Made by a program: the position numbers and the translations under genes | The notes under the pieces: generated by a model | Databases searched by the model: none | What the model was told of the DNA's origin: nothing | What the model saw: the letters and a program-made list of their open reading frames with translations, nothing else | Source of the DNA: Nitrospira lenta | GTDB taxonomy: Bacteria; Nitrospirota; Nitrospiria; Nitrospirales; Nitrospiraceae | Direction: 5' to 3' | DNA length: 64,000 bases | Assembly: GCF_900403705.1 (NCBI RefSeq) | Contig: NZ_OUNR01000016.1 | Location: 62,001-126,000, forward strand | Part shown: in pieces, positions 1 to 64,000 of the stretch | Position numbering within the stretch: position 1 is the stretch's first letter | How the letters are laid out: each line of letters opens with the position of its first letter

Positions 1-1951
1 AACGATCATAAGGCTGAGACACCGGCGGAGTATTCTTGAATAGCCGTCCAAAGAGCTCCAGCTCTTTCACGTTATAGGCGCGCGCGTCTTTCTCCCGGTC
101 CGGCGCTCTTGGCGCTTCGATGATTCCATGCGCGGCGCCGAGGAGCGCAAACAAGTGGAGCGTGTCGCCGGTCTCGCGGAACTTACAGGCCTTTCGGTAA
201 ATATCGGAGGTCAACAGATTCCACTGCCGAATATCCTTCTCGTACATCGTTTTGTAGCGGCGGTAAATGCTTTCGGGCGTGTACGTAGTCCCGTGTCGTC
301 CGAGTATGGCGGGATGGAGGATCCAGCGAATCCCCTGTTCTCCCATTTGCTCCAACAGGTTCATTTCACTGGCCTTGAGATCTTGGAAGGACACCCGCCT
401 CAATAACTCGGTCCGGTAGATCTTGATGCCTTGGATCGGACATTCCCGATCGTCGTCATACAAATGAAAGCAGATCATTCCTACTTCGGGCGGCGCTTGA
501 GACATGGCCTGTTCCATCCGGCTGACGGCATCGGGATCTAGCACCATGTCTTCGTCGACCTGAATGAAGTACGGGGTAGTACATCGTGTGATCATTGCTT
601 GAGCGGCGGCGCTGAATGGACAGACGTCTTTAATCGTGTCGGTCTTGAAGACTGCTCCGGCTTGTTCGTTCACCGATGCGGCACAGGCCTCGAAGGCTGG
701 GTCCCCGACTGTCAGCAAAAAGACTGTGGTGGATATGCGGTCTGGCTCAGGCTCAGGTGACAGAGGGGCCGTGGAAGAATTGACAGGTGTCAAGGATATG
801 ACGCCTGTCGGCTGTTCCGCGAGCGTGGGCTGGTTCCCGTAGTGAGGTTCTGTTCCGCTTTCCAGCCAGTGAAGAATGTCCTTGATCCGACGTTCCGCAG
901 TATGGTGCGCCAGGAGTGTACGTTGTCCTTGGGCACCGATTCTCTGAGCAAGCTGCGTATCTTTCACAATGCGATCTATCTGATGGGCCAGCGCACTGGG
1001 ATCATCCGGCGAGAACAGCAGGATGTCCCGGTCGTCTTCAAATAAAGCATTGATCCTCGGCCGGTCTGGTATACGCCAAGAAATCACCGGCCGACCGGCT
1101 GCCATGGCTTCATAGACACGACCGCCGAAACAACGGGTCAGGCCAGGAAGATTGACGATACCGGCCCAGTCGGCGAGCCCTGACAGCCAGTCACGAAACT
1201 CTGCCTCGCGCACGGTATGTAAGGCGCGGACGTACCGCTCAAGATCCACTGTGGTCACTAATGGAAGATGGCGCAGCCGCTCGCTTGCCACTGCTTGCAG
1301 GTCATCGAATTTCTGTTGGTTCGGCGTATATTCAGCCGGCGTCTTGGCGAACGTCATGCGGTCGCGCAGGAGCGGATGGTCGATCCACTGGGCGCGTTCT
1401 CCGTAGACATTGCCATGAAAGACGGCTCGATTGTGACGAGGGACACGCGGAGACTGTGCAATAAATCGGCTGGGAACCAACCCTGGGCACCAGAGTGCCG
1501 GCGTTGTTCCACGCGCCCTGAGCTCATCGACGTCACGTTCATCTACCAGCAAGGCGTGCGTGAGATGGTCAAGTTGGCGGTGAAAGTCGACCTGTCGGGT
1601 CCGCAGTTCAGGGGCCCAACGATAATCTTCCTCTTCATACCGCAACGATTCCATGAAGAATCCGATACGCACGGGAGCCAGCTCCGCGACCCATTCAAGT
1701 ATCCGTGCGTCAATCGACGCATGCACAAGCCATATCCAGACTTGGTCGAACCGCTGTCCGGACAGCATACGGCGGGCGTGAAACAACCATGAATCGGGCG
1801 ATGAGGCCGGCGTGTCGGGAAAAACCGGAACCGTCAGGCACGTGACTCCATTGGCGGCCAGTCCGTCGGCTACAGCAAAGCTCGCTCCGTACGTCCAGGG
1901 TCTGGCCGTTTTCCATGTCGGAAACTCAAGCTGAAGAAGCAGTGTTCTCAT
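1..1951 (-). CDS. Two-domain glycosyltransferase (GT family 1-like plus GT2-like), partial at left edge
   Basis: The frame is open from ATG at 1951 to the window edge, so the C-terminus is missing. The first ~330 residues resemble CgeB/Glyco_trans_1_2 glycosyltransferases. The donor-site region reads RCFGGRVYEAMAAGRPVISW and is followed by the typical HT..RR..IL helix. The second part begins with STTVFLLTVGDPAFEAC and contains QVDEDMVLD, a DxD-type metal/nucleotide-sugar site of a GT-A (GT2) fold. It probably transfers one or two sugars to a surface glycan or protein in the cytoplasm. It lies 260 bp downstream of the sugar-nucleotide operon, on the same strand, so it is a likely user of that operon's product. 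The acceptor and sugar cannot be told from sequence. Whether the domains act in sequence or one is regulatory is unknown. Confidence 0.8.
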   Translation of the reverse strand, partial: MRTLLLQLEFPTWKTARPWTYGASFAVADGLAANGVTCLTVPVFPDTPASSPDSWLFHARRMLSGQRFDQVWIWLVHASIDARILEWVAELAPVRIGFFMESLRYEEEDYRWAPELRTRQVDFHRQLDHLTHALLVDERDVDELRARGTTPALWCPGLVPSRFIAQSPRVPRHNRAVFHGNVYGERAQWIDHPLLRDRMTFAKTPAEYTPNQQKFDDLQAVASERLRHLPLVTTVDLERYVRALHTVREAEFRDWLSGLADWAGIVNLPGLTRCFGGRVYEAMAAGRPVISWRIPDRPRINALFEDDRDILLFSPDDPSALAHQIDRIVKDTQLAQRIGAQGQRTLLAHHTAERRIKDILHWLESGTEPHYGNQPTLAEQPTGVISLTPVNSSTAPLSPEPEPDRISTTVFLLTVGDPAFEACAASVNEQAGAVFKTDTIKDVCPFSAAAQAMITRCTTPYFIQVDEDMVLDPDAVSRMEQAMSQAPPEVGMICFHLYDDDRECPIQGIKIYRTELLRRVSFQDLKASEMNLLEQMGEQGIRWILHPAILGRHGTTYTPESIYRRYKTMYEKDIRQWNLLTSDIYRKACKFRETGDTLHLFALLGAAHGIIEAPRAPDREKDARAYNVKELELFGRLFKNTPPVSQPYDR

Positions 1952-2121
1952 CGACATCCCGTGAGGCGGTCAAAGGGCATGCGCTCGTATACCGCTATCC
2001 TGCTTACGCGGCTTAGTGGTGAGATCTTCAAGTAATGTGCCAGCTCCGGTTGAGCTGGCTATGAGGAAACTGTGGCGGATCGCACCGCCGCGGACCTATC
2101 AGGCGATGGGAAGGAATATAT

Positions 2122-2138
2122 TGCCGGGTGATCCGGCA
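2122..2138 (-). terminator. Possible hairpin terminator after the sugar operon
   Basis: A 6-bp perfect GC-rich stem (TGCCGG/CCGGCA, 5-base loop) lies about 75 bp beyond the stop of the last radical SAM gene. On the minus strand an AT-rich stretch follows, but not a true T-run. A second perfect 8-bp hairpin (GCCAGCTC/GAGCTGGC) sits at 2039-2059 without a T-tract. One of these may end or attenuate transcription before the glycosyltransferase. The 1952-2213 interval holds nothing else I can support. Confidence 0.3.
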
Positions 2139-2213
2139 CCTTATTCCGTTGGGCAGGATGTGGGTCTGACAAGGCCCAGACCACAGACGGCTCAGGCGAT
2201 GCGCGCATGCGTC

Positions 2214-4109
2214 TTAGGCCGCAAGAGCAATCGCCGCGGCGTTGGCCGCTCGGACACGATCAGCGATCTCACGCATACCCAGCACTGTAAATCGTGTGGT
2301 CCAGTAGGCCGACTCCTGTTGATACTGGTCCGCCAACGCGAGGCGCCGCTGACTTTCGTCAAACTCATGCAGCTTTGACGCAATCACGGCGAGAAACAGA
2401 TTGCCCATGGCATTGTCGGTCGTGTACTCATCGGTAATCTGCCGCAGCATCACCCGGATATTGCGAAGCTTGACCGGCTCATGGATGTGGAGCAGCTTTT
2501 CATAATTCATTTTATAGTCGGCGACGAACCAGAGATCATCCAACTCCGCACCCGTCGGCACATGATCGGCCGGCAGGGTGTGCAGCAGATCCACGAATTC
2601 CAGCGCCGCGTATTTCTCCGCTCGTTCACGTTGACGCAGCGTGCCGCCTCCTTTGCTCTTGGACCCGGCCGCCAGACCTTTGAAGCTGGCATCTGTGGGG
2701 GGCTGTATCAGGCCTTGCTCGATCATGCTCACGGTAATCTCTGTGCCCGGCAGCGTGGTCAATAGTTGTAACGGGTACCATCCGAACTGCAGTTCACAGC
2801 CGAGCGTGACCGTATCCCGTATCTGCGCGATGGTCTCATGCGGAAACCCGATGATCATGAAGCCTTTGACGAAGACATGCGGATACCGATCCAGAATGGC
2901 GCGGGCCTGCCGGTAGCTTTTCGTCGTGCCGGGCTTGTGAATGGATTTCAGAATCTGGTCATTACCAGACTCCAGCCCGAGATTGAAACCGATACAGCCG
3001 GATTCTGATGCCGCCTGCATGATGTCCGGCGTGATCGCCGCCGCAATCAATCCGTTGCTCGCATCCCAGGTAATGTGGAGATTCCGTCTTGTGATCTCGT
3101 TGAACAGCGCGATCGCGCGTTTCCCGTTGTAGAGCAGGTCATCATCGAGCCACATAAAATGAGTCACGCCATAAGTGGAGTACTGGTGTTCGATTTCATC
3201 GACCACACTGGAGACGGCCCGGCCTCGGACGCTGATGTCGTTGAAGTTGCGGACGGCACAGAAGGAGCACATCGCACGACATCCTCGATTACTGATGATG
3301 GTCGTGGCGGTCCGTTCGCCCCGCATGAAATTGTAGGCGCCCATGGAGCCGTAGTGCGTATAGTCTCCGATGGGTAAATCATAATATTCCGGTTGAATGT
3401 CCATCTCCTGATCGGTCGGCGTGGCTCGCTCTTTCGTGGAAACCAGTTGCTCCCCTTTCAGAATCGCCACCTGTCTGATTGCAGAGAGCGGTTGTTTCCC
3501 GTTGATCACGTCCAGCAGATCCGGAAAGCTGCGATCTCCTTCATAAAAGCTTCCGATGTCGATCTGTGGAACGGTGCGCAGGATAGACTCCACGTCATTG
3601 GAGACACAGACACCGCCGGCGATAATCGGAAGGGAGGGGTAATGCGATTTCAGAAATGCCGCGACGGCGGCGAGCGAAGGCCGTGAAATGGTGAACATGA
3701 CGCTGATGCCCACTAGATCAGGCTGAAACGCGTCGATCTTCTCGATCAACTTGTCTTTCCAGACCTGAAACCTGAAGTGAGCCGGATTCTCATGCGCCTG
3801 CTGTAAGACATGGAAGTTCAAGTCGAGCAACGCGCTTCGATACCCTCGTTGCTCCAGGTTGCGCGCAAGAATGCCGGGCCCATAGGGAGGAAAGCAGGGA
3901 TAGCGCTTGCTCAGCACCAGGTCGAGGTTGAAATCGTTCTCCGGGGATTCCGGTGGCGTCACGAGCAGAATGCGAGAGCACCCGTGCGGCAGCAAGCCGG
4001 TGAGATGCTCGTAGATCGTGTGATTGACGGGAGTCTGGTCCGTCCCGCAGGCTGCCGGCCGGTTATCGTGAATTGGCGTCGAGACGACGTTCAATGTCTT
4101 GCTCCCCAT
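2214..4109 (-). CDS. B12-binding-domain radical SAM protein (first of a pair)
   Basis: A 631-residue protein. An N-terminal cobalamin-binding-like Rossmann domain spans roughly residues 45-200 (GPGILARNLEQRGYRSALLD, then LVGISVMF and IIAGGVCVS). The radical SAM core follows, with the [4Fe-4S] cysteine motif CRAMCSFC (Cys277, Cys281, Cys284). The C-terminal ~150 residues are helical and specific to this type. The family cleaves SAM reductively and often transfers methyl groups through cobalamin, but many members have other or unknown reactions. ATG at 4109 has a good GGAGG site. It is the last gene of the sugar operon, 55 bp after a second radical SAM gene. A C-methyltransferase or other radical step on the sugar or on a lipid carrier is an inference; the substrate is not visible. 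Confidence 0.8.
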   Translation of the reverse strand: MGSKTLNVVSTPIHDNRPAACGTDQTPVNHTIYEHLTGLLPHGCSRILLVTPPESPENDFNLDLVLSKRYPCFPPYGPGILARNLEQRGYRSALLDLNFHVLQQAHENPAHFRFQVWKDKLIEKIDAFQPDLVGISVMFTISRPSLAAVAAFLKSHYPSLPIIAGGVCVSNDVESILRTVPQIDIGSFYEGDRSFPDLLDVINGKQPLSAIRQVAILKGEQLVSTKERATPTDQEMDIQPEYYDLPIGDYTHYGSMGAYNFMRGERTATTIISNRGCRAMCSFCAVRNFNDISVRGRAVSSVVDEIEHQYSTYGVTHFMWLDDDLLYNGKRAIALFNEITRRNLHITWDASNGLIAAAITPDIMQAASESGCIGFNLGLESGNDQILKSIHKPGTTKSYRQARAILDRYPHVFVKGFMIIGFPHETIAQIRDTVTLGCELQFGWYPLQLLTTLPGTEITVSMIEQGLIQPPTDASFKGLAAGSKSKGGGTLRQRERAEKYAALEFVDLLHTLPADHVPTGAELDDLWFVADYKMNYEKLLHIHEPVKLRNIRVMLRQITDEYTTDNAMGNLFLAVIASKLHEFDESQRRLALADQYQQESAYWTTRFTVLGMREIADRVRAANAAAIALAA

Positions 4110-4164
4110 CGAAACCTCCTCACTCCTGCTCGCCGGTCAGTTACATCTCACGAAGCGCACGCTT

Positions 4165-5724
4165 CTATGAGCGAGCTGTTGCGGCAAGCGATTCATCAAG
4201 ATGCTGTCTCTTCAGCCGATGCTTCGTCATGTCCCGGAGATGCTCGACTGTGTCGCTGCCGAATTTGGCTTCGACGTGTGCGAGATATCGGGGGTGCTCA
4301 AAAAACGTATGAAATGCAGCGTCCCGGAAACCGAGAACGGTACTGGCCGACAGATGCTCGGTCGGCAGCGGCAGTGCCTCATAGGCATGCTGGGAATATC
4401 CGATCCAGGTTTCCGGCAGCGGCAGATGTTTGTCCAGCGCAAGTTCATAGAGCTTGGATCCCGGATAGGCCATGGCTGAATAGAAATTCGCCCAGTCCGG
4501 GCAGAGCTCGATGGCGAGATCCAGAGTTTCCTGCATCGTAGCCAGGGTGTCGTCGGGAAGGCCGAAAATAAAATTTGCGCCGATATTGATGTCCGCCGCG
4601 CGAATCTTCTCGAAAATCTCTTTGATGTCTTTCTTGCCGAAACTTTTGTCTACTCCGTCGCGGACATATGTGCTGGCCGATTCAATGCCGATTCCCAGCC
4701 AGTTGACGCCCGCTTGCTTCAACTTCTTCAACATGCTGTCTTTGACCGTATCGATCCGCGCGTAGGCCCAAATGTTCAAGTCATAGCCGCGGTCGATGAT
4801 GCGATCGCAGATGCCGAGAACCTGCCGCTCGTTCAGAATGAACATCTCATCGGCCATCTTGATGTTGCGCACGCCGTATTTGGTGACGAGCTCATCGATT
4901 TCCCGGATGACACTATCCGGGCTGCGGTAGCGGATCATCGGTTTCCCGAAGGGGGTATTGATGCAGCAGAACGAACATTTAAACGGGCAGCCGAGGCTCG
5001 TATACATCGACGCATAGGGCTTGCGGTCGCCGATATGGCCGAAACAATGCCAATTGTGGGCGCGGTATTTGTCCATCGGCAACAGATCCCACGCGACCGC
5101 GCGCAAGTCCTTATCCAGATCTTCGATCACCGGGGCTTGCGGCGTTGAACAGATGACGCCTTTCTTCCGGTACCAGAGTCCGTTGACCTTGCTGTAGTCG
5201 ACCGGGCTGTTCCACTCAGGCTGCTGCAGGAGACCAAGAAGGGTATAGGGGCCTTCTCCCTGGCAGACAAAATCGACGGCTTCCTCCCGCATGGTGCGTT
5301 CAGGCAACGCCGAGGGATGCAATCCGCCGATGAGGAGCGGCTGGTCAGGCAGACTACGCTTGATGGCTGTGCAGACTTCTCCCGCGGCGGTCATGTTCTG
5401 AGTCGACGCCGACGGTTGTTGCCCGTAGACAATGACGGCCGCCAGCCTCGGGTGCAGATGGCGAACCTGTTCCGTAACATCTTTCGGCCCGATCCCTTCC
5501 GCTTCCGCATCCAGAATCTTGACGGAATATCCACGGTCCCGAATGAATGTCGCCATCAATCCGATCCAGACAGGCGGTTCGACCGCGGCAAGATCAGACC
5601 CGAGGCTTTGATAGACTCTGGCTCGTGAGTTCGGATTGATGAGTAAGAGATCCAGCCGGCCTGGACGCGTCATGGCCGGCTCCTGTGAGCGGTGGGCCGA
5701 AGTTACTGGTCCGATCTGGATCAT
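4165..5724 (-). CDS. B12-binding-domain radical SAM protein (second of a pair)
   Basis: A 519-residue protein with an N-terminal B12-binding-like domain (IGLMATFIRDRGYSVKILDA, IGGLHPSALPE) and a radical SAM core with CPFKCSFC (Cys246, Cys250, Cys253). The C-terminal part continues the TIM barrel (NIWAYARIDTV, GIGIESAS, NFIFGLPDDT). The start at 5724 forms an ATGA overlap with the upstream thiamine-enzyme gene and has a GGGGAG site. An internal ATG at 5673 (residue 18) also has a good AGGAG site and gives the more conserved N-terminus, so either may be used. It differs from the downstream radical SAM protein in length and sequence, so the two are not simple duplicates and probably act on different steps. 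Confidence 0.8.
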   Translation of the reverse strand: MIQIGPVTSAHRSQEPAMTRPGRLDLLLINPNSRARVYQSLGSDLAAVEPPVWIGLMATFIRDRGYSVKILDAEAEGIGPKDVTEQVRHLHPRLAAVIVYGQQPSASTQNMTAAGEVCTAIKRSLPDQPLLIGGLHPSALPERTMREEAVDFVCQGEGPYTLLGLLQQPEWNSPVDYSKVNGLWYRKKGVICSTPQAPVIEDLDKDLRAVAWDLLPMDKYRAHNWHCFGHIGDRKPYASMYTSLGCPFKCSFCCINTPFGKPMIRYRSPDSVIREIDELVTKYGVRNIKMADEMFILNERQVLGICDRIIDRGYDLNIWAYARIDTVKDSMLKKLKQAGVNWLGIGIESASTYVRDGVDKSFGKKDIKEIFEKIRAADINIGANFIFGLPDDTLATMQETLDLAIELCPDWANFYSAMAYPGSKLYELALDKHLPLPETWIGYSQHAYEALPLPTEHLSASTVLGFRDAAFHTFFEHPRYLAHVEAKFGSDTVEHLRDMTKHRLKRQHLDESLAATARS

Positions 5725-6674
5725 TGCTCCCCTCCCCTTGTGACTCCCACCGGCGCGTGCTGTCTCTTTCTGACCAATTCCCGGACGACGCGGATAATTT
5801 GCTCGGGAGTAGGAGTCGGGTTGTCCAACGATTCAGCAACGCCTGCCGATCTGTCCTCTAGCCCCAGGGCGAATACCGGCGCGCCGGATTGATGCATGAG
5901 ATCATAGGCAATCGACCGTGACGGGCCGCCGATTTCAAAGTCTGAATCGATCACAAGTCCCAACTTCGTTCTGGATAAACTGTGCTGCATCTCATCCGTC
6001 ACTGTGAAGGGCTTGAGCCAGACAAGATGCTGGATGTCGCAGATGATTCCTTCCCGTCGCAATGTCTCCACCGCTTCCAGGGCATTGAGGCGGGCGGCGG
6101 AAATGGGAAACAACGTGATGTCCGCATCGGGCTCGATGCGGTTGTCGAATTCATAGTCGATGACAAAACTACGGCGATGCTCACTGACATAGAGCGGGTC
6201 GTCATGGCGCATGAACCACTGCCAGGCCTCCATCCATTCGTTGGGCGACATGGGCGCGCACACCGGCATGCCGGGCATGCGCATGATGAGACCATGCTGG
6301 GAGGCCGAGGCGACGGGACCGATGCCATTGCCTTCCATGGCAATGGCGCGGAGAAACACGGGACAGGGCACGCCCCAGACATCCTTTGATTTGGCCGCAT
6401 AGTTCACAATGGGGGCGGCGTTGTACCACATAAATCCTTGATAGCGCACCGTATAGATCGGCCGCCGGCCGACGAGCGCCGCCCCAACGGCGATACCGGC
6501 ATTGGTCACATCGGCGAGCGACAGTTCGACGATGCCTTCCGCTTCCGACATGTTTGGTACCGTGCCGCCGATCCATCCCACGGCGGACACACACTGACCT
6601 AAAAAGAGGCCGCGATTGTTCGTCAGATGGTCCCTGGTCGTCTCTCTTATGACTTCTGCAACCGTTCTGCCCAT
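5721..6674 (-). CDS. Thiamine-diphosphate enzyme, E1 beta / transketolase C-half-like subunit
   Basis: A 317-residue protein. The N-terminal pyrimidine-binding-type domain carries the expected acidic stretch (PNMSEAEGIVELSLADVTNAG). Then comes AALVGRRPIYTVRYQGFMWYNA, typical of E1 beta subunits of 2-oxoacid dehydrogenases, and a C-terminal transketolase-C domain (residues ~190-310). Its start lies inside the 3' end of the alpha-subunit gene (28-bp overlap), so the two are translated together and should form an alpha2beta2 enzyme. No lipoyl E2 or E3 gene is nearby, which argues against a pyruvate dehydrogenase complex. In sugar clusters, E1-like pairs have been proposed to add a two-carbon branch to a keto-sugar; that role here is inferred from context. 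Confidence 0.8.
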   Translation of the reverse strand: MGRTVAEVIRETTRDHLTNNRGLFLGQCVSAVGWIGGTVPNMSEAEGIVELSLADVTNAGIAVGAALVGRRPIYTVRYQGFMWYNAAPIVNYAAKSKDVWGVPCPVFLRAIAMEGNGIGPVASASQHGLIMRMPGMPVCAPMSPNEWMEAWQWFMRHDDPLYVSEHRRSFVIDYEFDNRIEPDADITLFPISAARLNALEAVETLRREGIICDIQHLVWLKPFTVTDEMQHSLSRTKLGLVIDSDFEIGGPSRSIAYDLMHQSGAPVFALGLEDRSAGVAESLDNPTPTPEQIIRVVRELVRKRQHAPVGVTRGGEQ

Positions 6675-7558
6675 AAGCCTTGTACGGTCCTTTCAGTATC
6701 GGATTCGATGGCGGTGATGTCGTTCTCCAATCCAAGGATCCTCATGGTGTCCTTGATCAAGGCAAACCGATCCCACTCCGGTGGTCCGTCGCAACCGGAC
6801 CCGGCGTGCCATAACCCGCGACAGGTTCTAATATTGATCAGTGCCGGCAACTGTTGGCTGAGTTCCTTCACGTGATGCGCAATGAGCCAGGGGTCGTCGG
6901 TGATATCCACTGCGGGAAGCCCCAACCCTTGGGCAAGACCGCAGAGGGTCCACGAACGCCGAACCGGTGTCCTGGTCAGGATCGATAGGTCATTGTCTTC
7001 GCAGACGAAGAGGACGGGTAGTTTCTTCGTGACGGCAAATCCCAAGGCCCCGTAGATGTAGTCCTCTTCCGCGGAGGCATCGCCCATGACCGTGAGCACC
7101 GGCTTCTCTGCGCCTAATGCAGCCCCCACCGCAATCGGAACTTGATCGCCCATCAGCCCGCTATGCCCGAACATGCCGATCTGCTGGGAATGTATCGAGG
7201 CCGAGCCTCCCATGCCGCGCGCGCATCCGGACGGACGACTTAAGAGTTCGTCGATGAGCTGGAGAGGATCACCGCCGAACGACAGATAGACAGAATGAGC
7301 GCGGTGCTGCGCAAAAATCAGACAGTCGGAAAAGACCGACGCGATGGCGGCAGGAATATGCTCCTGTCCGACCGACAAATAAATCGGCAGCTTCATCAAT
7401 CCTTTGTCGTAGGCCTTCTTCACTTCGAATTCGAAGAACCGGTTGAAACAGATCTGTGTGAAAAGCTTGAGGGCATACTCTTTTGAAAACCTGTTCGCCA
7501 CGTCCGGGATGAGTCCGTAGGCGGGTGTCCTTGCTGTCTGCTCCAGTTCGCACTTCAT
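6647..7558 (-). CDS. Thiamine-diphosphate enzyme, E1 alpha / transketolase N-half-like subunit
   Basis: A 303-residue protein. It carries the ThDP/Mg-binding motif beginning GDASAEEDYIYGALGFA and ending in CEDN (a GD...N signature). Upstream are the E1-alpha landmarks QEHIPAAIAS, QHRAHSVYL and GMGGSASIHS. With the beta subunit it should decarboxylate a 2-oxoacid, or cleave a ketose, and pass the activated aldehyde to an acceptor. ATG at 7558 has an AAGGA site. It sits between an aminotransferase and the beta subunit in the sugar operon. Length is shorter than E1 alpha of pyruvate dehydrogenase (about 360-400 residues) and there is no mitochondrial-type phosphorylation loop. Confidence 0.82.
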   Translation of the reverse strand: MKCELEQTARTPAYGLIPDVANRFSKEYALKLFTQICFNRFFEFEVKKAYDKGLMKLPIYLSVGQEHIPAAIASVFSDCLIFAQHRAHSVYLSFGGDPLQLIDELLSRPSGCARGMGGSASIHSQQIGMFGHSGLMGDQVPIAVGAALGAEKPVLTVMGDASAEEDYIYGALGFAVTKKLPVLFVCEDNDLSILTRTPVRRSWTLCGLAQGLGLPAVDITDDPWLIAHHVKELSQQLPALINIRTCRGLWHAGSGCDGPPEWDRFALIKDTMRILGLENDITAIESDTERTVQGLWAERLQKS

Positions 7559-7570
7559 GATGAGTCCTTC

Positions 7571-8776
7571 TTAGGCCGCGCCCGTCCATCGGTTCAGAAA
7601 CTCTGTAAGGCGTGTCAGACCGGTTTGCAGTTGTTCAACGCGTGGGGTAAAGGCAATGCGGACATACTTGTCCGATGTCGGGCCGAACGTCGCTCCCGGT
7701 GCCACCACAACATGTGTGTCCTTGAGGAGGCGATCGGCAAAGTCGTCGGAACGCAGCCCGGTAAAACCGATGTTGACCAGCAGATAAAAAGCGCCGGCAG
7801 GACGATATCCTGCATAGGAGCCAAGCGCCTGCATGACCAGATCGCGCTTCTGTTCATAGGTGGCTCGCATCGCATCCGGATAGGCGCCACCGTCGGCCAA
7901 TGCTTGGAGTGCGGCCGCTTGCGAAATGGACGGGGCACATGAAATGTAGAGCTCTTGGGCGTTCAGCAATGCGCGGCGCAACGCCGGATGCCGCGTGACG
8001 ACATAGCCCACGCGCAGGCCGGTGATGTTATAGCTTTTCGAAAAACTGTAGAGACCCACGACATGGTCGCTTCCTCCGAACGAGAGCGGCGAGACATGTC
8101 GGCGCCCATACACATACGTTTCATAGACTTCGTCCGAAACCAGCCACAGTCCCCGCTCGCGTGTGAGCTGGACTAACTGGTCCATCATGCCGGGATCGAT
8201 AACCGCGCCGGTCGGGTTGCCGGGAGAATTGATGATCAGGACTTTGGTTGCCGGAGAGATGAGCGCCGTCAGCTCATGCAGATCCGGAAGGAAGCCTGTT
8301 TCTTCCCGCAACTGATAGAACTTCACAATGCCGCCGTAATGCCGCACCGCGGCGGCGAAGTTGGGATAACCAGGATCAGGCACCAGCACCTCATCCCCCG
8401 GGTTGATCAGACATCCTACCGTCACGGCCACGCCATAGGTCGCGCCGGGGGTGACAAACACACTGTCGCTGTCTGTGTCGATGCTATTGCGCACGGTCAG
8501 TTTCGTGACAATGGCGTCACGAAGCACCCGCAGGCCCGCATTTTCCGTGTACCCCAGCGTGCGCTCTTCCGTGGCCTTGATAATGGCCTTGCGGATGAGG
8601 TCATCCGTCGCTTCTTGCGGCTGCCCGAATCCCAGCTGAATCGCATCGTCCATATCCTGGCTTCCCATGACCTGGTCCGTCAGCCGGCGTATGCCGGAAC
8701 GTGGAAGGGTTCCCAGCACATCGTTCACCCTGTGCTGGGAAGCCGGCGTCATGATGGAAGCGGTGGGTGTCATCAT
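7571..8776 (-). CDS. Class I/II PLP-dependent aminotransferase
   Basis: A 401-residue fold-type I aminotransferase of the AspC-like group. Visible landmarks are the glycine-rich PLP phosphate loop (TPGATYGVAV), the SPGNPTGAV motif, the VSDEVYETYVYG segment with the PLP-binding Asp/Tyr, and the Schiff-base lysine in YSFSKSYNITGLRVGY. The C-terminal Arg for the substrate carboxylate lies in KYVRIAFT. It transfers an amino group between an amino acid and a 2-oxo acid. The exact substrate is not readable. Its start overlaps the stop of the SDR gene (TAATG), so it is translationally coupled. In this operon it may provide the 2-oxoacid for the thiamine enzyme or aminate a product; both are inference. 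Confidence 0.85.
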   Translation of the reverse strand: MMTPTASIMTPASQHRVNDVLGTLPRSGIRRLTDQVMGSQDMDDAIQLGFGQPQEATDDLIRKAIIKATEERTLGYTENAGLRVLRDAIVTKLTVRNSIDTDSDSVFVTPGATYGVAVTVGCLINPGDEVLVPDPGYPNFAAAVRHYGGIVKFYQLREETGFLPDLHELTALISPATKVLIINSPGNPTGAVIDPGMMDQLVQLTRERGLWLVSDEVYETYVYGRRHVSPLSFGGSDHVVGLYSFSKSYNITGLRVGYVVTRHPALRRALLNAQELYISCAPSISQAAALQALADGGAYPDAMRATYEQKRDLVMQALGSYAGYRPAGAFYLLVNIGFTGLRSDDFADRLLKDTHVVVAPGATFGPTSDKYVRIAFTPRVEQLQTGLTRLTEFLNRWTGAA

Positions 8777-9606
8777 TAGCTCGCTAAGAGCACGCCGGGC
8801 TCATGCATCCACTGACTGACCGATTCATAGGAGATCTTGTTGATGGCGACATGAGAATGGATCGCGTGCAAAATAGAATCCGCCGCTTCCTGCACGGACA
8901 TGCTTTCGTCGTTGTGCGCTTTTCTCGTAGCTTTATCCCAGTGCGCGGTGAAATCCGTGTTCACGGAACCGGGATTGATGAGCGTGAACACCATGCGATA
9001 CTGGACATATTCCTTCTGCATGGCCTCGACCAGTTTCTCGACCGCACCTTTCGCCGCGGTATAGACGCTCAACTTGGGCAAGGTACGCTCACCTGAGCGG
9101 GACGACAGCATGAGCACATGGCCCCGCTTGGTATCCCGCCGGTCGATCTTGTTGAGTTTCATATACGGCAAGAGCGCGCGCATCCACATGATGGGAGCCT
9201 TGGCGTTGACATCGAAAATCGCATTGATGTCCGCCATGGTCATCTCTTCCAGCGTCCCATAGACATGGCTGCCGCCTGCCGAGCTGACGAAAATGTCGAT
9301 CTGATCTTTCCCTTTTGAATATACATCGCCGATCCAGGCTTGCGCGGATTCGATGTTGCGCACATCCATCGCGCAGGTATTGATTTCTGTATGAATACCG
9401 GTCCGCGTATTCTTTTGGAGGCGAAGCAGCGTCTCCTTCGCTTCGGCGAGCTTCCCGTTCTCATTGCGCGAGATCAACGAAATCTTCCGGCAGACGCCAT
9501 TGAGCCGCTTGGCGACCTCGAATCCGATGCCGCTTGAACCGCCTGTAATCACCACGTGTTTGCCGATGCCCCAAACCGGTTTCGCAAGTGTCAAAGCATG
9601 TTTCAT
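8776..9606 (-). CDS. Short-chain dehydrogenase/reductase (SDR)
   Basis: A 276-residue classical SDR. The NAD(P)-binding TGGSSGIGFEVAKRL is near the N-terminus, the NNAG-like motif reads SSAGGSH, and the active-site Ser (LSSRSG) and YTAAK are present. ATG at 9606 is chosen because AGGAG precedes it. A longer reading frame extends to 9843 but would run through the end of the nucleotidyltransferase gene. Sequence style is near 3-ketosphinganine-reductase-like SDRs, but an oxidoreductase acting on a keto-sugar fits the neighbours better. Substrate unknown. Confidence 0.85.
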   Translation of the reverse strand: MKHALTLAKPVWGIGKHVVITGGSSGIGFEVAKRLNGVCRKISLISRNENGKLAEAKETLLRLQKNTRTGIHTEINTCAMDVRNIESAQAWIGDVYSKGKDQIDIFVSSAGGSHVYGTLEEMTMADINAIFDVNAKAPIMWMRALLPYMKLNKIDRRDTKRGHVLMLSSRSGERTLPKLSVYTAAKGAVEKLVEAMQKEYVQYRMVFTLINPGSVNTDFTAHWDKATRKAHNDESMSVQEAADSILHAIHSHVAINKISYESVSQWMHEPGVLLAS

Positions 9607-9616
9607 AGTGTCGCTC

Positions 9617-10345
9617 CTATTGTGACAGTGAAATGGTGAGATGGTGATCGGAGGTGTCCTTATCGAGTGCTTGGAAGGCGGCCAAACGAGCCGGCGTCCC
9701 AATGTCGTAGAGTGGAGCCTCACAGGCATAGCCGTAGAGCTGGCCTTCCACCAGGCGAGGGAAGAGATCTCGCTCGAGTGAACAGGCGCCCGCGTCTGGA
9801 ATGCGATGAAGTACCGTGGTCTGAATCGCATAGATCCCGGCATTCAGAAACGGAGCCGGTTGTTTTTCGTGAAACGAGCGGATCCAACCCAGCGCATCCA
9901 TGGTGACTCCTCCGGCGTCCAGACGATCGTTCGAGGGGATCACCGCCATTGTCGCCTCGGCTTGCTTGTCTTGATGCAGCGCCAGTAAGGCCTGGAGGTC
10001 GATCCGGCACAAAGAGTCGCCGTTCAGAACAAGGGCCGTCGGTGTGGTGAGCAGGGAGCGGCAGGCCCGTAAGGCTCCGGCCGTGCCGAGCGGGGTGGTT
10101 TCATGCGAGATGATCGACTCACAATCGTGTCGTTGGGTGACATGTCGCGCGATCCAGTCGCCATGATGGCCTGTGCAAAATACAATCCGACGAAAGCCAT
10201 TGGAGAGGACATGGTCGATCACCAGGTCGAGAAAAGGCCGGCCATTGATCGGGGCCATGGGTTTTGGGCGATCCTGCAGGACCGGCGTGAGCCTGGTTCC
10301 CAAGCCTCCGCAGAGAATGACAACGTCGGGCGATGCATGCGTCAT
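9617..10345 (-). CDS. hddC: Sugar-phosphate nucleotidyltransferase, HddC-like (heptose-1-P guanylyltransferase family)
   Basis: 242 residues from ATG 10345. The nucleotidyltransferase signature is VILCGGLGTRL..(10)..RPKPMAPINGRPFL, with the metal-binding Asp in LVLNGDSLC. Later motifs are FLNAGIYAI and LYDIGTPARLAAF. The start overlaps the stop of the kinase gene (TGATG) and an AAGGA site precedes it. A GTG at 10366 is possible but lacks a ribosome site. In heptose pathways HddC joins GTP and D-glycero-alpha-D-manno-heptose 1-phosphate to GDP-heptose. The adjoining HddA-like kinase makes that reading likely. Family similarity alone would also allow glucose- or mannose-1-phosphate. Confidence 0.7.
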   Translation of the reverse strand: MTHASPDVVILCGGLGTRLTPVLQDRPKPMAPINGRPFLDLVIDHVLSNGFRRIVFCTGHHGDWIARHVTQRHDCESIISHETTPLGTAGALRACRSLLTTPTALVLNGDSLCRIDLQALLALHQDKQAEATMAVIPSNDRLDAGGVTMDALGWIRSFHEKQPAPFLNAGIYAIQTTVLHRIPDAGACSLERDLFPRLVEGQLYGYACEAPLYDIGTPARLAAFQALDKDTSDHHLTISLSQ

Positions 10346-11424
10346 CAGGCGGCGTCCTTTTTCCACGTATGACTGGCGTGCTCTTCGAGTTCTGCCGTAG
10401 TGGGTACGTCACTCCATAAGGGCGCCCGTCTGATGGGGACTTCCTGCTGAAAAAATACGATCTGACTCCCCGACCCTTCAAACTGAAACGGCACTTGCAG
10501 CAGGCCGGGTAGCGCGGCATTAATTTTGGCGTGGAGCTCTGGCTTAGCGTAGATCAACATGAAGCCTCCCCCGCCGGCTCCGAGCAGCTTGCCGCCGAGC
10601 GCACCGGCGTTGCGGGCGGCATCGTAAATCTGATCGATGAGCGGAGTGGTGATCTTGCTGGTCAGTCCTCGCTTGACCATCCAGGCTTCGTGCAGGAGCT
10701 CGCCGAACTCCGCGAGATCGTGGTCGCCGGTCAGGAGCGAAATGCCTTCCTGCACCATCTGCAACATGGCAAACAGTTCCACCCGCCGATGTTTAGTCGT
10801 GGCGATCTGTTCCTTGGCAATTTCGGACGCCGTGCGTGAGAAACCGGTGAAATACAGCAGCAGATGATCTTGAAACTGCTTGAGCCGTTCAGGCTTCATG
10901 ATCAGCGGGGTGTAGCCGATCTCTCCGCCAGGTGAGAAGGTCAGGCGGCAGAGACCGCCGTGCGCGGCCAAGACCTGATCCTGGCACCCGACGGATTCCT
11001 GTACGATATTCTGTTCAACATGAATGGCCGCATGAGCCAGTTCTGATTTCGTCGGCATCCGGTGTTGCATCGCATAGAGCGCGTGCAGCAAACCGACCGT
11101 GAATGAAGAACTGGATCCCAGACCGGTACGGGCCGGAAGATCGCCGTCGTGATGGATCTCCAGCCCTTCTGTCATGTTGAGATACTGCAGAACGCCCCGC
11201 ACGGCGGGATGCTCAATCTCGGCGTTGCTCTTGGCATGTTCGATACGCGAGTAGGCAATCCGCGTTTTATGTTCAAAGAACGGCGGCAAATGACGGCACG
11301 AGATGTAGCAATACTTGTCGATCGTGGTGGCCAGAACGGAGCCGCCGTGCTCTTTGAACCACACGGGGTAATCGGTTCCGCCTCCGAAGAAGGAGATGCG
11401 AAAAGGTGTGCGGCTGATGATCAT
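10345..11424 (-). CDS. hddA: GHMP-family sugar kinase, HddA-like (heptose 7-phosphate 1-kinase)
   Basis: A 359-residue GHMP kinase. The N-terminal ISRTPFRISFFGGGTDYP is characteristic of HddA/fucokinase-like kinases. The ATP-binding glycine/serine loop GLGSSSSFTVG lies near residue 105, and the C-terminal motif is GGKLLGAGGGGFMLIY. It would phosphorylate C1 of D-glycero-D-manno-heptose 7-phosphate. ATG at 11424 has a GAGAGG site. It is coupled to the downstream nucleotidyltransferase by a TGATG overlap. The isomerase (GmhA) and phosphatase (GmhB) that complete GDP-heptose synthesis are not in the window and must be elsewhere if the reading is right. Confidence 0.75.
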   Translation of the reverse strand: MIISRTPFRISFFGGGTDYPVWFKEHGGSVLATTIDKYCYISCRHLPPFFEHKTRIAYSRIEHAKSNAEIEHPAVRGVLQYLNMTEGLEIHHDGDLPARTGLGSSSSFTVGLLHALYAMQHRMPTKSELAHAAIHVEQNIVQESVGCQDQVLAAHGGLCRLTFSPGGEIGYTPLIMKPERLKQFQDHLLLYFTGFSRTASEIAKEQIATTKHRRVELFAMLQMVQEGISLLTGDHDLAEFGELLHEAWMVKRGLTSKITTPLIDQIYDAARNAGALGGKLLGAGGGGFMLIYAKPELHAKINAALPGLLQVPFQFEGSGSQIVFFQQEVPIRRAPLWSDVPTTAELEEHASHTWKKDAA

Positions 11425-11457
11425 CGAGCCTCTCCTTCCATCCGTTGGATGCCGGCG

Positions 11458-12405
11458 CTAGACATTGCCGTATCCCGTTCCGGTCACAATGGTGTAGCAC
11501 TTGGACAATTCCAGAATGCCGCGCTCGAGCGACCAGTCCGGTGTGAAGCCAGTCGAGAGAATCCGTTCGTTCGACACAATGTAATCTCGTTTGTCGGGGT
11601 CTTCTCCGATCGGTGCTTCAAAAAAGACAAACTGAGGAATGTGCCGCTGGATCTCTCCGCACAATTCCACTTTCGAAAGATTGGCGTCGTCCAGCCCAAC
11701 GTTGTAGGCGCGGTTCTTCATGCTCTCGAAGTGATCCATGGAATGGAGAAAGGCCTTCACGACGTCGCGGATATGGATATAGTTCCGCTTGCAATGGCCC
11801 TCGAACACCACGACGGCTCGGTCATGCACCGCGCGCCAGACGAAGTCATTGACCAGGAGATCCATTCGCATGCGCGGAGACGCGCCAAAGACTGTGGCCA
11901 ACCGGAGTGTGATCGCGTTGCCGCGATCCAACACGACCCGTTCAGCCTTGACCTTCGTTTCGCCATACAAGCTGATGGGACGTAACGGCGAATCCTCTGT
12001 GCAGGGAACGCCCGGTTGCCCGATGCCATATCCGCTGTTCGTGACTGGGAAGATGATCTGTTGCTGTTGCGAGGCGAGCTTAGTCAGCATCTGCACGGCT
12101 TCGAAATTGATCGTGTAGGCGCCGACCCGATCACGGTTGCACAACGGGGCTCCCACCAGCGCCGCAAGCGGAATGATGACATCCGCGTCATGCAGGAGAT
12201 CCGTGACGATGCGTTCATCCCGACAATCCCCGCGCACAACCCGGAAGGTGTCAAAGGGACAGCAATCCAACAGGCTGTTTTGACGATAGAGAAAGTTGTC
12301 AAGGACGGTGACGCGATGACCCCGGTCAAGAAGCTGTTTGCACAGCACTGATCCGATATAGCCCGCTCCCCCGGTCACCAGCACGTGTGTCTGTTGTGTA
12401 GTCAT
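11458..12405 (-). CDS. NAD-dependent nucleotide-sugar epimerase/dehydratase (extended SDR)
   Basis: A 315-residue extended SDR with the GGAGYIGS nucleotide loop, the LAALVG segment and the catalytic YGETK (YxxxK). The serine/threonine-site region reads NSGYGIG. It lacks the T-D-E triad usual in 4,6-dehydratases, so an epimerase or oxidoreductase is more likely than a 4,6-dehydratase. The C-terminus shows the usual sugar-binding YNVGLDDANLSK. It lies 15 bp after the fucose-synthase-like gene in the same operon, consistent with acting on the same GDP-sugar. Confidence 0.78.
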   Translation of the reverse strand: MTTQQTHVLVTGGAGYIGSVLCKQLLDRGHRVTVLDNFLYRQNSLLDCCPFDTFRVVRGDCRDERIVTDLLHDADVIIPLAALVGAPLCNRDRVGAYTINFEAVQMLTKLASQQQQIIFPVTNSGYGIGQPGVPCTEDSPLRPISLYGETKVKAERVVLDRGNAITLRLATVFGASPRMRMDLLVNDFVWRAVHDRAVVVFEGHCKRNYIHIRDVVKAFLHSMDHFESMKNRAYNVGLDDANLSKVELCGEIQRHIPQFVFFEAPIGEDPDKRDYIVSNERILSTGFTPDWSLERGILELSKCYTIVTGTGYGNV

Positions 12406-12420
12406 TGAGATCGCGACTCC

Positions 12421-13377
12421 TTAGGACTGATGACAAAGTGGAAGGGATCCGTTCGATAATCCGTTTCCTGACAATGAGTGATCGAGAAACCAACGCACCG
12501 TCACGTCGAGACCGCTTTTCAGACTGGTGAACCGAGAATCAGGAAACCGCTCTGAAAAGGATAGGCTCCGCAAGCGCTTGACCAGCACGCCTTCCGGTTG
12601 AGTACGGTCAAATACCAGCGGACCCGTGTAGTCCATGGCTGCCGCGATGGTTTCTGCCAGGGTTTGAATAGTGATGCCGGCGTCCGGGGCAATGATGGTC
12701 GTGGTCGCATCAAGGTTACGCTGAACCGCCTCGACGGCGATCTTGGCCACATCATCGACAAAGACAAATTGGCGCACCGCACGGCCGCTTCCCCATACGA
12801 CAAACGGAGTCCCGCTTGTTTTGGCCGCCCAGCAACGGTTGATCAGCGAGCCCACCACATGTCCCCTCTCGGGATCAAAGGAATCCTGTGGGCCATAGAG
12901 CGTGACCGGCGTCAGCGTGGTCCAGTTCCAGCCCTCTTCTTTCGCCACGAGTCGAGTGTGAAGGTCCAGCATCCGCTTGGCATAGCCGTATCCTGCATTG
13001 CCGTCATACGGAAGTGCGGCCTGGAGATCGTCTTCGGTCGTCGCCCGATCAGGATAGAGGGGAAACGCACAGCTTGAGAGAAGCGAGACCAGCTTGTGGA
13101 TTCCAAGTGAATGAGCCGCGGAGAGCACCGCCGTATTGATGAGCGCGTTCTCCTCAAAGAAGCGGCTATTGTTCGCCGCATTGGCCTTCACGCCCCCGAC
13201 CACACCCGCCAGATGAAGGATTTGTCCTGGCCGAATATCTTTCAGCAGCCGTTGCGCCACGCTACGGTCGCGAAGGTCTCCGTCTGTACGGGATAGGAAG
13301 ATCGCGTCAGGCCGAAGTTTCCGGATCGCCGATCCCAGCAGTCCGGTTCCACCGGTCACCAGTAGCGGACCTGTCAT
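12421..13377 (-). CDS. GDP-L-fucose-synthase-like epimerase/reductase (extended SDR)
   Basis: A 318-residue protein with TGGTGLLGSAIRK at the N-terminus. The catalytic features of GDP-fucose synthase (GMER) are present: SSCAFPLYP (active-site Ser-Cys), YGYAK (YxxxK) and LYGPQDSF followed by GHVVGSLI, whose His matches the second acid/base residue. Such enzymes epimerise C3/C5 and reduce the 4-keto group of a GDP-4-keto-6-deoxy sugar. Homologues also act on GDP-6-deoxyheptoses. The start overlaps the stop of the 3-dehydratase gene (ATGA). The pairing suggests a GDP-linked 4-keto-6-deoxy intermediate. The 4,6-dehydratase itself is not seen here. Confidence 0.8.
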   Translation of the reverse strand: MTGPLLVTGGTGLLGSAIRKLRPDAIFLSRTDGDLRDRSVAQRLLKDIRPGQILHLAGVVGGVKANAANNSRFFEENALINTAVLSAAHSLGIHKLVSLLSSCAFPLYPDRATTEDDLQAALPYDGNAGYGYAKRMLDLHTRLVAKEEGWNWTTLTPVTLYGPQDSFDPERGHVVGSLINRCWAAKTSGTPFVVWGSGRAVRQFVFVDDVAKIAVEAVQRNLDATTTIIAPDAGITIQTLAETIAAAMDYTGPLVFDRTQPEGVLVKRLRSLSFSERFPDSRFTSLKSGLDVTVRWFLDHSLSGNGLSNGSLPLCHQS

Positions 13378-14570
13378 GCGGCCTCCAGGACGACCTGCGA
13401 AATCGCGGCGACATCGTCCGATGTCAGCGCTGCGTGATTGGGCAGAAAAAATCCGCAGTGGTGAATGCGATCGGCCACCGGGAAACTCGTGCTGCCATAC
13501 CGGTTTGCCCAGAATGGATGGAGCCCCAGGTTGCCGGCAGAGAAAATGCGGGTTTCAATCCCACGCGCCACGAGTGCCTGAACGATCCGCTGGCGCTGTT
13601 GGCGCGATTCCGCTAACAAGCCGACCGAAATGCTGGCAACTTGGCTGTTCTTCGGGGGACGTTGAACATAGAAGCTGGAACTCAGGCGATCCAGATACCG
13701 TGCATGATTTGCCCGGCGCTGTTCCGTCATCCAATCCAGCTTCTCCACTTGCCCAATTCCAATGAAGGCATTCAGATCGGTCGATCGGAGATTAAAGCCC
13801 GGTTCGTAGAAGACGAAGGGAGAGTGGAAGTCATCGATCTGGTGTTGAGTGACCAGTGCACGATGGGTCGCGGTATCCAGATCCTTGCTCCAGCCGTGGC
13901 TCCGGAGCATCAGCAGGAGATCCGCGAGGCCTTTGTCGTTCGTGGAGACCATGCCGCCTTCGATCGTCGACATCTGATGGCCGAAATAGAAGGAGAAGCT
14001 GGCCATATCTCCGAATGAGCCGACTTTGCGCCCTTCATAGCTCGCCCCGATTGCGGCGCACGCGTCTTCCAATAAGATGAATCCATAGCGCTCTTTCAGG
14101 GCCATCATCTCCCGCATCTTATGCGGGACGCCCAAGACCTGAACGAGCATGACCGTCTGAGGTTGATGCTGCTTCACGAGCGCTTCGAGGTGATTCAGAT
14201 CCAGCCCGAATGTATCCGGGTCGGCTTCACACATGATGGGTTCAAAGCCGAATTGAATGGCCGGCGCGATCGACGTCACCCAGCCCACACTCGGCACAAT
14301 GACTTTCTTATTCTTCAGGCGTCCGGACGCCTGAAGCGCGTAATACATCAGCAAGTTGGCCGACGATCCGGAATTGCAAAAGACGGAGTGGGAAGCTCCC
14401 AGCCAGTGTGACCAGCGCGATTCGAAATCGACGGTGATCGGGCCTTTCGTCAAGCGAGGATAGGTCTGCAACCATTCCACCAATCGATTGATGTCCTGGC
14501 GATCGATCGTGTCATAGGCAAGACACCATCGCGGGTTCATTGTCTGCTGTACTGAATCACGGCCTTCCAT
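13374..14570 (-). CDS. DegT/DnrJ-fold PLP/PMP sugar 3-dehydratase (ColD/RfbH-like; His replaces the Schiff-base Lys)
   Basis: A 398-residue DegT/DnrJ/EryC1/StrS-fold enzyme. Landmarks are FCNSGSSANLLM (phosphate loop), ILLEDACAAIGA (PLP-binding Asp) and SFYFGHQMSTIEGGM. In sugar aminotransferases the sixth residue of that last motif is the catalytic Lys; here it is His. The same replacement is the hallmark of GDP-4-keto-6-deoxymannose 3-dehydratase (ColD) and of the CDP-sugar enzyme E1/RfbH, which remove the C3 hydroxyl using pyridoxamine phosphate rather than transaminating a sugar. No Cys4-type [2Fe-2S] extension as in RfbH is evident, so it is closer to ColD. ATG at 14570 has an AAGGAG site. 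It is the first gene of the operon. Confidence 0.8.
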   Translation of the reverse strand: MEGRDSVQQTMNPRWCLAYDTIDRQDINRLVEWLQTYPRLTKGPITVDFESRWSHWLGASHSVFCNSGSSANLLMYYALQASGRLKNKKVIVPSVGWVTSIAPAIQFGFEPIMCEADPDTFGLDLNHLEALVKQHQPQTVMLVQVLGVPHKMREMMALKERYGFILLEDACAAIGASYEGRKVGSFGDMASFSFYFGHQMSTIEGGMVSTNDKGLADLLLMLRSHGWSKDLDTATHRALVTQHQIDDFHSPFVFYEPGFNLRSTDLNAFIGIGQVEKLDWMTEQRRANHARYLDRLSSSFYVQRPPKNSQVASISVGLLAESRQQRQRIVQALVARGIETRIFSAGNLGLHPFWANRYGSTSFPVADRIHHCGFFLPNHAALTSDDVAAISQVVLEAA

Positions 14571-14625
14571 GGCGTACTCTCCTTGAGCGTAGTCTCGATG
14601 GCCTGAGTCCGGCGGAAGAGGCTAG

Positions 14626-14641
14626 TACAAGTTATGTGCCA
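14626..14641 (-). promoter_or_regulatory. Weak sigma-54-type promoter upstream of the sugar operon
   Basis: Minus-strand TGGCAC-N5-TTGTA, 56 bp before the 3-dehydratase start. The -24 half is perfect; the -12 half has GT instead of GC. The rest of 14571-14776 shows no other convincing promoter. If real, it would link sugar synthesis to flagellar sigma-54 control. Confidence 0.35.
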
Positions 14642-14776
14642 TTGATTCCGGCTTGGAATTCGACAAATTATGGAGAAACAGCGGAAAGATGCGTGATTCA
14701 CCCGGCAGAATGTGCCGCGGAAGGAGGAAAGAAACGACAGGAGAAGAGACTCGAGGAGGACGCGTGAGCGGCCAGG

Positions 14777-15475
14777 CTATTGGGGTGGAAACGAATCGGT
14801 TGCTTTCTGCGCGGTCCACTGTTCGATGGCCTGATGAACGGAGCCGCCCCATCCGCGGTATTCGATATATTCCATGTCCTGAAAACGAAAGGCGATGCCG
14901 AGTATGCAGCCGGCCTCCGTGGCCTCGGAACTTTTGACAAGACCCGTCAAATTTGTGACGTGACCGAGCCCGGCCAGTTCGAATTCCAGCCGTAGGGAGG
15001 TTCCTGCCCGAAGCCAGGCCGGCGCCTGCGGAACGATCACGCTACAGCCGCCGATGCTCAGATTTTGAAGCAGCCCGCCGACGATCGCCGTGACGCTGTC
15101 CATCCGTGCAAGCACAATGGGCTCACAGGAAGATACGCGAGCATGTTTGCGCAAGTGCATTTCTTCCACGGTTTGGGGAAATGCAAGAAAGAGGAGCGGC
15201 ACCGGCGCACTCAACCTGTCGCGAATTTCAGTTCGATACCCGACCAGCTTTCCGTCATGGAGATAGCTGACCGTACAGGGCGTTCCTTGCGGAATCTCCG
15301 TCCCATGGCCAGCTTGCAACGGCCATTCACAGACCAGCCAGGCATGGTCTTTCCACCCCAGAAGCGTTGATCCATACATCCCCTTCTGCCCGTTGAGGGT
15401 GAAGGAGAGTTTGAGGGAAAGGCCGACCGTGAGGAAGGATGCCGGCGTCGCCTGTAGTGTGGTCACTGCATTCAT
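14777..15475 (-). CDS. PilZ-domain c-di-GMP effector, YcgR-like
   Basis: A 232-residue protein. The N-terminal ~110 residues resemble the YcgR N-terminal domain (LVGYRTEIRD, LLFLAFPQTVEE). The PilZ domain (~112-215) starts with RKHARVSS and contains LSIGGCSVIV, the two c-di-GMP-contacting motifs (RxxxR; D/N-x-S-x-x-G, here with Leu in place of D/N). In enterobacteria YcgR binds c-di-GMP and slows the flagellar motor. Its start overlaps the stop of the HD-GYP gene by 4 bp (ATGA), pairing an effector with an enzyme that degrades the same messenger. Binding affinity cannot be judged. Confidence 0.82.
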   Translation of the reverse strand: MNAVTTLQATPASFLTVGLSLKLSFTLNGQKGMYGSTLLGWKDHAWLVCEWPLQAGHGTEIPQGTPCTVSYLHDGKLVGYRTEIRDRLSAPVPLLFLAFPQTVEEMHLRKHARVSSCEPIVLARMDSVTAIVGGLLQNLSIGGCSVIVPQAPAWLRAGTSLRLEFELAGLGHVTNLTGLVKSSEATEAGCILGIAFRFQDMEYIEYRGWGGSVHQAIEQWTAQKATDSFPPQ

Positions 15476-16695
15476 GACGGCTCCTGATCGAGGTAGACGG
15501 TGGGATTGATACCGGTGCTGGTGGGATCGGTGACTGCGACAATAGATCGGCGGGGCGCCCCGTCCGTGTGAGCAAGATCAACCGTTTCAGGATACGACAT
15601 CATCGTATTGCCGGCGCTTTTGACCACAATGACCACCGGCTCAAGCGGCGTGTTCCGATTGATCCGGCCGACCACTGCGATCTCTCCAGTATTGAGTCGG
15701 ACGACTGAGCCGACGGGATAGACGCCGACGATCTGGATAAATCGTTGGACGAGGGTGTGTTCAAGATGACCTTTTTGGGAGATGAGATAGAGGAATTGCA
15801 GCGCTTCATGCGCCGGTTTGGCTTTGTGGTAGCAGCGTTCGCTCGTGATGGCATCGTAAATGTCTACGACGGCGGCGATCATCCCGAACTGGCTGAGCTC
15901 GCCTTTGCGCAGTTGATAGGGGTAGCCAGTCCCGTCCACGCGTTCGTGATGTTCCAGCGCCGGTTTCAGGTAGTGGTCCGTCAACCCCGTCGTGCCTGAC
16001 AGAACTTCAGCGCCCCGCATCACATGCTGCTTCATGATCTCAAATTCATGCGCTTCGTATTTGCCCGGCTTATTCAAAATCTCCAATGGGACTTTGGTCT
16101 TCCCGATATCATGGAGCAAGGTGCCGACCCCGAGTTGATGCAAGCGTGTTTCGTCGATGCCCAGATTGCGCCCAAGCGATAAGGCCAGCAGCGAGGTGTT
16201 GACGGAGTGAAAGAACGTGTACTCGTCAAAGTGCTTTAACCGCGAGAGGCTCGTGAGGGCATCGGGATTGCGGAGAACGCTGTCGGCCATCTCCGAGACC
16301 ACCTGATTGACCGCATCCATGTTGATGTCGCGGCCCATGCGAACGTCGAGCATCGCTTCTTCGATGACAGTCTTCGCTGCGGCGTAGACGACCTTGGCGG
16401 CCGGTAGTTCTTCTTCGAATGGAATCGCGGTGCCGTCAGGATTCGCGGGGGGAGCCGGAGCGGGATCACTAGCGGTCACAGGCTCTTGTACCTTCTCTTC
16501 CGGTGCCGGAGCGTCCGCTTCAAGCTCTCCTGCAATGTCGAGGGTTTCCACTCCGCAGGCCTTGAGCTGCTCTACCTGCTCCATCGATGTCACCGCCATG
16601 CGGTGCCGGAAAAACGGCGTCGAAAACCAGGAGCAATCGAGTTTCTCGATGCGCATGCCGGGACGAAGCTGGGAGATGTGAATGCGTGTCGCCAT
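15472..16695 (-). CDS. HD-GYP c-di-GMP phosphodiesterase with DUF3391 N-terminus
   Basis: A 407-residue protein. Residues 1-55 form a DUF3391 domain (ISQLRPGMRIEKLD). An acidic/proline-rich linker spans 56-98. The HD-GYP domain (~150-320) keeps HDIGK (195-199), the downstream metal-ligand His residues and HHERVDGTGYP (249-259), so it should be catalytically active. The family hydrolyses c-di-GMP to pGpG or GMP. It is co-translated with the PilZ gene downstream. A divergent HD-GYP paralogue starts 246 bp away. Confidence 0.88.
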   Translation of the reverse strand: MATRIHISQLRPGMRIEKLDCSWFSTPFFRHRMAVTSMEQVEQLKACGVETLDIAGELEADAPAPEEKVQEPVTASDPAPAPPANPDGTAIPFEEELPAAKVVYAAAKTVIEEAMLDVRMGRDINMDAVNQVVSEMADSVLRNPDALTSLSRLKHFDEYTFFHSVNTSLLALSLGRNLGIDETRLHQLGVGTLLHDIGKTKVPLEILNKPGKYEAHEFEIMKQHVMRGAEVLSGTTGLTDHYLKPALEHHERVDGTGYPYQLRKGELSQFGMIAAVVDIYDAITSERCYHKAKPAHEALQFLYLISQKGHLEHTLVQRFIQIVGVYPVGSVVRLNTGEIAVVGRINRNTPLEPVVIVVKSAGNTMMSYPETVDLAHTDGAPRRSIVAVTDPTSTGINPTVYLDQEPS

Positions 16696-16749
16696 GAGTA
16701 ACAGCTACCGATATCCGGTCACAGTGCATGCAGATTCATGCGTGTATCT

Positions 16750-16776
16750 GTATCGGAAAGAACACAGAAAGTCTTG
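16750..16776 (-). promoter_or_regulatory. Possible sigma-28 promoter of the HD-GYP/PilZ operon
   Basis: Minus-strand CAAGACTT-N11-TCCGATAC, 55 bp before ATG 16695. The -10 half has six of eight consensus bases; the -35 half is poor. Listed because a better sigma-28 site faces the other way in the same intergenic region. Confidence 0.3.
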
Positions 16777-16846
16777 AGAGGGATTGCCGGGCATCGCGCA
16801 GGGAACTCTAAACCGTCTTCGCCAGGAATGACGCATCTCTAGGCCG

Positions 16847-16874
16847 TAAAGATCGTTCCTCTGGGAACCGATAG
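16847..16874 (+). promoter_or_regulatory. Sigma-28 (FliA) promoter of the HD-GYP/hybrid-kinase operon
   Basis: TAAA-N16-ACCGATAG, 68 bp before ATG 16942. It shares the ACCGATA core and the spacing with the site before flgM. This predicts that this signalling operon is switched on with late flagellar genes. Confidence 0.6.
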
Positions 16875-16941
16875 GACATGTGGGATCCTCTCGAAGCGGA
16901 CATGCGGGCTTTGAGCGTGGCAACTGGGGAGATAGGAATTC

Positions 16942-18207
16942 ATGAGCGGGACAAAGCAGATATCCATTGATCAACTCATACCGGGGATGTTCATCGTCGA
17001 GATGGATATTCCTTGGTATCGCACACCCTTCCTCTTCCATAAACGCCTGATTCGTGACCACGAAACAATCGGTGTAATGAAACAGCATGGCGTCCAACAC
17101 GTCACCATTGATACGACCAAAGGACTGGATGTGCAGGCGCAGGCACCCACGCCCTCCCCTCTGCCGGAGACATCAGCCGATGCGGAGCATGCCAGCCCTC
17201 CTGACAATACGCCATCGGAAGACTCCAGCTCAGTCCCTCCGGACGGCAGTGCGCTGCAGATTGCCGCCGTGTATGGGGAAGCACAAGAAGCCGTGGAACG
17301 CATCTTTGCCGATTTGGAACGCGGCGTTCCGCCGACTCCAGCTGCGACCAAGGTCATTGTGGGAGGGGTGATCAGCCAGGTCATGCAGGACCGCAGCGCC
17401 CTGTTGTTGCACAGTACCTTTCTCAAACTGAAACAGTTCGATCGTTCGCTGGGCGCCCATGCGCTGGATACGGCTATTTTATCGCTGGTCGTGGCAGTCG
17501 AGAGCGGCGTCGATCGGGCTCTCTATGAGCACTTGGGGACGGGAGCGCTCTTGCATGATGCCGGATACGTCCGCCTCCCCCGCAATCTGGTTCGTAAGCG
17601 AGATGAGTGCACTGAGTCGGAACAGCGGCTCTTGGAGCAGCACACCCAATTGGGCCTCCTTGTGCTCGGAGAGCGATCCGGCTTTCACCAGGAGGTGTGC
17701 CGCATTCTTGCAGAGCATCACGAGCGTTGCGATGGAAGCGGCTATCCGCGGAAGATGAAAGCCGCAGACATCTCGGCCCTGGCCCAAATCGTCGGGATAG
17801 TCGATCTCTATGACAAGATGGTCAGCCGTCGCGGCGGCCGGCCGGCGATGATCCCTCACGATGCGGTCCGCCAATTGTTTCTGGTCGGGGAACGCGGACA
17901 GTATCCCAAACCCTTAGTTGAGGCGGTGATTCGAAGTATCGGCGTATATCCGGTCGGAAGCCTCGTGCGTTTGAATACCGGCGAGCAAGCGGTGGTCGTT
18001 GGAGTGAATCCGGAACAGCGATTGAAACCGCAAGTGAAGATTACCGGCGGGCCGCACGGAGAGTTCTACTCCAATCCCGAACAAATCGACCTGTCTCTCC
18101 CTTCGCAGGATAAGGTCTCGCGGACGGTCTTGCGCGTGCTGGACCCTGCCCAGGAGCGCGTCAATATTGCCATGTACCTGGGTGATGTCGCGGAGCGGGC
18201 GGCCTAA
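16942..18207 (+). CDS. HD-GYP-family protein with DUF3391 N-terminus, altered active-site lysine
   Basis: A 421-residue paralogue of the protein encoded divergently. DUF3391 spans residues 1-60 (ISIDQLIPGMFIVEMD), a Ser/Pro-rich linker ~65-105, and HD-GYP ~155-340 with HDAGY (205-209) and HHERCDGSGYP (259-269). The Lys of HDxGK is Tyr here, while the metal-binding His/Asp residues and the GYP motif remain. Activity may be changed rather than lost. The stop overlaps the start of the hybrid kinase (TAATG), so the two proteins are made together and may share a signalling path. Confidence 0.85.
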   Translation: MSGTKQISIDQLIPGMFIVEMDIPWYRTPFLFHKRLIRDHETIGVMKQHGVQHVTIDTTKGLDVQAQAPTPSPLPETSADAEHASPPDNTPSEDSSSVPPDGSALQIAAVYGEAQEAVERIFADLERGVPPTPAATKVIVGGVISQVMQDRSALLLHSTFLKLKQFDRSLGAHALDTAILSLVVAVESGVDRALYEHLGTGALLHDAGYVRLPRNLVRKRDECTESEQRLLEQHTQLGLLVLGERSGFHQEVCRILAEHHERCDGSGYPRKMKAADISALAQIVGIVDLYDKMVSRRGGRPAMIPHDAVRQLFLVGERGQYPKPLVEAVIRSIGVYPVGSLVRLNTGEQAVVVGVNPEQRLKPQVKITGGPHGEFYSNPEQIDLSLPSQDKVSRTVLRVLDPAQERVNIAMYLGDVAERAA

Positions 18208-21047
18208 TGAAGCCACTTCCCCAACGGCGGCGGCCGGCGTCGACTCGGCCGACCAAGAAGAGGTCACTGCAGTCATACGAAGGGCTTTTGGACGGACTGC
18301 CGATCGGCGTCATCCTGGTGAGCCCGGATGGGGACATCTCGGCCATGAATGCCGAAGGCGCTCGTTTGTGCGGCGGAGTTGCCGCAGCTCCGATCGGGGC
18401 TTCATTTCCTGAATTGTGGGAGCGGTTGACGGGGCTGAGTGCCGGCGCCACCAAAGCTCTCCTTCAGGGGGTCCATCGCGAGAAACAACCCCGGCAGCCG
18501 GCTCAGGTGTCCATACGGCAAGGCCGAGGCCCTGCGATTCCTGTCGAGTGGACGTGTCAGCCGGTCAGTTTTGATCAACACACCGGAGTCTCCATTAGTC
18601 TTCACGATACCTCGCGAGAGCAGGAACTCACGCACGATCGCAATCGGCTCGCTTCCATTGCCGACGAGAGTCCCTACCCGATTCTTGAGCTCGACGGTCA
18701 GGCCAGCCTGATCTATGCCAATCCGGTGATGAGCGCCCTGTTGACGCGATTCGGCTATGGACCTGACGGATTCCCTCACGTCGTGCCGCAGGGCTTGCCG
18801 GATCTGGTGCGGCGCTGTTTGGATTCGAATGCGCCCATCCAGGAGATCGCCTCCCGCCTCCCCGACGCCTGTTATGCCTGGGTCTTTTGTCCTGTGAAGA
18901 CGGATCGCCATGTCCGCGGGTATGCCGTGGACTTGACGGAAGCACAGCGCGCCAAAGAGGCGCTCCACGCCTCGGCTGAGGAATTGATCGCGCAAAACCT
19001 GCGATTGGATCGGGCTCTGCAAGAAGCGCAGGCCGCCACGAAAATCAAAGCGGCGTTCCTCGCCACCGTCAGTCACGAATTACGCACCCCCATGAATGGG
19101 GTCATTGGAATGACCAACTTGTTACTGGATACCACGCTGGCTCCGGAACAGCGTTCGTATGCCGAGACCATTCGTCAGTGCGGGGAAGCACTGCTGCAAT
19201 TGATCAACGATGTCCTGGAGTGCAGCAAGATCGAAGCGGGTAAGCTCGAGTTGGAATCGATCGACTTCAATCTTCGCACGACGGTGGAAGATGTGCTCAA
19301 ATCGTTCGCTGAGCGGGCCGAGGCCAAGGGGTTGGAGCTGACCTGCCTCATACATGCGGCCGTGCCGACCGGATTGCGAGGCGATCCAGGCCGGCTCCGC
19401 CAGGTCCTGACCAATCTTCTCGGCAATGCGATTAAGTTTACCGAGCATGGCGATGTCACCCTCCAGGTGTATCTCGAAGAGGAGACCGAGGGGGATGCCC
19501 TGCTCCGATTTGACGTGACGGACAGCGGCATCGGGATCAGCGAAGACACGCAACGCAAGTTGTTTCAACCCTTTGTCCAAGCCGATTCGTCTATGAGCCG
19601 GCGATATGGAGGAACGGGACTGGGCTTGTCGATCTCCAAGCAGTTGATTGAATTGATGGGTGGGCAGATCGGCGTAAAAAGCGCGCCGGAGCGCGGCAGC
19701 ACCTTCTGGTGTACGGCCCGTTTCCCGAAGCAGTCCTCGTCGGTCTTGGCGATTCTTCCCCTGGCGGACCTGCAAGGTCACCGCGTCCTTATCGTGGATG
19801 ACAATGAATCCAACCGGCTCATCTTGCATCATCTAGTCTCCGGCTGGGGCATGCAGGATGTGTTGGCGGAGGACGCGGCCAGCGCCCTGGCGCGGATCGA
19901 GGACGCGGCTCAGCGCGGCACCCCATTCGATTGCGCCATTGTGGATATCGTGATGCCGGGTAAAGACGGGCTTCAATTAGCGGCTGAACTTCAGCGATTG
20001 CCCAGCGCCGCCACGCTGCGGATTGTCGTCATGACCTCGCTCTTGCAACGGGGGCATGCCGAGCGCGCGCGTAAGGTCGGGGCGAAGGGCTATCTCACGA
20101 AACCCGTCCGGCATGATGAATTGCGGGATTGTCTGCGCACGGTGCTCGGGATGGCCCCCGCGTCCGCTGAGACGCCCCAGGCCGATGAGGCCGTGCCTCG
20201 GTTAGTCACGCGGCATACGCTGGCGGAGCTTTCCACGCGCCGACGGGTCCTAGTCGTTGAAGACAACAGCGTCAATCAAAAGCTCGCTGTGCGAATGCTG
20301 GAGAAGCTCGGCTACCGTCCCGATCTGGTCGAGAACGGGCAAGAAGCATTAACGGCGCTCGACGCGGGAGGGTATGACGCCGTCCTCATGGATTGCCAGA
20401 TGCCGATCATGGATGGATTCGAGGCGACTGCGGCAATTCGCCGGCAGGAAGCAGCCGGTAAACGCTATAGCAGCGCCGGTCATTTGCCGATCATCGCCGT
20501 GACGGCCAATGCGATGCAAGGCGATCGTGAGCGGTGCCTGGCCTCCGGCATGGATGCCTATCTTGCGAAACCGATCAAGCTGGAAGATCTGCGTGTGACA
20601 CTGGCGCGATGGATCCAGTCTCCGGCCTCAGCTGAGTCGGATAAGAACGCGGTACAGAGCGCCGGTCCGCTGTCTGAAGGACGGGCCATCTTTGATCCCT
20701 CTCAAATGCTCCAGAATATTGGAGGCGATCAGGATCTCTTGCTCCAACTTGTGGATCTCTTCCTTGAACGTCAGGCCGACATGATGAGCCAGATCCGGCA
20801 AGCGCTGTCTCTTGGGGATGCCGTGACGGTCGAGCGTGCGGCTCACACACTCAAAGGCACCGCCGGCAATCTCTGCGCTCCGGAAGTGGTATTGGCCGCC
20901 GGGCGGTTAGAAGCCGTCGGCCGGCTAGGGACACTGCATGATGCTCCCGCCGTCTATGCGCACCTCGAAATGGAAATGCTGCGACTGTTGCGTGTGCTCG
21001 AAGAGTACCGTGGCCGGAGCGGAGGCCTCGCGCAGGCCGCGGCCTGA
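18207..21047 (+). CDS. Hybrid sensor histidine kinase (PAS-PAS-HisKA-HATPase-REC-REC-Hpt)
   Basis: A 946-residue soluble kinase with no membrane segment. Two PAS-like domains (~25-135 and ~145-245) precede a short coiled coil. HisKA has SHELRTPMNG (phospho-His ~290). HATPase has the N-box NLLGNAIKF and the G boxes DSGIGI and GGTGLGLS. The first receiver starts at VLIVDDNESN (~527; phospho-Asp in AIVDIVMPG) and the second at VLVVEDNSVN (~680; phospho-Asp in VLMDCQMPIMDG). A C-terminal Hpt domain has AAHTLKGTAGN (His ~879). This is a full BarA/LuxQ-type phosphorelay whose output regulator is not adjacent. The partner HD-GYP protein lacks a receiver, so any link is indirect. Confidence 0.9.
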   Translation: MKPLPQRRRPASTRPTKKRSLQSYEGLLDGLPIGVILVSPDGDISAMNAEGARLCGGVAAAPIGASFPELWERLTGLSAGATKALLQGVHREKQPRQPAQVSIRQGRGPAIPVEWTCQPVSFDQHTGVSISLHDTSREQELTHDRNRLASIADESPYPILELDGQASLIYANPVMSALLTRFGYGPDGFPHVVPQGLPDLVRRCLDSNAPIQEIASRLPDACYAWVFCPVKTDRHVRGYAVDLTEAQRAKEALHASAEELIAQNLRLDRALQEAQAATKIKAAFLATVSHELRTPMNGVIGMTNLLLDTTLAPEQRSYAETIRQCGEALLQLINDVLECSKIEAGKLELESIDFNLRTTVEDVLKSFAERAEAKGLELTCLIHAAVPTGLRGDPGRLRQVLTNLLGNAIKFTEHGDVTLQVYLEEETEGDALLRFDVTDSGIGISEDTQRKLFQPFVQADSSMSRRYGGTGLGLSISKQLIELMGGQIGVKSAPERGSTFWCTARFPKQSSSVLAILPLADLQGHRVLIVDDNESNRLILHHLVSGWGMQDVLAEDAASALARIEDAAQRGTPFDCAIVDIVMPGKDGLQLAAELQRLPSAATLRIVVMTSLLQRGHAERARKVGAKGYLTKPVRHDELRDCLRTVLGMAPASAETPQADEAVPRLVTRHTLAELSTRRRVLVVEDNSVNQKLAVRMLEKLGYRPDLVENGQEALTALDAGGYDAVLMDCQMPIMDGFEATAAIRRQEAAGKRYSSAGHLPIIAVTANAMQGDRERCLASGMDAYLAKPIKLEDLRVTLARWIQSPASAESDKNAVQSAGPLSEGRAIFDPSQMLQNIGGDQDLLLQLVDLFLERQADMMSQIRQALSLGDAVTVERAAHTLKGTAGNLCAPEVVLAAGRLEAVGRLGTLHDAPAVYAHLEMEMLRLLRVLEEYRGRSGGLAQAAA

Positions 21048-21077
21048 GGCTTCCTCGAAGTCTCGTGTGTCCCCTAT

Positions 21078-21115
21078 CAGAATGCAGTCGGACAGACAGA
21101 ATGCAGTCAGACGGA
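21078..21115. repeat. 19-bp imperfect tandem repeat spanning the fliW 3' end
   Basis: CAGAATGCAGTCGGACAGA (21078-21096) is followed directly by CAGAATGCAGTCAGACGGA (21097-21115). The second copy covers the fliW stop codon. It lies between the convergent hybrid kinase and fliW genes. Confidence 0.8.
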
Positions 21116-21595
21116 ACAGACGGCCGAGGCAGCCGGCTTAGTAGAGGCGCCCGTCTCAGTGGAGGGCTTGTGTGAGAACAGCGGGAAGCGAGTGGGATAG
21201 CTGTCGGAGAGGATCAGTTGTTTACAAAGCTTGGTGCGCGGGTTCATCAGCAGCGGCCCACGCAGATTTGCCGTGATGCCGGTCGGGTCGTTGGATGGAA
21301 TGGTGAGCAGCACGGACAGGATCAATTCGTCGTCATCCTTGCCGTCCACCTCAACGAGCGCTTCATGGGGAAGCTGGACATCATAGCCAGAATGGAATGT
21401 GGCCGGGTCGAGAATCACAAAGGCCAAGCCCGGTTCGTCCAGTGACTGTAACCATTTGAACGGCGCGTCCGTATCGTGATCGAGAATGACGTAGCGGCGG
21501 CAGTCGGGAAATCCAAGAATGCCGTTCGGAAACGTCAGAACGGCGTCTGGGCGAACGTCACAGGTACCGAAACGGGTCGAACGACATTGCATCAT
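21107..21595 (-). CDS. fliW: Flagellar assembly factor FliW
   Basis: A 162-residue FliW. Typical segments are LTFPNGILGFPDCRRYVILD, PGLAFVILDP and TANLRGPLLMNPRTKLCKQLIL. FliW binds CsrA and flagellin in a partner-switch: free FliW blocks CsrA, and secreted flagellin frees it. It begins 6 bp after csrA, so antagonist and target come from one mRNA. The last ~18 residues lie in a locally repeated, low-complexity 3' end that extends a little beyond the usual FliW core (about 145-150 residues). Confidence 0.95.
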   Translation of the reverse strand: MMQCRSTRFGTCDVRPDAVLTFPNGILGFPDCRRYVILDHDTDAPFKWLQSLDEPGLAFVILDPATFHSGYDVQLPHEALVEVDGKDDDELILSVLLTIPSNDPTGITANLRGPLLMNPRTKLCKQLILSDSYPTRFPLFSHKPSTETGASTKPAASAVCSV

Positions 21596-21601
21596 GCATC
21601 C

Positions 21602-21847
21602 TTATGGCGCGCTCCGTCGTTTCGACGGTGCGAGGTGTCGAAAGGCGTCGAGTGGAATGACTTGCGTTCGTGACGCCAAGTGATTCTCGTCTTGAATCCG
21701 CGCATAGACTTCATCGCGATGCACCTCAATGGTGTGTGGCGCTTCAATGCCCAGGCGAACCTGGCCGCCTTTCATTCCGAGGACAATGACCCGGATATCC
21801 GGACCGATGGTCACACCTTCACCGCGTCTTCGTGTCAGGACCAGCAT
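21602..21847 (-). CDS. csrA: Carbon storage regulator / translational repressor CsrA
   Basis: An 81-residue CsrA with the family start MLVLTRRRGEGVTIG, then IRVIVLGMKGGQVRLGIEAP and the RNA-contacting VHRDEVYARIQDEN. The C-terminal tail is longer than the 61-residue E. coli protein. It represses translation by covering ribosome sites at GGA motifs, with flagellin mRNA the usual target in FliW-containing bacteria. It is encoded directly upstream of fliW and downstream of flgL. Confidence 0.96.
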   Translation of the reverse strand: MLVLTRRRGEGVTIGPDIRVIVLGMKGGQVRLGIEAPHTIEVHRDEVYARIQDENHLASRTQVIPLDAFRHLAPSKRRSAP

Positions 21848-21888
21848 GAATGCCTTCCATGGCTGTTAAACCGATGCCCCCTACGAGT

Positions 21889-21914
21889 GTATCGGTTATT
21901 CTGCTGAAACCTTA
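21889..21914 (-). promoter_or_regulatory. Possible sigma-28 promoter of csrA-fliW
   Basis: Minus-strand TAAGGTTT-N10-ACCGATAC, 42 bp before csrA. The -35 half is close to consensus and the -10 half keeps ACCGATA; the spacer is one or two bases shorter than at flgM. The -10 half also forms one arm of a 7-bp inverted repeat (AACCGAT/ATCGGTT). Confidence 0.45.
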
Positions 21915-21929
21915 AGCGCCCGTCCCTAT

Positions 21930-23696
21930 CTATGAAAGATATTTCAAGAGGGAATTGCCGAACAGTTGATTCAGCGTACGACTCGCGGCTTCGATCGCGT
22001 ATTGCTGCAAGGTTAAATCGGAAATCGCTTTGGCCAGATCCACGTCCTCAGTTTCCGACAGAGTTTGCGTAAAGAAGGTTTTAAATTCATCCAGACGGCC
22101 GGCGCTGCCGGTCAACCGATTGGAGAGGGCTCCGACTTCTCCCAGGACGGCGCCGGCTTGGCTGAGTCCAGTGCCGACATCTCCGATCGTGTCGCGAATG
22201 CCCCCGCGGTAGTTGGTCCTGAGCGAGGTCACGAGGGTCTTGATCGAATCAAATAGGTCGATATTGGGGCCGCTAAACACGCGATCTCCGGAGACGTTCG
22301 TCGGCACCACTTGATTGTTGCCGACCTCTACCTGATGAACGCCGGCATCGCCTTGATATTGTAACCCTGTCACCACGGCAAACCGGTCGCCCGTCGCCGG
22401 AGCGCCGCTGCCCGTGGAGAGTTGCAGCCGAAGTCCGTCGAAACTGATATCGCTCCCGGTGCTGTAGGTTTGATTGGCCAGCACCGTGCGCGGAGCGAGG
22501 CTCACCGCAAAGGCATCACCGCTTTGCGGTCCGCCGCGATCGCCGTTATTGAGGACGACCCGGAGCCCGTCAAACTCAATGGCGTTGCCGGACACGTAGG
22601 TGTTTCCAGAAGACACCGTGGCGCTCGTCGTGGTGTTCACGACGTTATATTGCGTACTCGACGTGAACTGGATTGCATAGGCATTGAGGGTCAGATTGGC
22701 CGGTCCAATAATCGCGGCATCAGCCGAGAAGGCCCCGCCGGTATTGGCGCCGTTCTTCGTGACATTCACAGGCACCGTCACATCAAAGACATCGTACTGC
22801 GTTGCCGATGAAAACCGGATCACGTAATCGTCCAGGGTGACAAGATTGTCGTCAACGACGGTCCCCTGGTTGACCACTGCGCCGCCGGTGTTGGTCGATC
22901 CCGGGCTGGTGGTGGCCGTGAGGGCAAAGGGCTTATCTCCGGTGGTCCGGCTCCCCCCTACCAGTCCCAATGTGGCGCGAGAGGTGCCTCCGGTCACCGT
23001 GACGGTTGAATCCGACCCATGCAAATCGGACGCAATGACAAGATGATCCGTGTCGAACGTGACGGTCACATGTTTGCCGGCTGCGGTGAGTGCGGTATCG
23101 GCGTTGATCTGAGTCTGCACCCGCGCGGCAAGCTGTGCGCCGGTCAAACTTCCGGTCGCCGCGGTCAGATCGATCGTGCCGGAGGTCACTCCATCGACTG
23201 AGACGACGAGACTATCATTGGTGCCGTTGGTCAGCGTGACCGGTGTGGTAATCGCAAGCCCCGTCGTCCGGCCGTGGGTGCTGGTGCCGGTAAAGACGGC
23301 CTGTCCATTCAACTCGGCATTGGCATATTGTTGGACCAGCGAATAGAGTTGGCGGACTTCGCGGGATCCGATGACGCGTTCAGCCGGACCGTTCGTATCG
23401 CTGGCGAACTGGACGGCGAGCTCTTGCACGCGGCTGAGGGTATCCGTCGTGCTGTTGAGGAGCTTGTCGCTCAGATCGAGGCGAGTCCTGCCGAAGGAAA
23501 TATTGCGCAAGCGTTGCTCGATCGAGGCGACCGATGCTTTATCGAGGCTGATATGGTTGAAGGCGCTGGGATCGTCGGACGGCTTGCGGACTTTCTTCCC
23601 CGTTGAGACCTGCTGTTGCAGGTCCAGGGAGCGCGCGCGGGACCGTTCCAGGTTGTGGACCAATACGCCGAAGGTTTGTTGCTCAGTGACGCGCAT
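21930..23696 (-). CDS. flgL: Flagellar hook-filament junction protein FlgL, with long inserted domains
   Basis: A 588-residue FlgL, against about 300-320 in enterobacteria. The N-terminal D0/D1 part (MRVTEQQTFG, QQVSTGKKVRKPSDDP) and C-terminal part (DVDLAKAISDLTLQQYAIEAA) are those of FlgL/flagellin and form the helical junction. Residues ~150-500 are an insert. It includes a Flagellin_IN-like domain (~157-249) closely matching one in FlgK, then repeated beta-rich units such as YAIQFTSSTQYNV and FDGLRLQL. The insert should project from the outer surface of the junction ring. The protein is secreted through the flagellar export apparatus and chaperoned by FlgN. It starts 15 bp after flgK. Confidence 0.95.
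   Translation of the reverse strand: MRVTEQQTFGVLVHNLERSRARSLDLQQQVSTGKKVRKPSDDPSAFNHISLDKASVASIEQRLRNISFGRTRLDLSDKLLNSTTDTLSRVQELAVQFASDTNGPAERVIGSREVRQLYSLVQQYANAELNGQAVFTGTSTHGRTTGLAITTPVTLTNGTNDSLVVSVDGVTSGTIDLTAATGSLTGAQLAARVQTQINADTALTAAGKHVTVTFDTDHLVIASDLHGSDSTVTVTGGTSRATLGLVGGSRTTGDKPFALTATTSPGSTNTGGAVVNQGTVVDDNLVTLDDYVIRFSSATQYDVFDVTVPVNVTKNGANTGGAFSADAAIIGPANLTLNAYAIQFTSSTQYNVVNTTTSATVSSGNTYVSGNAIEFDGLRVVLNNGDRGGPQSGDAFAVSLAPRTVLANQTYSTGSDISFDGLRLQLSTGSGAPATGDRFAVVTGLQYQGDAGVHQVEVGNNQVVPTNVSGDRVFSGPNIDLFDSIKTLVTSLRTNYRGGIRDTIGDVGTGLSQAGAVLGEVGALSNRLTGSAGRLDEFKTFFTQTLSETEDVDLAKAISDLTLQQYAIEAASRTLNQLFGNSLLKYLS
22950..23228 (-). repeat. FlgL copy of a module shared with FlgK
   Basis: Encodes residues ~157-249 of FlgL. 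GTNDSLVVSVDGVTSGTI and QINADTALTAAG here correspond to GTNDTLTVSVDGVTSGTI and KINADTTLQTAG in FlgK. Both copies end in VTGG..R..LGL(V/L)GG. Confidence 0.85.
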
Positions 23697-23711
23697 AGCG
23701 ACTCATCCCTT

Positions 23712-25739
23712 CTAACGTTTGAGGGACAATAAGGTGTCGAACATCTCGTCGGTCACACGGACCAAGCGCGCGGCTGCCTCGAATCCCCGCTGAAACTTCA
23801 CCAGATTGACGAGCTCTTCATCGATCGAGACGCCTGAGACCTGCGCGCGGAACGTATCGATTTGATCGCGGAGGATTTGCTGCGCCGTTTGCTCGCGATC
23901 GGCCGTTTGAGCAGAGACCCCGAGATTGGCCGCGGTGCTGCGATAGGCGTCATGCAACGTCGTGTTATTCAGACTGGCAAACTGTTGGTGCTGAAGGGCG
24001 ACCAGTTGGAGCAACGTAGCATTGTTGCCGGGAATGCCCGCGCGCGTGGAGGATGCGGCAACCGCGGCCGGGTTCGTGAGGGCGACGGCAAGGTTGCCGG
24101 CGCTGTCACGATAGGAGTTCACTCGAAACACGTCATTCGCCGCAGGGGTGCCGGACAGTGTGACGCTGATGCCGTCGAAAATAAGCGTGGAGGGATCGCT
24201 ATAGGTGCCGGAGGCTGCGGTGCTGGTTCCACCCAGCAGGCCCAGGCTGGTTCTGGCGTTGCCGCCGGTTACATTGACCGCCGAAGACGTACCGGTCCCG
24301 TTGGATGTCAGGACGACCCGGTTGGTGGCCGTGTCGAATGTGGCCGATACGGTCAGCCCCGCAGTTTGCAGTGTCGTATCAGCATTGATCTTCGCCTGAA
24401 TTTCCTGAGCCAACGCCGCGCCGGAGGTATAGGACTGCCCTGGTGACGCGGCTCCTGTCAGTGTAATCGTCCCGGACGTGACCCCGTCGACTGAGACGGT
24501 CAGTGTATCGTTGGTTCCGGTGACAATCGAGAGTGGCGCGGCACTCGACGGAGCCGCGATGGCGGTGCCGGTATAATTGCCTCGAATGGTCGCCCCTGTG
24601 GTGGTATTCACAATCGAGTAGGCCGTCGCGGAGTTGAATTGCACTTCGTAGTCGTGAAAGGTCAGCAAGCTATTGGCGGTCACGGCTCCGCTGCCGATCG
24701 CCGCCGTTCCCTGATTGGCGGAACCCGCTTGAGTGGTGACGGCGGGGGGCGTAAAAAAGTCTCGTCCCGTGGACCCGTCAAGGCCATAGCCTTGACGATG
24801 AATCAGGTTGACCGCATTTGAAAGCGTCGCGCCAATCCGGTCGAATTGATCTTGCAGCCCTTGAACCGTGGTGTCGCGCAGATCCAGCAAAGCGCGCAGC
24901 CGTCCGCTGGTAATTTGCCGGTCAAGACTGACGGTTCTAGTTCCGCCTGTCGAATACCCGACGTCGAAGAGTCCTTCATTGTCTGCCGACGCCACTGCGG
25001 CGAGGTCGCGATGCGTATCGCCTTCCACGACGACCTGTCCGCGAGCGGCAAAGACGGTCAACCCGCCGGTGCCGCTTTCAATGCTGGTGATATCGATGCG
25101 CTGGCCCAATTCATTGAGCGCCAGTTGGCGCTGGTCTCTCAAGTCGTTGGCATTCTGCCCAGTCACTTCCGCCGTGATGATTTTTCCGTTTAGCTCGGCC
25201 AACTGCGTCGTGAGGCTGTTGATCTCGGTAATGGTTTGGGAGACCTGAAAATTCAATGAAGAGCGGGCGTTGGTGAGATCCGATGAGGCTTGGTTAAGAC
25301 TCGATGCCAGCTGCGTCGCCTTTCCCAATAAGACCGACCGTGCCGTCGATTCGCCCGGCGACGTCGAGACATCCTGCAATCCCTGGAAGAATTCACTGAG
25401 GGAGGCCCCGATACCCTGATCGTTACTATCGCCGAATATATTCTGCAGGCGAAAGAGCTCGTCACGGGACACGGAGAGCCGCCCGAGGGTTTGGTCGGAG
25501 ACCGTCAGCTGTTGCTCGATGAAGCGATCGACATGACGCCGGATCGAGGTGGCTTGCACGCCGGTTCCCGTCATGCCGGGTTGGCCGTTAATAGGCGGCC
25601 GCTCAGTCAACACGGCTTCCTGTCGTGAATAGCCGGGAGTATTGACGTTGGATATATTGTGCCCGCTCACCGTCAACGCTTGCTGCGCGGTGTTCAGTGC
25701 AGTTCTGGCAATATCGAAGAGGGAGTTTAAGCCGACCAT
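23712..25739 (-). CDS. flgK: Flagellar hook-associated protein FlgK (HAP1)
   Basis: A 675-residue FlgK. The N-terminal rod/hook signature is ALTVSGHNISNVNTPGYSRQ and the C-terminal helix is VSIDEELVNLVKFQRGFEAAARLV. It forms the first junction ring between hook and filament. Residues ~355-505 are a variable outer domain, including a Flagellin_IN-like module (408-505) nearly the same as one in FlgL. The length is larger than the E. coli protein (547). The start codon lies 3 bp after the flgN stop. Exported without a signal peptide, with FlgN as chaperone. Confidence 0.96.
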   Translation of the reverse strand: MVGLNSLFDIARTALNTAQQALTVSGHNISNVNTPGYSRQEAVLTERPPINGQPGMTGTGVQATSIRRHVDRFIEQQLTVSDQTLGRLSVSRDELFRLQNIFGDSNDQGIGASLSEFFQGLQDVSTSPGESTARSVLLGKATQLASSLNQASSDLTNARSSLNFQVSQTITEINSLTTQLAELNGKIITAEVTGQNANDLRDQRQLALNELGQRIDITSIESGTGGLTVFAARGQVVVEGDTHRDLAAVASADNEGLFDVGYSTGGTRTVSLDRQITSGRLRALLDLRDTTVQGLQDQFDRIGATLSNAVNLIHRQGYGLDGSTGRDFFTPPAVTTQAGSANQGTAAIGSGAVTANSLLTFHDYEVQFNSATAYSIVNTTTGATIRGNYTGTAIAAPSSAAPLSIVTGTNDTLTVSVDGVTSGTITLTGAASPGQSYTSGAALAQEIQAKINADTTLQTAGLTVSATFDTATNRVVLTSNGTGTSSAVNVTGGNARTSLGLLGGTSTAASGTYSDPSTLIFDGISVTLSGTPAANDVFRVNSYRDSAGNLAVALTNPAAVAASSTRAGIPGNNATLLQLVALQHQQFASLNNTTLHDAYRSTAANLGVSAQTADREQTAQQILRDQIDTFRAQVSGVSIDEELVNLVKFQRGFEAAARLVRVTDEMFDTLLSLKR
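24225..24518 (-). repeat. FlgK copy of a module shared with FlgL
   Basis: Encodes residues ~408-505 of FlgK, matching FlgL residues ~157-249 at the protein level and, in the stretch around the GVTSGTI motif, also at the DNA level. Confidence 0.85.
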
Positions 25740-25742
25740 AGG

Positions 25743-26285
25743 CTATCCCTGCTGGTAGAGGACGGCTGATAATGGATGTGCGAGCGCGGGTTTTCCTGTC
25801 CGGCCGTATGCATTGCCGTCCGTCAGAGCGGCTGCTCCGGCCGTCAAGGCATGCTCAACAAACCCGCGAATGCCATCGATAAGGACCACGTTTTGCTTGA
25901 TCTCTTCCCGCACATGTTTGGCGGTGGCCATCAGTGTCTCGTGATGTCGGCGAACGGTGGCCGATTCCAAACCGTGCCAGCGATCGAGCAGACTGTGCAG
26001 CGATGAGGCCGAATCAGACAGCGACAGGGCGGCGGTAATCTGGCGGACCGCCTGGTCGCGCGCATCCGCAATGGATTGGAGTTGTTCCAGTATCGCAAGG
26101 CGGCGAACATTGATAGGGTGAAAGTCGCCGATGGCGAGGGTTTTGATGGCGTGACGTTCCGCTTCGACTGTCTCGAGGAGGGACTGGCAGGCGGCCAGTT
26201 CCCGGAGAAGAATGGTCACTAATTGTGCTGACAGTGCCGTTGAAACCGAAGGCATACGCGCTCCCTGCGAACTTGCTTCGGACAT
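25743..26285 (-). CDS. flgN: FlgN-like export chaperone
   Basis: A 180-residue helical protein with the FlgN pattern: an N-terminal helix LVTILLRELAACQSLLETVEAERHAI followed, as is usual, by a hydrophilic helical hairpin and a second helical region (LHSLLDRWHGLESATVRRHHETLMA). Identification rests on this pattern and on its place between flgM and flgK, the usual FlgN site. FlgN holds FlgK and FlgL unfolded for export. The last ~30 residues are variable. Confidence 0.82.
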   Translation of the reverse strand: MSEASSQGARMPSVSTALSAQLVTILLRELAACQSLLETVEAERHAIKTLAIGDFHPINVRRLAILEQLQSIADARDQAVRQITAALSLSDSASSLHSLLDRWHGLESATVRRHHETLMATAKHVREEIKQNVVLIDGIRGFVEHALTAGAAALTDGNAYGRTGKPALAHPLSAVLYQQG

Positions 26286-26328
26286 AACGCCGCCATCCTG
26301 GCAGCGCAGTCGATGTGAATCGTGACGG

Positions 26329-26634
26329 TTACAACACCGCGTCGGTCAGCACTTGCTTGATAAGCGCATCGCCGACTTTGCGGCCGCTCACATCGTAGGT
26401 GCCATGCTCAAGGGCATTCTTAATTTGCTCAACCCGAGCGGCCCGTTCCTGATCGGGCGTCTGGCCCAGCGCACGAATGCGCTGCAGCTCTTTAGCCTGA
26501 TCCGAGATCTGGACCCGGTCATTCCCCGCCTCTTTCTGAGACGATTGCGGCTGGGGCGACGGACCCTTCGTCTCCTGCGTGCCTAAGAGAATCTTGGCCA
26601 GTTGATCGGACCGACCCGAACCTGAGATCTGCAT
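26329..26634 (-). CDS. flgM: Anti-sigma-28 factor FlgM
   Basis: A 101-residue FlgM. The C-terminal sigma-binding part reads AARVEQIKNALEHGTYDVSGRKVGDALIKQVL, here given as the family recognises it in pieces: RVEQIKNALEHGTY then VGDALIK. The N-terminal half is polar and probably unfolded. FlgM holds FliA inactive until the hook is complete, then is secreted. ATG 26634 has an AAGGAG site. A sigma-28 promoter lies ~80-110 bp upstream, so FlgM is under feedback from its own target. Confidence 0.92.
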   Translation of the reverse strand: MQISGSGRSDQLAKILLGTQETKGPSPQPQSSQKEAGNDRVQISDQAKELQRIRALGQTPDQERAARVEQIKNALEHGTYDVSGRKVGDALIKQVLTDAVL

Positions 26635-26713
26635 ATCGCTCTCCTTCTTCTGGGAAACGGCTGAGCCAACCGGGGTTTTCCCCTCTCGGTTGCTTCAAAC
26701 CCTGTCGCACACC

Positions 26714-26741
26714 TTATCGGTTTTCACTGTCTGGAACTTTA
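26714..26741 (-). promoter_or_regulatory. Sigma-28 (FliA) promoter of flgMNKL, overlapping the flgJ stop codon
   Basis: Minus-strand TAAAGTTC-N12-ACCGATAA, close to the consensus TAAAGTTT-N11-GCCGATAA. The final TAA of the -10 element is the flgJ stop codon. A GC-rich hairpin (about 26671-26694) lies in the flgM leader. Confidence 0.75.
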
Positions 26742-27082
26742 GCGGCCGGCGGATAATTCTTTTCAATATATTCCTGAACCATTTGCGTAATCCCGATGCC
26801 TCCTGATTCGGATGCTCTATTTCCGATCTCTTGGTCATAAAAGGAGTAAAAGTATGAGCCCATTTTGCCGGACATCTCTGATTCATGAACGGTTTCCCGC
26901 ATCACCTTCATCAGATAGGACACAAAGAAGGCTTCATACTGCTTGGCGGCCTTGAGTAACTCTTTCCGATCACCTGGAGCCCCCTGTACCTGCAATGAGC
27001 TGAGGTCATTCTGATTCCCCAGTGGATCGGTGAAGACCGGAGAAGAAAGAAACTGCGCTTGAGTCGAATCATGAATATTCAT
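26714..27082 (-). CDS. flgJ: Rod-binding protein FlgJ, N-terminal (scaffold) domain only
   Basis: 122 residues from ATG 27082, preceded by GAGAG; a TTG at 27124 would add 14 residues with no ribosome site. The FlgJ_N motif is present (AAKQYEAFFVSYLMKVMRET, FYDQEIGNRASESGGIGI). The C-terminal muramidase domain of enterobacterial FlgJ is absent. It caps and scaffolds rod growth in the periplasm, so a separate wall hydrolase must open the peptidoglycan. It follows flgI by 75 bp. Confidence 0.92.
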   Translation of the reverse strand: MNIHDSTQAQFLSSPVFTDPLGNQNDLSSLQVQGAPGDRKELLKAAKQYEAFFVSYLMKVMRETVHESEMSGKMGSYFYSFYDQEIGNRASESGGIGITQMVQEYIEKNYPPAAKVPDSENR

Positions 27083-27157
27083 TGGAACTCTCGTGTAATG
27101 TAGCCCGCTTTCAACGCTTTTCAATTACTGCATTAGTTCATATTATCAATATCTTAA

Positions 27158-28300
27158 CTAGATAATCTCAAGATTCGCTTGGAGTGCTCCTGCTGCTCGC
27201 AATGCCGAAAGAATTGAGACCAGGTCTCTGGGCGTTACTCCGACAGCATTCAGTGCCCTCACGACCTCGCCCAGCGTGACAGTCTCGTCAACGACGATCA
27301 GCCGAGACTCTTGCTCCTTTACCTCTGTTTGGACGTCTTCGGTCACGGTCGCGGGTTGACTGCTAGCCGATCCGATCAGCGGGGCATTGGGTTGAGAAAC
27401 ACTCAAGGTGTTCTTGACCGAAATCGTTAGATTCCCGTGAGAAATCGCACAGGTGGAGATGCGCACATGTTCGCCGAGTACGACCGTACCGGTTCGTTCG
27501 TTCACGACCACTTTGGCGGCCATGTCGACCGAGACATCCAGGCCTTCGATTGACGCAATGTATTCGACAACTCGACCGTGAAAATTCGTGGGAATCGTGG
27601 CCTTCACATGACCGGCATTGATGGGTAAAGCACTGCCTTTCCCAAAGACTCCATCGATGGCTTCAGCCGTTCGAATCGCCGTCGTAAAGTCCGGCTGCCG
27701 GAGCATGACCGAGACGGTCTCCCAAGCATCGATATTGACCACCAATTCCTTTTCGATAATCGCGCCTCCCGGCACCACCCCGGCGGCCTGGTGATTCTTG
27801 GTCACCGAAGCACCTCCGGCACCTCCCACTCCACCGAGGAATCCACCCACCGACACCGGCCCCTGTGCGACGGCAAACACTTGCTGATTCGCCGCTTTGA
27901 GCGGAGTCAACAAGAGCGTTCCACCTTGCAGGCTTTTCGCATTGGCCATGGAGGACACGACCACATCAAGAGTTTGGCCGGGTTTGGCGAACGGGGGAAG
28001 TTTGGTGGTGACCATAACAGAGGCAATGTTTTTCGTGAGAAGCTGGATCGGATCGATGACCAGATTGATCCCCATCTTATTCAGCATGGACATCATCGCC
28101 TGGATCGTGAACTGACCACCGATGACCTGGTCGCCGGTGCGATCGAGTCCGACGATCAGTCCATAGCCGATCAGTTGGTTTTCACGAACGCCCTCAATGG
28201 CTCCGATATCCTTGATCCTGACCGCCTCCGCTGGGAGCGGGAGACCTACGGCTCCGATGAAGAGTCCCGCCATCAATGACCTGGCCCAAGATGTAATCAT
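27158..28300 (-). CDS. flgI: Flagellar P-ring protein FlgI
   Basis: A 380-residue FlgI with a signal peptide (LMAGLFIGAVGLPLPAEA) then VRIKDIGAIEGVRENQLIGY, the family N-terminus. Other landmarks are GYGLIVGLDRTGD, QTLDVVVSSMANAKSLQGGT and the C-terminal LNAVGVTPRDLVSILSAL. Exported by Sec to the periplasm, it forms the bushing ring in the peptidoglycan around the rod. Length is normal. Confidence 0.97.
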   Translation of the reverse strand: MITSWARSLMAGLFIGAVGLPLPAEAVRIKDIGAIEGVRENQLIGYGLIVGLDRTGDQVIGGQFTIQAMMSMLNKMGINLVIDPIQLLTKNIASVMVTTKLPPFAKPGQTLDVVVSSMANAKSLQGGTLLLTPLKAANQQVFAVAQGPVSVGGFLGGVGGAGGASVTKNHQAAGVVPGGAIIEKELVVNIDAWETVSVMLRQPDFTTAIRTAEAIDGVFGKGSALPINAGHVKATIPTNFHGRVVEYIASIEGLDVSVDMAAKVVVNERTGTVVLGEHVRISTCAISHGNLTISVKNTLSVSQPNAPLIGSASSQPATVTEDVQTEVKEQESRLIVVDETVTLGEVVRALNAVGVTPRDLVSILSALRAAGALQANLEII

Positions 28301-28320
28301 TTCACCCGTAATCCTTGTTG

Positions 28321-28596
28321 TTACAACTTCTGTGTTGACTGAACGTGCGATTTACGGCCCAAGAGCATTCTCGAAATCCAGCCCTGCTCAGACGCCGACT
28401 CTTGCGGAATGCTGACTCGGCGTTTCCTGCCGTGCCAATAGCCGGTTCGGCCGGGATCCTGAGGCGGATCTAAATCCGCTCGCCGCACCACACCGCTCAT
28501 CACCATCATTTGCAACGACCGAATCGAGATCGCGCCGCGCCAGAGCCCCCACTTCGCCGAGACGTTTCGTGTAGCAATCAATTTCACAAGCAACAT
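28321..28596 (-). CDS. Hypothetical small ORF filling the flgH-flgI gap
   Basis: A 91-codon reading frame in an otherwise gene-free 302-bp gap inside a compact operon. It starts 7 bp after the flgH stop and ends 20 bp before flgI. It has an ATG, but the purine-rich AAGG lies right against the start, so translation initiation would be poor. The predicted protein is basic with a hydrophobic N-terminus (MLLVKLIATRNV) and no recognised domain. The gap may instead be a leader or decayed gene. Confidence 0.3.
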   Translation of the reverse strand: MLLVKLIATRNVSAKWGLWRGAISIRSLQMMVMSGVVRRADLDPPQDPGRTGYWHGRKRRVSIPQESASEQGWISRMLLGRKSHVQSTQKL

Positions 28597-28602
28597 CCTT
28601 CG

Positions 28603-29304
28603 TTAGAACGGGTAGATCCAATCAAGCACTCGAACCAGCCACCCCGGCCGTTGCACATCGTCCAAGACTCCCAACCCGGCGTATTCGATTTTGGCATCGG
28701 CGATCGCCGAGGAGAGCACGGTATTCTTCGTGTCCACATCTACGCGCCTCACAATGCCGGCAATCGTCATCATTTGCTTTTCACTGTTGACGGTAACCTC
28801 ACGCCGTCCTTCAACCCGCAAATCGCCGTTCGGAAGCACTTCGACTACAATCACCGAGATCGTTCCGGTTAACGTGCCTTCTCGGCTGGTGGCGCCCTTT
28901 CCACTGAACTTGTTGCTTGCCGAGGCATCGATCCCGAGCCCTCGCCGGGCTTCATCGCCAAGTCGGAGACCGGGAATGCCGATATATCCGGTTCCGGTTC
29001 CCGCCAACGAATTGGATAACGTTGAATCACGTTGCGCCGAAGTGTCCGCCGATTTTGATCCTCGGTGCTTCTCGACAATCTTGACGGTCAGGATGTCCCC
29101 TACCCGCATGGCCCGCATATCTTCATACAAGTACGCACGGCCGTTATCTTCTTGCCACAGCGAGCCCAGCGTCTTGGGCGGAGCCAATGCCGGCACGGTA
29201 AGCTTGGAGGAAACGGAGGGAGAGCTTGAGGGAAAAAGACTACAACCGCTCAGCAGCAGGCTGATGACGACCACTCCCGATGTGTGAGTTGTTGCGCAGC
29301 GCAT
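28603..29304 (-). CDS. flgH: Flagellar L-ring lipoprotein FlgH
   Basis: A 233-residue FlgH with a lipobox LLSGC (Cys21). Typical segments are GSLWQEDNGRAYLYEDMRAMRVGDILTV (read as GSLW...LYEDMRA..VGDILTV), the N-x-F-x-G-like KFSGKGAT, and NGDLRVEGRREVTVN. It forms the outer-membrane L-ring and shows that the cell has an outer membrane. It starts 8 bp after flgA. Confidence 0.97.
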   Translation of the reverse strand: MRCATTHTSGVVVISLLLSGCSLFPSSSPSVSSKLTVPALAPPKTLGSLWQEDNGRAYLYEDMRAMRVGDILTVKIVEKHRGSKSADTSAQRDSTLSNSLAGTGTGYIGIPGLRLGDEARRGLGIDASASNKFSGKGATSREGTLTGTISVIVVEVLPNGDLRVEGRREVTVNSEKQMMTIAGIVRRVDVDTKNTVLSSAIADAKIEYAGLGVLDDVQRPGWLVRVLDWIYPF

Positions 29305-29312
29305 GCGTGATC

Positions 29313-30116
29313 CTAAAACTCCACTTGAACGAGTCCTGGAGCGACGATCTTCGCCCGCAGTTCTCGCCCGGAATCGAGGTTTGCCACCATCACTGTCTGT
29401 CCGACTTGCCCGCTTCCCTTCGTCACGCCTGATGTTTGAACGGAGAAGTTGCCGCGCCGCGCTTCAATCATGACGTGATCGCCCTTTTTCACCATAAAAG
29501 GTTTTTTCAGGAAGGTCGGACGCAACGGAGTATTCGGTTGCAGCGGACGGGCCGTGCTTTTTCCAATGACGGCTTCCGGGTCAGTGATGAAGGGGTGCTT
29601 CACATCATAAGTGACGATACGCGCGGTGGTGAGATCATCCGGCTCAATGGTCTCTTCAGACTTGAGAAAACGCGCCGGAACGACCACGTCGATCATGGCG
29701 GAAATATCCGCCAGGGCATCAATGGTCTTCCATACATTCCCGTTGACCATGACCTGGATAGGAAAGCTTCTTCGCCCCATCGTTGTGGAGCCTCCAGGAA
29801 CGGCAGGGATCTGTAGTTCGATTACTCCGGCCGGGATTTTGATCGGATCCAGCGGCTCCAGAAGGGTGACTTGCACCGACTTCACCCGGGTTCCCCATTC
29901 GCCTTCAAGATACTTCTGAATGGTCTTTTGGATTTGCTCAAAGTGCAGCGCCCGCATCGTCGGCCGGGTCGAATCCAACTTGTTGAGAGCCGCTCCGCTG
30001 GCTCCCTGCCCGCTCATCGATATGGGCTTGACCAGTTTCTCCGAACTCCCGCCGATGGCCGGGGCGGCCACGGCGGCAAGGATACAGACGGCGGCGATGA
30101 TGCGAAGGCTAGTCAT
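29313..30116 (-). CDS. flgA: Flagellar P-ring assembly chaperone FlgA
   Basis: A 267-residue protein with a signal peptide (IIAAVCILAAVAAPAIG) and a C-terminal SAF/FlgA domain (VPARFLKSEETIEPDDLT, VIGKSTARPLQPNTPL, VKKGDHVMIEARRGNFSV). It acts in the periplasm to help FlgI polymerise. Encoded between flgG and flgH, a common order outside enterobacteria. Confidence 0.95.
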   Translation of the reverse strand: MTSLRIIAAVCILAAVAAPAIGGSSEKLVKPISMSGQGASGAALNKLDSTRPTMRALHFEQIQKTIQKYLEGEWGTRVKSVQVTLLEPLDPIKIPAGVIELQIPAVPGGSTTMGRRSFPIQVMVNGNVWKTIDALADISAMIDVVVPARFLKSEETIEPDDLTTARIVTYDVKHPFITDPEAVIGKSTARPLQPNTPLRPTFLKKPFMVKKGDHVMIEARRGNFSVQTSGVTKGSGQVGQTVMVANLDSGRELRAKIVAPGLVQVEF

Positions 30117-30126
30117 AACGTCTTCC

Positions 30127-30918
30127 TTATCGTCTGAGATTGTTCGCGATGGACATCATTTCGTCAGACGCTTGAATCGTTTTTGAGTTAATTTCATAGC
30201 TCCGTTGCGCGATGATCATGTTGACCATTTCTTCAGCCAGGTTGACGTTCGAGCTTTCGAGGAAGCCCTGCTGGATGGTCCCGAATCCGGTGGAGAATCC
30301 GCCGGTCCCTTGAGTCGGAGGGCCCGACGCAAAGCTGTCGATGAACAAATTGTTTCCCATCGCCACGAGTCCGGCCGGATTGTCGAATCGCGTCAATTGA
30401 ATCTGGCCGACCTGGGACGCCTGGGTCACACCAGGGAGCAAGACGGAGACGGTTCCGTCCTGACCGATATCCATCTTCAACGCGCCGGAGGGAATGGTAA
30501 TGACCGGATTCAACAAGTCACCGTCACCTGTGACCAAGTTGCCGACGTTATCGCGTTTGAACGACCCGTTCCTGGTGTACATGATGGTTCCATCCGGTCT
30601 GGAGACCTGGAAGAACCCCGGTCCATCGATTGCGATATCCAGATCGTTATTGGTCTGGCGCATGTTGCCCTGGAGCCATTCCTTCGAGACCGTGGTGGGG
30701 CGCACACCGGCGCCGACTTGAATGCCGACGGGAAAGACACCGACGTTGGATGCGCTGGTGCCCGGCAAGCGCTGGATTTGGTAGAGCAGGTCAGCAAATT
30801 CGGCCCGGCTGCGCTTGAACGAGTTGGTGTTGACGTTGGCCAGGTTGTGGGCCACGGTATCCACATTGATCTGTTGTGCCGTCATTCCGGTGGCGGCCGT
30901 CCACATTGCCCGAATCAT
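30127..30918 (-). CDS. flgG: Flagellar distal rod protein FlgG
   Basis: A 263-residue FlgG of the usual length (260). The N-terminus has MIRAMWTAATGMTAQQ and VAHNLANVNTNSFKRSRAEF. The C-terminus is ESSNVNLAEEMVNMIIAQRSYEINSK. It forms the outer rod that crosses the L and P rings. Exported by the flagellar type III system. Confidence 0.97.
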   Translation of the reverse strand: MIRAMWTAATGMTAQQINVDTVAHNLANVNTNSFKRSRAEFADLLYQIQRLPGTSASNVGVFPVGIQVGAGVRPTTVSKEWLQGNMRQTNNDLDIAIDGPGFFQVSRPDGTIMYTRNGSFKRDNVGNLVTGDGDLLNPVITIPSGALKMDIGQDGTVSVLLPGVTQASQVGQIQLTRFDNPAGLVAMGNNLFIDSFASGPPTQGTGGFSTGFGTIQQGFLESSNVNLAEEMVNMIIAQRSYEINSKTIQASDEMMSIANNLRR

Positions 30919-30927
30919 AATTGCCTC

Positions 30928-31698
30928 CTAAGCCACTCGTCCGAGTTCTTGAATGGCTGTTTCAGCCATTCGGTCCAGGGTTTGAATCAATTTCTGAGCC
31001 GATTCATACCCGCGCATACCTTCGATCATCTTGACCATTTCACCGATGGAATTGACGTTGGAATCTTCAATATGTCCGGCCTGGATTTGAGGAGCCTTCG
31101 CCGGAAACCCCTTGTCGGAGACGAACATGCCTTCCGCATATTTTTGCGGCATGTTGGTATCGGGGAAATCCATCACCTTGATGGTGCCGATGGGATTGCC
31201 GTCGACTCTAATTTCACCCTGATTGGAAATGTCCATTTTCCCGACGGGAATCTTCAGCTCGCCCTTGGTGCCCATCACCGGATATCCGAGATTGGTGACC
31301 AGCCGGCGTTGATTGTCGAGAGACAGCATGCCGTTGCGGGTAAAGCGTGTGCCTTGAGGGGTTTTGACTTCTAAGAACCCGCGGCCCTGGATGGCCAGAT
31401 CGAGAGGGTTTCCGGTCAAGCGAATCCGGCCCGCGTCATACGTTGTTTTGACCGTATTCGGAGCCGCATACACGCGTTCTGTCGGGCCGAAAGGTTTCGC
31501 TACGATTTGGTTCGCCAGCGACACCGTGCCGGGGATCGCGGGAATGGCCAGTTGCACTTTTGGAAATACGGCTTTGAAGGTCTGCTCATCTTGCTTGAAC
31601 CCGGCCGTGTTGACGTTGGCCATGTTGTTGGCGAAGACTTGCATCCGTCGCTCATGGGCGAGGGCACCGGACAGGATTGGATAAATACCTCGATTCAC
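30928..31698 (-). CDS. flgF: Flagellar proximal rod protein FlgF
   Basis: 256 residues from GTG 31698, which has AAGGAG at the right distance. The longer in-frame ATG at 31749 would start inside the sigma-54 promoter and is rejected. Rod signature: FANNMANVNTAGFKQDEQTF. Middle: IQGRGFLEVKTPQGTRFTRN. C-terminus: EDSNVNSIGEMVKMIEGMRGYESAQK. It sits between FlgC and FlgG in the rod. First gene of flgFGAHIJ. Confidence 0.94.
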   Translation of the reverse strand: MNRGIYPILSGALAHERRMQVFANNMANVNTAGFKQDEQTFKAVFPKVQLAIPAIPGTVSLANQIVAKPFGPTERVYAAPNTVKTTYDAGRIRLTGNPLDLAIQGRGFLEVKTPQGTRFTRNGMLSLDNQRRLVTNLGYPVMGTKGELKIPVGKMDISNQGEIRVDGNPIGTIKVMDFPDTNMPQKYAEGMFVSDKGFPAKAPQIQAGHIEDSNVNSIGEMVKMIEGMRGYESAQKLIQTLDRMAETAIQELGRVA

Positions 31699-31737
31699 AG
31701 TCTTCGCTCCTTGGTCATTCGATTCGCAAGGACATAC

Positions 31738-31753
31738 AGCAACGTGCATGCCA
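31738..31753 (-). promoter_or_regulatory. Sigma-54 promoter of flgFGAHIJ
   Basis: Minus-strand TGGCAT-N5-TTGCT with GG-N10-GC spacing, 40 bp before GTG 31698. Nothing else is visible in 31754-31914. Confidence 0.75.
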
Positions 31754-31914
31754 GACCGTGACGCTCAGTCGGCGTAGACCTGTTCGATGAAGGAAGAGAG
31801 AAATGCGGGGAAATATGGCAGGCTGTCAATTATCCGACGGTCGGATGGAAGGCGCGCGGGCCACTCTGTTCTTTTTGATCAGGCGAATAATTCCGTGGTG
31901 GAGGAAGAAGTTGC

Positions 31915-32850
31915 CTAGCGTAGAAGGGATTCGCCGGCCGCCGAAGACTGGGCCATGGAGGCTATGCCTGGAACTTCACCGATCGACTCGGAGAAGCGGA
32001 TGGGATTCTCAGCGGTCGCGAGGGCCAATGATTTCACGGCCTGGCTCAATAGGGCTTCTCCTGATGAGGCCGAAGAAGTATACATAGATCCGCCGATGTG
32101 ACAGGTCAGCAGCACTTCCTGTCCTTCAATCATCAGGGGCAGCGACATCGTGCGATAGATATTCTGCGCGAGGGTATCGATCTCATCCCGTGCGACCACG
32201 CTTTCAATCAGAATGGCGAATCGCCGATCGCCGATCCGGGCGACGGTATTGTTCGAGGGCAACGCGCTCTTGATGCGGGCGGCCTGCACTCGCACGATCA
32301 ACGAGATATTGGGAGTCGTCATTGCGGTCGGCAGCGGATGAAACTGCTGAAGATCCGCGACCAGCACACCGACACTGCGGCCCATATGCGACGCCCGCGT
32401 GAGCCCTTGTTCGAGGAGCACGGTGAAGAGACGCAACGTGGGCAGACCCGTCACATGGTCGTAGGCCGCCAGACTGTCTTCCTGTGGCTGGATTCTGGTG
32501 CGCCGGGCAAACGGCCAATACCACATTCCCGCAAGGCTGAGGCTCAGGCTCATGAACAGCCCGATTCCGCCGACCAGAGATTCGGGAGTCGTGAGCGACG
32601 CGCGCTCTAGGCTGCCGCCACTGCTTGTGTCGAAGGGAGCTCTCGGCGGCATACTCGTGAGCCATTGAGCCGCGAAGAATCCGGTGGCAAGCGCCAGCGC
32701 AAAACAGCTGATGGATCTTGTGCGAGACGATGCGCTGATTCGTGAACGCGAGCGGCCGAGGCGGGAGAGACCCAGAGTGAACGGCCCGCGATAGCCGATG
32801 GAAGACGTAGAGGGTGTTGCACCGGCCGATGTAGGTTGTTCTCTATCCAT
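31915..32850 (-). CDS. Membrane-anchored degenerate GGDEF-domain protein
   Basis: 311 residues from ATG 32850; a TTG two codons earlier is less likely. A basic, Ser/Arg-rich N-terminus precedes two membrane segments (CFALALATGFFAAQW and GGIGLFMSLSLSLAGMWYW), then a GGDEF-like fold (~125-290). It begins YDHVTGLPTLRLF and has GVLVADLQQFHP. The signature loop is RIGDRRFAI, so G-G-D-E-F is lost and cyclase activity is unlikely. It could be a c-di-GMP/GTP sensor or a structural protein at the flagellar pole. It follows fliA on the same strand after 171 bp (32851-33021) in which I see no clear promoter. Confidence 0.75.
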   Translation of the reverse strand: MDREQPTSAGATPSTSSIGYRGPFTLGLSRLGRSRSRISASSRTRSISCFALALATGFFAAQWLTSMPPRAPFDTSSGGSLERASLTTPESLVGGIGLFMSLSLSLAGMWYWPFARRTRIQPQEDSLAAYDHVTGLPTLRLFTVLLEQGLTRASHMGRSVGVLVADLQQFHPLPTAMTTPNISLIVRVQAARIKSALPSNNTVARIGDRRFAILIESVVARDEIDTLAQNIYRTMSLPLMIEGQEVLLTCHIGGSMYTSSASSGEALLSQAVKSLALATAENPIRFSESIGEVPGIASMAQSSAAGESLLR

Positions 32851-33021
32851 GAACAAGAAGCGGAGACATCCTTATAAGTGATGCCTCTGTTTCGGTTATT
32901 CAGAGAGAGAACTGAAGGACTCGTATGTGAAGCGTGCGATCCGGCACAAACTGCCACAAACAATCACCGTGAAGATTGCCTCGGGGGCAAGCACACCGCA
33001 CCAGTGCACGTATGCCGGGCG

Positions 33022-33771
33022 CTACTCTTCGGCATGGAGAAACGCTTTCAGTCGAAGAATCGCTTTGGTGTGAATCTGGCACACACGAGATTCCGTGACC
33101 TTCAAAAGCTCGCCGATTTCCTTCATCGTCAGTTCTTCATAGTAGTAGAGGGTCAAGACCAGTCGCTCTTTTTCAGGCAATTCCTGAATGGCTTCGCCGA
33201 TCGCTTCGCGCTCTCGCTCGTTCACCAAGCTGGATAACGGATCCAGGTGATGTGTATCGGCGAGCATCTTGACGACTTTGTGCCCATCCGGTTCTTGAAG
33301 CCCCAAGTCGTCGATACTGATCATCACGGCCCCACGGGCCCGCGAAATAAATTCGTCGAGATCAGCCAAGGGCATCTTGAGTTCGGACGCCACTTCTTCA
33401 TCCAACGGAGGGCGTCCCAGTCGATTCAACAACGTGATATGGGTCTTTTGCAGGAGACCGATGCGTTCGTGCACGGAACGTGGAATCCAATCCATCGAAC
33501 GAATTTCATCCAACATGGCGCCGCGAATGCGGAACTCCGCGTAGGTCTTGAATTTCGCTTCGCGATTGGGATCGTATTTCTCCATCGCATCCATGAGGCC
33601 GATTGTCCCGACTGAGATCAAGTCCTCGGCATCCAGGTACGCCGGTAATCGAAAGGCCAGTCGATGGGCCATCGCCCGAATCACGTGCGCGAACTCTTTG
33701 ATCAGTTGTTCCCGATGGGCGTCTCCGCTGGGAATCGCTTGATGGACACGATGAACGGCCGTTTTGCTCAT
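33022..33771 (-). CDS. fliA: RNA polymerase sigma-28 factor FliA
   Basis: A 249-residue sigma-70-family factor with regions 2, 3 and 4. Region 2: AEDLISVGTIGLMDAMEKYD and FKTYAEFRIRGAMLDEIRSMD. The FliA-type region 3: WIPRSVHERI. Region 4: LPEKERLVLTLYYYEELTMKEI with the helix-turn-helix SRVCQIHTKAI. It directs late flagellar genes and is held by FlgM. It begins 22 bp after flhG at the end of the long fliL operon, so it is itself expressed from the sigma-54 promoter. Confidence 0.96.
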   Translation of the reverse strand: MSKTAVHRVHQAIPSGDAHREQLIKEFAHVIRAMAHRLAFRLPAYLDAEDLISVGTIGLMDAMEKYDPNREAKFKTYAEFRIRGAMLDEIRSMDWIPRSVHERIGLLQKTHITLLNRLGRPPLDEEVASELKMPLADLDEFISRARGAVMISIDDLGLQEPDGHKVVKMLADTHHLDPLSSLVNEREREAIGEAIQELPEKERLVLTLYYYEELTMKEIGELLKVTESRVCQIHTKAILRLKAFLHAEE

Positions 33772-33793
33772 AATAAATATGCCTTTGACTCCA

Positions 33794-34660
33794 TCACATG
33801 ACTGCGGTGGTCTGAAGTAAGCGTTGCCACAACAACTGCACAGCGCTCTTAGGAAAATTCGGCTCGGGCCACTGCAAAACTTGCCCAGCCAGCCGCGTCA
33901 ACGCCTGCGCCGCCGGCGAGGCTGGAAACAGCTCCAGCAGTGCCTTTTGTCGCATTACTGCCAGCGGAACATAATCGTCTTGAGGGATATAGCCGACATA
34001 CTCAAGCACAACATGCAGGAACCGATCCGCAGCGGTATCGATTTTCCTAAACACTTCTGCCGCTTCTCGCGGGCTCTTTGCCATGTTGACCAACACTTTG
34101 AAACGACGCTCCCGATATTGCCTGGTCAACACTTTGATGAGGGCATAGGCATCTGTGAGAGAGGTGGGCTCGGGAGACACCACGACAATGGTATCCTGCG
34201 CCGCCGAAGCGAAGAAGGTCACATTCGGAGAAATCCCGGCCCCGGTATCGATAAGGAGCACATCGACGTCGCGCGAGAGGGCTTCGAGTTGTTCCATGAG
34301 CATCATTTGCTGTGATTCGCTCAACGAGGTCAGCTGTGGAACGCCAGAACTGGCAGGCAGCACCCGGATTCCTCCCGGTCCATCGACAATGACATCATCC
34401 AAGCAGTGCGTCCCCGCCAGCACATGTTCGATGGTATGTTCCGGGACTAAGCCCAGCAGCACATCCAAATTGCCCAACCCGAGGTCGGCGTCCAAGACGA
34501 GGACCCGCTTCCCTGCTCGACTGAGAGCCATCGCCATATTGGCGACGATATTCGTTTTGCCAACGCCGCCTTTCCCGCTGGCCACGGCAATGACGCGCGT
34601 CAGCGAGGAGACTCGCTCCGACACATCCCCTGCCATGGATGTCAATGATCCGCTCTGCAT
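33794..34660 (-). CDS. flhG: Flagellar number regulator FlhG (MinD-like ATPase)
   Basis: A 288-residue MinD/ParA ATPase with deviant Walker A GKGGVGKTN, VLDADLGLGNLDVLLG and LLIDTGAGIS. The N-terminal segment before Walker A lacks an obvious DQAxxLR FlhF-activating motif. A C-terminal amphipathic tail (VQLLWQRLL) could bind membrane. FlhG limits flagellar number and antagonises FlhF; the pair usually marks polar flagella. ATG 34660 has a strong GGAGG site. Confidence 0.93.
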   Translation of the reverse strand: MQSGSLTSMAGDVSERVSSLTRVIAVASGKGGVGKTNIVANMAMALSRAGKRVLVLDADLGLGNLDVLLGLVPEHTIEHVLAGTHCLDDVIVDGPGGIRVLPASSGVPQLTSLSESQQMMLMEQLEALSRDVDVLLIDTGAGISPNVTFFASAAQDTIVVVSPEPTSLTDAYALIKVLTRQYRERRFKVLVNMAKSPREAAEVFRKIDTAADRFLHVVLEYVGYIPQDDYVPLAVMRQKALLELFPASPAAQALTRLAGQVLQWPEPNFPKSAVQLLWQRLLQTTAVM

Positions 34661-34671
34661 TGTCTGTCCTC

Positions 34672-36078
34672 CTACCGGGTAACAGTGTTCATGGTGACGG
34701 TGTGCGAGCCGCGTGACGGGGACCGCTCCGCCGATGCGTGCGCATCCACGGACGATCGGAACGGAACCGTATAGCGGCGGCCGATGAGAAGCTCGGCCAG
34801 CCGTTGGGGCGTGGCGACTTCAAGATCCTCTGGAACCCGCTGGCCGGCGCTCCAATAGGACAACGGAATGCCCGACTGGTGACTTAATTCGTAGAGCGCC
34901 CCGAATGAATCCGTTTCATCGAGTTTGCTGAACAACAGGCGCAGCAGCGGGAGCGCATGAATCTGCGCGACCTGGCGTTGTAAATCCTGCTCCCGCGTCG
35001 AGGCCGAGACGACGACGTGCGTTTGCACTTCCGGTTCCGTCTTGAGCAGCTGATGCAGGGTGTGCACCAAGGCCAGATCCCGTTCTGCAAAGCCGGCCGT
35101 ATCGATCAGAATCAAGTCCGCATCGGCATGCTTGTGGACACAGGTGGCAGCCTGTTTGGCCGACATCGCCGATTCGCAGGGAATGCCTAGCACCTCGGCA
35201 TACATCCGCAGTTGTTCGACCGACGCCAGTCGATAGGTGTCCAGCGAGACAATGGCGACGGACTTCTTTTCTTCCAACTGATAATGTGCCGCAAGCTTGG
35301 TGATGGCCGCCGTCTTCCCCGCCCCGTTCGTTCCGATCATCATGGCGATGGTCCGGTCTCCTTGACCCGAGAGCAGCGCACCGCTCACGCGCATGTCTTG
35401 CGCCAGACACTTCGCCAACGCATTCTGGAGGTCGTGCGGCTCCGTCACATTGCGACCGGTCAAGTCCGCGCTCAACGATCGGCCGATCCGGTCGGCGCTC
35501 GATGGGCGCAGGCCTTGCGCCACGAGACTGCGGCACAACGCCGCGATGGCCGGGTCTGCATGTTGACTCAACGATTGTGCGGCTGCCGGCAAGGACGCGC
35601 CGATCTCCCGGCTCAATGTGCGCAATTCTTTACGCAGATCTTGTAAACGGCTCTGCGTGATCTCCGCTGGCCGCGGCGCGACCGGGCGTGTGTGTCGAGG
35701 GGCCGGTGAGGGCGCCACAGGCTGTTTTATGCCATACACTTGAGAAAGCGGCGCCGGGTTCGCCAACATTCCCTGTAAGGTGTCATGAAATACTTCCGGG
35801 CCGACCGGCGGCGGCGTTGTACTGGCAGCAGCTGGCGCGGGTCGAGCTTTGCGGGTCTCGCTCGGGGCTGAGGTGTCACGTGCCGGCTTGATAGGCGGCA
35901 ACGGATCATATTCGGCAGCGGCCATGACCTCCAACACCGGCTTATTGAAGTAACTCATCAGCCGTCCGCCTTGATGCACTTCCTTCGACGAAAGGATGAC
36001 TGCGTCCGGACCCAGCTCTTCTTTGATGGCTCGAATCGCATCCTGCATGGTCAAGGCATGAAATGTTTTGACTTTCAT
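34672..36078 (-). CDS. flhF: Flagellar placement GTPase FlhF
   Basis: A 468-residue SRP-type GTPase. The N-terminal B domain starts MKVKTFHALTMQDAIRAIKE and is followed by a Pro/Ala-rich linker. The NG domain has GTNGAGKTAAITKLAAHY (P-loop ~250), SLDTYRLASVEQL, LILIDTAGF and FSKLDET. It sets the site of flagellar assembly, usually a pole. It lies between flhA and flhG, the conserved order. Confidence 0.95.
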   Translation of the reverse strand: MKVKTFHALTMQDAIRAIKEELGPDAVILSSKEVHQGGRLMSYFNKPVLEVMAAAEYDPLPPIKPARDTSAPSETRKARPAPAAASTTPPPVGPEVFHDTLQGMLANPAPLSQVYGIKQPVAPSPAPRHTRPVAPRPAEITQSRLQDLRKELRTLSREIGASLPAAAQSLSQHADPAIAALCRSLVAQGLRPSSADRIGRSLSADLTGRNVTEPHDLQNALAKCLAQDMRVSGALLSGQGDRTIAMMIGTNGAGKTAAITKLAAHYQLEEKKSVAIVSLDTYRLASVEQLRMYAEVLGIPCESAMSAKQAATCVHKHADADLILIDTAGFAERDLALVHTLHQLLKTEPEVQTHVVVSASTREQDLQRQVAQIHALPLLRLLFSKLDETDSFGALYELSHQSGIPLSYWSAGQRVPEDLEVATPQRLAELLIGRRYTVPFRSSVDAHASAERSPSRGSHTVTMNTVTR

Positions 36079-36086
36079 TGGTCACC

Positions 36087-38189
36087 TCACGACGGTTGCG
36101 GCAGTTCTGAATCCAGCCGGATGGTATCGAGCGACTGCAATCGCACCATGGCATCGATTTCATTCAGGCCAATCACCGGGACAGAATGCAAAAGCCGGTC
36201 CGTCAGCCGGCGGAGGTGTCGGCGCACAGCCGGAGAGCAGAGCAGAATCGGCTGTTGACCGCGCGCAGCCACGCGTTCCGCCGATTGCTTGAGCGCCGTC
36301 AGGAGCTTGTGCGACAACGCGGGATCCAGATTCAGCATCGCCCCCTGCGGCAATGTTGACGCTTGCTCCGCCAATGTTCGATCGAGGCGCGGATCCAGAG
36401 TAATAACCGGGAGCGAACCGTCCGGTGCCTGGTACTGCTTGGTAATGGTCCTGGCGAGCGACTGCCGGGCCATCTCCGTCAAGAGTTCGGCATCCTTGGT
36501 CGTCATGGCGTGATCGGCGATGGCTTCCAGGATGGAGCGAATATCCCGGATGGGAATGCCCTCTTTCAGGAGATTGCCCAAAATCCTGACGACCGTGCCC
36601 AGCGACACCATGGTCGGCACGAGTTCTTCCACCAGCTTGGGGTGCGTTTTCCCCACTTCGTCGAGCAAGGCTTGGGCTTCCTGCCGGCCCAACAATTCAT
36701 GGCCGTGGCGTTTGATGATCTCAGAGAGATGCGTCGTAATAGCCGAGCTGGCATCGACGACGGTATAACCGGCCATCTGCGCCTGCTCACGTTGATCCTC
36801 AGCGACCCACAACGCCGGCAACCCGAAAGCCGGCTCTTTGGTGGGAATGCCCTGGACCATCCCGCGCTGCGCTGTGCCGGGATCGATCGCCAGCACATGA
36901 CCCGGGAGCACTTCGGCCTTGGCAACCTCGACCCCCTTCAGCATGATCGCGTATTCATTTGGGCGCAGTTGCAGATTGTCCCGGATATGAATGGGAGGCA
37001 CGACAAACCCCATGGATTCGGCAAACTGTCTCCGCAAGCCCTTGATACGATCCAGGAGCGCATTGCCCTGTGTGCCTTCTACGAGATTGATCAAGCCATA
37101 TCCCACTTGCACCTCCATCAAATCGAGCGGAGCAATGTGGGCGACCGGCTCGTCGACTTTGGCAGTCACCGGCGGAGGAGTCAGAGTTTCAGGCGCCTGT
37201 TCCCGTTGATAGAGGTGGTAGGCAATCCAGCACACGCCGCCTCCCAGCACGAGGAAGGCCAGATGCGGTAAGCCCGGCACCAAGCCGAGGGCCAGCAAGA
37301 TGCCGCCCGCCGTTCCCACGGCGCGGTGTGAATTGAGGAGTTGCTGCGTCATCTCCGCGCCCAGGTCGTTTTCTGACGCGGCGCGCGTCACAATCATACC
37401 GGTGGCGGTCGAGACGATCAGCGCAGGAATTTGGGCGACCAGGCCTTCACCCACGGTCAGGAGCGTATAGGTTTGCGCCGCCAGGCCTGGGCTCATGCCC
37501 TGCTGCAGAATGCCGATGGTCAGGCCTCCGACGATATTCACCACCACGATGATGACCGCCGCCACCGCGTCCCCGCGCACAAATTTGCTGGCACCGTCCA
37601 TGGCGCCGTAAAAGTCCGCTTCTTCCGCGATATCCTTCCGGCGCCGCCGGGCTTCATCTTCCTTAATGAGACCTGCGTTCAGATCGGCATCGATCGCCAT
37701 CTGCTTACCCGGCATCGCATCCAAGGTGAAGCGGGCAGCGACTTCAGCCACGCGGCCGGCGCCCTTCGTGACCACGACGAAATTGATAATGACGAGAATC
37801 GCGAACACCACGAGACCGACGGTGTAGTTCCCGCCGACGACAAAATTCCCGAACGTTCGGATGACTTCCCCTGCCGCCGCCGGGCCTTCATTCCCATGCA
37901 ACAGAATCAGGCGGGTCGATGCAATGTTTAGAGACAACCGAAGCAGCGTGACCATCAGGAGAATCGATGGAAAGACCGAAAAGTCCATCGGCCGGCGCAC
38001 TTGCAATCCCACCAGCAAAATAATGATGGAAATCGTGATGTCGAAACTGAGCAAGAGATCCAAGAGAAAGCGCGGGAGCGGCAGCAGCATGACCATGAGC
38101 ACGCCAACCACACCCACGGACATGACAATGTCCGGATGCTTCAGTAGCGGAGGATGTTCGATCGGAGGCACGGTCGTCGTGGATGCCAT
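36087..38189 (-). CDS. flhA: Flagellar export gate protein FlhA
   Basis: A 700-residue FlhA with about eight membrane helices in the first ~330 residues. The conserved FHIPEP-type loop reads GAGRVAEVAARFTLDAMPGK, then IDADLNAGLI and EADFYGAMDGASKFVRGDA. The cytosolic C-terminal domain (~350-700) holds the platform for export chaperones. Length matches the family (~690). It forms the nonameric export gate and channels proton flow. Confidence 0.97.
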   Translation of the reverse strand: MASTTTVPPIEHPPLLKHPDIVMSVGVVGVLMVMLLPLPRFLLDLLLSFDITISIIILLVGLQVRRPMDFSVFPSILLMVTLLRLSLNIASTRLILLHGNEGPAAAGEVIRTFGNFVVGGNYTVGLVVFAILVIINFVVVTKGAGRVAEVAARFTLDAMPGKQMAIDADLNAGLIKEDEARRRRKDIAEEADFYGAMDGASKFVRGDAVAAVIIVVVNIVGGLTIGILQQGMSPGLAAQTYTLLTVGEGLVAQIPALIVSTATGMIVTRAASENDLGAEMTQQLLNSHRAVGTAGGILLALGLVPGLPHLAFLVLGGGVCWIAYHLYQREQAPETLTPPPVTAKVDEPVAHIAPLDLMEVQVGYGLINLVEGTQGNALLDRIKGLRRQFAESMGFVVPPIHIRDNLQLRPNEYAIMLKGVEVAKAEVLPGHVLAIDPGTAQRGMVQGIPTKEPAFGLPALWVAEDQREQAQMAGYTVVDASSAITTHLSEIIKRHGHELLGRQEAQALLDEVGKTHPKLVEELVPTMVSLGTVVRILGNLLKEGIPIRDIRSILEAIADHAMTTKDAELLTEMARQSLARTITKQYQAPDGSLPVITLDPRLDRTLAEQASTLPQGAMLNLDPALSHKLLTALKQSAERVAARGQQPILLCSPAVRRHLRRLTDRLLHSVPVIGLNEIDAMVRLQSLDTIRLDSELPQPS

Positions 38190-38204
38190 GTAATAGAGCC
38201 CTTC

Positions 38205-39299
38205 TTATAACTGTCCGGGGTTCACACCCCTGGCCCGGTACACAAAGGCCAGGATTTCAGCCACAGCGCGATACAGATTCGACGGAATTTCTTTTCCGAT
38301 ATCGACCAACCGGTACAGCGTGCGAGCGACCAATTTATTCTCGACCACCGCCACGCCATGATGGCGAGCCAGCTCACGGATACGCTCCGCAACAAATCCG
38401 GCGCCCTTGGCGACCACGAACGGGGCGGCCTTCTGATTCGAGTCATATTTCAGCGCCACCGCCAAGTGCGTGGGGTTGGTGACCACGACATCGGCGGTCT
38501 TCACCGCCGCCATCATGCGTTTCTTGGCGAGATCGCGCTGCGCGGAGCGGATACGGCCACGAACCAACGGATCGCCTTCCGCTGCCTTGTGCTCTTCCTT
38601 CACCTCTTCTTTGGTCATACGCAGATCGCGAGACCACTCAAACCGTTGATACATGTAGTCCACGGCCGCGAGAACCGCCAATGCGCCGACCACGCCCATC
38701 GCCACTTTCAGCGTGAGATGCCCGGCCATTTCGACCGAAGCCGGCAGGTCGTAATCCATGAGTCCGGGCACCATGAGCAGATCGTGACGCGCGGTAAACA
38801 GTCCGACCGCCATAATGATCGCGATCTTCACAAGGCCTTTGGCGAGTTCCATGACGGATCGGGTGGAGAACAGTTGTGCCAAACCCTTGGCCGGATTGAG
38901 CTTGTTGAAATTGGGTTGGAGCGCGTTCGGTCTCCACAGGAATCCTGTTTGCGCCAGTGAGGCGCCGGTCCCCATGAACAGAATGACCGCGAGAACGGGA
39001 AGAATCAGAACCATCGTCGTGACACTGATTTGCACGACAATGGTGTGGATATGTTCCACTGTCAGCGCTTTCCAAAACGTTTCGTCAAAGGATAAGGACA
39101 GCCCGCGCCGCGTGACGTCGGTCAACTGCCGCAGGCCGATCGGCACCCCGATGGCTAAAAAGCCGACTCCGCCGATCAGGACTGCCGCGGTGCTGACATC
39201 CCGGCTGATCGCGACCTGTCCGTCGCGCCGCGCCTCAGATTTGCGCTTTTCAGTCGCTTCCTCTGTCCGACTGCTTTTATCTGATTCTGAGTCAGCCAC
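38205..39299 (-). CDS. flhB: Flagellar export switch protein FlhB
   Basis: 364 residues from a GTG start at 39299, preceded by GAGGAG. Four membrane segments (e.g. LIGGVGFLAIGVPIG) are followed by the cytosolic domain with the self-cleaving NPTH motif (VVTNPTHLAVALKYD). Cleavage between Asn and Pro switches export from rod/hook to filament substrates. The start lies inside the end of fliR (8-bp overlap). Confidence 0.97.
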   Translation of the reverse strand: MADSESDKSSRTEEATEKRKSEARRDGQVAISRDVSTAAVLIGGVGFLAIGVPIGLRQLTDVTRRGLSLSFDETFWKALTVEHIHTIVVQISVTTMVLILPVLAVILFMGTGASLAQTGFLWRPNALQPNFNKLNPAKGLAQLFSTRSVMELAKGLVKIAIIMAVGLFTARHDLLMVPGLMDYDLPASVEMAGHLTLKVAMGVVGALAVLAAVDYMYQRFEWSRDLRMTKEEVKEEHKAAEGDPLVRGRIRSAQRDLAKKRMMAAVKTADVVVTNPTHLAVALKYDSNQKAAPFVVAKGAGFVAERIRELARHHGVAVVENKLVARTLYRLVDIGKEIPSNLYRAVAEILAFVYRARGVNPGQL

Positions 39300-40080
39300 G
39301 TCCGAGACTCCTCAGTAAGGCTTCGATCGTGAGTTGGAGTTGTTCGAACTCCGACCCGATCAACGACACGGTAAACGGCATGCCGATACTCAGCACGAGC
39401 AACCCGCCCGCAATCGTAATGGGAAAGCTTAAGACAAAGACCTGCACTTGCGGGACGGCGCGGCCGAGCAAGGCCATGAGCACGTTGATGAGCAAAATGG
39501 CAATCAGCACCGGCGCGGACAGTTTCAGACCGATCGTAAACATCCGCTGCGAGAGCAGAAGAATTTCTTCGCCCAGGTGCGAAGACAAATGGGCGCCGAA
39601 TGCGGGAATCGCCTCATAGCTGTGAATGATGGTCGCCATGGCGAACAGATGGGCATTCAATGAGAGAAAGATCAACGAGGCCAGCATGGTAAAGAACTGG
39701 GCGAGCATCGGCGTTTGTTGCGATGTCGTGGGGTCGAACAGGTGGACCGCACCGAAGCCCATTTGAATTCCCAATAGCTCGCCGGCGACTTCCAACGCGC
39801 CGAACAGCAGGCGAACTGCCAAGCCGATTGTGACTCCAATCATCATCTCGCTGAGCATGCCGCCCACCAAGATCATGGGATCCAGTGAAATGGCGGGCAT
39901 CGGAATCGATGAAGCCAGCATCAGGCTCAACGTCAGCACTAATCCAAGCTTGACCTTGACGGGAATCGTCCGTCCGCTGAAGACCGGCAGCGCGGCCAGC
40001 AATCCCCCGATGCGGGACACCAGGACAAGAAACGCCTGGAACTGGGGAAGAAGAATGTGAATCGTCTGCGTCAGTCCCAT
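39292..40080 (-). CDS. fliR: Flagellar export gate protein FliR
   Basis: A 262-residue, largely hydrophobic protein of normal FliR length with about six membrane segments. Typical stretches are LVSRIGGLLAALPVFSG, FGAVHLFDPTTSQQTPMLAQF and PVLIAILLINVLMALLGRAVPQ. With FliP and FliQ it forms the helical export gate core. It begins 6 bp after fliQ. Confidence 0.96.
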   Translation of the reverse strand: MGLTQTIHILLPQFQAFLVLVSRIGGLLAALPVFSGRTIPVKVKLGLVLTLSLMLASSIPMPAISLDPMILVGGMLSEMMIGVTIGLAVRLLFGALEVAGELLGIQMGFGAVHLFDPTTSQQTPMLAQFFTMLASLIFLSLNAHLFAMATIIHSYEAIPAFGAHLSSHLGEEILLLSQRMFTIGLKLSAPVLIAILLINVLMALLGRAVPQVQVFVLSFPITIAGGLLVLSIGMPFTVSLIGSEFEQLQLTIEALLRSLGRG

Positions 40081-40086
40081 GCCGTC

Positions 40087-40356
40087 CTAGCGAATGTAGT
40101 CAGGAATATTGGTCAGAAGATTCGTCATGAAGCTGGTCATGATGCCCAGCATCCAGGGCAAGAACACGAGAATCGCGCCGAAGAGCGTTAAGACCTTGGG
40201 CACAAAGCTCAAGGTCGGCTCATTCAATTGCGTCATGGCTTGAAACGCGCTCACGACCAAACCGACCAACAGACTCAACCCTAAGATAGGAGCCGAGACC
40301 AGAAGAGTCGTTTCCAGTGCTTGCCGGCCAAGTTCAGTGACCATTTCTGGTGTCAT
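40087..40356 (-). CDS. fliQ: Flagellar export gate protein FliQ
   Basis: An 89-residue FliQ of normal length with two membrane helices (LLVSAPILGLSLLVGLVVSAFQA and LFGAILVFLPWMLGIMTSF, each read in part). The family motif QLNEPTLSFVPK joins them. No strong ribosome site is visible, so translation may depend on coupling to fliP 4 bp upstream. Confidence 0.96.
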   Translation of the reverse strand: MTPEMVTELGRQALETTLLVSAPILGLSLLVGLVVSAFQAMTQLNEPTLSFVPKVLTLFGAILVFLPWMLGIMTSFMTNLLTNIPDYIR

Positions 40357-40360
40357 AGAA

Positions 40361-41137
40361 TTACTGAAAGCTCCTTACCATGGAGCCGACGACGAGATAC
40401 CATCCGTCGGCCAAGACAAATAGAATGAGTTTGAACGGCAATGAAATGACCGCCGGCGGCAAGAGCATCATACCCATCGACATCAGAATGCTGGCCACGA
40501 CCATGTCCACAATCAGAAACGGGATATAGATCAAGAACCCGATCTGAAAGGAGATGCGCAGCTCACTCAGAATAAAAGCCGGGATCACCACATGAGTCGG
40601 CACATCGGCGATCTTTTCCGGTTTAGGAATCTTGCTGAGCGTGATGAAGAGCTCGAGGTCTTTGTCCCGGAGCTGGCGCAACATGAATCCCCTGACCGGC
40701 TCGATGCCCTTCTTCCAGGCCTCTTCATAGGACAGCTGTTCGGCCAGGAGCGGTTGCAGCGCTTCGCCGTAGACTTGCTGTCCGACGGGAGCCATGATGA
40801 ACATCGTGAGAAACAAGGCGAGCGCCAGCAACACTTGATTCGGCGGAACCGATTGCGTACCGAGTGCTTGGCGGAGAAACGAGAGGACGATCACAATCCG
40901 CGTAAACGACGTCACCATGATGAAGAGCGCCGGCGCCAGCGAGAGGACCGTCAAGAGAATCAGAATCTGAATGACGACGGCGGTCTGCTTCGGCGAATCC
41001 GATCCCAGATCGATGCTCACCGACGGGCCGGCGGCCCACACTTGATCCGGCGTCGCCATCTCCAGGCCGAGAAGGAGCAGGATCCCCAGCAGCACGAATC
41101 TCGTCCAGGGCAGCACCTTGCGCGTCAGGCTATACAT
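40361..41137 (-). CDS. fliP: Flagellar export gate protein FliP
   Basis: 258 residues from ATG 41137, which has an AAGGCGG-type site. A longer frame to 41179 lies inside fliO and is less likely. A cleavable signal sequence is predicted (LGILLLLGLEMATPDQVWA). Core motifs are SLAPALFIMVTSFTRIVIVLSF and MGMMLLPPAVISLPFK. Pentameric FliP forms the entry of the export gate. The start overlaps the end of fliO by 8 bp. Confidence 0.95.
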   Translation of the reverse strand: MYSLTRKVLPWTRFVLLGILLLLGLEMATPDQVWAAGPSVSIDLGSDSPKQTAVVIQILILLTVLSLAPALFIMVTSFTRIVIVLSFLRQALGTQSVPPNQVLLALALFLTMFIMAPVGQQVYGEALQPLLAEQLSYEEAWKKGIEPVRGFMLRQLRDKDLELFITLSKIPKPEKIADVPTHVVIPAFILSELRISFQIGFLIYIPFLIVDMVVASILMSMGMMLLPPAVISLPFKLILFVLADGWYLVVGSMVRSFQ

Positions 41138-41537
41138 GCGGTCCGCCTTGCTTCCCCTGCCCCAAGGCGTTGGTGACATCCTGCCACCATTGAGCCGACA
41201 GCAAGTTGCGAGGGGATAGTCCGTTGGGAATACCGGTCTGACCGGAAGATGTTACGAGGGTCGCCAACTGTTCCGTGGCTTCAATACGACCGAGGGGAAT
41301 CAGCGTCTCTGCCGTCACCCCGACGGCAAAGTATTGACCGGCAATGGCAACCAGGGCGATCGATTGCCGTGGAGCGAGGTAACTGTTCGCCACGACTTGA
41401 ATGAGCGGCGTGCCGCCCGACAGGCCCATGCGTTGCGCGAACACGCGACGCGCGACCCAGGCCACGGCTCCCATCAGAAGGAGGACCGCCCCTAGCGCCA
41501 AGAGTGTCCGGCCCATGCTTTCCCACACGTCAACCAC
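41130..41537 (-). CDS. fliO: Flagellar biosynthesis protein FliO
   Basis: A 135-residue protein with one N-terminal membrane helix (LLALGAVLLLMGAVAWVARR) and a small cytosolic FliO domain (VVANSYLAPRQSIALVAIAGQYFAVGVT). It stabilises FliP oligomers during gate assembly. Position between fliN and fliP supports the call. Confidence 0.9.
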   Translation of the reverse strand: MVDVWESMGRTLLALGAVLLLMGAVAWVARRVFAQRMGLSGGTPLIQVVANSYLAPRQSIALVAIAGQYFAVGVTAETLIPLGRIEATEQLATLVTSSGQTGIPNGLSPRNLLSAQWWQDVTNALGQGKQGGPHV

Positions 41538-41556
41538 AGTGTCGCTCCTCTATCGC

Positions 41557-41925
41557 TTAGGCCAGTTGCTTGACACGTTCCGCCGCGCTCACCACATCGG
41601 TGAGCCTGATCCCGAACTTTTCGTTCACGACGACCACTTCGCCCTTGGCCACCAGCTTATTGTTCACCATGACTTCCATCGGTTCGCCGGCCAATTTATC
41701 GAGCTCGATGACCGAGCCTTGCGCGAGCTGCAAGAGGTCTCGAATCGCCATTTTCGTCGACCCGACGTAGATGGATACCTTCATCGGAATATCGAGAATG
41801 AAGTCGATATTCTTCGGCTGTTCCGCGACCGCCGTATTCGTTACCGGCGGAAACGAGGCCGGCGCCGCGGCGGCAGCCTCTTGCGTCGTCGTGTCGGCAG
41901 CTTGATTCACATCGTCGTCAGCCAT
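41557..41925 (-). CDS. fliN: Flagellar motor switch protein FliN
   Basis: A 122-residue FliN. An Ala/Pro-rich N-terminus is followed by the SpoA domain (LDIPMKVSIYVGSTKMAIRD, QGSVIELDKLAGEPMEVMVN, VAKGEVVVVNEKFGIRLTD). It forms the base of the C-ring and binds the FliH-FliI export ATPase. ATG 41925 has a GGGAG site. Confidence 0.96.
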   Translation of the reverse strand: MADDDVNQAADTTTQEAAAAAPASFPPVTNTAVAEQPKNIDFILDIPMKVSIYVGSTKMAIRDLLQLAQGSVIELDKLAGEPMEVMVNNKLVAKGEVVVVNEKFGIRLTDVVSAAERVKQLA

Positions 41926-41949
41926 ACGGTCGTCTCCCCTCCCTGCGAG

Positions 41950-42930
41950 TTACGCCAGCACTTTCGTGACACGACAGGCGTGATTGCCTTTAAATACCCC
42001 GGGGCTTCCCAAAAACTTGAGATAGTCCTCGACATAGCATTCCAGCGGATCGCCGGGGCGCTGATCCAGCATCACCACGTCGCCGGGCGCAAAGTTCAGC
42101 ACGTCCTGGACAGTGACGGTGGTGGAACCCAATTTCACCGCGATCGGCAACTCGCACTCATGAATCAGATCGCGGAACTTGCTGTTCCAGGACCCATCCT
42201 GTTCCAGCTGATCCGACACCAGTCCTGAGTAGAGCTTTTCCTTGATGGGTTCCAGCATCGAATAGGGATACACCACGAACAGATCCCGGGTGGTCTCCCC
42301 GATGATGACTTGCAGCGTCACTACAATGACGACCTCTGAAGCCGTCACTACCATGGCAAATTGGGGATTACTCTCGGAGCGCACATAATCCACCTTCACC
42401 GGCATAATCGCCTGCCAGGCCTTTTCCAAATCCGCGAGCGCCAACATGAGCAGCTTCTTGATCATGCGGAGTTGTACGGCGGTAAAGTCTCGCCCTTCGG
42501 GCTTCACATGCGTTTGTCCCTTCCCGCCGAAAAAATAGTCGACCAGCAGATACACGAGAAAGGCATCCATCACGAAGAGCCCGCTGCCTCGCAGAGGAGC
42601 CATGTGAAACACATTGAGCGAGGACGGCATGGGAATCTTTTTCAGAAACTCGCCGAATTTGATGACCTGTGTTCCGACCACGACAAATTCGATCGCTTCG
42701 CGGAGCACGCCGGTCCAGGCGACGGCTTGGCGCCGGACAAACCGATCGTTGATCATCTCCAGGGTCGGCATGCGTCCCCGGATAATCCGCTCCTGATTGA
42801 GGAGATCGTACCCCTTCACGCCGGTCGTCGCTTCCGCCGCCGTCTCGGCCGCCGGCGCGGTTTCGACTTCACCGGAGACCACGCCGTTCAACAGCGCATC
42901 GATCTCATCTTGTGAAAGAATCTTTTCCAT
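41950..42930 (-). CDS. fliM: Flagellar motor switch protein FliM
   Basis: A 326-residue FliM. The N-terminal CheY-binding peptide is kept (LSQDEIDALLNGV). The CheC-like middle has GSGLFVMDAFLVYLLVDYFFGG and the C-terminal SpoA domain has VQDVLNFAPGDVVMLDQRPGD. It receives CheY-P and sets rotation direction, so a chemotaxis system is expected elsewhere in the genome. Confidence 0.97.
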   Translation of the reverse strand: MEKILSQDEIDALLNGVVSGEVETAPAAETAAEATTGVKGYDLLNQERIIRGRMPTLEMINDRFVRRQAVAWTGVLREAIEFVVVGTQVIKFGEFLKKIPMPSSLNVFHMAPLRGSGLFVMDAFLVYLLVDYFFGGKGQTHVKPEGRDFTAVQLRMIKKLLMLALADLEKAWQAIMPVKVDYVRSESNPQFAMVVTASEVVIVVTLQVIIGETTRDLFVVYPYSMLEPIKEKLYSGLVSDQLEQDGSWNSKFRDLIHECELPIAVKLGSTTVTVQDVLNFAPGDVVMLDQRPGDPLECYVEDYLKFLGSPGVFKGNHACRVTKVLA

Positions 42931-42940
42931 AGCCGTCTGT

Positions 42941-43489
42941 CTACTGAACCACGAAGTCCGTAAAGTAGGCGGTCTTCACCCCCGGCTTGGGCAGCAGGCC
43001 GTTGACTCGTTGCGTAATCTCATCTCGAAGTTGAAATTTGCCCTGCGGACTTCGAATCATGGCCGAGTCTTTGCTTGAGAGCAGCACCAGAATGGTGTCG
43101 CGCAATTGAGGAATACGGCCTGACAGATTCGCCGAGACCCCTTCATTCTCCACCTCTAACTTAATGGTCAGTTTGAGATAGCGAATGTCCGGCGCGTCGG
43201 CCAGATTGACAATGAACGGATCCAGATCGAACACCACGCCGGGGCTTGCTTTCCCTGCGGCTTCGCCATGCCCTTCGGATTTTGCCGACGCCTCCGTCTT
43301 ATGCTCATCCGCCGCCTCTCCCCCACCGTGGCTCTGGCCCCCCATGAATTTCACGATGACAAAGGCGCCACCAAGTCCGGCGACGAGCGCCGCGGCGACG
43401 ACAATAATAAGAAGCTTAATGGGAAGCGCCGGTGCCGGCGCTGCGGGCTTGTCTGCTTCAGGGGTTGCTGCTGCTGCTTCATCTGACAT
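42941..43489 (-). CDS. fliL: Flagellar basal-body protein FliL
   Basis: A 182-residue FliL with one membrane helix (LLIIVVAAALVAGLGGAFVIV), a His/Gly/Glu-rich linker, and the periplasmic domain (FDLDPFIVNLADAPDIRYLKLTIKLE, ending LPKPGVKTAYFTDFVVQ). It surrounds stators and helps torque. First gene of the long export operon; GGAGG ribosome site before ATG 43489. Confidence 0.95.
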   Translation of the reverse strand: MSDEAAAATPEADKPAAPAPALPIKLLIIVVAAALVAGLGGAFVIVKFMGGQSHGGGEAADEHKTEASAKSEGHGEAAGKASPGVVFDLDPFIVNLADAPDIRYLKLTIKLEVENEGVSANLSGRIPQLRDTILVLLSSKDSAMIRSPQGKFQLRDEITQRVNGLLPKPGVKTAYFTDFVVQ

Positions 43490-43536
43490 GGAGACCTCCT
43501 CAATTCACATGCGCAATTGCCGTCACCGGTGGTTTG

Positions 43537-43552
43537 TGCAATGGATATGCCA
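43537..43552 (-). promoter_or_regulatory. Sigma-54 promoter of fliLMNOPQR-flhBA-flhFG-fliA
   Basis: Minus-strand TGGCAT-N5-TTGCA, an excellent -24/-12 match, 48 bp before fliL. The remaining gap to flgE (43553-43753) shows no gene. Confidence 0.8.
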
Positions 43553-43753
43553 TCTGAGGTAAAGCCGGCTGTCATCGAGTTGGCAGACGACTACACGCCA
43601 AATGAGCGTAATTAATGGGGCCTGTGTAAGAAATACGGAGAAGGCTTCGTTGCGCGAGCCGGTCCGTTGACGCTGTCAGAAATCTGACGGTGAGACTAGA
43701 CCTGCTGGAGGAGCCGCTACAGACGAATCGAGGATGAAAAGAGCGGAAGGGAA

Positions 43754-43787
43754 GCCGGGATGAGTTCGTCTAGACACTCATCCCGGC
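43754..43787 (-). terminator. Hairpin terminator after flgE
   Basis: A perfect 12-bp stem (GCCGGGATGAGT/ACTCATCCCGGC) with a 10-base loop starts 14 bp beyond the flgE stop. On the minus strand a pyrimidine-rich stretch with CTCTTTTC follows. It separates the fliK-flgDE operon from fliL. Confidence 0.7.
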
Positions 43788-43800
43788 AGAGGCGGCTGTT

Positions 43801-45537
43801 CTATCGTTTCAGATTCACCAACTCCTGGAGAATTTCATCCGATGTCGTGATCACGCGCGAGTTGGCCTGGAAGCCACGCTGCGCGGCAATCATGTCGATA
43901 AAGCTTTGACCGAGATCGACATTCGAGAGCTCCAGCGAATTAGACAGGACACGGCCGAGACCGGCGCTATCCGGCGATCCTGTCACCGGCTGACCGGAGT
44001 TTCCTGATTCGGCAAAGGTATTTTTCCCGGTCCTGGTCAAGCCGATCGGATCCGGGAACCTGGCTAGGACCACTTGAGCCAAGGCGCGCAGCTGTCCATT
44101 CGAGAACCGGCCGCTGATGACGCCGTTCGTATCGACGCTAAAGGCCTGGAGCGAACCGGCGGCATAGCCGTTCTGCGTCTGCTGGACCAGCGCGGAGGTG
44201 GAGCCGAATTGCGTGGTGCCGGTGAGACCGTTCCCGCCGTCGGTAATGACGCTGTCGCCGAAATTGATATCGATGAGTTGATCCTGTGTGGCGCCGACGA
44301 AGTCGATCTGGAGTTCTCCAGGGTTCGTGCCCACCGTTCCTGCCGCCGTATTGGTATCGAAGCGAGTCACCGGCCCTTCACGCTGCAGCGTCCCGTCTGT
44401 CCCGAAGGTCAGGGTCCCGGCGCCGACTCGGACGATCCCGAGCGTGGTATCGATATTACTGGAATGATAGTTGGCCGTATTCACGTCGGCGGTGCTCGAC
44501 ACGACGTTATAGTTCCAGGTATTCGATCCCACTTTCGTGAAATAGGTGGTCAACAGGTGATCGTTCCCCAACGAATCGTAGACCGTCAGCGAGGTGGTGA
44601 AGTTCGAGGTGCCGACCGGATCCGACACGTTGAAATCGGAGCCGGTGGTCGACGCACCGGCCAGCAGGTTGAGGGTCGATGCCAGGGTATTGGCGCCGCT
44701 TGCGGCCACCACGACGGTGCTGTTATTCGTCGCGACATCGTTCGTCGTGCCGGAGAGGCCGGATCGCAAGGTGAAGATATTACTCGCGCCCACCGTGGCT
44801 TCAAAGCCGTCATAGGCCCCTTGCAGGTAGGGGTTGACCGCCGTCAGACTCCGCACCGCACTCTGTATGGCACCGGCCAATGCCGACCCAGTGAGGCCGT
44901 TCGCCACCGTCACCGTCCGCACGCCATCGCCATTCAAGTTGATCGTAAAGGCATTATTGCCGGCCGCCGTCGTCGTGACCGAGGCGGACGATCCGATAAT
45001 ATTTGCGCGAACGCCGGTGGTCGCCGTGCTGGAATTCAGGTTGGCGGCCAATAGCGCCGTGGTGGTTGGGTTCGGCGACGCCGTGGTGGTCGGCAAGGCA
45101 ATGTCTCCGATATTGCCGGTGATGGTCCCAGTCGTGTCGGCGAGGAATCCCTGCAGTTTGAACCCGGTGGGATCGACCACGACGCTGTCTTTATTCAAGC
45201 GGAACAGCCCATTACGTCCGTAGAATGTTCCGTTCTGCTTGTCTTTCATCACAAAGAACCCGTTGCCGTCGATAGCCAGATCGAGCACATTCGAGGAGGT
45301 GGCCAGCGATCCCTGCGTAAAATCACCCTGCACGGAGGTGAGCGCCACACCGATTCCGGTCTGGACTGAGCCTGATCCGCCTGAGATCGAGGAGCTGATC
45401 AGGTCGGCGAACGTGGCGCGACTCCCCTTGAACCCGACGGTGCTGAGATTGGCGATGTTGTTTCCGATGACCGACAATGCCGTGCCGTTGGCATTGAGAC
45501 CGCTCACACCGGCAAACAGAGACGACAGAATACCCAT
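43801..45537 (-). CDS. flgE: Flagellar hook protein FlgE
   Basis: A 578-residue FlgE, longer than the E. coli protein (402) because of added outer domains (~130-400). The N-terminus is MGILSSLFAGVSGLNANGTAL with IGNNIANLSTVGFKGSRATF. The C-terminus is LSNVDLGQSFIDMIAAQRGFQANSR. It polymerises into the hook. The inserted region is Thr/Ser/Ala/Gly-rich and beta-type. ATG 45537 has a GGAGGA site. Confidence 0.96.
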   Translation of the reverse strand: MGILSSLFAGVSGLNANGTALSVIGNNIANLSTVGFKGSRATFADLISSSISGGSGSVQTGIGVALTSVQGDFTQGSLATSSNVLDLAIDGNGFFVMKDKQNGTFYGRNGLFRLNKDSVVVDPTGFKLQGFLADTTGTITGNIGDIALPTTTASPNPTTTALLAANLNSSTATTGVRANIIGSSASVTTTAAGNNAFTINLNGDGVRTVTVANGLTGSALAGAIQSAVRSLTAVNPYLQGAYDGFEATVGASNIFTLRSGLSGTTNDVATNNSTVVVAASGANTLASTLNLLAGASTTGSDFNVSDPVGTSNFTTSLTVYDSLGNDHLLTTYFTKVGSNTWNYNVVSSTADVNTANYHSSNIDTTLGIVRVGAGTLTFGTDGTLQREGPVTRFDTNTAAGTVGTNPGELQIDFVGATQDQLIDINFGDSVITDGGNGLTGTTQFGSTSALVQQTQNGYAAGSLQAFSVDTNGVISGRFSNGQLRALAQVVLARFPDPIGLTRTGKNTFAESGNSGQPVTGSPDSAGLGRVLSNSLELSNVDLGQSFIDMIAAQRGFQANSRVITTSDEILQELVNLKR

Positions 45538-45578
45538 GGGTCAGATCCTCCTTTGTAACAAATGCGCGCGCGTTTCTC

Positions 45579-46259
45579 TTATCGCAGTTCGACAATATCG
45601 TTGCGGTCGATCACATAGTCGCCGGCGGCCAGTTGCGGGCTGCCGTTGACCATCCGCACACCGGAGATTTTCAAGACAGAACTTGGGGCCGCGACGACCG
45701 CTCCACCCTTCGAGTCTTTGGCCAGGACCTGGTACTGATAGGTTCCGTTCGGCATCAACTGCCCGTTTTGATTGCGCCCGTCCCACTGGACTTCCTGTTT
45801 GCCGGCACTCTGCGTGCCCAAGTCCAGTATGCGAAGGGCCTTCCCCTGCTTATCCTGAATGGTGACTCGGACGGTACTCGCTTCGCGCTCCAACGCATAC
45901 GTGAGTTTAGCCGGCCCGTTATTCAGATCGATGAGCGAGCCTTCGACCTGCACATTGCGCCCGATCATCGGCAAGAGGGTGTACTGCATCGAATCCGCTT
46001 GCTGAGCGATGCTTTTCTCCAGTAACTGAACCTGTTTCGTGCTCTGGTCCAATTGACTGAATTGCGCGAGCTCGGCGACGAATGCGGTGTTATCCATCGG
46101 CTTCAAGGGGTCTTGATTCTTCAGCTGCGTGACCAGAAGCTTGAGGAAGTCGTTCTGCCCCATTTGCTGGTTGCCGCTCAAGGCCCCGGCGATTCCGCCG
46201 CTTGCGGGCGCTGTGACTCCGGGTGTCGTCTGTGAGGTCGCTGAGCCAACGGTTGCCAT
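45579..46259 (-). CDS. flgD: Hook cap / assembly scaffold FlgD
   Basis: A 226-residue FlgD of normal length. The N-terminal export and capping region has GQNDFLKLLVTQLKNQDPLKP and MDNTAFVAELAQFSQLDQ. The C-terminal FlgD Ig-like domain has VRVTIQDKQGKALRILDLG and WDGRNQNGQLMPNGTYQYQ. Lies between fliK and flgE, the usual hook-operon order. Confidence 0.96.
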   Translation of the reverse strand: MATVGSATSQTTPGVTAPASGGIAGALSGNQQMGQNDFLKLLVTQLKNQDPLKPMDNTAFVAELAQFSQLDQSTKQVQLLEKSIAQQADSMQYTLLPMIGRNVQVEGSLIDLNNGPAKLTYALEREASTVRVTIQDKQGKALRILDLGTQSAGKQEVQWDGRNQNGQLMPNGTYQYQVLAKDSKGGAVVAAPSSVLKISGVRMVNGSPQLAAGDYVIDRNDIVELR

Positions 46260-46277
46260 AATGCGGTTCCCCTATCC

Positions 46278-47906
46278 TTATGCCACCAGATTCAACATGC
46301 CGCGACGCGGCGTCGTCTCACGCATCGTTTCTTCACGTCCCCGGCCCGAGTTCTGCCGCTCTTCCTGCGGAGCATGGCCCGGTGACTGGTCCCGAGACGT
46401 CGGTTGTTCGAAAGACCGTCCGGCGCTCTGTCGGTCAATGTCGACTTGAAAGCGTCCCAGATCCAAGCCCGATGCGGTCAATGCCGATTGCAACCGGTCT
46501 TGCCCGTTCATCAAATACTGTCCTAACTCGTTTCGCTCGGATGAGAAATGCGTGTGGACGGTCTCCTGATTGACCGCGACACGAATATTCACCCGTCCCA
46601 GATCGGCTTGCGAAAGCTCGAGTACCATCGACTTGGTTTGGCCCGTTGAATTCCCCGGCATCCAATCGGTCGACTGAACGGGAGGGAGGGTTGCGGCCGG
46701 CTGAGTGTCGGCGGGAAGCTTGGCTGAAGGAGCGGAGGAAAACGCGCGGTGATCCACGCCATGGGTCACCAACGTGGGATTCGATGGCGCGGCAGGCGCG
46801 GAAGCCTCCGGCACGATGGATTGGGCCGCAGTCTGCTCGGCAGACGGGCGTTCGCGATGGTCATGGCCGGACCACTCCATCCCGCCTTCATCCTTCTGGC
46901 TTGCGGCTTCTTGCCAGGCAGTCAGGGCAACCGCAGGCTGACGAGACACGTCCTCTTCTTTCGGCGCCGGAGTGTCTTGTACGGGCATCGGACGTTCCAT
47001 GACCAGAGGCCGATTGTCTTCCGAACGTTGGATCTGTTCAGCGGTCAGTGCGTGGGCCGCCGCGAGGTCTTCCCGTACCTGAGAGCGCAACTCGTTGGGC
47101 AGGATCACCGGCTCAGCCTTCACCTCACTTGTTGCAGGAGCGTGCGGCTGCTCTTCACGCGTGAGCGGGAATGTCGGTTTTTCCTGTTGAAGCGTGCGGA
47201 GTTCTCCGGGCGTCGGCTGAGCTTGACCGCTCGGTGTCGTAGCGAGGTCGGACAAGGTCGTCTGCTGTCCGTTGGTATCGACGGACGGCTGCAGCGTGGC
47301 GCCTGATGGAATGGCCGCCGTGGAATCTGCGGATGCGGCCGCGAGGGCTTTGTGTTCGACCTGCGTAACGGTGGAGGAGTCCGCCGCCGTGATCGGCAAC
47401 GATGTCCCGTCCTCCATGACAGAAGGCATCACGGACTCCATAGCGGTGTTCGTCTGTTCACCCGGTGCGGTCTGCATCGGGACTGGAGCATCTGTGATGA
47501 CTGTGGGCTGCGCGATCAGTGCCAGCAAGACGCTTTGCGTCGTCACATCGGGCGGCGGCGCCGTGACCATGGGGGTGGAGTCCGGCCGTGCGGGTTCGGT
47601 CTCTTTGTCGCCGGCTTGGTTGCCTCGGTCGGCGCCGGAGGTTGTCGGTGCCGTTGTGGCGGACGCCGGCTGATCCGAAGCCGTCTGGGCATCGTGGGCA
47701 TCGTGCTCATCGCTCGAGGCTTGGCTGCGTCCAGCCTCGTGACGGGATGTCTGTGCCGTATGAACCGACTGCAATTCAGATGAAAAAGATTTTCCGGATC
47801 CGGCCGATTCTCGACGGCTGCCTCCAGATCCTTGACGAGAGGTGCTCTGGGGGCCGGTTGCGTTGGAAGAGCCGGCCGATGCGAGATGCGGTAGTTGAAC
47901 GTCCAT
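46278..47906 (-). CDS. fliK: Hook-length control protein FliK
   Basis: 542 residues from ATG 47906 with a GAGG site; an upstream in-frame start at 47954 would lie too close to the putative promoter. A long, low-complexity Thr/Ala/Pro/Gln region (~1-400) acts as the ruler. The C-terminal Flg_hook domain (~430-510) has VLELSQADLGRVNIRVAVNQ and HTHFSSERNELGQYL. It measures hook length and switches FlhB specificity. Starts the fliK-flgD-flgE operon. Confidence 0.9.
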   Translation of the reverse strand: MDVQLPHLASAGSSNATGPQSTSRQGSGGSRRESAGSGKSFSSELQSVHTAQTSRHEAGRSQASSDEHDAHDAQTASDQPASATTAPTTSGADRGNQAGDKETEPARPDSTPMVTAPPPDVTTQSVLLALIAQPTVITDAPVPMQTAPGEQTNTAMESVMPSVMEDGTSLPITAADSSTVTQVEHKALAAASADSTAAIPSGATLQPSVDTNGQQTTLSDLATTPSGQAQPTPGELRTLQQEKPTFPLTREEQPHAPATSEVKAEPVILPNELRSQVREDLAAAHALTAEQIQRSEDNRPLVMERPMPVQDTPAPKEEDVSRQPAVALTAWQEAASQKDEGGMEWSGHDHRERPSAEQTAAQSIVPEASAPAAPSNPTLVTHGVDHRAFSSAPSAKLPADTQPAATLPPVQSTDWMPGNSTGQTKSMVLELSQADLGRVNIRVAVNQETVHTHFSSERNELGQYLMNGQDRLQSALTASGLDLGRFQVDIDRQSAGRSFEQPTSRDQSPGHAPQEERQNSGRGREETMRETTPRRGMLNLVA

Positions 47907-47956
47907 TATGACCTCAGGTGTTCCCGATGATTGTCTGGTGACACGCACCGGCATAG

Positions 47957-47972
47957 TTCAAGCCTTGTGCCA
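47957..47972 (-). promoter_or_regulatory. Probable sigma-54 promoter of fliK-flgDE
   Basis: Minus-strand TGGCAC-N5-TTGAA, 51 bp before fliK. The -24 half is perfect; the -12 half has GA in place of GC. Confidence 0.5.
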
Positions 47973-48300
47973 GTGCGCTTCGCCGAAAACTCTGCGCCAA
48001 TTGATGGAAATACACGAGGTGTGATCAGCTGATTCACGCAGGAGGAAAGTATTTCCTATCCCGTAGGCAAGATGCTTCCACTTACGAGGTGAACAGGCAT
48101 GCAGGATGCTGAGATTGTCCGTCAGCAGTATTCCATGCCTTCGTCAAAGCGCGTCACGCAGACAGGTGGCATCACCGCTGTTGCTTCGCTAGTTGTGGCT
48201 GGAAGGCAAGTCTTTGCGAGCAATCTGGCGTTGCGCTTCGCGATCTCATCCGAAAGACGTCGCGCCGACTGTCGGCATCGACGAGTCTGTCCGTAGTCTG
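47973..48300. other. Gene-free stretch between fliK promoter and motE-like gene
   Basis: About 330 bases with no convincing coding frame. A short hairpin (GCCGA/TCGGC) at 48264-48276 lies just beyond the motE-like stop and may help end that operon on the minus strand. A 65-codon plus-strand frame here lacks a ribosome site and family features. Confidence 0.5.
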
Positions 48301-49074
48301 TTAGGGGGTTTGACCGAGCAGCTGTTCCGTGAGCTTGGCGGCACGGTCCACACGCACTTGAGAGAGAATGGCACCGGCAGTTTTCGGCTTGACGATCCGA
48401 AGGATTTCGATCGCTTTGTGCTCGGGCATCTTTTCGAGTCTGGCTGCGGCTTCTTCTGACGGCATGGACTCATACATCTTCGCGAGCTGCGCCTGGCTCT
48501 GACTCTTCTGATCCTGCGCTTGCTTGGAGAACAGGGCTTTCCGCTCCGCGATAAACTGGTCCTGCTGGATTTTCTGTTCCGTCGTTTGTTTCTGATGCAG
48601 CCGCCGAGACTCCTCCAGCTTCTTCTGCGTGGCCTCATTGCGCGTAAGCAGCCCTTCCAGTTCCGTCTTGAGGGCGAGGATACGCTCTTCTTCTTGCCGA
48701 ACGGCCGTTTCACGGCGGTCGAGATCTTTCTTGCGCTGATCCAGCATCTCAATGATTTCTCTCGGCGTCTCAATGGACGGTTCTGGCGTAGCCGTGGCAG
48801 CGGCTGTGTCAGCCGTCGTGTCAGCGCTCCCGGACGGTCCCGCCGGTGTGGAGCTTGCCGCTGCAGCGGCCGGCTTCGCCGGTTTGGGTTGCGGCTCGGA
48901 TGACGCTTGGCCCAGCTGCACCATGACCCACAGCAGAAATACCGATCCGGTCATGCCTCCGGCTAAGGTCCACAGATGGGAGCGCCGCGCCGATCGAGTG
49001 ACTGTAGATTGCGGCCTCACGCGATGCCGCAGCGTAATGCGATCGGTGACCGGATTGGTGTAGACAGGCTTCAT
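48301..49074 (-). CDS. MotE-like periplasmic protein (coiled coil plus MgtE-N-like domain)
   Basis: A 257-residue protein: a basic cytosolic N-terminus, one membrane helix (~33-52, LAGGMTGSVFLLWVMVQLG), an Ala/Thr-rich spacer, a long charged coiled coil (~110-195), and a C-terminal helical domain (AKMYESMPSEEAAARLEKMP, KTAGAILSQV) as in MotE and FliG-like MgtE-N proteins. MotE is a chaperone for the MotC stator protein in alphaproteobacteria. Here it is the last gene of the flgB-fliJ operon (ATGA overlap with fliJ), a common site for such proteins. The exact partner is unknown because no stator gene is near. Confidence 0.78.
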   Translation of the reverse strand: MKPVYTNPVTDRITLRHRVRPQSTVTRSARRSHLWTLAGGMTGSVFLLWVMVQLGQASSEPQPKPAKPAAAAASSTPAGPSGSADTTADTAAATATPEPSIETPREIIEMLDQRKKDLDRRETAVRQEEERILALKTELEGLLTRNEATQKKLEESRRLHQKQTTEQKIQQDQFIAERKALFSKQAQDQKSQSQAQLAKMYESMPSEEAAARLEKMPEHKAIEILRIVKPKTAGAILSQVRVDRAAKLTEQLLGQTP

Positions 49075-49511
49075 GACAACGTATCTCCCTGGCCGGCAAA
49101 GCGATGATGCGCTGACTCATCCGTCGCCATCTGCTCGCGGCGGCGCATTTCCGTCAGGGCCGCCTCCCGATACCGCTCAATCAGACGATCCAATGTACGG
49201 CGATCCTGACTGGCGGCGACCAGTTTGGCTCGCGCCTCGTCCCATTGCAGTTGCCAATGCGCCAGCGTACGCCGGGCCTGCTCCGTGGCGGCCGCTTGCG
49301 CTTCAAAGTGCGATTGCCACTCCAGGAGTTGCTCGATGGTCAATCCTTGGCTGGTCTCTTCACGGTACCGCTCCTCCTGCTGCCGCTGATCGTCCGCCAA
49401 GCGCGCGATGGATTGTTCCGCCTGGAGGAGTTGCTGTGTAACTTCGGCCAGCTCCATCTTGAGCTGCTCCTCAATCTGAAGACGATAGTGTTGCAGCGAC
49501 TGTACGCTCAT
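49071..49511 (-). CDS. fliJ: Flagellar export protein FliJ
   Basis: A 146-residue, almost wholly coiled-coil protein (RLQIEEQLKMELAEVTQQLL; QQEERYREETSQGLTIEQLL) with the length (E. coli 147) and position after fliI expected of FliJ. It forms the central stalk in the FliI hexamer. Sequence conservation in the family is low, so the call rests on pattern and context. Overlaps fliI by 4 bp (ATGA). Confidence 0.88.
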   Translation of the reverse strand: MSVQSLQHYRLQIEEQLKMELAEVTQQLLQAEQSIARLADDQRQQEERYREETSQGLTIEQLLEWQSHFEAQAAATEQARRTLAHWQLQWDEARAKLVAASQDRRTLDRLIERYREAALTEMRRREQMATDESAHHRFAGQGDTLS

Positions 49512-50812
49512 GTCTGTTGTGCCAAGTTCAGAAGGTGCTGTCGAGACGCGGCAAAGTCAGCCGGTTGTTCGACCGCCTGGCGGAGATACCCGTTAATGGC
49601 GTCTTGTCCGCGCACCGCCCGATCCAGCGCGGCATTCATCCCCTGCTTATAGGCGCCGAGAAGAATAAGATCTTCGGATTGCCGATACCGCGCCATCAGT
49701 TCGATCGTTTGGCGCGCCGCCGCTTCATGTTCACGCGTGACAATGTCGCGCATGACCCGGCTGGTACTTTGGAGCAGGTCGATGGCCGGGAAGTGGTTTT
49801 GCGCCGCGAGGGTGCGTGAGAGGACGATGTGTCCATCCAGAATCGAACGCACCGTATCGGCGATCGGGTCGGACAGATCGTCGCCGTCCACCAGTACCGT
49901 ATACAACCCAGTAATCGTGCCGACGCCGGGACCGGTCCCCACTCGCTCCAGCAGTTTCGGTAACATGGCGAACACCGACGGCGTATAGCCTTTGGTCGTC
50001 GGCGGTTCGCCGATCGCCAAGCCGACCTCCCGTTGGCTGTAGGCCAACCGCGTCAGTGAGTCCATCATCAATAAGACCTGGCGTCCCTGATCGCGAAAAT
50101 ATTCGGCGATACAGGTTGCCACGAGCGATGCGCGCAGCCGGACCATCGGCGGTTGATCCGATGTGGCCACGATGACGACTGAGCGCTTCAAGGCTTCAGG
50201 TCCCAGATCGCGTTCCAGAAACTCATTCACCTCACGTCCGCGTTCGCCGATTAACGCAATGACATTGACGTCCGCCTGGGTATAGCGGCTAATCATTCCG
50301 AGCAAGACGCTTTTCCCGACGCCCGATCCGGCGAAGATCCCGACCTTCTGTCCGCGCCCGCAGGTCAAGAACCCGTTGATCGCCCGCACACCCAAATCCA
50401 ACGGGGTCGTGATCCGGTTCCGCGACAAGGGATTCGGCGGACTCGTCCGAAGTGGATAGTGGGCCTGCGCGACGAGCGGCCCTTTGCCGTCCAAGGGTTC
50501 CCCCAACCCATTCAAGACCCGTCCGAGCAGTGCGGGGCCAACGGCGAGTCCGGCCGCTTGACCAGTCATCGCAATGCGGCTCGATGGCCCGATCCCTTCC
50601 ATTTCTCCGAGCGGCATCAGCAAGACACGATCGCCTCGAAATCCTACGACTTCCGCTGGAATGATCCCTTTGCCGTCTTCCCTCGTGATGTGGCAGATGT
50701 CGCCGACCGTCGAGCGCGCGCCGGTGCCTTCAATGACCAGGCCGACGGCTTGCGCCACGCGCCCGGTAATGTCCAATGGTTCGACCTGATCGAGAAGATC
50801 ACTGAGCGACAT
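49508..50812 (-). CDS. fliI: Flagellum-specific export ATPase FliI
   Basis: 434 residues from ATG 50812 with an AGAGG site; an in-frame start at 50839 is less likely. F1-beta-like ATPase with P-loop FAGSGVGKSVLLGMI, IGERGREVNEFLERDLG, LLMMDSLTRLAYSQREVGLA and the C-terminal RYRQSEDLILLGAYKQG. It unloads substrates at the export gate. It overlaps the FliH-domain gene by 14 bp. Confidence 0.97.
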   Translation of the reverse strand: MSLSDLLDQVEPLDITGRVAQAVGLVIEGTGARSTVGDICHITREDGKGIIPAEVVGFRGDRVLLMPLGEMEGIGPSSRIAMTGQAAGLAVGPALLGRVLNGLGEPLDGKGPLVAQAHYPLRTSPPNPLSRNRITTPLDLGVRAINGFLTCGRGQKVGIFAGSGVGKSVLLGMISRYTQADVNVIALIGERGREVNEFLERDLGPEALKRSVVIVATSDQPPMVRLRASLVATCIAEYFRDQGRQVLLMMDSLTRLAYSQREVGLAIGEPPTTKGYTPSVFAMLPKLLERVGTGPGVGTITGLYTVLVDGDDLSDPIADTVRSILDGHIVLSRTLAAQNHFPAIDLLQSTSRVMRDIVTREHEAAARQTIELMARYRQSEDLILLGAYKQGMNAALDRAVRGQDAINGYLRQAVEQPADFAASRQHLLNLAQQT

Positions 50813-51848
50813 GTGTGCCTCTTGCGCGAAGCGCTTCACCTAGGCGGGAGAGTTGTGTCTCAAGCGAGGCATCGACCACTCGGTTGACTGTCTGCACGAT
50901 ACATCCTCCACGGGGCAACGTGATATCCGGTTCAATATGGAGCGAGAGCGTGAGATCGCCGACCCGGCTCAATTCGTCCCGCATCGCGTCCAGCGTTCCG
51001 GCATCGGCGGGATGCACCGTAATGGTCACGCGGCCGGACTCTTTCAACGCGGCCAGCGCCGATTTGGCTTGTGCCACCACTTGTTCTTTGACCTGCTCGG
51101 CGCGGTCGCGCAGCACTTTGGTGGCAATCTGAAAGGCTAGACTCACCACTTCTTCTTCCACGGTCTGATGCAAGGCCAGCCAGGCTTGATCGAATTTCCT
51201 CACGGCATTGGAGAGCACGGTCCGTTCATGACGCCGGCGTTCTTCATCACGGGCGCAGGCTCGCCGCTCGCCTTCGGCAATGCCGCGTTCAAATTCCGTC
51301 AGTCCATCTTGCCCGCGTGTGACCCCGTCTTCGCCGAATGTTTGCAAGACCATGCTGTGTACGCGCAAGCCGCCGGCTCGCACGACCGCATGTTTCAAGA
51401 CCGTGTTTTCCGCGCGTAAGGCGTGCAGTTCGAGCAATCGTCGAGCGGTCATCAGCATGACATCGTTCTGAATCGGCTTCATGAAGAACTCGGCTGCGCC
51501 GGCCTTCATGGCCCGGACGGCCAACTCGACGCTCGGCGATCCGGTCATGACGACGCTGATCACTCGTTGGTCGCAGGCTTGAATCTGCTCCAAGAGTTGA
51601 ATCCCATCCAGATCCGGCAGGGCAATGTCCACCATCACGAGCGCCGGGGGCGCTTGTTTCACCATCGCCAGCGCTTCCTGAGCGGTTCCGGCGACACGAA
51701 TGGCCACCCCTTCAGAACGAAAGAGTTCGATAAAGAGATTCCGGATAATCTCGTCATCATCGACGACGAGAATCGACCCGTGTAGTTTCGGCGTTCCGGA
51801 CGCAGCCGGCGCGGACAATCTCGCTGGCAGTGATACGCTCGTGGCCAT
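50799..51848 (-). CDS. fliH: CheY-like receiver domain fused to FliH (export ATPase regulator)
   Basis: A 349-residue protein with two parts. Residues ~22-145 are a receiver domain with all key residues: acidic pocket VVDDDE (30-32), phospho-Asp74 (VMVDIALPD), Thr102 (VMTGS) and Lys124 (FFMKPI). Residues ~185-349 are FliH: a charged helical region (GERRACARDEERRRHERT) and the conserved C-terminal domain (PRGGCIVQTVNRVVDASLET). FliH normally holds FliI inactive and anchors it to FliN through its N-terminus, which is replaced here by the receiver. The frame is continuous, the start has GGAGGAG, and the gene sits exactly between fliG and fliI, so this is the only FliH in the cluster and not a cloning or frameshift artefact. 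Confidence 0.9.
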   Translation of the reverse strand: MATSVSLPARLSAPAASGTPKLHGSILVVDDDEIIRNLFIELFRSEGVAIRVAGTAQEALAMVKQAPPALVMVDIALPDLDGIQLLEQIQACDQRVISVVMTGSPSVELAVRAMKAGAAEFFMKPIQNDVMLMTARRLLELHALRAENTVLKHAVVRAGGLRVHSMVLQTFGEDGVTRGQDGLTEFERGIAEGERRACARDEERRRHERTVLSNAVRKFDQAWLALHQTVEEEVVSLAFQIATKVLRDRAEQVKEQVVAQAKSALAALKESGRVTITVHPADAGTLDAMRDELSRVGDLTLSLHIEPDITLPRGGCIVQTVNRVVDASLETQLSRLGEALRARGTHVAQ

Positions 51849-52850
51849 TTACAGCATCTCCTCCCCTGCACCGGCCACCACAATCCGGCCCTCTTCCTCC
51901 AGTTTTCGGCACACTTTGAGGATGTTCTGCTGCGACCGCTCCACATCTGCGATTTTGACCGGGCCCTTGGATTCCATATCGTCCTTGAGCATCTCGGCCG
52001 CGCGGCTCGACATGTTTTTGAAGAATTTATCCTTAATATCGGAGTTAGCCCCACGCAGCGCCAAGGGCAGATCTTCTTTGCTGATTTCCTTCATCAGTTC
52101 CTGCATGCCGCGATCATCCAGCTTGATCAGGTCGTCGAAGACGAACATCAGGGCGCGGATCGCATCGGCCAGCGGCTGACTCTTCTCCGCGATCTTGGCC
52201 ATAATGTTGCCCTCGGTGCTCTTATCGAGTCGGGTCATGATATCGGCCATCATCTCCGTTCCGCCGAGCGATTGGGCACGCATGCCGGTATTCGACAAGA
52301 GCGCTTCCTGCATGGTGTTGCTGAGTTCCTCCAACACATCGGGTTGGACTTCTTCCATGGTCGCCACGCGCAAGGCGACGTCGCCTCGCAAGAACTCCGG
52401 CAGCTGAGCCAACAACTGACTGGCCTGTTCGCTCTCCAGATGCGCCAGAATGACGGCGATAGTTTGGGGATGTTCGATCTTAATCATACTGGCTAACGAT
52501 TTGGCTTCGACCCACTTCAAGGCTTCCAGGCCTGGATAGGATTTCCGCGTCATCGATTCGATGATGGCCTTGGCTTTTTCTGGACCCAGCGCTTTGATCA
52601 AGACGCTGCGAATATATTCATTGCCCTTAAATTGGACGTCTCCCGAGGCGCTCGCGCTTTCGAATTCTGAAATCACCACCGCTTCATCTTCCTTTGAGAT
52701 TTGGGCAGTGCCATTCATGTAATGACCGAGCTTCTTGATCTCCTTGGGATCGAGCTGCTTCATGACTTGAGCAGCCGCTTCTTCCCCGATGGCGCGCAGC
52801 AGAATCGCCGCCTTCTGTTCACCGGACATCTGTTTCGCGTCACCGGCCAT
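51849..52850 (-). CDS. fliG: Flagellar motor switch protein FliG
   Basis: A 333-residue FliG with the N-terminal FliF-binding domain (LSGEQKAAILLRAIGEEAAA-like start), the EHPQT motif (IEHPQTIAVILAHL), and the C-terminal torque helix (ALMFVFDDLIKLDDRGMQEL) with the charged residues that face the stator. Length matches the family (331). Its stop touches the start of the receiver-FliH gene. Confidence 0.97.
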   Translation of the reverse strand: MAGDAKQMSGEQKAAILLRAIGEEAAAQVMKQLDPKEIKKLGHYMNGTAQISKEDEAVVISEFESASASGDVQFKGNEYIRSVLIKALGPEKAKAIIESMTRKSYPGLEALKWVEAKSLASMIKIEHPQTIAVILAHLESEQASQLLAQLPEFLRGDVALRVATMEEVQPDVLEELSNTMQEALLSNTGMRAQSLGGTEMMADIMTRLDKSTEGNIMAKIAEKSQPLADAIRALMFVFDDLIKLDDRGMQELMKEISKEDLPLALRGANSDIKDKFFKNMSSRAAEMLKDDMESKGPVKIADVERSQQNILKVCRKLEEEGRIVVAGAGEEML

Positions 52851-52852
52851 GG

Positions 52853-54427
52853 CTATGCATTACCTTTCAACCACTGTTTCACGACCACGGCGGTCCCGTC
52901 AGGATTCTTTCGGGCCATATCGACGATTTGCGCGCGACTCGCACTCGATTCCAGCGAGGCTTCCACCGCGCTGACGGATGCGGGCAAGGCCGGCGCCGTG
53001 GCTTCCGCCGCCGTCGCTTCCACCGTCGAGACGCCCAGCATCGCGATAAGGGGCCGGACGACAAAGAAGAGAATGAGCAGGAATAACAGCGCACCGACAC
53101 CGTATCTCATATACGGCATCCAGGGTTGCGTGCTTTCCGCGACCGCCTCGACCGTCGCGGTGGCCGGCTCTTCAGGGCCAAATCCGAACTGCACATTGAC
53201 GACCTGCACTTGATCCTGGCGTTCCGTTGAATAGCCCATCGCTTTTTTGACGATGTCTTCAATCCGCTTGATGTCTTCTTCACTGCGGGGAATATACTTT
53301 CTGATGACATCACCAGCCGGCTTGTCGGCTGCCTGACCTTCCGCGGCTTTGGGCGTTTCGTAGGTTCCGTCCACCAGGACAGCGACCGAGAGTTTCTTGA
53401 TCGAACCGATCGGCTCCACGATGCGGGAGACGGTCCGGCTGATTTCATAATTGACCGTTTCGTTCTTCGTTTGCGTCGCATTGGAACTCGTCGGCGTGGC
53501 CTCCGCTTCCGTCCCGGGCGGCACGTTGGACTGCACTCCCGGCACGCCGCCGGACATGCCGTTGACGCCGTTGGCTTTCTCTTGCCCGCGCTGTTCGCTG
53601 CGAACGACTTGCCCGTTGGGGTCGTAGCGTTCTTCCGTCGTTTCGACTTTTCTAAAGTCGATCAAGCTGGAGACGCGGACTTCCGCCTTATTCAACCCGA
53701 CGATCCGCTCGAGCATCGACTGAATCCGGCCTTCGATGTCCTTTTCAATCGTGCGTTGATATTCGAGCTGTGTATTAGACAGGCCGGCGGTTTCGTCCTG
53801 CGCCGTGGAGGATAGGAGATGACCGTGGCCGTCCACAACGGTAATATCGCGGGCCTGCAATCCCTCCACGCTGCTGGCAACGAGATGCACGACACCCTGG
53901 ACTTGCCCCTTGCTCAACACTTGGGCATTTCTGAGCGACACTACCACGGAGGCGCGGGGCCGCTCCTGTTCCGCGGCAAACAACCGCCGTTCAGGAATCG
54001 CCAAATGGACGCGCGCGCGTTCGACTTCCGGCATCTGCGCAATCGTACGAGCCAGCTCGCCTTGCAGCGCGCGCCGGTAATTCAGTTTCTGAACGAATTC
54101 CGACATTCCGATGGAGGTACGGTCAAAGATTTCATAGCCGACACCGCCGCCCTTGGGAATGCCTTGGCTGGCCAGCGTCAAGCGAAGATCGTGCACCTGT
54201 GCCGTGGGCACAAGAATCGTGGCTCCCCCGCCCGTCGTATCGTAGGGCGTCTTTGACTCCTTCAATTTATCGATAATCGACGACGCGTCTTCACTATTGA
54301 GATTCGTGAAGAGCACTTGCATGTCCGGTTGTTGCGTCCAGAGGGCGAGCGCAATGAGGCCGGCGACGGAGCCCGCCAGCGCAACCAGAATGATCATGCG
54401 TTGATTGATCGAGAATTTCGAAAACAT
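52853..54427 (-). CDS. fliF: Flagellar MS-ring protein FliF
   Basis: A 524-residue FliF with two membrane segments (LVALAGSVAGLIALALW near the N-terminus and YGVGALLFLLILFFVVRPLI near ~445-465). Ring-building motifs lie between (MQVLFTNLNSEDASSIIDKL, LNYRRALQGELARTI, PERRLFAAEQERPRASVVV). The cytosolic tail that binds FliG is present (AQIVDMARKNPDGTAVVVKQWL). It is the base of the rotor and houses the export gate. Confidence 0.97.
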   Translation of the reverse strand: MFSKFSINQRMIILVALAGSVAGLIALALWTQQPDMQVLFTNLNSEDASSIIDKLKESKTPYDTTGGGATILVPTAQVHDLRLTLASQGIPKGGGVGYEIFDRTSIGMSEFVQKLNYRRALQGELARTIAQMPEVERARVHLAIPERRLFAAEQERPRASVVVSLRNAQVLSKGQVQGVVHLVASSVEGLQARDITVVDGHGHLLSSTAQDETAGLSNTQLEYQRTIEKDIEGRIQSMLERIVGLNKAEVRVSSLIDFRKVETTEERYDPNGQVVRSEQRGQEKANGVNGMSGGVPGVQSNVPPGTEAEATPTSSNATQTKNETVNYEISRTVSRIVEPIGSIKKLSVAVLVDGTYETPKAAEGQAADKPAGDVIRKYIPRSEEDIKRIEDIVKKAMGYSTERQDQVQVVNVQFGFGPEEPATATVEAVAESTQPWMPYMRYGVGALLFLLILFFVVRPLIAMLGVSTVEATAAEATAPALPASVSAVEASLESSASRAQIVDMARKNPDGTAVVVKQWLKGNA

Positions 54428-54464
54428 ACAGCTGGTTTACCTCATCCGCCTCAAAAGGCCCCGG

Positions 54465-54770
54465 TCACACTTGCATCCGTTGAATTTCTTCGTACGCCGT
54501 CACGAGTTTGTTGCGAATCTGCATCATCAGCTGGAACGACGCATCGGCCTGCTGCAACGCCACCATCGTCGTATGGAGGTCTGACGATTGACCGGTCACC
54601 AGGGCATCGACGGCCTGATTGGCCTGGAGCTGCACGTCATTCGCTTTTCCGATGGCGTTTTTGAGCGAATCCAAGAACCCGCCGGATGCGGATGAGTCCG
54701 CCGGTCCGACCGGAGCAATCCTGTCCGCAATGGGGGGAAGAATCGGCGAGATGCCTTGAATGGGTGTCAT
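54465..54770 (-). CDS. fliE: Rod-MS-ring junction protein FliE
   Basis: A 101-residue FliE of normal length. Core: SGGFLDSLKNAIGKANDVQLQ and the C-terminal DASFQLMMQIRNKLVTAYEEIQRM. It joins the rod to FliF and opens the export channel. GGGAGG site before ATG 54770; 3 bp after flgC. Confidence 0.96.
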   Translation of the reverse strand: MTPIQGISPILPPIADRIAPVGPADSSASGGFLDSLKNAIGKANDVQLQANQAVDALVTGQSSDLHTTMVALQQADASFQLMMQIRNKLVTAYEEIQRMQV

Positions 54771-54773
54771 GGT

Positions 54774-55223
54774 TTACCTCCCGATCTCCAGAGCCTTCGA
54801 CCGCATCGTGCGCATCGCGTTAATCGCCTGGACGTTGGCTTCATAGGCCCGCGAAGCGCCGATCATATTGACCATCTCTTCCATCACATTGACATTCGGC
54901 AAACGGACAAACCCTTTGGGGTCGGCATCAGGATGATGTGGATCGTAGATCAACTGTCCCGGTTTCTGATCCTCGACGACGCGCGACACCGCCACGCCTT
55001 CCAGTGCGTGCGCCGTTGTGCCCATGGCCACCTGGCGAAAGGCTTTTTGGAATGCACTGGGCACCGGGGCGGAATGAAACACCACGTCCCGCCGCTTGTA
55101 AGGCCCGCCGCCGGGGGTACGCGTAGACTGGGCGTTGGCCAGGTTGCTGGCAATGACGTTCAGGCGGCGCCGTTGCGCATCCAACCCGGAAACCGAGACT
55201 GCCATCGCATCTGACATATCCAT
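54774..55223 (-). CDS. flgC: Proximal rod protein FlgC
   Basis: 149 residues from ATG 55223 with AAAGGAG; the longer start at 55247 has no site. Rod signature: RRRLNVIASNLANAQSTRTP. C-terminus: NVMEEMVNMIGASRAYEANVQ. Normal length (134-150). Encoded directly after flgB. Confidence 0.95.
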   Translation of the reverse strand: MDMSDAMAVSVSGLDAQRRRLNVIASNLANAQSTRTPGGGPYKRRDVVFHSAPVPSAFQKAFRQVAMGTTAHALEGVAVSRVVEDQKPGQLIYDPHHPDADPKGFVRLPNVNVMEEMVNMIGASRAYEANVQAINAMRTMRSKALEIGR

Positions 55224-55243
55224 CGTCGTGTCTCCTTTCGCCG

Positions 55244-55651
55244 TCAACGGGCGTCGCGAATCGCACTGAGGAGCTGGCGGAACCGTTGAGCGGTAATGGT
55301 CGCCGCCGTGTTGTACTGTCCGGCATTGTCTGAAGACTTTGCCATTTCCAATTCCAGATTGACGGAGTTCGCATCCATGGGGAGATCGCCGGCGGGCACT
55401 TCCGCCAGTTTTCCCGTGACGGCCTGATATCCTTGCCCGCGCAATCCGATGTGTTGTCCTTGCGTCACTGCCATGGTGAGCGGAAAGCGACCCTTGTGCG
55501 CCGCGCGCAGTTGTTGGGCGAACTGCAGATCGGAGGCGCGATACCCCGGCGTTTCTTCATTGGCCAGGTTGGATGCAATCACCCGCTGTCTGGCGCTGGA
55601 CAAATCGAGACTTCGATGTAGCAACTGCATGGTTTTATCGATCAGTTCCAT
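55244..55651 (-). CDS. flgB: Proximal rod protein FlgB
   Basis: 135 residues from ATG 55651 with AAGGAGG; an upstream in-frame start at 55684 would overlap the predicted transcription start. Rod signature: RQRVIASNLANEETPGYRAS. The C-terminal segment SVNLELEMAKSSDNAGQYNT is typical. First gene of flgBC-fliEFGHIJ-motE-like. Confidence 0.95.
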   Translation of the reverse strand: MELIDKTMQLLHRSLDLSSARQRVIASNLANEETPGYRASDLQFAQQLRAAHKGRFPLTMAVTQGQHIGLRGQGYQAVTGKLAEVPAGDLPMDANSVNLELEMAKSSDNAGQYNTAATITAQRFRQLLSAIRDAR

Positions 55652-55691
55652 GGCTACCTCCTTCGGTGTGAATCCCCATCTCATGTTCTAT

Positions 55692-55707
55692 AGCAACGTC
55701 GATGCCT
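55692..55707 (-). promoter_or_regulatory. Sigma-54 promoter of flgBC-fliEFGHIJ
   Basis: Minus-strand AGGCAT-N5-TTGCT with GG-N10-GC spacing, 41 bp before flgB. It lies between the flrC terminator hairpin and flgB. Confidence 0.72.
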
Positions 55708-55720
55708 AAGAATGGCCCGC

Positions 55721-55755
55721 GCGTTGCCCGGTCTATTCGCTAGACCCGGCAACGC
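55721..55755 (-). terminator. Hairpin after flrC
   Basis: A 14-bp stem with one mismatch (arms GCGTTGCCCGGTCT and AGACCCGGCAACGC, 7-base loop) lies 39 bp beyond the flrC stop. No strong T-tract follows on the minus strand. It isolates the flrC operon from the flgB promoter. Confidence 0.6.
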
Positions 55756-55793
55756 TTGCCGAGTCGTATCCTGCCTATGGGAAGATCTGTCAC

Positions 55794-57203
55794 TTACGAG
55801 TGCTCCGACATCGTCAGCGGCAGTTCCGTCTCACGATACTCTCGCAGTTTGTTCCGCAAGGTCCGGATGCTGATTCCCAGTTCTTTCGCCGCATGGGTCC
55901 GGTTATCCTTCACTCGCGATAATGTCTTGAAAATCAGCTCCCGCTCCATTTCCCAGAGCGATCCGTTCACGGCGGCCGGCGTGGCGGCTGGTGCCGGGTT
56001 CGCGGGCGCCGCCTGGTCTTGACGGGCGTCGGGAAGGTGCATCGGAAGAATGGTCCCCTGTCCGGCGAGCAAGACGGCACGCTCCATCACATTTTCAAGT
56101 TCCCGGACGTTCCCTTTCCACGCCAGTGTCTGGAGATGCGCCACGGCCGCTTCGGACAAGGCCGGTTGAGCGACGCCATTTCTGACGGCGGAGGCGCCAG
56201 TAAAATGGCGTGCCAGCAAGGCGATATCGGCCGGCCGTTCTCTCAGCGGCGGGACGGTAATGGGAAACACATTGAGCCGGTAATACAAGTCTTCCCGGAA
56301 GCGCCCCTGTTCCACTTCGCGATAGAGGGTACGGTTTGTGGTCGCGATCACCCGAATGTTGACGGCCACCGGATCGCGGCCGCCGATACGATCGACTTCC
56401 CGTTCCTGCAAGACTCGCAAGAGCTTGGCCTGCAAGCTCAAGTTCATTTCGCTGATTTCATCCAAAAGAATGGTGCCGGTGTGCGCCATTTCAAACTTGC
56501 CGATCTTCTTCATCATCGCCCCGGTAAACGCGCCGCGCTCATGTCCGAACAGCTCGCTTTCCAGCAAACCATCCGGCAAGGCGGCGCAATTCACGGCGAT
56601 GAACGGCCGGTGGGCGCGCGGACTGCGTGTATGGATGAACCGGGCCAGTAATTCCTTTCCGGTGCCGCTCTCGCCATTGATCAAGACGGTCGCTTGACTG
56701 GCTGCCACGCCCTCAACGGTGCTGAGCAACCGGATCATGCCGGGGTCTTGCGTCAGAATCGCACGGCCTTCAACGGCAGTCGAAGTGCCCGGAGAGTCGA
56801 GATCGCGCCCTTCTTTGAGATTGGCGATGACCCGTTCCAGCAAATCCATGGAGAACGGCTTGAGTAAATAGTCGCTCGCCCCGAACTTCATCGCATCCAC
56901 CGCGGTCTCCACGGTCCCATAGGCCGTCATCAGGACAATCACGGTCTGAGGGGCGCGCGCCTTGATGTCCTTGATGAGGTCCAACCCGGTCATGCGCGGC
57001 ATCTTCAGATCCGTAATGACCAGCCAGGGACGGAAGCGCGTCACCCGCTCTAACGCATCGGCCCCGTCGATGGCGCCTTGCACCTCATAGCCCAGTCGAC
57101 GCACGGATTCCATGAGCGCCGTGCGCATCGATGGTTCATCGTCCACGATAAGAATCCGCTCGGAGTGTTCACCGCCTTCTATGCTTGTTTCACGATCATT
57201 CAT
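55794..57203 (-). CDS. flrC: Sigma-54-dependent flagellar response regulator (FlrC/FleR-like)
   Basis: A 469-residue NtrC-family activator. Receiver: ILIVDDEPSM, phospho-Asp in VITDLKMPRMTG, Lys in YLLKPFS. AAA+ domain: GESGTGKELLARFIH and the sigma-54-contacting GAFTGA. C-terminal Fis-type helix-turn-helix: RTHAAKELGISIRTLRNKL. It should activate the sigma-54 promoters seen before flgB, fliL, flgF and possibly fliK. Translated with the kinase gene (8-bp overlap). Phosphorylation by the adjacent kinase is the natural reading. Confidence 0.9.
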   Translation of the reverse strand: MNDRETSIEGGEHSERILIVDDEPSMRTALMESVRRLGYEVQGAIDGADALERVTRFRPWLVITDLKMPRMTGLDLIKDIKARAPQTVIVLMTAYGTVETAVDAMKFGASDYLLKPFSMDLLERVIANLKEGRDLDSPGTSTAVEGRAILTQDPGMIRLLSTVEGVAASQATVLINGESGTGKELLARFIHTRSPRAHRPFIAVNCAALPDGLLESELFGHERGAFTGAMMKKIGKFEMAHTGTILLDEISEMNLSLQAKLLRVLQEREVDRIGGRDPVAVNIRVIATTNRTLYREVEQGRFREDLYYRLNVFPITVPPLRERPADIALLARHFTGASAVRNGVAQPALSEAAVAHLQTLAWKGNVRELENVMERAVLLAGQGTILPMHLPDARQDQAAPANPAPAATPAAVNGSLWEMERELIFKTLSRVKDNRTHAAKELGISIRTLRNKLREYRETELPLTMSEHS

Positions 57204-58500
57204 GGGTAGACTCCTCCATCAACTCGCTAAGGGCGATCGTTTTTGAATCGGACAGCGGTCTCTCCCCCTGGCCGTTCCATTCATGCGGTTCCCCGTCTCG
57301 CAGAGACGGTTCCGTCGGGTACGGCAGCAGGATGGTAAAGGTCGTGCCGTCACCGAGCCGGCTCTCGACATCGATCCGGCCATGATGCGCATCGATAATC
57401 GCATGGACGATCGCCAGCCCTAATCCGGTTCCCTCATCCTTCGTCGTAAAAAACGGATCGAAGATCCTGGACCGATGGGCCGGATCGATGCCGGGGCCAT
57501 TGTCGGCGATGGTCATGCAGATGGCGCGCCCGCCGAGGGCCTGCTCGTCCGCTTGCACGAGCTTGAGCGTCAGAATGCCTCCGGCGGGCATGGCTTGAAT
57601 GGCGTTCAGGATCAGGTTCAACACCACTTGCTTGAACTGCCCTTGGTTGCACCAGATCGCCGGAATCCGGGGATCGAGATCAAGCCGGATATCCACGGGG
57701 GTTTTGGTAATGGCGTGGGCTGCGAGGGTCAAGGCATCCAACACCAGCGTTTCGACAGGCTGCCACCCGCGTGCCGACCGCTCCGGTTGCGTATAGATCA
57801 ATAAATTCGACAGCAAACGATCGAGGCCATGGACTGCCTGCGAAATCTGTTCGGCGTAGGCCAGGCTTGCAGGCTGCTCGTGCAGGTCGCGCCGCAGCAT
57901 GGAGGCGAACAGTTCGATGCTGCCCAGCGGGTTGCGAATCTCATGGGCGATGCGTCCCACCATTTCACCCATCGCCACGAAGCGATGCTGGCGCTGCAGG
58001 CGTTCTTCCAATTGACACATCTTCGTCACATCGTGAATGAGGATCAGCTGGCCGGAAGACTGTCCCGGTGAGGCCTCCAATGAGCGTTGGGCGATGGTCA
58101 GTACATGAGACTCGTGCCGTTGAGGCTGTTCGCTCACGGTGAGCTGAAGCTCGGCCATGAGCGTGGCAGCGGATTGTCCCCTGAGCGTATCGGCGGGGCG
58201 GCTCAACAACCGGCTCGCGGCCGCATTCACTCGGGTGATATGACCGTCGAGATCCAGCACCAAGACTCCGGTCGTGAGGGAGTCCAAAATGCCATTCAGG
58301 TGTGCCCGCATCGCTTCATTTTCCTGAAGCTGCTGTCGCAAGGCAGCATTACTTTGCGAGAGCTCCACATCCATCTGTTCAATGCGGTCCGTCAGCGTGG
58401 AATAGGACTGCTGCAGCGTATGGGCCGCCTGATCAAACGTGTGAAAGGCCTCCTGAAGCAGATCGCGTTCAGCGGGATGCAATGCGGTCGATGTGGTCAT
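57196..58500 (-). CDS. flrB: Flagellar sensor histidine kinase (FlrB/FleS-like)
   Basis: A 434-residue soluble kinase. An N-terminal coiled coil (~15-65) precedes a PAS domain ([18 protein letters not shown]). HisKA has [18 protein letters not shown] (phospho-His ~190). HATPase has the N-box [14 protein letters not shown] and G boxes IADNGPGI and GTGLGLAIV. No membrane segment, as in FlrB/FleS, which sense the state of basal-body assembly. It lies between the TPR gene (4-bp overlap) and flrC (8-bp overlap). Confidence 0.9.
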
Positions 58501-60662
58501 AGTCCCTCCTGCGGCAATTGCCGTTCTTGTTTGATGCTTTCATGGATTGAGCTTGAAAACCGGGTTACCAGCGCGTCATCTGTCTGTCCGAGCTCGGCGA
58601 GCGCGACCGTGGCGCGATCGGGTTGTTTTAACGCCTGCCAGCCACGGACAATCTGAAGCCGAGCCCATTGGAGCTGAGACTGATTGGGCTTTTTCTCGAT
58701 GACGCTGTGGTATACGTCGATGGCCTCTTGATACCGTTTCATCTGTGCCAGCAGATCGGCATAGGCGAGCAGCGCGTCGATGGTCTTCGGCGCCCCTGCT
58801 TTAAAGGCCTCTTCTGTCGCAATCACGGCTTCCTCATGCTTGTTGAGGCGCAGAAACACCGTGGCCATCTGTTGATACATCCAGGGACGATCCGCATGTT
58901 GGGGATGATGGAGCATCCAGGCTCGGCAGAAATGCAGGAGGCCGGCCAGATCGCCCTCATCCGCCATCGTCTGCACCAGAAGATGGAGCGCTTCCTGCTC
59001 GCCCTGGCCGGTGGGATACTCCAAGCGATAGCGCTCCAGCACCTTTCTAGCTGCCGCCGTGTCGTGTTGCGAGAGATAAACCTTCGCCAGGCCTAGGAGT
59101 GCCTGTTCCGTCACCAGAGGGCGTTTGGTTCCTTTGGTCATCAGCTGATAAAGGCGGCCGGCTTCGGTCGTAAAGCCCAGGCGGTCGTGAGCATCGGCAA
59201 TTTCGAGCAGGAGTGGAGAAGATAAATAATGCCGTTCAGCAGCGGGCCCATGCCGATGAAAGAGGGTCGTCAGCGTCAAATCGTCGTGTGAGCGAACGGC
59301 GGCTTCCATCCAGGGACGCAAGATCGTGGCGAGGCGCTCGCCGGCTTTGGCCGGCCAGGGATCGTCAGGCCCTCCGCTGGACCGATCGGCGACCTGTTTA
59401 TAGGCGATCAACGCCGGTGCAATTTCCTCCGCTTGCTCCAGATGCGCAGCCACTTGAAAGAGCGCTTCGCTCCCGATGGCATCGTGGTCATGTTGCGCAG
59501 CCACCGCACGCATGTACTTGAGATACTCCTCCACACTCTGATTCGGAGGAGGCGTGTCATACATCAGCCTCGCCGCACTTTGGCTTGCCGACGGGGTTCC
59601 GTCCGCGGGAGTCTGTTTCACTCGCAGGGTGGCCAGGCGCACCGCCGCCAACGCTGCCGGCGGGGTCTCTACGTAGTGCGCCGCAATAAATCCATAAAAG
59701 AATTCCGCGCTGGGCAGGTATTGTGAGGACTGAAGGCTATCTGCCAGCCGCAAGAGCATGGCCGGCGCATCCTGGTGTGCGGGATACAGATTGTAAAATT
59801 GCAAGAGCAAGCCCCGGCCGATCACCTCATGGTGCAGTTCCAGTTGAATCGACGCATAGCGTCCGAGAGCCAGGGGGTTCATTCGCAGGGACTTTGGCCA
59901 GCGTCGATACGCCAGGTCATACATCGCCGACGCATCTTGAGTGCGCCGTTGATGAAAGAGGGACGAGGCCAGGCCCATGGTGGCGTGCAGCAGAATAAGA
60001 TCGTGACTGCTCCGTTTTCTCAAATCTTCGAACGTCAGCTCCGCATCCCTCCATTTATCCAGGGCCAACGCGGTATAGCCGAGGCCTAACAAGGCTCGCT
60101 CCCCGTCCGGCGACTGTGCATTGTGCGACAGCGCCCGCTCATACAGCGATTGGGCTTCCTGATGCCACCCTTGCGAGAGATACACATCGGCCATGCGCCA
60201 TTCCGCACGTTTTGCGTTCAGTGATTGCGGATAATCCCGCAGCAGCGTCTTGTATCGATCGAGCGCGTCCAGCCGGTTGCCGTTCGCCGTATCTTCCTTC
60301 AGCGAGGTTTCTGCGAGAAATGCCATGGCCGTGGGCGTCAGCGCGCTTTCCGGCTGTTGCGACACGACTTTTTCAAATAGCCTGCGGGCCTGACTCCACT
60401 CCCCCCTGCCATACGCGTTCAGGCCTTCCTGCAAGGCCAAGGCATCCATGCCTTGCGATTGTCCTTCGAGCCTCGGTCCGTCATCCGGCAAGTTGGTTAA
60501 GACAAGTTCGGCCGAGTCAGAGGCGTGAGCCGACGTGGAGGGCGTAGCCGTCGTCGAACCGGCATGCACGAGGGTAAGGTCTCCGGACGCCAGTGGGCGC
60601 AGGCAAAACCATGCGAGGAGCAAGAGGGTCAGTTGTGTCCAAGATCGGTGTGATGAGTACAC
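58497..60662 (-). CDS. Exported TPR-repeat protein co-encoded with FlrBC
   Basis: A 721-residue protein from GTG 60662; an in-frame stop lies just upstream, so no longer form is possible. A signal peptide (LTLLLLAWFCLRPLASG) is followed by many tetratricopeptide-like helical repeats, e.g. GEWSQARRLFEKVVSQQPES, ALDRYKTLLRDYPQS, GWHQEAQSLYERALSHNAQS and RYQEAIDVYHSVIEKKPNQS. It should be periplasmic or surface-held and act as a binding scaffold. Its stop overlaps flrB (ATGA), so it is made with the flagellar two-component pair; a link between envelope and FlrB is conceivable but unproven. I recognise no named family. Confidence 0.75.
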   Translation of the reverse strand: MYSSHRSWTQLTLLLLAWFCLRPLASGDLTLVHAGSTTATPSTSAHASDSAELVLTNLPDDGPRLEGQSQGMDALALQEGLNAYGRGEWSQARRLFEKVVSQQPESALTPTAMAFLAETSLKEDTANGNRLDALDRYKTLLRDYPQSLNAKRAEWRMADVYLSQGWHQEAQSLYERALSHNAQSPDGERALLGLGYTALALDKWRDAELTFEDLRKRSSHDLILLHATMGLASSLFHQRRTQDASAMYDLAYRRWPKSLRMNPLALGRYASIQLELHHEVIGRGLLLQFYNLYPAHQDAPAMLLRLADSLQSSQYLPSAEFFYGFIAAHYVETPPAALAAVRLATLRVKQTPADGTPSASQSAARLMYDTPPPNQSVEEYLKYMRAVAAQHDHDAIGSEALFQVAAHLEQAEEIAPALIAYKQVADRSSGGPDDPWPAKAGERLATILRPWMEAAVRSHDDLTLTTLFHRHGPAAERHYLSSPLLLEIADAHDRLGFTTEAGRLYQLMTKGTKRPLVTEQALLGLAKVYLSQHDTAAARKVLERYRLEYPTGQGEQEALHLLVQTMADEGDLAGLLHFCRAWMLHHPQHADRPWMYQQMATVFLRLNKHEEAVIATEEAFKAGAPKTIDALLAYADLLAQMKRYQEAIDVYHSVIEKKPNQSQLQWARLQIVRGWQALKQPDRATVALAELGQTDDALVTRFSSSIHESIKQERQLPQEGL

Positions 60663-60676
60663 GGCAAGGCTACTTC

Positions 60677-60692
60677 AGCAAAGACCGTGCCT
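60677..60692 (-). promoter_or_regulatory. Sigma-54 promoter of the TPR-flrB-flrC operon
   Basis: Minus-strand AGGCAC-N5-TTGCT with GG-N10-GC spacing. Transcription would begin near 60666, four bases before the GTG start, giving an almost leaderless mRNA. Confidence 0.6.
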
Positions 60693-60823
60693 TTAGCCGC
60701 GAGGGTAGACTTCGTTGAATATCGGGGCGGATGGAGCGGATTCTGTCGATGGGGTGGATCGGACGTCAAATCGTCCGACAGGGAGAGGTGCAGGCCGTCA
60801 ATGATTTGACGACAGCGGACGCG

Positions 60824-62236
60824 CTAATTCGGAAAGGCATCGACGCGGGGTTTGGCGTCGATCCCTCGGCGTTTCAACTTCTCAACGAGTGTGGTGCGAT
60901 TGACGTGGAGCAGCTGCGCCGCGCGTGCGGTGACGCCGTTGGCTTTGCGCATGGCTTCTCCGATCAACTGATTCTCGTAGTGCTCCACTTCATTGGACAG
61001 ATGAATTCCGTCTTCGGTAAATCGGATGAACTGGTCCTTCATCTCTGGCTGACTGGCGGCTTTCTTGTGCAGCTTTTCGGGCAAGTCGGCAACGGTCAAG
61101 AGCCCCTGTTTCTTGAGCACGACCAGGCGCTCGATCATGTTTTCCAACTCGCGAATATTCCCGGGCCAGTGAAAAGCCGTCAACAACTCTAAGGCCTCAG
61201 GAGCAAGTCCCGAAATAGCGGTTTGCTTCATATGATTGAAGCGCTTCAGGAAATGTTCAATCAGCAATGGAATATCGCTTTGCCGGTCGCGCAACGGCGG
61301 CGTCACAATCGGAATGACGTTGAGGCGATAAAAGAGGTCTTGCCGGAAGCGTTTCTCCTCAACCATCTTTTCGAGGTCCTGGTTGGTGGCGGCGACAATT
61401 CGCACATCGACCTGGATCGTCCGGCTCCCTCCGACCCGCTCAAAGGATCGCTCTTGTATCACTCTCAACAGCTTGACCTGCAGGGAGAGACTCATCTCGC
61501 CGACTTCGTCGAGAAAGATCGTTCCGCCGTTGGCAAGTTCGAATCGGCCCATGCGTGTTTGGGCCGCGCCGGTGAAGGCGCCCTTTTCATGCCCAAACAG
61601 CTCTGATTCCAGCAACGTTTCAGGAATGGCTCCACAATTGACGGGCACCATGGGGCGATCTTTACGGGAACTATTGAAGTGGAGCATGCGCGCCACCAGT
61701 TCTTTTCCCGTTCCACTTTCCCCCTGAATCAACACGGTGCTGTCGCTGTCGGCGACTTTTTGCACAAAGTCCAGGACTTGCCGCATCGGTTCGCTGATCC
61801 CGATCAATTGTTCCAGGCGATACTGTTCGCGGACGGCTTTCCGAAGAAGATGGTTTTCCTGGCGGAGGCGTTGAAACTCGATGGCCTTTTTCACGACGAC
61901 TACCACGGTATCGGGGTCGAAAGGCTTCGTCACAAAATCGAAGGCGCCCGCTTTCATGGCCTGAACCGCACACTCCACGGTTCCAAATCCGGTCATGACG
62001 ATAGAAATGACCTTCGAGTCGATCCTCGTCACTCGTTCAATGACTTCGAGACCGTTAATATCCGGCAGCTGGAAGTCTGTCACCAGAATCTGAACGGGAC
62101 GTTCTTTGACGACTTGGATGCCCGTGGTGGCATCGGCGGCAACTGAAACGGTATAGCCCTCTGCAGACAATGTTTCCTGCAGGACGTCGCGCACCGCTTG
62201 GTCGTCGTCAATGACTAAAATATGAGGAGCAGTCAT
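60824..62236 (-). CDS. Sigma-54-dependent NtrC-family response regulator
   Basis: 470 residues from ATG 62236, where the receiver domain begins (ILVIDDDQAV; phospho-Asp in ILVTDFQLPDING; Lys in FVTKPFD). In-frame starts at 62275 and 62296 are possible; no ribosome site settles it. AAA+ domain with GESGTGKELVARMLH and GAFTGA; C-terminal Fis-type HTH in ARAAQLLHVNRTTLVEKL. It resembles the flagellar master activator role (FlrA/FleQ) by location, but unlike FleQ its receiver is fully conserved. No kinase is adjacent. It could be activated by the hybrid kinase or FlrB. Confidence 0.85.
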   Translation of the reverse strand: MTAPHILVIDDDQAVRDVLQETLSAEGYTVSVAADATTGIQVVKERPVQILVTDFQLPDINGLEVIERVTRIDSKVISIVMTGFGTVECAVQAMKAGAFDFVTKPFDPDTVVVVVKKAIEFQRLRQENHLLRKAVREQYRLEQLIGISEPMRQVLDFVQKVADSDSTVLIQGESGTGKELVARMLHFNSSRKDRPMVPVNCGAIPETLLESELFGHEKGAFTGAAQTRMGRFELANGGTIFLDEVGEMSLSLQVKLLRVIQERSFERVGGSRTIQVDVRIVAATNQDLEKMVEEKRFRQDLFYRLNVIPIVTPPLRDRQSDIPLLIEHFLKRFNHMKQTAISGLAPEALELLTAFHWPGNIRELENMIERLVVLKKQGLLTVADLPEKLHKKAASQPEMKDQFIRFTEDGIHLSNEVEHYENQLIGEAMRKANGVTARAAQLLHVNRTTLVEKLKRRGIDAKPRVDAFPN

Positions 62237-62359
62237 CAGATATTTATTCCGCAGCACGGGTAGAAGTTGGCGCATAGAATAAAGATCCTGTGGCATCAAT
62301 GCAAGCCTAACAAAGCATCACAGGCTGATTCGCCAATCGCAGGTTTCTCGACCAATTCC

Positions 62360-62389
62360 TTGACAGAATATTTGGGGAGTTGCTAGGGT
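62360..62389 (+). promoter_or_regulatory. Promoter of the tRNA-Thr locus
   Basis: TTGACA (62360-62365), an 18-base spacer and TAGGGT (62384-62389), 46 bp before the tRNA 5' end. A 6-bp hairpin (CCCTGC/GCAGGG, 62405-62422) lies in the leader. Confidence 0.55.
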
Positions 62390-62434
62390 GCGCGTAGTGG
62401 CGAGCCCTGCTGTGCGGCAGGGTATTTCCATGTG

Positions 62435-62471
62435 GCTGGCGTAGCTCAATGGCAGAGCAGCGGTTTTGTAA
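62435..62471 (+). pseudogene. tRNA-Thr(TGT), 5' part only; broken just after the anticodon loop
   Basis: The acceptor 5' strand (GCTGGCG), U8-A9, the D-arm (GCTCAATGGCAGAGC), the anticodon-stem 5' strand (GCGGT) and the loop TTTGTAA (anticodon TGT) are all present in order. The next bases are GCCTT rather than ACCGC, and no variable loop, TpsiC arm or 3' acceptor strand (CGCCAGC) follows within the remaining 1.5 kb. The gene cannot make a normal tRNA as it stands. The break exactly at the anticodon stem-loop is typical of tyrosine-recombinase insertion sites in tRNA genes. Confidence 0.75.
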
Positions 62472-63005
62472 GCCTTTCTGATTCATCTACACAACCCCAT
62501 GTCGGTACAGCGGAACACCTCTCTCACAGAGGGATTGCGCTGTTTTGACTACTCAGTTTTGTTCAGGTGAGCTGGGGCGAATTTAGGTGGTTTTTGGTGT
62601 GGAGAGGACATGCCGCGAACACGTAGGGTTTATATGTAGAAAGCGCTGTATGTTCTGTCAGCTCAGCGATGGGATCTAGGCCACATGGAATTAATGCCAC
62701 GTTGTCAAGATGTAGATACAAACCAGGAAAACCGCTCAGCAGATCCCTATTGCGATCCAAACCCGTAAGTCTATCCCTTGCCGTTTCTGTTGTTGAGGAA
62801 GTAGAGGACGGCCATCGAAGTGGGCCTTTGCTGCTTGAATTATGGCTTTGAGTTGTTCTTTGTCGTCCATCTAGATAGTCCCGTAGGGATGTCCGTTTCT
62901 CAGACGGTGCAGTATGCTGGGAGCCAGGTCTCCCTGTCCATACCAACAAACTCAAGCGCAACCATGCTTAGGCAGAGTGCCACCTAACGAAGGAGAGCCG
63001 GTAGC
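62472..63005. other. Non-coding or decayed stretch after the broken tRNA
   Basis: About 530 bases with no supported gene. A minus-strand frame (62563-62961) starts with TTG, lacks a ribosome site and shows no family features. A small hairpin (CCTCT/AGAGG) lies near 62518-62532. Composition looks less like the flagellar region, in line with accessory DNA. Confidence 0.5.
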
Positions 63006-63383
63006 ATGAGACCAGCGGTAGCCCTCACGTTAATGTTACTGCTCCTGTTAGAAGGATGCACAAGCGTCGGCAGCTACGCCACATCCTTAGGTATCGAGGA
63101 TGCTGCACAAATCAAAGGCGCTGAGGCAGATTACCTAGCAGCGCTAGCTGGGTTTTCGCGGGCTGGGGTGCTCACACCTGAGGAAGCGGAACTCGAATAT
63201 CATTCCGAGCGGATGCGACTTAATGAAGGAACGTGGAGCAAGGCGCGTCTGGAGGGCTATCGGCAAGCTGTCCTTCGCGGGCAACCACGCGTGCATACCT
63301 ACAAACAACAATGTTTCTGGGTAGATGCTAGGAAAGACGTTCGGTGTAAGGGGCAATTATTGATTTCCGGCATTGGCAAGTGA
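63006..63383 (+). CDS. Small putative lipoprotein, unknown function
   Basis: 125 residues with an AAGGAG site before ATG 63006. N-terminal signal peptide with lipobox (LLLLLEGC, Cys18), so probably membrane-anchored. The mature part is helical and charged (AAQIKGAEADYLAALAGFSR, LEGYRQAVLRGQPRV) and ends with a segment holding two Cys (QQCFWVDARKDVRCKGQ). I recognise no family. It sits in the accessory-looking DNA beside the broken tRNA. Confidence 0.6.
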   Translation: MRPAVALTLMLLLLLEGCTSVGSYATSLGIEDAAQIKGAEADYLAALAGFSRAGVLTPEEAELEYHSERMRLNEGTWSKARLEGYRQAVLRGQPRVHTYKQQCFWVDARKDVRCKGQLLISGIGK

Positions 63384-63620
63384 ACCCGCTGACATGGCTG
63401 CTTGAACGAAACGACAGCGCCTAGCTTTGAGAAGAGGAAATAATTCTGAGATAAAAATGTGAGAGCGCATATACAAGGGCATTTTCAATGTAGCTTCCCC
63501 ATGCCGGGTCGTCTTTCTTAGTGGGCCGGTCGGCACTGTGCTGGAGGTCGCACGGCAGTAGGCCGATTGCAGACCGACACGAGCAGGCGTAGAGTTCACC
63601 CACACCACACGAGGCACACC

Positions 63621-63968
63621 ATGAGACGCCTTCTCTTCTACTCCTTCCTTCTCTATCTCATTCCAGCAATCCAGACGCTCCCAGCACACGCTGAACTGGA
63701 CTTATGGGGGCAGCCCTCACAGCTTGGGCCATCCATCCGGGATCAACCGTCTTCCGTTCCTCAGCAGTTCAGGCCGAACGGAAACGCAGGCTATCTGGGG
63801 AGCGACCTGCCGCCCAGCGACTACCAACCCGACGAAGCACTAAGACACCGATACGGAAGCGAGACTGACAGGACTGCCCCAAGCGCACCCCTCGACAACG
63901 GACAATACTCCAGCAGACCTAACCCGTACTGCACTAATGCCGAGTTGTGTGGTGGTTCGACTCAGTAG
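63621..63968 (+). CDS. Small putative secreted protein, unknown function
   Basis: 115 residues from ATG 63621 with a GAGG site; an in-frame ATG at 63567 adds a non-signal extension and is less likely. Signal peptide MRRLLFYSFLLYLIPAIQTL then PAHA. The mature part is short, Pro/Ser/Gln-rich and disordered-looking, with two Cys near the end (YCTNAELC). Unknown; similar small exported Pro-rich proteins are often seen in mobile elements. Confidence 0.55.
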   Translation: MRRLLFYSFLLYLIPAIQTLPAHAELDLWGQPSQLGPSIRDQPSSVPQQFRPNGNAGYLGSDLPPSDYQPDEALRHRYGSETDRTAPSAPLDNGQYSSRPNPYCTNAELCGGSTQ

Positions 63969-64000
63969 CCTCTATTTACTTAACCCCTTAAAACCACCTG

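Follow-up and report, generated by a model that had tools for sequence, protein, structure and literature searches.

An adjacent pair of genes in Nitrospira lenta, encoding the alpha and beta subunits of an E1-type thiamine (ThDP) enzyme, appears to specify a carboligase that works without lipoyl E2/E3 partners and builds a carbon-branched deoxysugar for a flagellin glycan. We put this reading a little above even (a probability of about 0.55), and infer the acceptor, the carboligation and the destination of the sugar. The pair was analysed in a window of 64,000 nucleotides, in which it lies among nucleotide-sugar genes, as an earlier note on this DNA had reported, here delimited as a sugar operon of 11 genes (Table 1). 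In the proposed pathway, the enzyme would decarboxylate a 2-oxo acid, and the acyl carbanion so formed would attack C4, the keto carbon of a nucleotide-linked 3-deoxy-4-keto sugar supplied by the ColD-type dehydratase, the product of the first gene of the operon. The sugar would then be completed by reductases, an epimerase and two B12-radical-SAM enzymes before its transfer, most likely to flagellin, by the downstream glycosyltransferases.

Table 1. Genes of the E1 operon and its flank; positions are those of the window.
Feature	Position	Strand	Details
ColD-type DegT-fold PLP/PMP sugar 3-dehydratase	13374..14570	-	His for PLP Lys; PDB matches 2gms/3b8x/3gr9, E 3e-47
GDP-fucose-synthase-like short-chain epimerase/reductase	12421..13377	-	NCBIfam GDPFucSynFcl 174 bits, below cut-off of 500
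NAD-dependent sugar epimerase-family protein	11458..12405	-	Pfam Epimerase
GHMP sugar kinase, HddA-like	10345..11424	-	Pfam and NCBIfam
Sugar-1-phosphate nucleotidyltransferase, guanylyltransferase-like	9617..10366	-	NCBIfam man1P_GTase 147 bits, HddC 107 bits; both below cut-off
Short-chain dehydrogenase/reductase	8776..9606	-	Pfam adh_short; start set at internal ATG 9606 by ribosome site
Fold-type-I aminotransferase	7571..8776	-	Pfam Aminotran_1_2 3.4e-59
E1-alpha-like subunit	6647..7558	-	303 aa; Pfam E1_dh 8.6e-16
E1-beta-like subunit	5721..6674	-	317 aa; Pfam Transket_pyr 1.9e-12 and Transketolase_C
B12-binding radical SAM enzyme rSAM1	4165..5724	-	Pfam B12-binding and Radical_SAM; CxxxCxxC motif
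B12-binding radical SAM enzyme rSAM2	2214..4109	-	Pfam; CxxxCxxC motif
2182-aa glycosyltransferase/methyltransferase/TPR multi-domain protein, N-terminal part	1..1957	-	ORFs and Pfam; continues left of window

The E1_dh, Transket_pyr and Transketolase_C matches of the pair all exceed the Pfam cut-offs, and the alpha subunit contains the ThDP motif GDA...N (G159-D160...N189). ORF coordinates confirm the previously noted 28 bp overlap of the two genes (6647-6674); 4 bp (5721-5724) are common to the beta gene and neighbouring rSAM1, and a purine-rich sequence resembling a ribosome site lies upstream of both E1 start codons. The alpha-beta gene order is kept in every relative found, so the pairing is not due to chance. 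AF2 models of the alpha and beta subunits (pLDDT 86 and 85) had human PDH E1-alpha (TM 0.80) and 1w85_B (TM 0.83), respectively, as top PDB matches, and PDH/BCKDH E1 proteins lead the fold and profile matches of the pair, with split transketolase and DXS ranking lower. The single-chain TPP_enzyme_N/M/C layout of the YerE-like decarboxylase superfamily is absent, as Pfam analysis of the two chains gave, besides the E1-type domains, only one partial, weak TPP_enzyme_C match.

Phylogenetic analysis placed the N. lenta pair in a clade (clade 1) of 19 sequences from approximately eight phyla, with members in Nitrospira, Brocadia, Colwellia, Geomonas and others, full support (100/100) and a very long stem. 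The tree comparison suggested in the earlier note set the pair apart from complex E1s, in that a branch with 99/100 support separates clade 1 and the E1 pairs of sugar clusters from the complex E1s, which are represented by only three rows. The nearest E1 pairs outside clade 1 share at most 34% identity and most of them are likewise located in sugar clusters. A second E1 group adjoins SIS (GmhA-like) and PfkB/cytidylyltransferase (HldE-like) genes. Neither of the two Streptomyces plasmid pairs examined was identifiable as a branching enzyme; L020 has no sugar context and L025 has natural-product-like neighbours. A search for phage relatives returned acetoin-type or weak matches only.

The active site of clade 1 is altered. 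On alignment of E1-beta to human PDHB and 1ik6, Asp55 replaces the cofactor-activating Glu, a position that is Asp in 19/19 clade-1 pairs and Glu in 32/32 other pairs. Tyr60 of E1-alpha replaces an active-site His with the same distribution (Tyr in 19/19 clade-1 pairs, His in 32/32 others). In N. lenta, Ala122 of E1-beta stands where an active-site His is expected, this His having been lost in the N. lenta lineage; His127 of E1-beta is invariant across clade 1, and the loop His251 of E1-alpha is retained. The earlier proposal of a non-dehydrogenase ThDP enzyme acting on sugars holds well, and one of the points that amend it is that the E1 pairs compared have other catalytic residues. The Glu to Asp change could signal a reaction different from classical carboligation. 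In the decarboxylase superfamily, a related group, the catalytic Glu is found in 94% of sequences, and the recorded exception is Val in glyoxylate carboligases (PMC3534367). Clade 1 is a natural test of the effect of the conserved ThDP Glu becoming Asp.

The donor would by default be pyruvate. Longer 2-oxo acids are also plausible donors, given that the pairs of relatives adjoin sugar-acid dehydratase or isopropylmalate-synthase-like genes; the dehydratases next to some E1 pairs are GarD/UxaA-like or enolase-type and make 2-keto-3-deoxy acids. Tentatively, clade 1 may represent a new subfamily of E1-heterodimer carboligases across approximately eight phyla, characterised by Asp in place of a nearly universal Glu, which would take long 2-oxo acids (e.g. 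2-keto-3-deoxy sugar acids) from neighbouring enzymes and introduce long branches on 3-deoxy-4-keto sugars, giving caryophyllose-like products on flagella or other surfaces.

Several operon proteins recur with clade 1: the epimerase-family protein (51-72% identity at most loci of other phyla), the GHMP kinase (49-63% identity across phyla) and both rSAM1 and rSAM2. The short-chain dehydrogenase is, from its sequence, a candidate reductase for the branch or the sugar, and the aminotransferase could supply either a 2-oxo acid or an amino group. Promoter and terminator scans gave scores no better than shuffles. The DegT protein has ColD (GDP-4-keto-6-deoxymannose 3-dehydratase) as its best PDB match and carries a His that aligns with the ColD catalytic column, the residue changed in the 3b8x chain, and this motif rules out an aminotransferase; it differs from ColD in its NCBIfam RfbH score, which at 202 bits falls short of the cut-off of 423. 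A His-type DegT lies near nine of the 14 independent clade-1 loci and none was found at the other five in the stretch examined, where some contigs are short. In three genomes, three of the ten DegT proteins are His-type and these are precisely the ones at the E1 loci, the other seven having Lys (1 in 120 by chance). The expected product of this protein is a 3-deoxy-4-keto sugar, and thiamine enzymes that branch sugars use acceptors of this kind. Judged by sequence signature, it would, with a true GDP-mannose 4,6-dehydratase (Gmd) encoded elsewhere in the genome, make a keto-sugar acceptor route available to the E1 locus.

These operon genes also bear on the possibility, which we consider doubtful, that the pair is a split transketolase- or DXS-like enzyme. 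It would then make a linear carbon skeleton, such as a heptulose- or deoxyketose-like precursor, for later activation by the GHMP kinase and nucleotidyltransferase, in place of a branch on a completed nucleotide sugar. The HddA-like kinase and HddC-like transferase would suit such a route, as would the neighbours of the second E1 group and the weaker structural match to split transketolase, but the closest fold and profile are those of PDH/BCKDH E1, the ColD-type 3-dehydratase implies a keto-sugar acceptor late in the pathway, and no SIS gene was found at most clade-1 loci. A role as a simple 2-oxo acid decarboxylase or C-C lyase, giving an aldehyde or removing a carboxyl group without carboligation, is unlikely: the Glu to Asp change and the loss of the E1-beta His in the N. 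lenta lineage suggest changed proton handling, and enzymes forming 2-keto-3-deoxy acids stand beside some pairs, but there is no obvious consumer for an aldehyde, and the E1-type ThDP enzymes known in sugar clusters are carboligases (PMC12247030). An oxidative enzyme with a non-lipoyl acceptor, whose activated acyl product would serve to N- or O-acylate the sugar, is improbable. An amino sugar in need of acylation might be read from the aminotransferase and DegT genes, and the name of acetoin:DCPIP oxidoreductase, an analogy for such an enzyme, implies an artificial acceptor; however, Pfam analysis identified no acyltransferase in the operon, and the His-type DegT protein is by motif not an aminotransferase.

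A profile search for the E2 acyltransferase (PF00198) found none anywhere in the 99.98%-complete N. lenta genome, while the same search matched 10 of 14 control genomes. No E2 was found in three further clade-1 Nitrospirota genomes, near any clade-1 locus, or in 20 extended Nitrospirota E1 loci (0/20), 16 of which hold second-group pairs. The absence of a lipoyl partner, previously remarked on for the neighbourhood, therefore extends to the whole genome, which also has no separate complete pyruvate dehydrogenase, and the E1 pair must lie outside any dehydrogenase complex. The only remaining Transket_pyr proteins of the genome are two single-chain proteins, most probably transketolase and DXS, with frames of 684 and 640 aa. 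The genome also encodes two POR_N proteins, which suggest that 2-oxoacid:ferredoxin oxidoreductases serve pyruvate-type metabolism. The fold and best database matches of the pair are those of PDH E1, but an ordinary 2-oxo acid dehydrogenase complex with E2/E3 encoded elsewhere, the case that the earlier note had weighed against its own proposal, is very improbable, since the genome-wide search rules out a distant E2 and largely refutes it, and the pair falls outside the complex E1s in a separate clade, with changed catalytic residues and a sugar-gene neighbourhood conserved in approximately eight phyla.

Left of the window, after the 2182-aa protein, ORF and Pfam analysis revealed two GT9 proteins, flagellin and FliD; the flagellin is 17 kb away in that direction, and another Flagellin_N-domain protein lies 16 kb away in the opposite one. 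With the operon leading on into genes for glycosyltransferases, flagellin and FliD, a flagellin glycan is its probable product in Nitrospira. Flagellin is absent from six clade-1 genomes; this rules out a universal flagellin role, and flagellin cannot be the target throughout the clade. A literature search on flagellin glycosylation with E1, or on Nitrospira E1, found nothing relevant. The earlier note had envisaged thiamine-dependent chain extension of a surface sugar. A sugar-modifying ThDP enzyme is retained from this, given the missing E2, the separate clade, the dedicated sugar operon and the ColD-type 3-dehydratase, but a branch at the keto carbon is likely rather than a simple extension, and finding flagellin and FliD refined the generic surface sugar to a flagellin glycan.

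If the carboligase reading is true, the glycans of motility and of the envelope in Nitrospira, Brocadia, Colwellia, Geomonas and others join the targets of E1-type sugar branching, and clade 1 provides concrete sets of genes with which to test for carbon-branched flagellar sugars in uncultured nitrifiers. Compared with PDH/BCKDH E1 (1w85, human PDH), the N. lenta pair has the same fold, ThDP motif and loop His, but it has no E2/E3, other residues stand at the positions of Glu and His in PDHB and of His in PDHA, its chains are shorter and it belongs to a separate clade. YerE-like enzymes (YerE, ErwE and MMAR_2332) are similar in serving Gram-negative surface glycans, whose branching a 2025 review attributes to them, and in using a 4-keto-3,6-dideoxy sugar acceptor, which is CDP-4-keto-3,6-dideoxyglucose for YerE/ErwE; ErwE accepts hydroxylated 2-oxo acids (PMC12247030). 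They belong to the decarboxylase superfamily, YerE being a TPP flavoprotein, whereas the N. lenta enzyme is a two-subunit E1-type protein with other domains. Compared by description, the alpha-KADH2 pairs (AviB1/AviB2, Pau11/Pau12 and KbDH-alpha/beta) are also E1 pairs without E2/E3 in deoxysugar clusters, with a predicted acyl addition to a keto sugar (PMC4425429, PMC12247030). KbDH-alpha/beta joins pyruvate to ketones and has no dehydrogenase role, and the same review describes E1-type sugar-branching enzymes mainly from antibiotic pathways, specialised for C2 branches (PMC12247030). Again by description, alpha-KADH2 pairs come from antibiotic producers and use C2 units from pyruvate, whereas clade 1 is found at motility or envelope-glycan loci in Gram-negative phyla, carries the Asp and Tyr substitutions of the catalytic Glu and an active-site His, respectively, and at some loci is accompanied by 2-oxo-acid-forming enzymes, suggesting longer donors.

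The ORF coordinates and Pfam domains (all above cut-off; see the table) confirmed that an E1-type thiamine diphosphate (ThDP) enzyme pair, with ORFs overlapping by 28 bp, lies inside a sugar operon. Upstream of the pair, and in the same direction, are genes for a DegT-family protein, a GDP-fucose-synthase-like reductase, an epimerase, a GHMP kinase, a guanylyltransferase-like protein, an SDR and an aminotransferase. Two genes for B12-binding radical SAM enzymes follow downstream, and the first of them shares 4 bp with E1-beta. Equivalog models for pyruvate dehydrogenase (PDH) E1 scored far under their cut-offs (alpha, 105 bits versus 394; beta, 65 versus 321).

Coordinates of the E1 pair and of features in the window and at related loci
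Feature	Locus	Position	Strand	Details
E1-beta	window	5721-6674	-	317 aa; Transket_pyr, Transketolase_C
E1-alpha	window	6647-7558	-	303 aa; E1_dh
Aminotransferase	window	7571-8776	-	class I
DegT-family protein	window	13374-14570	-	ColD-like
PilZ- and HD-GYP-like ORFs	window	14777-18207
Multi-glycosyltransferase protein	window; L085 (DNA left of the window)	1-1957; 11409-17957		2182 aa
Isopropylmalate-synthase-like protein	L010	8845-10011
Isopropylmalate-synthase-like protein	L015	8633-9907
Second-group E1 pair	L015	4686-6694
Second-group E1 pair	L016	438-2437
IlvB-like ThDP enzyme	L071	11909-13678		TPP_enzyme_N/M/C

The earlier note had asked whether a separate complete pyruvate dehydrogenase exists, and no E2 acyltransferase was found anywhere in the host genome (99.98% complete) by a search that was positive in 10 of 14 controls. 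E2 was likewise absent from three other Nitrospirota genomes bearing the pair, so membership of a dehydrogenase complex was rejected. Since two POR_N proteins are present, pyruvate and 2-oxoglutarate are likely handled by 2-oxoacid:ferredoxin oxidoreductases. The only other Transket_pyr proteins of this genome are two single-chain proteins, most likely transketolase and DXS.

Scanning genome contigs recovered 14 relatives (43-89% identity) from Nitrospira, Omnitrophota, Brocadia, Colwellia, a deltaproteobacterium, Magnetovibrio, a deep-branching Nitrospiraceae bin, Verrucomicrobia, Geomonas, Elusimicrobia and further bins. The distribution is patchy: of 295 Nitrospirota genomes surveyed, only five, N. 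lenta included, have a pair that reaches about 50% identity. In an IQ-TREE phylogeny of concatenated alpha and beta subunits, the window pair and its close relatives formed a clade of 19 rows (clade 1; 100/100 support, stem of 3.26 changes per site). None of the other E1 pairs gathered exceeded 34% identity. Clade 1 is nested in a wider group, mostly of sugar-cluster E1 pairs, split at 99/100 from complex E1s. This tree, of the kind proposed in the earlier note, separates the pair from complex E1s, represented by three rows only; because of this sampling and the long stem, the exact sister group is unsure. A second, larger Nitrospirota E1 group (L061-L076, with members at L015 and L016, where both groups share one locus) occurs mostly in sugar clusters without E2, beside SIS (GmhA-like), PfkB/cytidylyltransferase (HldE-like) and radical SAM/SPASM proteins. 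At L071, a single-chain IlvB-like enzyme lies two genes past such a pair.

When aligned by profile with human PDH E1-beta and with 1ik6, E1-beta has Asp55 at the position of the ThDP-activating catalytic glutamate; Tyr60 of E1-alpha likewise aligns with an active-site histidine. Across 51 pairs, these positions are Asp and Tyr in all 19 clade 1 members versus Glu and His in all 32 others. At the beta active-site histidine, ten clade 1 rows (those of the window lineage) have Ala or Ser; the other nine have His, as do all 32 pairs outside the clade. His127 is a new invariant residue in clade 1. The enzyme seems to be active, since the metal/diphosphate residues G159, D160 and N189 and the loop His251 are retained. 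AlphaFold2 models of the two subunits were confident (pLDDT 85 and 86), with PDH/BCKDH E1 as closest structural match. No family is known to have Asp uniformly at the position of the catalytic glutamate. In the ThDP decarboxylase superfamily, which is distinct from that of E1 pairs, 94% of sequences have the equivalent glutamate, and valine there marks glyoxylate carboligases (PMC3534367).

ColD-type enzymes remove the 3-hydroxyl from a 4-keto-6-deoxy sugar. The top PDB match of the DegT-family protein was ColD (E 3e-47), and the His of its FSFYFGHQMST motif falls on the ColD residue changed in chain 3b8x. Orthologous or related His-type DegT proteins are found near nine of 14 independent clade 1 loci. 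As a control, the ten DegT proteins of three genomes were compared: the three His-type proteins were exactly those in E1 loci and the other seven had Lys (chance, 1 in 120). Given this recurrence, the ColD-type protein itself and a GDP-mannose 4,6-dehydratase above cut-off elsewhere in the genome, the predicted acceptor is a nucleotide-linked 3-deoxy-4-keto sugar, whose CDP-linked counterpart serves YerE and ErwE as acceptor (PMC12247030).

Neighbouring genes are suggestive of the donor, although not proof. A galactarate/altronate dehydratase-like protein is encoded at five loci whose E1 pairs form one subclade (L011, L013, L017, L019 and L058), and an enolase-superfamily protein resembling arabinonate/gluconate dehydratases is encoded in Colwellia (L012). 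Sugar-acid dehydratases yield 2-keto-3-deoxy acids, which are 4-hydroxy-2-oxo acids, the donor class that ErwE prefers (PMC12247030). At the same five loci, the dehydratase-like protein belongs to a conserved set with a DJ-1/PfpI-type protein and a cupin-like protein (KPWGYE motif). In two distant phyla, an isopropylmalate-synthase-like protein immediately precedes E1-alpha (Omnitrophota L010, and L015); both lack the usual C-terminal regulatory part. The sole candidate for donor supply in the window is the aminotransferase adjoining E1-alpha. Its highest-scoring model was that of GntC, a PLP cyclodehydratase of the guanitoxin pathway (292 bits against a cut-off of 415), and it may therefore catalyse something other than plain transamination.

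Besides the multi-glycosyltransferase protein, L085 encodes a further GT-like protein, two GT9 proteins, flagellin and FliD. The multi-glycosyltransferase protein has several GT1/GT4 and GT2 domains, a methyltransferase and TPR repeats, and runs in the operon direction, leading to flagellin. Seen from the pair, flagellin is ~17 kb away in one direction, and ~16 kb in the other direction there is a second Flagellin_N-domain protein (590-aa frame, FlgK-like). This arrangement is repeated in genomes G088 and G280 and at locus L007; at L008 flagellin is ~18 kb off on the pair's contig, and flagellar genes are also close in genome G125, Brocadia and Colwellia. Flagellin is absent from six other clade 1 genomes, where other surface glycans must therefore be served. 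ORFs resembling PilZ and HD-GYP (c-di-GMP) proteins by motif recur directly upstream of the operon in Nitrospira relatives and G125, which suggests a link to motility or c-di-GMP.

The best-supported reading, slightly better than even at a probability of about 0.55, is that the pair is a carboligase whose product is a C-branched 3-deoxy sugar. The suggestion of a sugar-modifying thiamine enzyme was thus largely right in spirit, given the missing E2 and the separate clade, and now becomes more specific. By presumed function, the pair would resemble AviB1/AviB2, Pau11/Pau12 and KbDH, E1-type ThDP enzymes that branch sugars, but it differs from them in taxa, setting, catalytic residues and possibly donor length, and from YerE in domain structure.

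Follow-up and report, generated by a model that had tools for sequence, protein, structure and literature searches.

The analysis identified the fusion of a receiver domain (REC) to the flagellar export ATPase regulator FliH as a real and old trait of most flagellated Nitrospiraceae, and not as an accident of one genome. In the window, as we term the whole 64,000-nucleotide stretch of Nitrospira lenta DNA that was analysed, the fused gene and the parts of its product are arranged as follows.

50799..51848, minus strand: REC-FliH fusion gene, 349 aa (ORF list, translation, Pfam)
51453..51773, minus strand: receiver domain, residues 26-132 (Pfam, site conservation, predicted fold, structural matches)
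51627-51629, minus strand: phosphoacceptor D74, which with the acidic pair D30/D31, T102 and K124 makes up the receiver site
51315..51407, minus strand: conserved peptide predicted to be disordered, residues 148-178 (pLDDT, alignment A3, motif test)
51051..51296, minus strand: predicted long helix, expected to form a coiled coil, residues 185-266 (structure model)
50844..51227, minus strand: FliH domain, residues 208-335 (Pfam)

A previous sequence-only reading of this DNA had proposed that one open reading frame at 50799-51848 encodes both a receiver and FliH, and this was borne out with exact coordinates. Pfam searches with the 349-aa protein returned Response_reg (PF00072) at residues 26-132 (E 2.3e-23, 82.9 bits versus a gathering threshold of 30.2) and FliH (PF02108) at residues 208-335 (E 2.6e-20, 73.1 bits versus 24.1), together with a marginal OSCP match, and detected neither an AAA+ sigma-54 domain nor a DNA-binding domain. 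The gene lies on the minus strand, the plus-strand frame over the same positions containing stops. Its ATG abuts the fliG stop codon and has a GGAGGAG stretch directly upstream, and the N-terminus of the protein is hence well placed. A single FliH match was obtained in the whole assembly (3.76 Mb, 99.98% complete), which makes this the only FliH found in the genome.

The AlphaFold model of REC-FliH comprises a folded receiver (residues 24-147), a segment at 149-178 whose pLDDT is below 50, a long helix (185-266) and an alpha/beta FliH C-terminal domain; its pTM is 0.41, and the relative placement of the domains is therefore not to be trusted. With a predicted coiled coil followed by a C-terminal domain of the FliI-binding type, the window protein would fit FliH. 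Structure comparison using residues 22-151 of the model as the query revealed that the predicted receiver resembles the solved receivers of NtrX and NtrC1, including BeF3-bound or phosphorylated forms, with the 50 chains among the matches listed presenting Z scores of 20.6-22.9 and rmsd values of 1.0-3.3 over 116-133 residues. Residues 74, 102 and 124 are Asp, Thr and Lys as originally claimed, and both Pfam and the predicted fold outline a complete receiver.

The taxonomic spread of the fusion, which the sequence-only reading had put forward as a check, was mapped genome by genome. FliH is present in 68 of the 79 genomes of the window's genus and is fused in all 68, so that the receiver is not absent from close relatives. 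Across the family, FliH was detected in 129 of 175 genomes, 124 of which carry REC-FliH in one open frame; this count includes G061, in which the receiver is interrupted by the end of the contig. These 124 genomes yield 125 fused proteins, since G348 harbors two copies (L288 and L289) on two contigs, reflecting either a duplication or a mixed bin (listed contamination 3). In a separate named collection, both domains were found in one frame in 80/80 of the best 80 of 176 relatives, among them loci from N. moscoviensis NSP M-1 and Ca. N. defluvii. These two counts are the grounds for regarding the fusion as a character possessed by most family members. They also leave practically negligible probability to the explanation that a frameshift, an assembly artefact or some oddity of a single genome joined two genes, and a frameshift or assembly join was hence rejected. 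Both Pfam models were likewise matched by all 50 members of alignment A3. One fused locus, L272 (CAADGJ010000212.1), is titled uncultured Nitrosospira and contains the Nitrospira fusion; the title looks mislabelled.

The fusion is kept in 9 of the 12 genus-level groups of the family with FliH. A FliH devoid of a receiver was found in five family genomes (G133, G273, G207, G386 and G387), which form one clade (100/100), and the comparison of a sister-group placement of this clade with loss of the receiver returned an AU p of 0.447. The long frames of G273 (424 aa) and G207 (434 aa) were considered as a second kind of N-terminal fusion, which was rejected: Pfam detects nothing additional in them, and they appear to be frames extended in the upstream direction. 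In the phylum sample, FliH occurs in 162 of 295 genomes, 95 of which lie outside the family (as counted from the listing). No receiver was detected in any of 36 FliH sequences from elsewhere in the phylum (146 to 309 aa), among them every one of the 16 belonging to other parts of the order and class. For the other 59 out-of-family FliHs the evidence consists of open-frame lengths instead of sequences, and the frames among the rows listed reach at most 313 aa, too short for the fusion. Searches of a plasmid collection (72,556 records) returned 1632 records with a match and none in which a single place covered 80% of REC-FliH, and no REC-FliH was present among the 60 listed of 224 sequence matches to solved structures. 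The genome-by-genome search was made within the phylum of the window, and other phyla could also contain the fusion.

The residues of the receiver site are conserved to an uneven extent. Both Asp74 and Lys124 are present in 125/125 fused proteins, and position 102 is occupied by Thr in 121, Ser in three and Ala in one. Position 31, which by alignment corresponds to the metal ligand Asp13 of CheY, is Asp in 110 proteins, replaced in 14 and gapped in one; this single gap, at positions 30-32, arises because the G061 fusion runs off its contig. The replacements occur in 13 members of the window's genus (G059, G016, G078, G024, G063, G066, G017, G015, G012, G014, G003, G073 and G053) and in G191, and the receiver of G024 is devoid of both Asp31 and Thr102. 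This pattern suggests a receiver that looks functional in most lineages and presents signs of decay in a few, some of which may be turning it into a pseudo-receiver. Given the loss of Asp31 in 14 of 125 proteins, and additionally of Thr102 in G024, some lineages may do without phosphorylation.

The loss of Asp31 is also in line with a mainly structural role, in which the receiver and its linker helix would serve for dimerisation or positioning atop the FliH coiled coil and phosphorylation would be dispensable. NtrC-type receivers dimerise via this face and linker, and residues R137, L138, L139, L144 and R145 of the linker helix are at least 90% conserved in alignment A3. A purely structural module, however, would not require the invariance of Asp74 and Lys124, nor Thr or Ser at position 102 in 124 of 125 proteins, and we consider this explanation decidedly unlikely. 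The natural reading of a complete, near-invariant receiver fused to the sole FliH is that the export ATPase regulator receives input by phosphorylation, and the extra domain suggests a direct signalling input into the building of the flagellum.

The neighborhood of the fused gene contains further flagellar and signalling genes, of which FliG, FliI and the FlrB- and FlrC-like proteins were identified through Pfam.

51849..52850, minus strand: FliG, directly upstream of fliH, its stop abutting the fliH start
49508..50812, minus strand: FliI export ATPase, downstream of fliH and overlapping its end (ATG at 50812 used as the start; the ORF list gives GTG at 50839)
55794..57203, minus strand: FlrC-like response regulator; the fused receiver has a closer relative than the receiver of this protein
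57196..58500, minus strand: FlrB-like PAS histidine kinase, candidate phosphodonor
60824..62299, minus strand: NtrC-family regulator of the sigma-54 type with REC, AAA and Fis HTH domains, occupying the FlrA/FleQ position about 10 kb upstream of fliH
41950..42930, minus strand: FliM, with an N-terminal LSQDEIDALL segment presumably of the CheY-binding type
41590..41799, minus strand: match to the FliN C-terminal domain

In addition, a 721-aa TPR protein (58497-60662, minus strand) is encoded between the NtrC-family regulator and FlrB.

The receiver had been described as CheY-like, an ancestry that neither the genome search nor the trees upheld: both assign it to the NtrC type and place it nearest the receiver of the NtrC-family protein encoded at 60824-62299. 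A search of the window's genome with residues 21-160 returned 83 REC matches, the best of which after the query itself was this regulator (40% identity, E 8.9e-30), followed by a match at E 6.1e-21; FlrC was recovered at E 1.4e-15. A first tree of the receiver and linker grouped the fused and regulator receivers with an SH-aLRT of 99 (89 for the fused clade). When 17 long-branch or duplicate rows were omitted from the 92-row set, support rose to 100/98 for this grouping and 99/95 for the fused clade, and a grouping with FlrC returned an AU p of 0.028. A 73-row tree, omitting the same 17 rows as well as six REC-FliH and eight paralogue rows and incorporating 12 added ones, gave 100/100 and 99/97, with an AU p of 0.0126 for the FlrC grouping. 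Seven of the 13 FlrC rows are incomplete at their start, where they meet the edge of a sequence stretch; without them, and with the six complete FlrC rows kept, a 66-row tree returned 99/100 for the fused and regulator receivers, 100/96 for the fused clade and 6.5e-6 for the FlrC grouping. Derivation of the receiver from the neighboring FlrC was hence rejected by three careful trees and the genome search, although the full 92-row tree, which retained the long branches, did not reject a grouping with FlrC (AU p 0.122).

In these comparisons the fused receivers come out as one clade, closest to the receiver of the cluster's NtrC-family regulator. High-scoring matches to the regulator came from 22 of the 23 FliH-bearing genomes examined, and in 21 the gene maps to the same contig, about 10 kb from fliH; the one miss (G040) has fliH close to a contig end. 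It is also present in the REC-less members of the family and in two genomes of the neighboring family, while a genome devoid of FliH (G212) has only more distant paralogues. Nesting of the fused clade within the Nitrospiraceae diversity of the regulator returned p values of 0.343 and 0.163 in the 73-row tree. We infer that the receiver was copied once, from the regulator onto FliH, the direction following from the fact that the regulator, and not the fusion, extends to the neighboring family. The receivers of FleQ in Pseudomonas and FlrA in Vibrio are regarded as degenerate. The receiver site of the window regulator is intact, and this protein may be a true phospho-regulated master activator. 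Judging by its position, it may also be the FleQ homolog that Ushiki et al. describe, together with FleSR homologs, in Nitrospira sp. ND1 and N. defluvii, in the portion of that report available (PMC5767232).

According to the sequence-only reading, the receiver stands in place of the FliN-binding N-terminus of FliH. In Salmonella, residues 1-18 of FliH, preceding the coiled coil, bind FliM-FliN via W7, W10 and L15, and the N-terminal segment is also reported to touch FlhA (available part of PMC4443714). The stretch that follows the receiver in the window protein is predicted to be disordered, and V150, R157, G159 and F171 within it are at least 90% conserved in alignment A3. It thus resembles a short binding peptide, and residues 148-178 are a candidate adaptor peptide for the C-ring or export gate. 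A profile was built from 13 Nitrospirota FliH N-termini that fit the motif pattern (32 parsed, 39 available) and compared with shuffled linkers. In two early-branching fused proteins, those of G299 and G338, 0 of 1000 shuffles scored as well, the G338 score of 6.4 being barely above that of the best shuffle (6.0). The match in G384 is weak (7 of 1000 shuffles as good) and spans seven residues. The motif was not recognised in G340, G248, G191 and the window protein, in which 71, 358, 143 and 296 of 1000 shuffles, respectively, scored as well, and one linker in 164, that of G299, beat the best of 164 shuffles. Given the motif scores in G299 and G338 and the persistence of a conserved peptide between receiver and coiled coil, the receiver seems to have been added in front of FliH and not to have replaced its N-terminus. 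The likeliest reading is that it was joined to an intact FliH, with the peptide then diverging in most of the family.

On this basis the likeliest mechanism, which we propose tentatively and as a real possibility, is that phosphorylation tunes how FliH-FliI docks at the C-ring or export gate. A flagellar histidine kinase, one serving the NtrC-family regulator and possibly FlrB, would phosphorylate the fused receiver, and this would alter the receiver surface adjoining the disordered peptide that leads into the FliH coiled coil. The altered surface would in turn alter the docking of the FliH2-FliI complex on FliM-FliN or FlhA, and the same two-component signalling would then both control flagellar transcription and tune flagellar export. 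Because the equivalent stretch of Salmonella FliH binds FliM-FliN (PMC4443714, in the part available), a switch located beside it could gate docking.

The available part of PMC7064773 provides context for such a kinase. The activity of FlgS, FlrB and FleS depends on proteins of the MS ring, rotor and export gate, which would put a kinase of this type near FliH. Direct contact is reported there for FlgS. For FlrB and FleS no such contact with FliF or FliG came to light, and FliM and FliN proved dispensable; both points count against the docking model.

A rival mechanism, put forward in the sequence-only reading, is direct docking on the C-ring in CheY fashion, with the phosphorylated receiver binding the FliM N-terminus. 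The LSQDEIDALL segment of FliM and the fold common to REC and CheY are compatible with this rival, but the NtrC ancestry of the receiver and the other route by which FliH reaches FliM-FliN (PMC4443714, in the part available) argue against it, making it very unlikely.

The identity of the phosphodonor bears on a further alternative. Both FlrB and the hybrid kinase of the window had been put forward; FlrB stands as a candidate, the hybrid kinase gained no specific support, and the ancestry of the receiver suggests as donor the kinase that serves the NtrC-family regulator. This hybrid kinase (18207-21047, plus strand), which comprises PAS, HisKA and HATPase domains, two receivers and an Hpt domain, lies outside the flagellar operon and shares one base with a gene for a DUF3391 and HD-domain protein (16942-18207, plus strand), the two likely constituting a c-di-GMP/phosphorelay pair. 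At six helix-1 positions, which we take to be those that set kinase specificity (an assignment to which the title of 4ja2 lends partial support), the fused receiver shares one to four of six residues with the NtrC-family regulator in 15 genomes, and one of six with FlrC in the two usable genomes (the FlrC row of G268 is incomplete). Given this divergence, the choice of kinase partner may have drifted.

The paralogy of the fused and regulator receivers within one cluster, together with the dependence of FlrB/FleS/FlgS-type kinases on basal-body assembly (PMC7064773, available part), would also suit a phosphate sink, in which REC-FliH takes phosphoryl groups from the regulator's kinase, so that transcription receives feedback on how many FliH-FliI complexes exist or where they sit, while export itself is unregulated. 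A sink, however, has no need of fusion to FliH, and the helix-1 specificity positions of the two paralogues have diverged; we regard it as unlikely. Slightly less doubtful, and still improbable in our view, is a wider form of the docking proposal, in which one kinase phosphorylates both the NtrC-type activator and the paralogous receiver on FliH, switching expression and export together, with FliH reporting assembly back.

Apart from substrate switching, it is an open question in the field whether signalling gates flagellar type III export in time. The Nitrospiraceae, a nitrite-oxidising family of environmental and wastewater importance, have a phosphoacceptor built into FliH, and its retention in 9 of 12 genus-level groups makes post-translational control of the export ATPase complex directly testable through D74 point mutants. 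The sequence-only reading knew of no described FliH with a receiver, and we found no published REC-FliH in the open-access PubMed Central literature; nor is one described in the available portions of PMC5706428, PMC9321776, PMC2587704, PMC3180692, PMC6978683, PMC3372290, PMC10576176 and PMC3459982. A family-level REC-FliH fusion, with the appealing mechanism proposed here, thus appears to be absent from print as far as the open-access literature goes.

Among known systems, canonical FliH (PF02108; PRK05687, TIGR03825) has in common with REC-FliH the FliH domain, the long preceding helix, the fliG-fliH-fliI gene order and the single copy, and differs in that REC-FliH carries about 140 extra N-terminal residues forming the receiver. 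With respect to the Salmonella-type protein, the W7/W10/L15 adaptor peptide is not recognisable in the window REC-FliH. In the FlgSR/FlrBC/FleSR checkpoint a flagellar kinase and an NtrC-type regulator are tied to assembly of the export gate and MS ring, and the window encodes homologs of FlrB and FlrC, but the available part of PMC7064773 mentions no receiver within an export component and FliH appears in it 0 times. CheY presents the same receiver fold and phosphorylation-site residues, but stands alone and has another ancestry, whereas the fused receiver is attached to FliH and has NtrC-type proteins as its nearest relatives. The closest matches in sequence, tree and structure are the NtrC-family regulators (NtrX, NtrC1 and the regulator at 60824-62299), which present the same receiver and LRxEN linker helix; REC-FliH differs from them in having neither the AAA+ sigma-54 domain nor the helix-turn-helix, its output being FliH. 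The fusion also seems to be a clear instance of one receiver being common to a regulator of transcription and a structural part of a single machine.
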